The notes below the pieces were generated by a model. That model was not told where the DNA came from. It did not search any database and was given only the letters and a program-made list of their open reading frames with translations. Shown one piece after another: positions 1 through 20,709 of a DNA stretch of 20,709 bases; position 1 is the stretch's first letter; every line of letters begins with the position of its first letter. Made by a program: the position numbers and the translations under genes. The DNA comes from an uncultured Asticcacaulis sp. (GTDB lineage Bacteria > Pseudomonadota > Alphaproteobacteria > Caulobacterales > Caulobacteraceae): positions 1 to 20,709 of the forward strand of contig CAMLPZ010000040.1 of NCBI GenBank assembly GCA_946482045.1, read 5' to 3'.

Positions 1-1
1 C

Positions 2-1126
2 GAGGACTTGCTCAAGAAAGCCGTATCGCGCGGCAAGATGACTCAGGATAAGGCGCAGGGCGTGCTCGACCTGATTACCGCGACGCCCGACTACGCCGCC
101 ATAGAAGGTTCGGACCTGGTCGTCGAGGCTGTATTCGAAAACACCGAACTCAAGGACCAGGTGACCAAGCAGGCCGAAGCCCCACTCTATAAGGGCGCCA
201 AGGCCAGCACCGCCATCTTCGGCACCAACACCTCGACCATCCCGATCTCCCTGCTGGCCAAGGCCTCGTCGAAGCCCGAAAACTATATCGGCATCCACTT
301 CTTCTCGCCGGTCGATAAGATGCTGCTGGTCGAAATCATCCTGGGCGAAAAGACTTCGGACGAGACGCTCGCCAAGGCGATCGACTACGTGCTGAAGATC
401 AAGAAGACGCCGATCGTGGTCAATGACTCGCGCTTCTTCTTCGCCAACCGCTGCTTCATTCCGTTCACCGCCGAAGGCATGATCATGTGGTCGGAAGGCG
501 TCGCCCCCGCCTTGATCGACAATGCCGGCCGCATGACCGGCATGCCGCGCGGTCCGCTGGAGATGATGGACGACGTCGCGCTCGATCTCCTGACCAAGAT
601 TACCTCGGAAACCGCCAAGGCGATGGGCGACGCCTATCAGCCGATCCCCGGCGAAAAGGAAGTCGCCAAGATGGTCGCCGACGGGCGCCTCGGCCGCAAG
701 AACGGCAAGGGTTTCTACGACTATCCGGCCGACAGGAATGCGCCAAAGACCCTATGGCAGGGCACCAAGGACATGTTCCCGGTGACCATGGCCGAGGCCA
801 ATCCGGCCGAGGTCGAGGAGCTAAAAAAGCGGCTGCTGTATGTCCAGGCCGTGACGGCGGCGCGCTGCTTCGAAGAGGGTGTGATTACCGATCCGCGCGA
901 AGCCGATGTCGGCTCGATCCTCGGCTGGGGCTTCGCACCGTGGTCGGGCGGCATCGTGTCGCTGATCGATTCGATAGGCATACCGGAGTTTGTCGCCGAA
1001 CTGGATCGCATGGAAAAGGCCTATGGCGAGCGCTTCAAGGCGCCACAGCTGCTGCGCGACATGGCGGCGAAGGGCGAAACCTTCTATGGCCGGTTTGGAA
1101 AAGCGGACAAAGCGAAGGCGGCGTAA
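2..1126 (+). CDS. 3-hydroxyacyl-CoA dehydrogenase, FadB/FadJ type (5'-truncated by window edge)
   Basis: The reading frame is open from the first bases of the window, so the real start lies upstream and only the C-terminal part of about 374 residues is seen. It oxidises L-3-hydroxyacyl-CoA to 3-ketoacyl-CoA with NAD in fatty-acid beta-oxidation. The visible part begins inside the Rossmann NAD-binding domain: SDLVVEAVFEN is the strand carrying the conserved E-x-V-x-E-like motif, followed by NTSTIPI. IGIHFFSPV carries the catalytic His, and FANRCF begins the first C-terminal 3HCDH domain. A second, degenerate 3HCDH repeat follows (GRLGRKNGKGFYDY, then residues to the end). Large multifunctional alpha subunits have this layout, with an enoyl-CoA hydratase domain at the N-terminus that would lie outside the window. 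Family assignment is firm; the choice between fadB and fadJ is not possible from this fragment. Confidence 0.9.
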   Translation, partial: EDLLKKAVSRGKMTQDKAQGVLDLITATPDYAAIEGSDLVVEAVFENTELKDQVTKQAEAPLYKGAKASTAIFGTNTSTIPISLLAKASSKPENYIGIHFFSPVDKMLLVEIILGEKTSDETLAKAIDYVLKIKKTPIVVNDSRFFFANRCFIPFTAEGMIMWSEGVAPALIDNAGRMTGMPRGPLEMMDDVALDLLTKITSETAKAMGDAYQPIPGEKEVAKMVADGRLGRKNGKGFYDYPADRNAPKTLWQGTKDMFPVTMAEANPAEVEELKKRLLYVQAVTAARCFEEGVITDPREADVGSILGWGFAPWSGGIVSLIDSIGIPEFVAELDRMEKAYGERFKAPQLLRDMAAKGETFYGRFGKADKAKAA

Positions 1127-1145
1127 GTTACCACTTGCTCTTGGC

Positions 1146-1179
1146 GTTCAAATTTGATCAATTGTGGTCAAATTTGAAC
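1146..1179. promoter_or_regulatory. Tandem palindrome, putative operator (or mRNA hairpin) before the exported esterase
   Basis: Two exact copies of the self-complementary decamer TCAAATTTGA occur at 1148-1157 and 1168-1177, exactly 20 bp apart, about two helical turns. Together they form a 34-bp imperfect inverted repeat: 15-nt arms with a single T/G mismatch (a U.G wobble in RNA) around the 4-nt centre ATTG. It lies 14 bp before the esterase start codon and just upstream of the GGAG ribosome-binding site. Two symmetric half-sites on one DNA face suit a dimer-of-dimers repressor. There is no T-tract, so it is not a standard intrinsic terminator. The binding protein is unknown. Confidence 0.5.
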
Positions 1180-1193
1180 ACTGGAGCCGTGTC

Positions 1194-2207
1194 ATGTTTA
1201 ACCGCCGCCTTCTGCTGGGGTTGGGACTGGCTGCGGCCTTGCCCAAGGCTGCTACCGCGCAATCGAACCCCCAGGCGAGCGGTCAGGAGGGCCTGCCGCA
1301 GTCGGGCGGTGTCGCAGGTCTACGTCCGCCCTTGCCGAAGCAGGACATCTGGCCGGGTGATGTGCCGGGTGGAGAAAAAGTGACGGTCGAACAGCGGGTG
1401 GTGCTGCGCAAGCCCGATGGCGATCCCAATGACACGGCGTTTTACAACATCCGCAAGCCGTGGCTAAGCCACCGCGCGCCCACCAAGTCCAATGGCGGCG
1501 CAGTACTGATCGCGCCCGGCGGCGGCTATGTCCGCATTGCAGCAAGCCTGGCCGGAGGTGATCTTGACCAATGGCTTGCGGATGAGGGCTATCATGTCTT
1601 CACGCTTTTCTACCGCCTGCCGGCCGATGGATGGGCGGCTGGTCCAGATGTCGCGCTCCAGGACGTGCAGCGCGCCATTCGTGTCATCCGTTCGCGCGCT
1701 GGTGAACTGAAACTCGATCCGGAACGGCTGGCAGTCATGGGCTTTTCGGCCGGGGGGCACGTCGCGGGGCTGGCGGCGACGCGTTTCGCTGAACCAGCGT
1801 ATGCGCCCGTCGACGCCGCAGATGCCTTGTCGGCCAAGCCGGCTGTGGTAGCGCTATGTTATCCGGTCATCACGATGATAGAGCCTTACGCGCACAAGGG
1901 GTCGCTCAAGGAGATGCTCGGGCGCAATCCGACCGAAGCGGCGCGTCTGCATGCGTCGATAGAAAAGCATGTGCCGGCCGATGCAGCACCTGCCTATGTT
2001 TGCGGGACGACCGACGATCCGGCGGTGCCGATGCAGAATGCCATACTGGCCTATGAAGCCTTCAAGGCGCAGAAGGTCGCGTCGGAATTGCATCTGTACG
2101 AAGGTGCGACACATGGCTTTCCGTTGCGCGACAAGGCCGGCAAGCTTCAGCCGTGGGCCATTGGTGCGCTGGCATTCATGGAGCGCCACGGGCTTAAGAC
2201 AGCCTGA
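1194..2207 (+). CDS. Exported alpha/beta-hydrolase, acetylesterase/xylan esterase-like
   Basis: The protein has 337 residues. The ATG at 1194 is chosen because GGAG lies 7 nt upstream and the N-terminus MFNRRLLLGLGLAAALP is a signal peptide with a twin-arginine, probably cut after ATA-QS near residue 22. A GTG at 1164 would only add non-signal residues. The mature part is an alpha/beta-hydrolase fold: LIAPGGGYV is the oxyanion-hole strand, GFSAGG holds the nucleophile Ser185, TTDDP the acid Asp274 or Asp275, and ATHGF the His307. This arrangement matches the BD-FAE/acetylxylan-esterase-like group that deacetylates plant polysaccharides or their oligosaccharides in the periplasm; the substrate is inferred, not shown. 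The gene stands alone, with the tandem palindrome just upstream suggesting specific regulation. Confidence 0.8.
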   Translation: MFNRRLLLGLGLAAALPKAATAQSNPQASGQEGLPQSGGVAGLRPPLPKQDIWPGDVPGGEKVTVEQRVVLRKPDGDPNDTAFYNIRKPWLSHRAPTKSNGGAVLIAPGGGYVRIAASLAGGDLDQWLADEGYHVFTLFYRLPADGWAAGPDVALQDVQRAIRVIRSRAGELKLDPERLAVMGFSAGGHVAGLAATRFAEPAYAPVDAADALSAKPAVVALCYPVITMIEPYAHKGSLKEMLGRNPTEAARLHASIEKHVPADAAPAYVCGTTDDPAVPMQNAILAYEAFKAQKVASELHLYEGATHGFPLRDKAGKLQPWAIGALAFMERHGLKTA

Positions 2208-2281
2208 TCGTTCCGGTTAGGTCATATCGCTTGCAACGGTCGGCGTTTCGCGGTTCAAGGCGGGACGACCCGGAGCCTGCT

Positions 2282-3445
2282 ATGAAAGAAACGACCCGCC
2301 TGACATCCGCCACCTACGGACGCGCCAATAGCCGCCGTCCTGTCAATGTTGCGCCGGAGCGCGGCTCGACCGTGCTGATGGAAAGCGCCGAAGTTCTCTA
2401 TAATGACGACATCAAGCCAACCTACGGCACCGACGGGTTGGCGGCCCAGACGGAGTTGTGCCGGCTGATCGCCGATCTTGAAGGCGGACGCCAGGCCTTT
2501 ATCCTGCCGACCGGGCTGGCGGCCCTGACCGTACCGTTCTTTACCGTCTTGCAGGCAGGCGACGATATACTGGTCGTCAATTCCTGTTATGCGCCCGTCC
2601 GCCGTTTCCTCGATACGCAACTGAGGCGCTATGGTGTCACGACGCGCTATTACGACCCGCGCCTGAGTGCGGAAGAGGTCGTAGCCCTGGCGACTCCTGC
2701 CACGAAGCTCATCTACATCGAAAGCCCGGGCTCACTGACCTTCGACATCCAGGACATTCCGGGCATCGCCAAGCTGGCGAAGGAAAAGGGCATCCTGACC
2801 CTGTGCGATAATACCTATGGCGCGGGCGTGCTGTTCAAACCGCTGGCGCATGGCATCGACATGTCGATGCAGGCTCTGACCAAATATGTCGGTGGCCATA
2901 GCGATATCCTGATCGGTTCGGTCGCCGTGTCGGATGAGGCGCTTGGTAAAAAGATCTACGCAACGATCAAGGCCTGGGGCTTCTTCACTTCGGCCGATGA
3001 AAGCTACCTGGCCATCAGGGGCTTGCGCACCCTTCATCCGCGTCTGAAACAATCAGGCGAGTCGGCGCTGAAAATCGCCCGGTGGCTGGAAGGCAGGCCC
3101 GAGGTCGCGCACGTCGTCCATCCGGGCCTGGCCAGCCATCGCGGCCATGAGATGTTCGCCCGCGATTTTACAGGTTCAAACGGCCTGTTCATGGTCATCT
3201 TCAAGGGGGGCAGCGAGGCCAAGTCGCAGGCCTTCCTGAATCGTCTTAAGCTGTTCGGTCTCGGCTTCAGCTGGGGCGGCTTTGAAAGCCTGGCTGTCTA
3301 CTGCGAGCCGCAGATTCGCGGCCGCGTCAAGCTGTCGGATGACGATGACTGGTTACTGTCGGGCTCGGCGATCCGCTTCTATGTCGGGCTGGAAGACGCC
3401 GACGACCTGATCCACGACATCGAACAGGCGCTCGACGTTTTTTAG
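2282..3445 (+). CDS. metC: Cystathionine beta-lyase, PLP-dependent
   Basis: A 387-residue Cys/Met-metabolism PLP enzyme. It cleaves cystathionine to homocysteine, pyruvate and ammonia in methionine synthesis. Family marks are YGTDG near residues 49-53, LPTGLAA (phosphate-binding loop), YIESPGS, the DNTYGAG motif with the PLP-contacting Asp, and TKYVGGHSD, whose Lys201 forms the internal aldimine. The C-terminal FSWGGFESL and SGSAIRFYVGLE segments are typical of the MetC branch rather than MetB/MetZ. The ATG at 2282 has GGAG six bases upstream; an upstream TTG at 2231 in the same frame has no ribosome-binding site and adds an arginine-rich stretch outside the family's usual length. Its stop codon overlaps that of the convergent nitronate monooxygenase. 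Confidence 0.9.
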   Translation: MKETTRLTSATYGRANSRRPVNVAPERGSTVLMESAEVLYNDDIKPTYGTDGLAAQTELCRLIADLEGGRQAFILPTGLAALTVPFFTVLQAGDDILVVNSCYAPVRRFLDTQLRRYGVTTRYYDPRLSAEEVVALATPATKLIYIESPGSLTFDIQDIPGIAKLAKEKGILTLCDNTYGAGVLFKPLAHGIDMSMQALTKYVGGHSDILIGSVAVSDEALGKKIYATIKAWGFFTSADESYLAIRGLRTLHPRLKQSGESALKIARWLEGRPEVAHVVHPGLASHRGHEMFARDFTGSNGLFMVIFKGGSEAKSQAFLNRLKLFGLGFSWGGFESLAVYCEPQIRGRVKLSDDDDWLLSGSAIRFYVGLEDADDLIHDIEQALDVF

Positions 3446-4395
3446 AGGTCGAACCCCGCCGATGTCTTGAAGAACCGATCGGTGGCAGCGGCGAACTCAT
3501 CGGACAGTTGTTCGACCAATTCAGCGACCGGCATGACTTCGTGGATCGAGCCGACGCCCTGGCCCGCCGACCAGATGGTCTTCCAGGCCTTGGCGTCGGA
3601 GTTCAGTTCATGCGCCATGTCGATCTTGTGCTTCGGGTCCTTGGCTGCGTTGGGATCGAGGCCATTGTTCACCAGGGACGGCGTCAGGAAGTTGGCGTTG
3701 ATGCCGGAGATCGCGTCCGTATAGGTGATGTCTTTCGCTGTCGTGTCGATCAGCATCTGCTTGTAGGCGGCGTCGGCGCGCGCTTCTTCGGTGGCGATAA
3801 AGCGTGTGCCCATATAGCCGAGGTCGGCGCCGGCCATCAGCGCCGCGGCCACATCCTGGCCGGTCGAAAGGGCCCCCGACAGGATCAGCGTGCCTTTGAA
3901 GAAACTGCGGATTTCGTTGATCAGGGCAAACGGGTGCTGGTTGCCGGCATGACCGCCGGCGCCCGCCGACACCAGGATCAGGCCATCGACGCCGGCCTCC
4001 GCCGCTTTCTGGGCGTGCCGGGCATTGATGATGTCGTGAAAGACGATGCCGCCATAGGAATGGACGGCGTCGACCACGTCCTTGACGGCGCCAAGACTGG
4101 TAATCACCAGAGGCACCTTGTGCGCTACCGTGACCTTCAGATCATCCATAAGCCGCGTATTGGTGCTGTGGACGATCAGGTTGACGCCGTAGGCTGCATC
4201 ATCGGGTCCGCGCGCCGCCTTGATCTGATCCAGCCATTCAACATAGCCGTCCGTGCTGCGCTGGTTCAGCGCGGGGAAGGTGCCGATCATCCCGGCCTTG
4301 CACGTCGCGATGACCAGTTCCGGGCCGGACACCAGGAACATCGGGGCGGCGATGGCGGGAAAACGCAGGTTCTTGCGAAGCGTGGCGGGTATCAT
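3442..4395 (-). CDS. Nitronate monooxygenase (2-nitropropane dioxygenase family), FMN-dependent
   Basis: A 317-residue TIM-barrel flavoprotein that oxidises alkyl nitronates (for example propionate-3-nitronate) to carbonyl compounds and nitrite. The N-terminus MIPATLRKNLRFPAIAAPM, with the AAPM motif, is the usual start of the family. The FMN phosphate-binding motif ILVSAGAGGHAG, with its conserved His, lies in the middle; LSGALSTGQDVAAALMAGAD and MGTRFIATEEA follow, as expected for bacterial class II enzymes. The minus-strand ATG at 4395 is preferred over an in-frame upstream start at 4485 because the family begins here and AGGGA precedes it. A -10-like TATAAC lies at 4425-4420 on the minus strand. 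The true substrate is uncertain, as many homologues are annotated from fold alone. Confidence 0.87.
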   Translation of the reverse strand: MIPATLRKNLRFPAIAAPMFLVSGPELVIATCKAGMIGTFPALNQRSTDGYVEWLDQIKAARGPDDAAYGVNLIVHSTNTRLMDDLKVTVAHKVPLVITSLGAVKDVVDAVHSYGGIVFHDIINARHAQKAAEAGVDGLILVSAGAGGHAGNQHPFALINEIRSFFKGTLILSGALSTGQDVAAALMAGADLGYMGTRFIATEEARADAAYKQMLIDTTAKDITYTDAISGINANFLTPSLVNNGLDPNAAKDPKHKIDMAHELNSDAKAWKTIWSAGQGVGSIHEVMPVAELVEQLSDEFAAATDRFFKTSAGFDL

Positions 4396-4514
4396 GACGG
4401 GTCCCTGTCGACCTTTATTGTTATACAAACACCTTGCATGAAATTGACGTACGCGTAAAGCCAATTCCGGCGCTGGCTCTTGCACACTTGCACGTCTTGG
4501 TTACATAGGGAGCC

Positions 4515-4976
4515 ATGAGCCATTATACCGACAACCTGACCCAGCTGGGCGGCGATGCCCGGCCTGCGGCTTCGCCAGAACAGGCGACGCTGGAGCGTGT
4601 GCCCAATCCGCATCCCGATATTGACTATGTCGCGCGCTTTACCGTGCCCGAGTTTACGTCGCTGTGCCCGGTAACGGGGCAGCCCGACTTCGCGCATCTG
4701 GTGATCGACTACGTGCCAGGCGACTGGCTGGTCGAATCAAAGTCGCTGAAGCTCTTCCTGACCTCGTTCCGCAATCATGGCGCCTTCCATGAGGATTGCA
4801 CCATCCACATCGCCAAGCGGCTTAAGGATCTGCTCGATCCACGCTGGCTGCGCATTGGTGGCTTTTGGTACCCGCGCGGTGGCATTCCAATCGACGTCTT
4901 CTGGCAGACCAATGAGCCGCCCAAAGGCGTGCTGATCCCCGAGTTCGGCGTCCAGACCTATCGCGGGCGTGGCTAA
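4515..4976 (+). CDS. queF: NADPH-dependent 7-cyano-7-deazaguanine (preQ0) reductase
   Basis: A 153-residue short (unimodular, T-fold) QueF. It reduces the nitrile of preQ0 to the aminomethyl group of preQ1 with two NADPH, in the tRNA queuosine pathway, in the cytosol. Diagnostic residues are all present: the nucleophile Cys51 in [11 protein letters not shown], the proton donor Asp58 in the same motif, and the QueF signature [16 protein letters not shown] from Glu74. Length agrees with the B. subtilis type rather than the longer E. coli type. The ATG at 4515 follows AGGGAG closely. The stop codon overlaps that of the convergent nitroreductase. The 119-bp gap to the divergent nitronate monooxygenase should hold both promoters; no preQ1-type riboswitch was recognised in it. 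Confidence 0.95.
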
Positions 4977-5602
4977 CCCTTTGGCGTCCACCAACTGACG
5001 CGCTCATCGTAGTTCGGCCGGTCGCGTTCCAGCGGCGGCTCGTTGGGCGTGCCGAGATAGATAAACCCCGCGACATTTTCGTCGGGCGCGAGGCCCATCA
5101 ATGCCTTGGCTTCGGCGTCATAGGAATACCAGTCGGTGATCCAGTTGGCGCCGTAGCCCATGGCGCCGGCGGCGATCAGCAGGTTCTGGCAGACCGCGGC
5201 GGCCGACAACTGCTGCTCCCACAATGGAATCTTGTGCGGCTGAATGGGCGAGGACACCACAAGCAGCATTTCAGGCGGCGTCGACATCTTGAGCAAGGCC
5301 ACCTCGGCCTTTTTCGCCTCGGGCTGGGATTGCGCCAAAACAACCAGGGCTTCGACCAGCCTGGCCTTGGCCTCGGTCGTGAAACGCACGATCCGCCACG
5401 GGCCGATCTTACCGTGGTCGGGGACGCGCAGGCCGATCTTGATCAGCAGGTCGATCTCCTCACCTGATGGTCCCGGCGCGGTCAGGGTGGGAGCAGGGGC
5501 GCTGCGGCGGTGAAACAGCCGGTCCAGCACTTCGGCTGACGGCCTCTGCTCCAACGGCTGGCCGAATTCGATAGCGGCGGGGTTGAGATTGAAATCGGCC
5601 AT
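4973..5602 (-). CDS. Nitroreductase-family FMN oxidoreductase (YdjA-like)
   Basis: A 209-residue single-domain nitroreductase-fold protein, expected to use FMN as a dimer and NAD(P)H as donor. [10 protein letters not shown] near residue 32 resembles the FMN-phosphate-binding RRS motif. [15 protein letters not shown] is typical of the small YdjA-like subgroup, and [10 protein letters not shown] and FIYLGTP complete the core and the C-terminal strand. A very clear ribosome-binding site, AGGAGAGGA, stands 4-12 bases before the minus-strand ATG at 5602. The physiological substrate cannot be read from sequence; the convergent overlap with queF is positional and does not by itself imply a shared pathway. 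It diverges from the Nudix gene across a 57-bp gap. Confidence 0.85.
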
Positions 5603-5640
5603 GGGTCCTCTCCTGAATCGCTTTGACTATATAGGCTGGC

Positions 5641-5656
5641 CTGTGCGATTGCACAG
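5641..5656. promoter_or_regulatory. Perfect inverted repeat in the nitroreductase/Nudix divergent gap
   Basis: CTGTGC and GCACAG flank a 4-nt centre GATT, ending three bases before the Nudix ATG and 39 bases upstream of the divergent nitroreductase start. It occupies the place where the Nudix ribosome-binding site should be, and no Shine-Dalgarno sequence is visible there. It may be an operator for the divergent pair or a small mRNA hairpin; no known factor is assigned. Confidence 0.35.
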
Positions 5657-5659
5657 CGT

Positions 5660-6286
5660 ATGAGCCACACAAATATTCCCCCCTGGGACACGGCTGAGGC
5701 GGCCGCCGCACGCAGCAATTGGGAGCGACACACCTGCGATGTCGTTTTCCAGAACCCGTGGATAAGTGTCGAGTCCAGCCGGGTCACGGCGCCGACAGGT
5801 AACCCAGCTCAATACGGCGTGGTGCGCTTCATGAACCGCGCCATTGCGGTATTCGCCCTCCACGACGACGGCACGGTTCCTTTGGTTGGCCAGCAACGCT
5901 TTGCCGTTGACGCTTATAGCTGGGAAATCCCCGAAGGTGGTGGCCCCCTGGACGAAGATCCCGAAGAGGCGGCGCGCCGCGAACTGCGCGAGGAGGCCGG
6001 GCTCGTGTCCTCTGACATGCGCAAGATCCTTGAGTTCGATATGTCGAATTCCGTGACGGATGAGGTCGCCGTCTGTTTTCTCGCCTTGGGGCTGACGTCG
6101 GCCGAAACCGAGCCCGATGAGACCGAACGTTTCGAATATGCCCGCGTTCCCTTTTCGCAACTGCTAAAAGCTGTTATAAATGGTCAGGTTCGCGACGGCT
6201 TAACCGTTGCTTGTACACTCAGGGTGCACCATATGGCCGTTAGCGGGGACCTGCCTCCGCATCTGACAAAGGCCGTTTTGGGTTAG
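5660..6286 (+). CDS. Nudix hydrolase, ADP-ribose pyrophosphatase-like
   Basis: A 208-residue protein with a complete Nudix box at residues 93-115 that fits G-x5-E-x7-REU-x-EE-x-G-U exactly (E99, R107, E108, E111, E112, G114). The box is preceded by SWEIPEGG, the typical ADP-ribose/nucleoside-diphosphate-sugar pyrophosphatase lead-in. RFMNRAIAVFALHDDG and VGQQRF form the central sheet. It probably hydrolyses ADP-ribose or a related nucleoside diphosphate with Mg2+ in the cytosol; the specific substrate is not provable from sequence. The ATG at 5660 has no obvious ribosome-binding site. The stop codon lies 9 bp before cysE and overlaps its ribosome-binding site, so the two genes are probably co-transcribed. 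Confidence 0.88.
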   Translation: MSHTNIPPWDTAEAAAARSNWERHTCDVVFQNPWISVESSRVTAPTGNPAQYGVVRFMNRAIAVFALHDDGTVPLVGQQRFAVDAYSWEIPEGGGPLDEDPEEAARRELREEAGLVSSDMRKILEFDMSNSVTDEVAVCFLALGLTSAETEPDETERFEYARVPFSQLLKAVINGQVRDGLTVACTLRVHHMAVSGDLPPHLTKAVLG

Positions 6287-6295
6287 GAGCAGTTT

Positions 6296-7123
6296 ATGGC
6301 TCAGGTTTTTGAGGTCATCACGCCGGACGACAAGCCGATCTGGCTGTGCCTGCGTCAGGAGGCCGCTGACGCCATCGTGGCCGAGCCGGGCCTCGCGTCG
6401 ATGCTGCATTCGACCGTCCTGTCTCATGACGACCTGGCCTCGGCCCTGTCCTACCATATCGCGCGCAAGTTGGGCGACGACTCGTTGCGCGGCATGACAC
6501 TACGTGAATTGGTGCAGAAGGTTTATGCTTCGGATGCATCGCTGGTCGAAGCTGCCCAGGCCGATCTCCAGGCTGTCTATGAGCGTGACCCGGCCGCCAA
6601 GGGCTACTTGCAGGCCTTCATGTTTTTCAAGGGGTTCCTGAGCCTGCAGATCTATCGCGTCGCGCACAAGGTCTGGCAGGACGGCCGCTATACGATGGCG
6701 CACTTCCTGCAAAGCCGCGTCTCGGAACTCTTCCAGATCGACATCAACCCGGCAGCGCGCATCGGCAAGGGGGTGTTCATCGACCACGGCACAGGCGTCG
6801 TCATCGGCGAAACGGCGGTCGTCGGCGACGACTGCTCGATCCTGCAGGGCGTGACGCTCGGTGGCACCGGCGCCGAGCGCGGTGATCGCCATCCGAAGAT
6901 CGGCAAGGGTGTCCTTCTGGGCGCCGGCGCCAAGGTGCTGGGCAATATCCAGATCGGCGACTACGCCAAGATCGCCTCGGGTTCGGTAGTGCTCAAGCCC
7001 GTGCCGGCGCACTGCACGGCCGCGGGCGTACCCGCCAAGCTGGTCAACTGCAAGACCTGCGAAGACCCGGCGCGCCAGATGGACCACACCATGCCGGATA
7101 TCGATTTCGACTATTCGATTTAG
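6296..7123 (+). CDS. cysE: Serine O-acetyltransferase
   Basis: A 275-residue CysE. It transfers acetyl from acetyl-CoA to L-serine to give O-acetylserine, the carbon acceptor for sulfide in cysteine synthesis. The N-terminal helical domain (about residues 10-150) contains the family motif YLQAFMFFKGFLSLQIYRVAH. The left-handed beta-helix of hexapeptide repeats follows from INPAARIGKGVFIDHGTG to VVLKPVPAHCTAAGVPAKLV. The catalytic His lies in FIDHGTG and the conserved GGTG and DRHPKIG loops are intact. AGGAG stands eight bases before the ATG. The C-terminus ends DIDFDYSI: a terminal Ile is what binds the active site of O-acetylserine sulfhydrylase in the cysteine synthase complex in known systems, so complex formation is plausible here. 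Confidence 0.95.
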   Translation: MAQVFEVITPDDKPIWLCLRQEAADAIVAEPGLASMLHSTVLSHDDLASALSYHIARKLGDDSLRGMTLRELVQKVYASDASLVEAAQADLQAVYERDPAAKGYLQAFMFFKGFLSLQIYRVAHKVWQDGRYTMAHFLQSRVSELFQIDINPAARIGKGVFIDHGTGVVIGETAVVGDDCSILQGVTLGGTGAERGDRHPKIGKGVLLGAGAKVLGNIQIGDYAKIASGSVVLKPVPAHCTAAGVPAKLVNCKTCEDPARQMDHTMPDIDFDYSI

Positions 7124-7126
7124 CGA

Positions 7127-7170
7127 GCGATATGCCGATAAAGTGTCAGCGGTTTTCGGCTAAATATCGC
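7127..7170 (+). other. Bulged stem-loop just after cysE
   Basis: GCGATAT at 7127-7133 pairs with ATATCGC at 7164-7170, and GCCGA at 7134-7138 pairs with TCGGC at 7156-7160, leaving a 3-nt bulge and a 17-nt loop. It begins four bases after the cysE stop codon. No T-run follows, so a standard intrinsic terminator is unlikely; an mRNA 3'-end stabiliser or a weak terminator is possible. Confidence 0.3.
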
Positions 7171-7187
7171 GACAAAGCAAAAGCTAC

Positions 7188-7262
7188 GGGGATAAGCGGC
7201 TTATCCGTTTGCGCCCGCGCGCCTTATCCCCTAAAGCCTCGCCACACATAAAGTTTATCCCC
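7188..7262. repeat. Cluster of GGGGATAA / TTATCCCC boxes upstream of the DUF3126 gene
   Basis: GGGGATAA occurs at 7188-7195 and TTATCCCC at 7224-7231 and 7255-7262. The first box also forms the 17-bp palindrome GGATAAGC-G-GCTTATCC (7190-7206). The last box runs into a CCCC-GTTC-GGGG hairpin. The cluster fills most of the gap between the cysE stem-loop and the DUF3126 gene. It looks like a multi-site regulatory region; the protein that would bind is unknown. Confidence 0.4.
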
Positions 7263-7349
7263 GTTCGGGGGGAACTATGCTTTGATGCGCTCATAAAGGG
7301 CGCCGGCATGAACGAACGCCCGGACGATCAACTCAAAAGAGGCTGCCAA

Positions 7350-7550
7350 ATGAACCCGTCCGAAATCAACAAGGTGCAGGATTATCTGTTCAAGATCTTC
7401 AAGACCAAGGGGCTTGAGGTCAAGGCGCGCAAGCAGAAGGATTCGGCCGAGGTGTTCGTCGGCGAAGAGTTCATCGGCGTCGTCTATGTCGACGAGGACG
7501 AGGAGGGCTCCTACATGTTCGAAATGGCCATTCTCAAGGAAGACCTTTAG
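7350..7550 (+). CDS. DUF3126 family small protein
   Basis: A 66-residue acidic protein of unknown function, beginning MNPSEINKVQDYLFKIF and ending MFEMAILKEDL, with the VFVGEEFIGVVYVDEDEEG core typical of DUF3126. The family is found mainly in alphaproteobacteria and, from memory, is often located just after cysE, as here. It has no signal peptide or membrane segment and is probably a compact cytosolic alpha/beta protein. The ATG at 7350 is chosen because AGAGG lies seven bases upstream and family members begin near here. An in-frame ATG at 7308 also has a ribosome-binding-like AAAGGG and would add 14 residues. A strong terminator closes the gene. Function is not known. Confidence 0.8.
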   Translation: MNPSEINKVQDYLFKIFKTKGLEVKARKQKDSAEVFVGEEFIGVVYVDEDEEGSYMFEMAILKEDL

Positions 7551-7556
7551 AAATTC

Positions 7557-7586
7557 AAAAGGCGCTCGGTGAACCGGGCGCCTTTT
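7557..7586. terminator. Bidirectional intrinsic terminator between DUF3126 and the membrane-protein gene
   Basis: AAAAGGCGC, one T.G pair and CGG are mirrored by CCG and GCGCCTTTT around a GA-centred loop. The flanking A and T tracts allow termination in both directions. It begins seven bases after the DUF3126 stop codon and ends five bases before the stop codon of the convergent minus-strand gene. Confidence 0.9.
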
Positions 7587-7591
7587 CTAAT

Positions 7592-8155
7592 TCAGTAAAC
7601 GTCCGCCTTCGAGCGGCGGCGCTTTGAGACCGGCTCGACATCGGGTGGCGGCGGCGTGGCGCCGCTGCGCTCTTCTTCCTTGCGGACTTTTTCTTCGCTC
7701 TTGCGGACGCGGCGGCGATCGAGTTCGTCGCCCAAAGCCACGACCAGTTCCGAGAACATCGAGAGGAACTGCGGGAAGCGCGACGCCAGGAAGCCGCCCA
7801 TAACGGCGACCAGGGCGGCTAGGAAGGGCGAGTGCGGCGCCATGGTTTCGATCATGCGCGACAGGCTGCCGACCGACGTGTTGGCGAATGCCTCATCGAA
7901 CATCCGTTCCTGCTTGCTGCGCTTGTCGTGCTTGGTGACGGCCTTGTAGATGCCATAGCCGGCCAGTGGCAGGAACAACAGGACGCCCAGAAGCGCCGGT
8001 CCGGCGATATCGCCCAGAGCCACCTTCAGATAGTTATAGAGCGCAACGCTCAGCCACACGATCCCCAATATGGCGCAAGCCACGACCAGGACGACGGCGA
8101 TGACCGTCGATTTTATGACTTCGATCTTGTGCGAAACATTGAACATATTGAACAT
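7592..8155 (-). CDS. Membrane protein of unknown function with charged C-terminal tail (holin-family-like)
   Basis: A 187-residue protein. Two clear hydrophobic helices occupy about residues 16-40 (STVIAVVLVVACAILGIVW) and 50-70 (GPALLGVLLFLPLAGYGIY), with a third, weaker one near 110-130 (FLAALVAVMGGFLASRF). The last 45 residues are highly charged (RRRVRKSEEKVRKEEER, then a proline run and KRRRSK) and probably cytosolic. The layout recalls the loosely defined phage-holin-like or DUF1469-type small membrane proteins, but no diagnostic motif is visible and no function is claimed. The minus-strand ATG at 8155 is preceded by GGACGGGG. The first 18 bases of the gene are an exact 9-bp tandem repeat that duplicates Met-Phe-Asn, giving a second possible start at 8146. 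Confidence 0.6.
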   Translation of the reverse strand: MFNMFNVSHKIEVIKSTVIAVVLVVACAILGIVWLSVALYNYLKVALGDIAGPALLGVLLFLPLAGYGIYKAVTKHDKRSKQERMFDEAFANTSVGSLSRMIETMAPHSPFLAALVAVMGGFLASRFPQFLSMFSELVVALGDELDRRRVRKSEEKVRKEEERSGATPPPPDVEPVSKRRRSKADVY

Positions 8156-8250
8156 ACCCCGTCCGGTGAGCGCGTTGTCATAGACCGCAATAACAAATAA
8201 AGGAACAATGTGATTGAGGTAATAGCGTTTTTCCCCGTGGAGATTGCGGC

Positions 8251-8526
8251 GTGATGTTTGTCGAAGGTCTGTGGCACGCGCTGAAGGTGGTGTCGGCGGG
8301 GCTATACTGGCTCCTGTTCATCTGCCTGATCTGGGCCGGGTTTGCTCTGATGGGCACGTCGCCGCAATGGGGCTGGGGCAATCTGGCCTTTGTGTTGGCG
8401 CTGTTTGCCGCAAGGGGATACGGCAAGCGTTGGCTGAACGGCGGCGCTTCGTATGTGGCCGGTTGCGGCGTTATCTTCGCCTATCTGGCTTTTGCGGCCA
8501 TCGCTACAGGCTGGCAGAACATTTAG
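8251..8526 (+). CDS. Small three-helix membrane protein, unknown function
   Basis: A 91-residue hydrophobic protein with segments VVSAGLYWLLFICLIWAGFA (about 14-33), WGNLAFVLALFAA (about 41-54) and YVAGCGVIFAYLAFAAIATGW (about 68-88), i.e. three predicted membrane helices. It is rich in Trp and Gly. It starts at GTG 8251 (eight bases after GGAG) or at the adjacent ATG 8254. It diverges from the minus-strand membrane-protein gene across a 95-bp gap, and its stop codon overlaps that of the convergent aminotransferase. The frame is kept open over a strongly hydrophobic sequence and a ribosome-binding site is present, so it is probably real; the function is unknown. Confidence 0.6.
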   Translation: MMFVEGLWHALKVVSAGLYWLLFICLIWAGFALMGTSPQWGWGNLAFVLALFAARGYGKRWLNGGASYVAGCGVIFAYLAFAAIATGWQNI

Positions 8527-9842
8527 GAGGTCTCGGACAAGGCTTCGCGAATCGTTTCGACGATCCGGTCGATCTGCGGCTTTTCGATAATCAGCGGCGG
8601 CGACAGGGCGATAATATCGCCGGTCACCCGAATCAGTACGCCCTTGTCGTAGCAGCGATCAAATACCTCCATGGCGCGCGCGGTCACCGCACCCGCGCGC
8701 GGCTCCAGTTCGATGCCTCCGATCAGACCCAGATTACGGATGTCGATGACGTATTTCGCGTCGCGCAAGCTGTGGACGGCGTCTTGCCAGTAGGGCGCAA
8801 GATCCGCCGCGCGCTGGAACAATCCGTCTTCTGCATAGGTGTCCAAGGTGGCGATGCCGGCGGCGCAGGCCAGCGGGTGGCCGCTATAGGTATAACCGTG
8901 GAACAGCTCGATCGGCGTATCCGAGGTCTGCAGGAAGGTATCGTAAATGCGCGTCGAGCAGGCGACGGCGCCCATGGGGACGGTGGCGTTGGTGATGCCC
9001 TTGGCCATGCAGATCATGTCCGGCCGGACACCGAAATAACCGGCGCCAAAGGCCGCGCCCAGCCGGCCGAAACCGGTGATGACCTCGTCGAAGATCAGCA
9101 GGATATCGTGCTTGTCGCAAAGGGCGCGCAGGCGTTGCAGATAGCCTTTGGGCGGAATGAGCACGCCGGTCGAACCTGCCACCGGCTCAACGATGACGGC
9201 GGCGATGGTCGATGCGTCGTGCAGTGCTACGATCCGTTCCAGGGCGTCGGCGAGATCGGCGCCATGCTCGGGCTCGCCTTTGGCGAACAGGTTGCCGGGG
9301 ACGCCGTGGGTATGGGGCAGGTGATCCACGCCCGTGAGCAGGCTGCCGAAGGTCATGCGATTGCGGACGATGCCGCCGACACTGATACCGCCAAAGCCGG
9401 TGCCATGATAGGCGCGTTCGCGGCCGATCAACCGCGTCTTGGTGCCCTGGCCACGCGCGCGTTGATAGGCCAGCGCAATTTTCAGTGCAGTATCGGCGGC
9501 TTCGGAACCCGAATTGGTGAAGAAGATGCGTTTCAGGTCATAGGGCATCAACTCGGATAGCTTATGCGCGAATTCGAACGCCAGCGGATGCGCCATGTTG
9601 AAGGTCGGCGCGAAGTCCATGACGGTGGCTTGGTGCCGGATCGCCTCGGTGATCTTTTCGCGGCCGTGGCCGGCATTGACGCACCACAGTCCGGCCGTGC
9701 CGTCCAGGATCTCACGCCTGTCGTGCGACGTGTAATACATGCCCTGCGCGCTCGCCAACAGTTTGGGTTTGGCTTTGAAGGCGCGATTGGGCGTGAACGG
9801 CATCCAGAAGCTGTCCAGCGCTTCTCCTGAAGGGGCATGCAT
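8523..9842 (-). CDS. Class III aminotransferase, SpuC-like putrescine/omega-amine:pyruvate transaminase
   Basis: A 439-residue fold-type I PLP enzyme. MPFTPNRAFKAKPKLL and GLWCVNAGHGREKI are characteristic of the omega-amino-acid:pyruvate and putrescine:pyruvate (SpuC) branch. FFTNSGSEAADTALKIA holds the phosphate-binding GS, RAYHGTGFGG follows, IFDEVITGFGR gives the PLP-contacting Asp, and MAKGITNATVPMG has Lys281 as Schiff base. It probably moves an amino group from putrescine or a related diamine to pyruvate, giving an aminoaldehyde for the neighbouring dehydrogenase. Start choice is uncertain: 9842 (MHAPSGEALDSFW) fits family length, while an in-frame ATG at 9893 would add 17 residues; a start at 9917 would overlap the GntR operator and is unlikely. 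It diverges from gntR and shares the palindrome between them. Confidence 0.87.
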   Translation of the reverse strand: MHAPSGEALDSFWMPFTPNRAFKAKPKLLASAQGMYYTSHDRREILDGTAGLWCVNAGHGREKITEAIRHQATVMDFAPTFNMAHPLAFEFAHKLSELMPYDLKRIFFTNSGSEAADTALKIALAYQRARGQGTKTRLIGRERAYHGTGFGGISVGGIVRNRMTFGSLLTGVDHLPHTHGVPGNLFAKGEPEHGADLADALERIVALHDASTIAAVIVEPVAGSTGVLIPPKGYLQRLRALCDKHDILLIFDEVITGFGRLGAAFGAGYFGVRPDMICMAKGITNATVPMGAVACSTRIYDTFLQTSDTPIELFHGYTYSGHPLACAAGIATLDTYAEDGLFQRAADLAPYWQDAVHSLRDAKYVIDIRNLGLIGGIELEPRAGAVTARAMEVFDRCYDKGVLIRVTGDIIALSPPLIIEKPQIDRIVETIREALSETS

Positions 9843-9877
9843 ATTTGGCTCTTTTTCAATGAAAGGCAGCGGAATTG

Positions 9878-9892
9878 TGGTAAGCTCTACCA
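9878..9892. promoter_or_regulatory. TGGTA-N5-TACCA inverted repeat in the aminotransferase leader
   Basis: Five-base arms TGGTA and TACCA flank AGCTC. It lies between the GntR palindrome and the aminotransferase start, overlapping the alternative start codon at 9893. TGGT-N-ACCA symmetry is seen in some GntR/FadR-family operators, but short arms make a chance occurrence quite possible. Confidence 0.25.
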
Positions 9893-9906
9893 TTGAACCT
9901 AGCGAT

Positions 9907-9920
9907 ATTGTGATCACAAT
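9907..9920. promoter_or_regulatory. Putative GntR operator, copy 1 (aminotransferase/gntR divergent region)
   Basis: The perfect 14-bp palindrome ATTGTGATCACAAT lies midway between the divergent aminotransferase and gntR genes. The identical 14 bases recur before the aldehyde dehydrogenase, and a partial copy before the second binding protein. Short perfect palindromes of this kind are the usual operators of GntR/FCD dimers, so the site probably gives autoregulation and control of the aminotransferase. Confidence 0.75.
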
Positions 9921-9957
9921 GCTGGGCGAACTTCAAGGGCAAGGCCAGTAACCGCGT

Positions 9958-10668
9958 ATGAAAGTCGTCACTCTCGAACCGTCGGTCGCCGACGCACGTA
10001 CTCACGCTCAAGTCTATGACGCCTTGAGCGAAGACCTGATCCAGGGGCAAATACCACCGCTGATGTCGGTATCGCTTCGCACACTGGCGCAACGGTACGG
10101 CGTGTCACCCATGCCGGTGCGCGAAGCCGTCCGTCGGCTCATCGCCGAGAAGGCGCTGGAGCTTCAGCCGGAGAACAAGCGCCTGCGCGTGCCGCACCTG
10201 ACTGAGCATCGGCTGCTGCAACTGATGAAGGCTCGGCAGTGGGTCGAATCGGAACTGGCCTTTCAGGCGACGCGGTTTGTCGATGCCGACCTGATTGCCC
10301 GTTTGAAGCGCGACGACGACACGCTGATGAAGGCGCTGGCGACCGGTGACGTGACGACCTACATGCAGGCCAATCACGACTTCCATTTCTGCATCTATGC
10401 CCGCGCAGATGCTGACCTGCTGTACGACATGGCGCGGACGCTTTGGCTTCAAGCCGGACCGTTCATGCGTGTGGTCTTCGCCCGCATGGGGACTGTGCAT
10501 CTGCCCAAGGATCACCACCAGGACATGATCGCGGCCTTCGAGCGCGGCGATGCCGAAGCTGTGCGAGCATCCATGGCGGCCGATGTCCACGAAGGCATGG
10601 AACTGATGCTTGACGCGCTTCGCAGCCAGGCCGAGCCGGAAAAGAAGCGGCGTAGGGTGGGGAAGTAG
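9958..10668 (+). CDS. GntR-family regulator, FadR/FCD subfamily; probable polyamine-catabolism regulator
   Basis: A 236-residue transcription factor. An N-terminal winged helix-turn-helix spans about residues 15-80, with SLRTLAQRYGVSPMPVREAV as the recognition motif. An all-helical FCD effector domain follows: NHDFHFCIYARA carries the conserved D-x-x-x-H, and HHQDMIAAFERGD and the VHEGM histidine complete the metal or acid-binding site typical of the subfamily. The tail is basic (KKRRRVGK). It sits between polyamine-type genes and next to an exact ATTGTGATCACAAT palindrome that recurs in front of the catabolic operon, so it is probably their repressor, released by a carboxylate or amino-acid intermediate; the ligand is unknown. 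The ribosome-binding site is weak (AAGG 13 bases upstream). This differs from the XRE-type PuuR that controls putrescine genes in E. coli. Confidence 0.88.
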   Translation: MKVVTLEPSVADARTHAQVYDALSEDLIQGQIPPLMSVSLRTLAQRYGVSPMPVREAVRRLIAEKALELQPENKRLRVPHLTEHRLLQLMKARQWVESELAFQATRFVDADLIARLKRDDDTLMKALATGDVTTYMQANHDFHFCIYARADADLLYDMARTLWLQAGPFMRVVFARMGTVHLPKDHHQDMIAAFERGDAEAVRASMAADVHEGMELMLDALRSQAEPEKKRRRVGK

Positions 10669-10690
10669 CATAAACTCCCTGTGAGCGTGC

Positions 10691-10720
10691 TTGACTTGGG
10701 CGATGGCGGCGGTGTCTAAT
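10691..10720 (+). promoter_or_regulatory. Sigma-70-type promoter of the aldehyde dehydrogenase operon
   Basis: TTGACT at 10691-10696 and TCTAAT at 10715-10720 each match five of six consensus bases, with an 18-bp spacer. Transcription would start near 10727, inside the palindrome that begins at 10719. The start codon follows at 10753. Confidence 0.6.
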
Positions 10721-10732
10721 TGTGATCACAAT
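10719..10732. promoter_or_regulatory. Putative GntR operator, copy 2 (aldehyde dehydrogenase operon)
   Basis: An exact second copy of ATTGTGATCACAAT. It overlaps the last two bases of the -10 box and covers the expected transcription start, the classic position for repression by steric block. It lies 20 bp before the aldehyde dehydrogenase ATG. Confidence 0.78.
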
Positions 10733-10752
10733 CCGCTAGCCAAGGTGTCAGC

Positions 10753-12273
10753 ATGTCCGTATCCGCGCCCCAAAGTCCCGCCGATACATTGGAGGGCGTG
10801 CTCAAAGCCATCAAGGGCCTAAGCCTGCCGTCCAAGGCCATTATCGATGGGCAAGAGGTCGCTGCGCGCTCGGGCCGGACCTTCGACAATATGTCGTCGC
10901 GCGACGGCACGAAGATCAATGCCATTGCAGCGCTCGACATGACCGATATCGACATCGCCGTGGCATCGGCAAGGGCAGCGTTCGAGGACGGCCGCTGGCG
11001 CAACCTGGCGCCCAAGGCCAAGAAGAAGATCCTACACAGGCTGGCCGACCTGATGAGCGCGCACGCCGAAAACCTGGCCCTGCTGGAGAGCCTCGACACC
11101 GGCAAGCCGATACGCGACGCGCGCAGTGTCGATATCCCGCTGGCCATCCAGTCGACCGGCTACTACGCCGAAGCGCTCGACAAGATCTATGGAGAGGTCG
11201 CGCCGACGCCGGAAGACCGTCTGTCCTACGTCCTGCATGAGCCCTTGGGCGTCATCGGCGCCATCGTGCCGTGGAACTTCCCCCTGCACATGGCGATGTG
11301 GAAGGTCGCGCCGGCGCTCGCCATGGGCAATTCGGTGGTGTTGAAACCCGCCGAAAACTCGAGCATGACCGCGCTCTATACGGCGCAGCTGGCGCTGGAG
11401 GCCGGCCTGCCGCCGGGCGTGTGGAACGTCGTCACCGGGCTCGGCACCGAGGCCGGTGACGCCCTGGCCCGCCACATGGACGTCGACATGATCGCCTTTA
11501 CCGGCTCGGGTCCGGTCGGGCGGATGCTGATGCGCGCTTCGGCCGATTCGAACCTCAAGCGCGTGTCGCTGGAACTGGGCGGAAAGAGCCCGCAGATCGT
11601 CTTTGCCGACAGCGACGACCTTGATGCCGCCGCCGCCAACGCCGCCTGGGGCGTCTTCTATAACCAGGGCCAGGTCTGCACCGCCGCGTCCCGTTTGCTG
11701 GTCGAAGAGCCGATCAAGGACGATTTCGTCAAACGCGTCGCCGCTGTCGCCAAGACGATCAAGGTCGGCGATCCGTTCGATCCCGCGACCCAGTTCGGCG
11801 CCATGATCTCGTCGCGCCAGATGCACACGGCCCTGGAATATATCGAGCGCGGCCAGGCCGAGGGCGGCCGGCTTGTCATGGGGGGCAAGCAGGTGCGCGC
11901 CGAGACCGGTGGTTTCTACGTCGAACCGTCTCTGCTCGACAATATCGACCCAGCAAACATCCTGGCCCAGGAAGAGGTCTTCGGGCCTGTCCTGTCGGTT
12001 ATGACCTTCAAGGACGAGGCGGAGGCCTACAGGATTGCCAACGACACCATCTACGGCCTGGCCTCGGGCATTTGGACGTCGAACATCAACAAGGCGATGC
12101 GCGCCACCAAGGCGTTGAAGGCCGGGCTGGTATGGGTCAATGGCTGGGATGCGTGCGACATCACTTCGCCGTTCGGCGGCGTGAAACAGTCGGGCTTCGG
12201 TCGCGACCGCTCGCTGCACGCCCTATATAAGTATGCCGACCTCAAGGCCGTTTCGATCAGCTTCAAGGCATAA
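10753..12273 (+). CDS. Aldehyde dehydrogenase, PuuC-like (aminoaldehyde oxidation)
   Basis: A 506-residue NAD(P)-dependent aldehyde dehydrogenase. VPWNFPLHMAMWKVAPALA is the N-terminal cofactor-binding stretch, FTGSGPVG the nucleotide turn, LELGGKSPQIVF gives general base Glu274, and NQGQVCTAASRL catalytic Cys309; PFGGVKQSGFGRD is the usual C-terminal motif. It most resembles the PuuC/gamma-glutamyl-gamma-aminobutyraldehyde and 4-aminobutyraldehyde dehydrogenases, and the neighbours support this: it would oxidise the aldehyde made by a diamine transaminase to GABA or its gamma-glutamyl form. AAGG lies seven bases before the ATG. It heads an operon with a 1-bp gap to the next dehydrogenase, under the promoter and GntR palindrome just upstream. 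Substrate is inferred. Confidence 0.88.
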   Translation: MSVSAPQSPADTLEGVLKAIKGLSLPSKAIIDGQEVAARSGRTFDNMSSRDGTKINAIAALDMTDIDIAVASARAAFEDGRWRNLAPKAKKKILHRLADLMSAHAENLALLESLDTGKPIRDARSVDIPLAIQSTGYYAEALDKIYGEVAPTPEDRLSYVLHEPLGVIGAIVPWNFPLHMAMWKVAPALAMGNSVVLKPAENSSMTALYTAQLALEAGLPPGVWNVVTGLGTEAGDALARHMDVDMIAFTGSGPVGRMLMRASADSNLKRVSLELGGKSPQIVFADSDDLDAAAANAAWGVFYNQGQVCTAASRLLVEEPIKDDFVKRVAAVAKTIKVGDPFDPATQFGAMISSRQMHTALEYIERGQAEGGRLVMGGKQVRAETGGFYVEPSLLDNIDPANILAQEEVFGPVLSVMTFKDEAEAYRIANDTIYGLASGIWTSNINKAMRATKALKAGLVWVNGWDACDITSPFGGVKQSGFGRDRSLHALYKYADLKAVSISFKA

Positions 12274-12274
12274 G

Positions 12275-13717
12275 ATGAAACTCACAACCACTCAGGTGTC
12301 GCTGCTGGGCGAGACCATTTCGCTCGAATCCAAACCTGGCTGGTTTGCTGTCACGAACCCAGCCGATGGCGGTGTCCTGGCCTATGTCAGGGATGGCTCG
12401 GCTGCTGACACCACGGCGGCTATCGTTGCCGCTGATCAGGCCTTTGCGGCGTGGTCGGGCATGACCGCCAAGGCGCGTTCGATAATTCTAAAAAAATGGA
12501 ATGATCTGGTTCTCGCCAATCTCGAAGACCTGGCGCTGTTGGTGACGCTTGAGCAGGGGCGGCCGATCAAGGAGACGCGCGGCGAAGTCGCCTATGGTGC
12601 ATCGTTCATCGAATGGTTCGCCGAAGAGGCCAAGCGCGCCTATGGCCGCACCATTCCGGCGACGGCGCCTGGCAAGCACCTGCAGACCATCAAGCAGGCG
12701 GTCGGCGTCTGCGCGGCGATTACGCCGTGGAACTTCCCGATCTCGATGATTACGCGCAAGGTATCGCCAGCCCTGGCGGCCGGTTGCACAGTCGTCATAA
12801 AGCCGTCGGAAGAGACGCCGCTGTCGGCCCTGGCGCTTTATGTGCTGGCGCGCAAGGCCGGCCTGCCGGACGGCGTCATCAACATCGTCAATTCGACGAC
12901 GGCCAAGGCGATCGGCGAGGTCATGACCTCGGACCCACGGGTCAAGAAGCTGAGCTTCACCGGCTCGACGCCGGTCGGCAAGCTACTCTACGCCCAGTGC
13001 GCCCCGACCATGAAGAAGATATCGATGGAACTGGGTGGCAATGCACCTTTCCTGGTGTTCGACGACGCCGACATTGAAGAAGCCGTCGAAGGCGCTTTGG
13101 CGTCGAAATACCGCAATACCGGCCAGACCTGCGTCTGCGCCAACCGGCTGCTGGTCCAGTCTGGCATCTATGACAGCTTCGCGGCCCGCCTGACCGAGCG
13201 TGTCAAGGCGATGAAGCTCGAGGCCGGCTGGAACGAGAGCGCGCAATTGGGACCACTGATCAACCAGAAGGCCGTCGATAAGGTCAAGGGCCTGGTCGAT
13301 GACGCGGTCAGCAAGGGTGCGCAGGTCGAGGTCGGCGGTCATGTTTCGGGCCTGTTTTATGAAGGAACGGTGCTGACCGGCGTGACCCACGACATGGAGA
13401 TTTTCGACACCGAAATCTTCGGACCGGTGGCGCCGCTCTTCCGTTTCGAGACGGAAGAGGAGGGGATTGCACTGGCTAACGATACGCCGTTTGGCCTGGC
13501 GGCCTATGCCTATACGCGCGATATCGGCCGCGCCATGCGGGTCGCGGCGAAGCTTGAGTACGGCATGGTCGGCATGAATGACGGCCTGATCTCGACTGAG
13601 GTGACGCCGTTCGGCGGCGTCAAGGAATCGGGCCTTGGCCGCGAAGGCGCTGCCGAAGGTCTGGATGAGTATCTGAATATCAAATACATTTCCTATGGTG
13701 GGCTGGGGGCGATTTGA
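12275..13717 (+). CDS. gabD: Succinate-semialdehyde dehydrogenase, GabD-like
   Basis: A 480-residue aldehyde dehydrogenase of GabD length. It would oxidise succinate semialdehyde to succinate, the last step of GABA catabolism before the TCA cycle. TPWNFPISMITRKVSPALAA and FTGSTPVGKLL are the GabD forms of the cofactor-binding motifs; MELGGNAPFLVFDDAD contains general base Glu252 and NTGQTCVCANRLLV the catalytic Cys286. The doublet C-V-C in the active-site loop is typical of GabD and separates it from the PuuC-like dehydrogenase upstream. The ATG at 12275 follows the previous stop codon by one base, so the two are translationally linked; an in-frame ATG at 12233 would overlap the upstream gene and has no family support. 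Confidence 0.9.
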   Translation: MKLTTTQVSLLGETISLESKPGWFAVTNPADGGVLAYVRDGSAADTTAAIVAADQAFAAWSGMTAKARSIILKKWNDLVLANLEDLALLVTLEQGRPIKETRGEVAYGASFIEWFAEEAKRAYGRTIPATAPGKHLQTIKQAVGVCAAITPWNFPISMITRKVSPALAAGCTVVIKPSEETPLSALALYVLARKAGLPDGVINIVNSTTAKAIGEVMTSDPRVKKLSFTGSTPVGKLLYAQCAPTMKKISMELGGNAPFLVFDDADIEEAVEGALASKYRNTGQTCVCANRLLVQSGIYDSFAARLTERVKAMKLEAGWNESAQLGPLINQKAVDKVKGLVDDAVSKGAQVEVGGHVSGLFYEGTVLTGVTHDMEIFDTEIFGPVAPLFRFETEEEGIALANDTPFGLAAYAYTRDIGRAMRVAAKLEYGMVGMNDGLISTEVTPFGGVKESGLGREGAAEGLDEYLNIKYISYGGLGAI

Positions 13718-13728
13718 TCATCGACAGC

Positions 13729-13866
13729 AAAGGCCCCCACCACCATTTGCTCCGCAAATGGTCCCCCTCCCCAGCAAGCTGGGGAGGTATAAGATGGACC
13801 TTTTCTATACCTCCCCAGCTTGCTGGGGAGGGGGACCGCGCCGAAGGCGAGATGGTGGGGGCCTTT
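13729..13866. repeat. 138-bp nested-palindrome (REP/MITE-like) element inside the catabolic operon
   Basis: Outer arms AAAGGCCCCCACCA (13729-13742) and TGGTGGGGGCCTTT (13853-13866) are exact inverted repeats. Inside, 13760-13791 and 13806-13837 are a second, perfect 32-bp inverted repeat, and each of these contains its own CTCCCCAGC..GCTGGGGAG hairpin. Two unrelated side hairpins sit at the junctions: CCATTTGC-TCC-GCAAATGG (13743-13761) and CGCC-GAA-GGCG (13839-13849). The whole is a two-unit REP-like structure that could form a cruciform or a long mRNA hairpin. No target-site duplication and no transposase are visible. Its right end lies two bases before the start codon of the next gene. Confidence 0.85.
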
Positions 13867-13868
13867 CT

Positions 13869-15209
13869 ATGACCACACTCCAATCCTTCATTTCCGAACA
13901 ACGTGAATTGTTTGCCGTCGCCAATCCTATTTCAAGAGCCTTGTCACAAAAGGCTTCGGCGTGGCGTGGTGGGGTGCCCATGCATTGGATGCGCGATTGG
14001 GCAACTCCATTTCCGATATATGTGAACAATGCCAAGGCCGCGACCCTGACCGATGTCGATGGTCACGCCTATGACGATTTCTGCCTCGGCGACACGCCAT
14101 CGATGTTCGGCCATGCCCGCGCCGAGCTTCAGGCCGCCATCGCCAGACAGGCGGGCGAAGGCGTCGGCTTCATGCTGCCGACGGAACTCGCCAATGAGGT
14201 TGGGGACCTCTTGCAACAGCGCTTCGGCCTCCCGCAATGGCAGGTGGCCACCACCGCATCGGATGCCAATCGCGCCGCCATCCGCTGGGCGCGCGGCATC
14301 ACCAAACGCGACAGGATCCTCGTCTTCGATGGCTGTTACCACGGCATGGTCGACGACTGTTTCGTCGCCCTCTATGACGGCCAGCCCGCCAACAGAAAAG
14401 GCCTGATCGGCCAGGTCCGCGATCAGACCGAAACCACGGTCGTTGTCCCGTTCAACGACATCGCCGCGCTTGAAACCGTGTTGTCAAAGGGCGATATCGC
14501 CGCCGTTCTGGCCGAGCCGGTGATGACCAACTTTGGCATGATCCTGCCGGAGCCAGGCTTTCACAAGGCCTTGCGGGAGTTGACCGCGCAATATGGCACG
14601 CTGCTGATCCTCGATGAGACCCACACCCTGTCCTCCGGCCCGGCAGGCTATATCGGCGCGCACGGCTTGCAGCCCGATATCGTCACCTGCGGCAAGGCAA
14701 TCGCCGGCGGCATCCCCGCCGCCGTTTGGGGCGTCACCGCTGACGTCGCCGCGCGGATGGACGCGACGCAAAAAGAGGTCGGCCCAGGCCAGTCGGGCAT
14801 AGGTACGACGCTGTCCGGCAATGCCCTGGTCATGGCGGCGATCAAATGCATGCTGACCGAGGTCATGACCGACGCGGCCTATGCCCACATGTTGGCTGGC
14901 ACCGACGAATTGGTGCACGGTTTGCGCGACCTGATCGACCGCCACGCCCTGCCGTGGAGTGTCGTCCACGTCGGCGCTCGCGCCGAGTTGATCTTCGCGC
15001 CCCAGCCTCCGCGCGATGCTGCCGGCATGCGGCCCTATCTTGACCACGACCTGCTGGAAGCCTTCCACATCTTCCTGATCAACCGGGGCGTATTAATTGC
15101 ACCCTTCCACAATATGATGCTTATTTCGCCGCAAACCGGGGCGGACGCTACCCAGCGCCTGATCTCGGCGGTCGAGGCCTTCGTGCCCCACTATAAGGAC
15201 TTCCAATGA
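13869..15209 (+). CDS. Class III aminotransferase, glutamate-1-semialdehyde-aminomutase-like, substrate unknown
   Basis: A 446-residue PLP enzyme of the GSA/class III fold. LGDTPSMFGHA, TTASDANRAAIRWAR (phosphate-binding region), DGCYHGMVDD, LLILDETHTLSSGPAG (PLP-contacting Asp) and VTCGKAIAGGIPAAVWG with Schiff-base Lys276 are all present. Its HTLSSGPAG and GQSGIGTTLSGN motifs follow the GSA pattern, not SpuC or GabT, and its place between gabD and the puuA-like gene implies catabolism rather than haem synthesis. It may transaminate GABA, a gamma-glutamylated amine or another diamine product; this is inference. The ATG at 13869 fits the expected N-terminus, but an in-frame ATG at 13794 inside the repeat has a better ribosome-binding site (GGAGG, six bases away) and would add 25 residues. 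The stop codon overlaps the next start (ATGA). Confidence 0.8.
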   Translation: MTTLQSFISEQRELFAVANPISRALSQKASAWRGGVPMHWMRDWATPFPIYVNNAKAATLTDVDGHAYDDFCLGDTPSMFGHARAELQAAIARQAGEGVGFMLPTELANEVGDLLQQRFGLPQWQVATTASDANRAAIRWARGITKRDRILVFDGCYHGMVDDCFVALYDGQPANRKGLIGQVRDQTETTVVVPFNDIAALETVLSKGDIAAVLAEPVMTNFGMILPEPGFHKALRELTAQYGTLLILDETHTLSSGPAGYIGAHGLQPDIVTCGKAIAGGIPAAVWGVTADVAARMDATQKEVGPGQSGIGTTLSGNALVMAAIKCMLTEVMTDAAYAHMLAGTDELVHGLRDLIDRHALPWSVVHVGARAELIFAPQPPRDAAGMRPYLDHDLLEAFHIFLINRGVLIAPFHNMMLISPQTGADATQRLISAVEAFVPHYKDFQ

Positions 15210-16600
15210 GCCTGCCCCCGCACCCCATGGTTGCCACGCCTGACGAGGCCAAGGCCTTTCTCGACGCCCATCCGCACATCAACTATTTCGAGATCCTGTT
15301 CACGTCGATGACAGGCGTGCCGCGTGGCAAACGCCTGCGCCGTCACGAGCTTTTACCCATCTATGAGTATGGCCGCTTCCTGCCGGGTTCGATCCTGGTT
15401 GTTGATACGTTGGGCGCGGATTGCGAAGAGACGGGGCTGGTCTGGGAAGACGGCGACGCCGATCGCGTGGCGCGGCCGGTACCGGGGACGCTGGTGCCCG
15501 CGCCGTGGCTGGGCGACGATGTCGGCCAGGTCATGCTGTCGATCTATGAGCTGGATGGCACGCCCAACGATCTCGATCCGCGCCATGTGCTGCAAGGCGT
15601 GCTCGATCGCTATAAGGCCGATGGCCTGACGCCGGTCGTGGCCTGCGAACTGGAATATTATCTGGTTGATATCGAGCGCGGCGAGGGCGGCGAACTGAAG
15701 CCGGCACGGACCTTCAATACCGACGAGACACCACGCGGCATCCAGGTCTACGGCTTGCCGGAAATCGAGGCCCACGGCGCCTTCTTCCGCCAGCTATGGG
15801 AGACGGCCGACGCTCAGAACATCCCGCTGGAAGGGGCGATCTCGGAATTCGCGCCGGGCCAGGTCGAACTGACACTCAAGCACAAGGCTGACGCCCTGCG
15901 CGCCGCCGATGACGCCGTGATGTACAAGCGCCTCGCCAAGGGCGTGGCCTTAAGCCTTGGTATCGAAGCGACTTTCATGGCCAAGCCATGGCCCGACCGC
16001 GCCGGTTCGGGCTTCCACGTCCATATCTCGGTCGCGGACAAGGAGGGTAAGAACCTGTGCGCTGCCGACGATCCCTCGGGCTCGCCCTTGCTGCATAACA
16101 TGATCGGCGGCATGAAGGACCACTTGGCCGACTGCATGGGTATTCTCGCGCCCGGCGCAAATTCCTATAAGCGCTTCAAGGCCAATTCATATGCACCCGT
16201 CGGCCTGACCTGGGGCGTCAATAACCGCACGGTCTCCTTGCGCGTCACGGCGGGTCCGGCCCATACGCGCCATGTGGAACACCGTGTCGCGGGGGCGGAC
16301 GGCAATCCCTACCTCGTGCTGGCGGCGATCCTGGCCTGCGCCCACCACGGCATTACGCAGAAAACCGATCCCGGCCCGGCGGTCAGCGGCAACGGCTATG
16401 CGGCGGCGGCCGAAAGCGGCGCCATCCTGCCGACCAACTGGTTCGCGGCCATAGATTACCTCGACAAGTCCAGCGTTCTGCGCGACTATCTGGGGCAGCG
16501 CTTCGTCGATATGTATGTCAAGGTGAAGCGGACCGAGCAGGCCCGCTTTTACGAGGAAGTGACGTCGCTCGACTACGACTGGTACTTGCGCAACGCCTGA
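15206..16600 (+). CDS. Glutamine-synthetase-family enzyme, PuuA-like gamma-glutamylpolyamine synthetase
   Basis: A 464-residue class I GS-fold enzyme. The N-terminal beta-grasp part contains MTGVPRGKRL. The catalytic domain has ELEYYL (Glu148, Glu150), SEFAPGQVEL, GSGFHVHIS (His271, His273), SYKRF and NNRTVSLRV with the conserved Arg, all metal, ATP or glutamate ligands. The sequence and its place in a polyamine operon fit the PuuA/GlnA-like group, which joins glutamate to a primary amine such as putrescine at the cost of ATP. A true nitrogen-assimilation GlnA would have the adenylylation loop and a different context. Amine specificity (putrescine, spermidine, ethanolamine or a monoamine) cannot be read from sequence. 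It overlaps the previous gene by 4 bp and is followed by the binding-protein gene after 7 bp. Confidence 0.85.
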   Translation: MSLPPHPMVATPDEAKAFLDAHPHINYFEILFTSMTGVPRGKRLRRHELLPIYEYGRFLPGSILVVDTLGADCEETGLVWEDGDADRVARPVPGTLVPAPWLGDDVGQVMLSIYELDGTPNDLDPRHVLQGVLDRYKADGLTPVVACELEYYLVDIERGEGGELKPARTFNTDETPRGIQVYGLPEIEAHGAFFRQLWETADAQNIPLEGAISEFAPGQVELTLKHKADALRAADDAVMYKRLAKGVALSLGIEATFMAKPWPDRAGSGFHVHISVADKEGKNLCAADDPSGSPLLHNMIGGMKDHLADCMGILAPGANSYKRFKANSYAPVGLTWGVNNRTVSLRVTAGPAHTRHVEHRVAGADGNPYLVLAAILACAHHGITQKTDPGPAVSGNGYAAAAESGAILPTNWFAAIDYLDKSSVLRDYLGQRFVDMYVKVKRTEQARFYEEVTSLDYDWYLRNA

Positions 16601-16607
16601 GGATAAA

Positions 16608-17666
16608 ATGGTATCGCGGCGATCTTTCTTGGCAGGTACGGGAGCGGTCGCGGCGGGCATTGTGCTGGGACGTGAAGCCAGTGCGGCAACAGCGCCTTTG
16701 CGCTTTTACAACTGGGACACCTATATCGGCGAAAATACCCTGCCGGGCTTCAAGGCGGCGACGGGCATCGACGTCGAGATGAGCCTGTTCGCCACCAACG
16801 ACGAACTCTATGCCCGCACTGCCGGTGGTGGTGAGGCCTATGATGTCATCGTGCCGTCGTGCGACTTCGTTACGCGCATGGTTGAGCAGGGGTTGCTAAC
16901 GAAGCTCGATCACAGCCGCTTGACCAATCTTAAGAATATCGCGGAGCCGTTTCGCGATCCGCTTTACGATCCGGGGTGCGCGTACAGTGTACCGTTTTCC
17001 TGGCTGGTCCTGGGGCTTGGCTATCGCCGCTCAGCCATGAAGCGCAAAAAACCGCCGAAGTCCTGGGAAGACGTCTTTGACTCGAAGCGATATCGCATCG
17101 GCTGGCTGACCGAGCCGTCCGACATGATCCGCATGTGCGCGAGCTTCATCGGCGAGGACCCGAACGCCATTTCGGCCAAGGGGCTGAAGACAATCGAAAA
17201 AATCCTGACGAAACAGGCAAGGCGCGGGGTCATCTTTCATCACGACGAAGGCCAGGACATGCTGCGCGCGGGCGACGTCGATATCGTCATCGAATACAAT
17301 GGCGACATCGCCCAGGTCATGGGAGAGGACCCGGACCTAGGCTTTGTCGTCCCCAATGAGGGCAGCACGCGCTGGGTAGACTGCTGGGCCATCCCTAAGA
17401 ACGCGCGCAATCCGGACGGGGCCCACCAGTTCCTGAATTATATGCTGAGCGCCGAGGCGGGGGTCGATATCTCCAGCACCATCATGTACCCGACGCCGAA
17501 TGCTGCGGCGCGCGCCCTGATGCCGGCGGAATATCGCGACAATCCGGTGATCTTTCCCTCCGAGGCGCAACTGGAAAAGTGTCCGTTCGGGCGTCGCGCG
17601 TCCGCGGCGCAGCAGCAGGCCTTCGACGAAATATTTGCACGCGTACGGATGATCGCAGGCCGCTAG
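16608..17666 (+). CDS. Polyamine ABC transporter substrate-binding protein, PotF-like, Tat-exported (paralogue 1)
   Basis: A 352-residue periplasmic binding protein. MVSRRSFLAGTGAVAAG is a twin-arginine (SRRSFLA) signal, probably cut after ASA at residue 26; there is no lipobox, so the mature protein should be soluble. The PotF/PotD family pattern is clear: RFYNWDTYIGENTLPGF, YDVIVPSCDFV, YSVPFSWLVLGLGYR, IEYNGDIAQVMGEDPDLGFVVP and YPTPNAAARALMP. It would deliver putrescine or spermidine to the inner-membrane permease. The ribosome-binding site GAGGA overlaps the previous stop codon, so it is the last gene of the catabolic operon. Near the conserved ligand-binding Asp it has TRWVDCWAIP where its neighbour has QLNSDCLAIP, so the two proteins may bind different ligands. 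Confidence 0.9.
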   Translation: MVSRRSFLAGTGAVAAGIVLGREASAATAPLRFYNWDTYIGENTLPGFKAATGIDVEMSLFATNDELYARTAGGGEAYDVIVPSCDFVTRMVEQGLLTKLDHSRLTNLKNIAEPFRDPLYDPGCAYSVPFSWLVLGLGYRRSAMKRKKPPKSWEDVFDSKRYRIGWLTEPSDMIRMCASFIGEDPNAISAKGLKTIEKILTKQARRGVIFHHDEGQDMLRAGDVDIVIEYNGDIAQVMGEDPDLGFVVPNEGSTRWVDCWAIPKNARNPDGAHQFLNYMLSAEAGVDISSTIMYPTPNAAARALMPAEYRDNPVIFPSEAQLEKCPFGRRASAAQQQAFDEIFARVRMIAGR

Positions 17667-17723
17667 CGGCGCGCTTTGCGGTGTTTTCGTTGCGCGTTTG
17701 CGAATAGTACCGGATAAGACGGG

Positions 17724-17735
17724 TTGTGATCACGT
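17724..17735. promoter_or_regulatory. Putative GntR operator, degenerate copy 3 (second binding protein)
   Basis: TTGTGATCACGT keeps the core GTGATCAC and the left half of the palindrome seen twice upstream, but differs in the last two bases of the right half (10 of 12 matched against TTGTGATCACAA). It lies in the 164-bp gap before the second binding protein, just upstream of a TTGACA hexamer (17743-17748) that could be a -35 box; no convincing -10 box was found at the right spacing. Confidence 0.5.
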
Positions 17736-17830
17736 TTTGCGATTGACAAGCCGTCAAAGCCGTATTCCTCTTCGTTAACGATTTGTCGCACCGGACATCG
17801 CCGGTCGGGCCCCGCTTAAGGAGACACCTC

Positions 17831-18910
17831 ATGAGCAAGATTGGACGTCGTTCACTTCTGGCTGGCCTCGGCGCCGCGGCCGTGGGCATCAGTTTCGCCG
17901 GCCTGTCCGGCTGTACCAAGCCGGCAGGCAAGGGCGGCAAGACAATCAACTTCTACAACTGGGATACCTATATCGGTGACACCACGCTGTCGGACTTCCA
18001 GACGGCGTCGGGCATCAAGGTCAATATGTCGATCTTCGCCACCAACGACGAACTGTTCGCCAAGATCAAGACCGGTAATTCGGGCTTCGACGTCATCGTG
18101 CCGTCGAACGACTTCGTCACCTACATGTCGCAGGCGGACCTTCTTCTGCCGCTCGACCACGCCAAGATCCCGAACCTCAAGAATGTCGATCCGGCCTTCA
18201 TGGACCCGATCTACGATCCCGGCCGGAAGTTCTCGGTGCCTTACACCTGGCTGGTGCTCGGCATCGGCTACCGCAAATCGGCGATGAAGGGCGGCGCAGT
18301 GCCGGATTCATGGAAGTGGCTGCTTGACTCTCCTGAATACAAAGGCCGCATCGCGCTTCTGTCGGAGTCGGGCGACCTGATGCGTCTCGGCGCCAAATAT
18401 CTCGGTCACAGCGTCAACGGTATCCCTGATGACGTTCTGAAGCAGGTCGAGGCCATGTTGATCAAGCAGAAGCCGAACATAAAAGCCTTCCACAGCGATG
18501 ATGGCCAGGACATGCTGATGTCCAAAGAGGTCGATATCGTCATGGAATATAACGGCGACATCGCCCAGGCCATGAAGGAAGATCCGGACCTGGCTTTCGT
18601 TGTGCCCAAGGAGGGCTCGCAGCTCAATTCCGACTGTCTGGCGATTCCGAAGGACTCGAAGAACCCGGAAGAGGCGCACGCCTTCATCAACTACATTCTC
18701 GATGCCCAGGCCGGCGCCAAGATCTACGAGCAGATTCTGTATCCGACGCCGAACGCCGCCGCCAAAGCGCTGATGCCGGAAGACTACAAGAATAATCCCG
18801 TCATCTTCCCGCCAGCCGATGTCATGGCGAAATGCGAGTATGCGGCCTTTGAAGGCCCTGAGCGCGCGCAGGTCTATGACGCCGCGATGACGCGCATCAA
18901 GGCCTCTTAA
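17831..18910 (+). CDS. Polyamine ABC transporter substrate-binding lipoprotein, PotF-like (paralogue 2)
   Basis: A 359-residue binding protein, clearly a paralogue of the gene before it: FYNWDTYIGDTTLSDF, ATNDELFAKIKTG, VIVPSNDFVTYM, YTWLVLGIGYRKSAM, EYNGDIAQAMKEDPDLAFVVP and YPTPNAAAKALMPEDY match along its length. Its leader MSKIGRRSLLAGLGAAAVG is Tat-like (GRRSLLA) but ends in the lipobox LSGC with Cys28, so it is probably a Tat lipoprotein anchored to a membrane, unlike the soluble paralogue. The ATG at 17831 is chosen from the strong AAGGAG seven bases upstream; an in-frame start at 17783 would bury the signal peptide. It has its own upstream region with a partial GntR operator, and a terminator after it. 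Ligand is probably putrescine or spermidine. Confidence 0.92.
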   Translation: MSKIGRRSLLAGLGAAAVGISFAGLSGCTKPAGKGGKTINFYNWDTYIGDTTLSDFQTASGIKVNMSIFATNDELFAKIKTGNSGFDVIVPSNDFVTYMSQADLLLPLDHAKIPNLKNVDPAFMDPIYDPGRKFSVPYTWLVLGIGYRKSAMKGGAVPDSWKWLLDSPEYKGRIALLSESGDLMRLGAKYLGHSVNGIPDDVLKQVEAMLIKQKPNIKAFHSDDGQDMLMSKEVDIVMEYNGDIAQAMKEDPDLAFVVPKEGSQLNSDCLAIPKDSKNPEEAHAFINYILDAQAGAKIYEQILYPTPNAAAKALMPEDYKNNPVIFPPADVMAKCEYAAFEGPERAQVYDAAMTRIKAS

Positions 18911-18921
18911 AAGAATACAGG

Positions 18922-18957
18922 ACGCGCCGGATCACACCGGCGCGTTCTTCGTTTTTT
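18922..18957 (+). terminator. Intrinsic terminator between the binding lipoprotein and the permease genes
   Basis: ACGCGCCGG (18922-18930) and CCGGCGCGT (18937-18945) form a perfect 9-bp stem with the loop ATCACA, followed after a short gap by a six-T run (18952-18957). It starts 11 bases after the lipoprotein stop codon and lies upstream of the permease start at 18984. Partial read-through would give more binding protein than permease, as is common in ABC operons. Confidence 0.85.
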
Positions 18958-18983
18958 ACACTTCGGTGGGGTTGGGGACTTCC

Positions 18984-19880
18984 ATGGAACAGAGTTGGCG
19001 TCAGGCCAAAAGCATGTTCGGGGCGATGCTCAGTGCGCCTCTGTTCTGGCTGGTCGTCTTCTTTTTCGTCCCGCTGGCTATCGTCTTCGCCTACAGCTTT
19101 GGGCAGAATGTCGGCCTGATCGATATCTCGGTCTTCACGACGTTCGACAACTACAAGCGCGCCTTCGAGCCGCTGTACCTGGCGATCTTTGTTAAATCGA
19201 TCTGGATCGCGGCGATTACCACCTTCCTGTGCCTGGTGCTGGGCTTTCCCGTCGCCCTGGCCATCACGTTTGCGCCGCCCAAGGCCAAGGCGTGGTTGCT
19301 GCTACTAATCATGCTGCCCTTCTGGACCAATTTGCTTATCCGGACCTATGCGCTGATGGCGTTCTTGCGGACCGAGGGCTATATCAACACGACCTGGCAC
19401 TGGGTCTTCGACGGCATCAATGCGGTTTCCGGCGGCATGCTGGGTGATTTCCGTGCCATGGAGCTGATGAACACCAACTTTGCCGTCGTGCTTGGCCTGG
19501 TCTTCGTCAACCTGCCATTCATGATCCTGCCGCTCTATTCGACGCTCGATCGTATGGACCGGTCGCTGCTTGAGGCGTCGCTGGATCTGGGCGCCGGGCA
19601 TATCTCGACCCTGTTCAATGTCGTGGTGCCGATGGCTGGAGCTGGGATCGCGTCCGGCATCCTGATCACCTTTATTCCGGCGCTGGGTTCCTATCTGACG
19701 CCCGACATGCTGGGCGGGCCGGATTCGCAGATGATCGCCAACGTGATCGAAAGCCAGTTCAAGCGCGCCAATAACTGGCCGTTCGGTGCAGCGCTCAGCT
19801 TCCTGCTGGTCTACATGACGTTCATAGGCATCGCTATCCAGGGCCTGATCGAGCGCAAAAATACGGGGAGGGCGGCATGA
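18984..19880 (+). CDS. potH: Polyamine ABC transporter permease, PotH-like
   Basis: A 298-residue inner-membrane protein with about six membrane helices, the first from LFWLVVFFFVPLAIVFAYSF. The PotB/PotH signature is visible: WTNLLIRTYALMAFLRTEGY, LPFMILPLYSTLDRMDRSLLEA, then the EAA loop EASLDLGAGHISTLFNVVVP that contacts the ATPase, and FIPALGSYLTPDMLGGPDSQMI. It pairs with the next gene as the transmembrane channel for polyamines from the two binding proteins. The ATG at 18984 has GGGGA five bases upstream; a GTG at 18966 in frame adds six unlikely residues and lies in the terminator's tail. The stop codon overlaps the next start (ATGA), a sign of translational coupling. Confidence 0.92.
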   Translation: MEQSWRQAKSMFGAMLSAPLFWLVVFFFVPLAIVFAYSFGQNVGLIDISVFTTFDNYKRAFEPLYLAIFVKSIWIAAITTFLCLVLGFPVALAITFAPPKAKAWLLLLIMLPFWTNLLIRTYALMAFLRTEGYINTTWHWVFDGINAVSGGMLGDFRAMELMNTNFAVVLGLVFVNLPFMILPLYSTLDRMDRSLLEASLDLGAGHISTLFNVVVPMAGAGIASGILITFIPALGSYLTPDMLGGPDSQMIANVIESQFKRANNWPFGAALSFLLVYMTFIGIAIQGLIERKNTGRAA

Positions 19881-20709
19881 GCGAAGCCGTGAAAACCCGC
19901 AAAAGTCCGCCCGGGCCGCTGGAATATCTGCGCCGCTGGCCGCTGCAGGCCTGGCTGGCCCTGGTCGCTTTCTTCCTTTATGCGCCGTTGATCTCTCTGA
20001 TGGTCTTCAGCTTCAACGACTCGCGGTTCACGACCGTGTGGCGCGGCTTTACCTTCCGCTGGTACGAAAAGGCCTTCAAGAATGCCAGCCTGATCGAGGC
20101 TTTCGGCAACTCGCTGACCATTGCGCTTTTGTCGACCATCATTTCGGTCGTCGTCGGCGCCATGGCCGCCATCGTGCTGTGGCGGTTCCGCTTCCCGGGC
20201 AAGACGGCCTTCAATGCCGGCCTGGCCATCCCCATCGTCGTGCCTGAAATCTGCATGGGCGTCGGCATGCTGGTCTTCTTCGCCAAGGTGCTGCCGTGGC
20301 CGCAGGACCTAATCTGGCCGTTAAATCTCGGCGCCATCATCATCGCCCACGTGTCGTTCTCCTTTCCTTTCGTGGCTGTGGTCGTGCGGGCGCGTCTGGC
20401 CAGCTTCAACCGCGAGTTGGAAGAAGCTGCGCGCGATCTTGGAGCATCAGAATTCCGCACCCTGATGGATGTCATTGTTCCGCATATCGCGCCATCGCTG
20501 GTGGCCGGTGCGCTTTTGGCCTTTACCCTCAGCCTCGACGACTTCGTCATCACCTTCTTTACGGCAGGTCCCGACACGGTGACCTTCCCGGTCAAGGTCT
20601 ATTCGATGGTGCGCTTCTCGGTCACACCGGAAGTCAATGCTGCCTCGACCATCCTGATCATCGTCACCGTGCTCCTGACCTTCCTCGCCCTCAGATTCCA
20701 GGGCTCCGA
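19877..20709 (+). CDS. potI: Polyamine ABC transporter permease, PotI-like (3'-truncated by window edge)
   Basis: The frame is open from the ATG at 19877 to the end of the window, 277 codons, without a stop; this is close to the normal PotI length, so only a few residues are missing. After a short charged N-terminus, WLALVAFFLYAPLISLMVFSF is the first helix, and FTFRWYEKAF is a typical PotC/PotI loop. The EAA loop reads ELEEAARDLGASEFRTLMDV, followed by SLDDFVITFF, the usual PotI signature. It would form the heterodimeric channel with PotH. The start overlaps the potH stop by 4 bp. The ATPase (PotG/PotA) that must energise the system is not in the window; it may follow immediately or lie elsewhere. 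Confidence 0.92.
   Translation, partial: MSEAVKTRKSPPGPLEYLRRWPLQAWLALVAFFLYAPLISLMVFSFNDSRFTTVWRGFTFRWYEKAFKNASLIEAFGNSLTIALLSTIISVVVGAMAAIVLWRFRFPGKTAFNAGLAIPIVVPEICMGVGMLVFFAKVLPWPQDLIWPLNLGAIIIAHVSFSFPFVAVVVRARLASFNRELEEAARDLGASEFRTLMDVIVPHIAPSLVAGALLAFTLSLDDFVITFFTAGPDTVTFPVKVYSMVRFSVTPEVNAASTILIIVTVLLTFLALRFQGS

Follow-up and report, generated by a model that had tools for sequence, protein, structure and literature searches.

The CsiR operon of E. coli includes gabDTP. The regulator itself is described as a GntR repressor of glutarate catabolism genes (PMC6265302, PMC6667623). Polyamine gamma-glutamylation genes are controlled by pathway-specific regulators of the PuuR/PauR type (PMC9397018); PuuR is an XRE-family protein (PMC5320631), and PauR is counted among the XRE-cupin regulators (PMC7901475). 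The gabT/gabD genes are under MocR-type regulators, GabR and OapR, as are puuA/puuD in some Comamonadaceae (PMC5320631), and GabR recognizes direct repeats of ATACCA (PMC4494728). Among FCD regulators, Agrobacterium Atu1419 recognizes identical short palindromes located both in a divergent region and at an operon close by, and metal-binding members use Asn/Asp plus three His ligands (PMC7797058). In FadR-subfamily sites GT and AC are described as separated by 3 nt, or by 2 nt in certain groups, and a 4-nt distance is typical of HutC (PMC4494728).

We analyzed a 20,709-nt stretch of Asticcacaulis DNA (the window); among named relatives, Asticcacaulis solisilvae stands nearest to it (GntR 94%). 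Its regulator belongs to the GntR superfamily, FCD (FadR/VanR) subfamily: an N-terminal GntR winged helix-turn-helix and a C-terminal FCD domain both score above Pfam gathering cutoffs and are the only domains detected, and the nearest folds are GntR/FCD regulators. The AlphaFold model has a mean pLDDT of 91.9, and McbR (4p9f) is both the nearest solved fold and the top match by sequence. The window protein shares its two-domain build with FCD/VanR-group GntR repressors such as Atu1419 and E. coli McbR/YncC. PuuR of E. coli and PauR of Pseudomonas, in contrast, join an XRE helix-turn-helix to a cupin and belong to another family, as the first-pass annotation had said of PuuR and as PMC5320631 agrees. 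GabR and OapR carry an aminotransferase-like PLP sensor domain where the 236-residue window protein has FCD, and the GabR direct repeats differ from the palindromic TGTGATCACA found here. CsiR is of the GntR family too, but the window protein scores only 36.6 bits against NF008576 (cutoff 218) and is thus not a CsiR equivalog.

A pattern search of the window recovered ATTGTGATCACAAT twice without a mismatch, confirming the identical 14-bp palindromes of the first-pass annotation (Table 1). The degenerate copy that it placed before the second binding protein is also present, with two mismatches over the 12-mer at 17724-17735 and three over the full 14 positions (GTTGTGATCACGTT). Site 1 falls within the 115-bp aptA/gntR divergent intergenic region if aptA starts at 9842; the longest aptA ORF (start 9917) would overlap the site, but the AptA family match begins at residue 34, so the ATG at 9842 is the likely start. 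Site 2 lies between the gntR stop codon (10668) and the puuC ATG (10753), and 94 bp separate the end of site 3 from the likely SBP2 ATG. This arrangement resembles that of Atu1419, with one site in the divergent region and another at a nearby operon. Altogether the window holds five matches with up to three mismatches, compared to a mean of 0.56 in dinucleotide shuffles, and 0/100 shuffles reach five; the earlier judgment that the repeat is very unlikely to be accidental therefore stands. A repeat finder also placed the three copies together, as family D17 among the 20 families listed of at least 60. The remaining three-mismatch matches, at 1161 and 1417, fall away from the cluster and probably arose by chance.

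Table 1. Putative operators and genes of the cluster, by position in the window.
Feature	Position	Strand	Remarks
aptA, class III omega-aminotransferase, divergent from gntR	8523..9842	-	NF052567 AptA equivalog 750 bits, cutoff 500
operator 1 (putative), ATTGTGATCACAAT	9907..9920	.	exact; aptA/gntR divergent intergenic region
gntR, GntR HTH + FCD regulator, 236 aa	9958..10668	+	Pfam GntR 8.4e-15, FCD 3.1e-18
operator 2 (putative), ATTGTGATCACAAT	10719..10732	.	exact; precedes puuC-gabD-aminotransferase-puuA-SBP1 operon
puuC-like aldehyde dehydrogenase	10753..12273	+	best NCBIfam PuuC 555 bits, below equivalog cutoff 850
gabD-like succinate-semialdehyde dehydrogenase	12233..13717 (start perhaps 12275)	+	TIGR01780 SSADH 644.5 bits, cutoff 646.35
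class III aminotransferase, PRK07046 subfamily	13869..15209 (start inferred)	+	NF005453 671 bits, cutoff 425
puuA-like glutamine synthetase family protein	15206..16600	+	Gln-synt_C 1.9e-101
SBP1, PotD/PotF-like polyamine-binding protein	16608..17666	+	PotD 162 bits, below equivalog cutoff 582
operator 3 (putative, degenerate), GTTGTGATCACGTT	17723..17736	.	precedes SBP2-potH-potI
SBP2, PotF/PotD-like polyamine-binding protein	17831..18910 (ATG inferred; longest ORF from 17783)	+	PotF 205 bits, below equivalog cutoff 636
potH/potB-like permease	18966..19880	+	PotB 224 bits, below cutoff 348
potI/potC-like permease, cut by window end	19877..20707	+	PotC 248 bits, below cutoff 326

The palindrome recurs before most putrescine uptake and breakdown groups of Asticcacaulis and beside gntR in relatives, and it is therefore a probable binding site for a regulator turning polyamine use on and off. 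Our preferred reading, to which we assign a probability of roughly 0.8, is that a dimer of the GntR/FCD protein recognizes TTGTGATCACAA-type palindromes and exerts local control over a regulon for polyamine uptake and catabolism. Its targets would be gntR itself with aptA, the puuC-gabD-aminotransferase-puuA-SBP1 operon and, for uptake, the SBP2-pot(H,I,G)-puuD operon. Downstream of potI, relatives have potG and puuD, then another putative operator and spuC. Such a regulon would provide for putrescine uptake and its conversion through GABA to succinate, using the glutamylated route as well as the transaminase route.

The 13 Asticcacaulis genomes contain 42 exact 12-mers, of which 34 precede gntR (7) or lie elsewhere before polyamine/GABA genes (27), as sorted by hand from gene maps; one further 12-mer precedes another glutamine synthetase, and 7/42 have no adjoining polyamine gene. 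Each genome holds one to five exact copies, and reversed-pattern controls gave none in 13/13. The first-pass reading would fail if the palindrome were widespread away from amine genes, and in these relatives it is not. TonB receptors adjoin some scattered sites and are not counted in the regulon because they are mostly not orthologous. At gabT, which lies far from gntR, a site (one mismatch at most) is present 15-64 bp upstream in 12/12 orthologues, and eight of these 12 genomes played no part in finding the target. None of four second-best gabT paralogues has the site, and gabT is absent at our cutoff from 5/17 Asticcacaulis genomes. Relatives also add a spuC-like putrescine aminotransferase and a glutamine synthetase plus FAD oxidase pair to this unlinked gabT as units that the protein would control. 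The three units first proposed are too few, as relatives show at least six; from these relatives we infer that the window's own genome may hold the extra units.

Polyamine substrates are assigned here by family resemblance, with the PuuC, PuuA and Pot matches below equivalog cutoffs. In NCBIfam the puuA-like protein, a candidate gamma-glutamylpolyamine synthetase, scores best with type III glutamate-ammonia ligase (213 bits), followed by GGputSyn (202 bits), both below cutoff. For the PRK07046-subfamily aminotransferase, the longest ORF runs from 13695 and the NF005453 match begins at its residue 57. The palindrome could be a genuine GntR operator in a regulon geared to a different amine, or to GABA/beta-alanine, instead of putrescine, with the polyamine genes included since GABA is their product. 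AptA is named an omega-aminotransferase and not a putrescine enzyme, gabT and gabD both lie in the regulon, and most enzyme assignments fall short of equivalog level. Yet the cluster includes Pot-type uptake, a puuA-like synthetase, a puuD-like hydrolase and a spuC-like aminotransferase, and 66/80 gntR loci have both glutamine synthetase and pot genes within the DNA fetched. We regard a non-putrescine regulon as a possibility worth keeping in mind, though an unlikely one.

Promoter geometry suggests how the GntR/FCD protein, probably a local repressor, would act on polyamine genes. At puuC, TTGAC starts 25-30 bases before the operator-2 12-mer in 18/18 sequences examined, and this operator consequently overlaps the presumed -10/+1 region. 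At SBP2, TTGAC begins 5-7 bases after the operator-3 12-mer in 10/10 sequences examined, placing the operator just upstream of the presumed -35. A promoter scanner called no sigma-70 consensus promoter. Lacking inducer, GntR would block transcription, with operator 2 over the presumed -10/+1, and it would be released by a polyamine or one of its catabolites, with putrescine, a gamma-glutamyl derivative or GABA as candidates. FadR is a dual regulator, and the position of operator 3 directly upstream of the conserved TTGAC makes activation possible there, so GntR might be mainly an activator, or a dual regulator, of the uptake operon. We consider this improbable, given the overlap at puuC in all 18 sequences and the closeness of site 1 to gntR itself, as in autorepression.

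We then turn to whether the GntR protein is the factor that reads the palindrome; all site and genome comparisons in this analysis are raw counts, uncorrected for kinship, and counts made position by position within the sites run too high since the sites were picked for similarity. In the best 80 of 402 loci with relatives of the window GntR, a site with at most two mismatches per 12 lies upstream of gntR in 71/78 (7/78 without), L051 and L054 having too little DNA for the upstream test, and downstream in 76/80 (4/80 without). At one locus without the downstream site (L001) its absence coincides with a contig end, and the same genome has the site before puuC on a different contig (L172). TGTGATCACA ranks first among all 1,024 ten-base palindromes on both sides of gntR, occurring in 37/78 upstream regions (next best, 3) and 75/80 downstream regions (next best, 10). 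Tested against 60 12-mer palindromes of the same composition, the operator sequence reached 147, compared to 13 for the next and a median of 1. Site-flanked gntR loci span Asticcacaulis, Caulobacter, Brevundimonas, Phenylobacterium, Hyphomicrobium, Stappia and others, and the site stays beside gntR across several orders despite changing gene order. The expected conservation before orthologous operons was also found in puuC operons apart from gntR, in A. endophyticus (L167, about 1.17 Mb distant) and in UBA2476 (L182, on another contig). Before the binding-protein gene preceding potH, the site is kept (two mismatches at most) in 9/14 Asticcacaulis loci covering the region and missing from five (L009, L010, L012, L013 and L014); SBP2 orthology was confirmed for L003, L005, L007 and L015.

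The site core also follows the gene. Among 199 family genomes it occurs in 57/57 with the GntR (E <= 1e-45, exactly one per genome) compared to 63/142 without, at 1.12 and 0.21 per Mb, respectively, or about one fifth the density. At E <= 1e-34, a cutoff picked after inspecting core-rich genomes scored as lacking the gene and with core counts summed by hand, 19 more genomes have a GntR relative and all 19 have the core, giving 76/76 versus 44/123. Eleven genomes scored as lacking the gene still hold at least three cores, and two of these, G036 (7 cores) and G137 (3 cores), have no GntR relative at E <= 1e-15.

The operator, TTGT-GATC-ACAA, fits the palindromic NyGT-Nx-ACNy pattern with TKGT/ACMA boxes, and GntR is predicted to bind it. 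In the window and in relatives alike, 4 nt separate its GT from its AC, a departure from the 3 or 2 nt of the FadR subfamily, where the spacing is typical rather than defining. By our own residue mapping, Pro53 and Asn73 occupy positions where published FadR-subfamily correlations favor A/T at the second TKGT base (TTGT), the Asn trend being non-significant in those correlations. The recognition helix starts S-P-M-P, compared to S-R-x-P in 4/5 aligned solved relatives. Pro51 replaces the G-contacting Arg45 of Atu1419 in 51/61 aligned proteins, and the base contacts are therefore not the textbook ones. The putative metal site differs from Atu1419 as well. Mapped by spacing, again our own, ligands Asn139, His143 and His187 are kept, but the Asn/Asp plus three His set is incomplete: the fourth zinc ligand (His214 of Atu1419) is Asp209 in 54/61 aligned relatives and His in six of the other seven, the most distant. 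The helix lacking the usual Arg, the unusual spacing and the two multi-core genomes without a GntR relative would all suit another transcription factor that binds the palindrome and has gntR merely as a target. We think this quite unlikely, since the site flanks gntR across several orders while neighboring genes shift and the core tracks the gene at both cutoffs.

Short palindromes do recur, and two three-mismatch copies elsewhere in the window look random, but chance or a dispersed repeat family is ruled out as the source of the identical palindromes by the shuffles and by genome-wide counts of a few exact 12-mers, mostly before polyamine genes, with empty reversed controls. A CRP site has a spacer between its arms; here the TGTGA/TCACA arms abut, and we rejected a CRP/FNR-like site. 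Viral contigs contained no GntR relative. A plasmid collection gave 860 records with a GntR match, all below 60% identity, and the two loci fetched, from Pseudosulfitobacter (L127) and Burkholderia (L128), have no site within two mismatches. The former carries two gntR genes next to those for glutamine synthetase, oxidase and transaminase, and one of these gntR genes (3207-3896) happens to lie between two three-mismatch sites (3109 and 4134).

The type of switch proposed here is a known one, and its polyamine job is apparently undescribed. In our literature search, which covered mainly open-access papers, no paper was recognized as naming the operator or a GntR/FCD polyamine regulator, and the polyamine role, the GT-N4-AC spacing and the altered recognition helix were not met. 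Of 12 papers containing the letters TGTGATCACA, one has a bacterial title, and there they belong to a primer; the other 11 were set aside on their titles. The available parts of PMC5343134 and of a 2022 review of polyamine assimilation mention no polyamine GntR and no GntR, respectively.

The polyamine regulators met in that literature are XRE-type or MocR proteins. We tentatively suggest, as less likely than not, that regulators responding to polyamines evolved independently as a third class, alongside PuuR/PauR and GabR. This class would be an FCD GntR clade found in Caulobacterales and Hyphomicrobiales, in which the usual G-contacting Arg is lost (S-P-M-P helix) and the sequence read is TTGT-N4-ACAA. 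The clade may have exchanged a metal-site His for Asp so that its pocket can hold a cationic amine, and it might govern the uptake-to-succinate route, with unlinked gabT and perhaps also a gene for a cyanophycinase/isoaspartyl peptidase. If the preferred reading is correct, the operator would depart from described FadR-subfamily spacing and, with its regulator, may be a source of parts for a polyamine biosensor. Orphan enzymes (AptA, the PRK07046 aminotransferase and extra glutamine synthetases) would be tied to one pathway, and Caulobacterales and Hyphomicrobiales would gain a testable regulon, built on a GntR/FCD regulator whose 12-bp operator is defined.

Scanning of the window returned the palindrome ATTGTGATCACAAT twice without mismatch, at operators 1 and 2, and a degenerate third copy, GTTGTGATCACGTT, at operator 3, bearing out the two identical 14-mers and weaker third copy reported in the first-pass annotation. 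With up to three mismatches allowed, five matches were found in the window, compared to a mean of 0.56 in shuffled sequence, and none of 100 shuffles reached five; the earlier judgment that such repeats are very unlikely by chance therefore stands. Window genes were identified using Pfam and NCBIfam profiles. Most enzyme and transporter matches did not reach equivalog cutoffs, and names such as puuC and puuA should therefore be read as "puuC-like" and "puuA-like". The longest open reading frame for aptA matches the AptA family from residue 34 onward, and the start was therefore placed inside it. A perfect inverted repeat (32 nt, loop of 14 nt, GGTCCCCCTCCCCAGC...) occupies much of the gap between gabD and the following aminotransferase gene. 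Of 217 fetched loci, two (L009 and L010) contain the 22-nt core of its stem, so the repeat is possibly REP-like. If begun at 13695, the aminotransferase reading frame crosses the repeat; its true start is probably 13869.

Operators and other features in the window and in fetched loci of relatives (L numbers)
Feature	Sequence	Position	Setting
Operator 1	window	9907-9920	between aptA (start taken as 9842) and gntR (9958)
Operator 2	window	10719-10732	between gntR and puuC-like gene (10753)
Operator 3	window	17723-17736	94 bp from site end to likely ATG of second binding protein gene, SBP2 (17831)
Conserved block GATTGACA...CCGTATTCCTCT	window	17743-17770	after operator 3
Inverted repeat	window	13760-13837	gabD-aminotransferase gap
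Site pair	L057	3889/3976	Hyphomicrobium
Site pair	L067	5353/5430	Hyphomicrobium
Site pair	L068	4310/4397	Hyphomicrobium
Site pair	L077	4248/4336	Hyphomicrobium
TTTTGTGAT-type half-sites	L127	3096-3130; 4121-4155	flanking gntR
Site upstream of cyanophycinase-like gene	L204-L209, L214, L215

The closest named relatives of the window GntR are from Asticcacaulis, with A. solisilvae BE327 at 94% identity. We took the best 80 of 402 GntR-relative loci (40-94% identity, one scan of genome contigs) and looked beside gntR for sites within two mismatches of TTGTGATCACAA, the 12-mer form of the operator. The palindrome proved to be conserved at the orthologous regions: of the 78 loci with sufficient DNA on that side, 71 have a site upstream of gntR, at 31-267 bp from the start of the match, and 76 of 80 have one downstream, 13-591 bp past the end of the match. 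Among all 1,024 ten-base palindromes, the core TGTGATCACA ranks first on both sides, occurring upstream in 37 of 78 loci (runner-up 3) and downstream in 75 of 80 (runner-up 10). Caulobacter loci usually have TTGTGATCGCAA as their upstream copy. No upstream site was found in L011, L046, L063, L069, L073, L074 or L078, and no downstream site in L001, L016, L017 or L079; the L001, L016 and L017 genomes carry a site directly ahead of puuC elsewhere (L172, L182 and L167, respectively). The sites adjoining gntR are kept although gene order varies between Caulobacterales and Hyphomicrobiales, and both glutamine synthetase and pot-type uptake genes lie in the fetched DNA of 66 of the 80 loci. Hyphomicrobium loci also carry site pairs, spaced by 77-88 bp, away from gntR and beyond the pot genes. 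On a Pseudosulfitobacter plasmid (L127), a gntR gene has half-sites on either side, each mismatched at 3 of 12 positions, and stands between a transaminase gene and a glutamine synthetase-oxidase pair, an arrangement that is perhaps a diverged form of the same gntR/operator circuit.

Genome-wide searches were run on genomes of the window's relatives. Eight whole genomes contain 8, 15, 8, 12, 1, 3, 3 and 2 copies of the exact 10-mer core, compared to 1, 0, 0, 0, 0, 0, 0 and 0 for reversed-pattern controls; the genome with 15 is that of A. biprosthecium. In 13 further Asticcacaulis genomes, we found 42 copies of the exact 12-mer (1-5 each) and no reversed 12-mer in any of the 13, and classed the copies by neighboring genes. 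Thirty-four are at polyamine/GABA or gntR positions, 7 adjoining gntR and 27 elsewhere: ahead of gntR/aptA, puuC or gabT, between puuD and spuC, or ahead of a second glutamine synthetase and FAD oxidase. The palindrome is thus not common away from amine genes. One copy precedes another glutamine synthetase (L175), and the remaining seven adjoin no polyamine gene (L163, L166, L169, L179, L183, L185 and L190). The genes beside the 12-mers (gntR/aptA, puuC, spuC, synthetase-oxidase and gabT) predict a regulon of at least six units in Asticcacaulis, of which three lie beyond the window. The regulon first proposed stands, but its number of three units does not. The gabT unit is unlinked. This gabT was found in 12 of 17 genomes (E <= 1e-120), and all 12 orthologues have a site with at most one mismatch 15-64 bp upstream; four of these genomes are where the site was first noticed, leaving an independent set of 8 of 8. 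Four weaker gabT paralogues showed no site.

Sites were also seen near genes of other kinds. A cyanophycinase-like gene (Asparaginase_2 and Peptidase_S51 domains) has an upstream site within two mismatches, often TTGCGATCACA, in 8 of 14 Asticcacaulis matches; two of the eight initially came to light by way of the site itself. This gene may be a second-tier target that ties arginine-rich storage or dipeptides to polyamines. In seven fetched stretches (L100, L115, L120, L123, L166, L183 and L190), a core site adjoins a TonB-dependent receptor gene, assigned in L183 by 51% identity to L166; these receptors are mostly not orthologous to one another.

We also examined whether core and GntR occur together in a sample of 199 Caulobacteraceae genomes, scoring GntR as present at E <= 1e-45. 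GntR is present in 57 genomes, one each, and the core occurs in all 57 (286 sites, 1.12 per Mb), compared to 63 of the 142 genomes that lack GntR (105 sites, 0.21 per Mb; Mann-Whitney p = 2e-15, uncorrected for kinship). All 11 "without" genomes with at least three cores were re-searched: a GntR relative of 28-42% identity turned up in nine, and none in G036 or G137 at E <= 1e-15. When the family search was repeated at E <= 1e-34 as a control, 19 more genomes had a relative, all with at least one core, giving 76 of 76 genomes with GntR versus 44 of 123 without. Six genomes whose GntR relative has about 40% identity (G080, G087, G092, G103, G116 and G121) carry a core some 6-8 kb from gntR on the same contig, not adjoining it.

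Ahead of puuC, all 18 sequences examined have a TTGAC that begins 25-30 bases upstream of the 12-mer, which places the operator over the presumed -10/+1 region, a position suited to a repressor. Ahead of SBP2, all 10 sequences examined have the operator 5-7 bases upstream of a conserved TTGAC, with CGTATTC after it, and this placement would also allow activation. The block after operator 3 is strongly conserved across the Asticcacaulis relatives compared and looks like a promoter, but a sigma-70 consensus scanner called no promoter in the puuC or SBP2 pieces, this block included.

The GntR structure model is confident (mean pLDDT 91.9), and its closest solved structure is E. coli McbR, among the VanR-group FCD regulators. 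Two features mark the clade in an alignment of 61 proteins. The recognition helix begins S-P-M-P, whereas four of five aligned solved relatives have S-R-x-P. In Agrobacterium Atu1419, the Arg of this helix reads G (PMC7797058); Pro51 occupies its place here; 51 of 61 proteins have Pro at this position, and the 7 most distant have Arg. Where Atu1419 has its fourth metal ligand, His214, the window GntR has Asp209 (Asp in 54 of 61, His in six of the other seven). In the FadR subfamily, Pro and Asn at two positions are described as accompanying A/T over G/C at the second base of TKGT, the Asn trend not being significant (PMC4494728). By alignment, Pro53 and Asn73 map to these A/T-favoring positions, which would match the operator here. 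The GT-to-AC distance is 4 nt in this operator, whereas sites of that subfamily have a published spacing of 3 or 2 nt (PMC4494728).

The polyamine and GABA regulators encountered in the literature searched are described as belonging to other families: PuuR to XRE and GabR/OapR to the MocR proteins (PMC5320631), with PauR counted among XRE-cupin regulators (PMC7901475). The available portion of a 2022 polyamine review treats PuuR and nowhere mentions GntR (PMC9397018). CsiR is described as a GntR regulator of glutarate genes (PMC6265302, PMC6667623), and the window GntR scores far below the CsiR profile cutoff. Our literature search recognized no paper in which this operator or a polyamine regulator of the GntR/FCD type is named; RegPrecise lay outside its scope, and a database-only prediction may exist.

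The first-pass interpretation is right in substance. Judged from sequence, the regulon is well supported and belongs to a known kind, with a few unusual features, and GntR is its predicted operator-binding protein. Autoregulated GntR would likely repress uptake and both putrescine routes, and a polyamine or breakdown product would relieve this repression.
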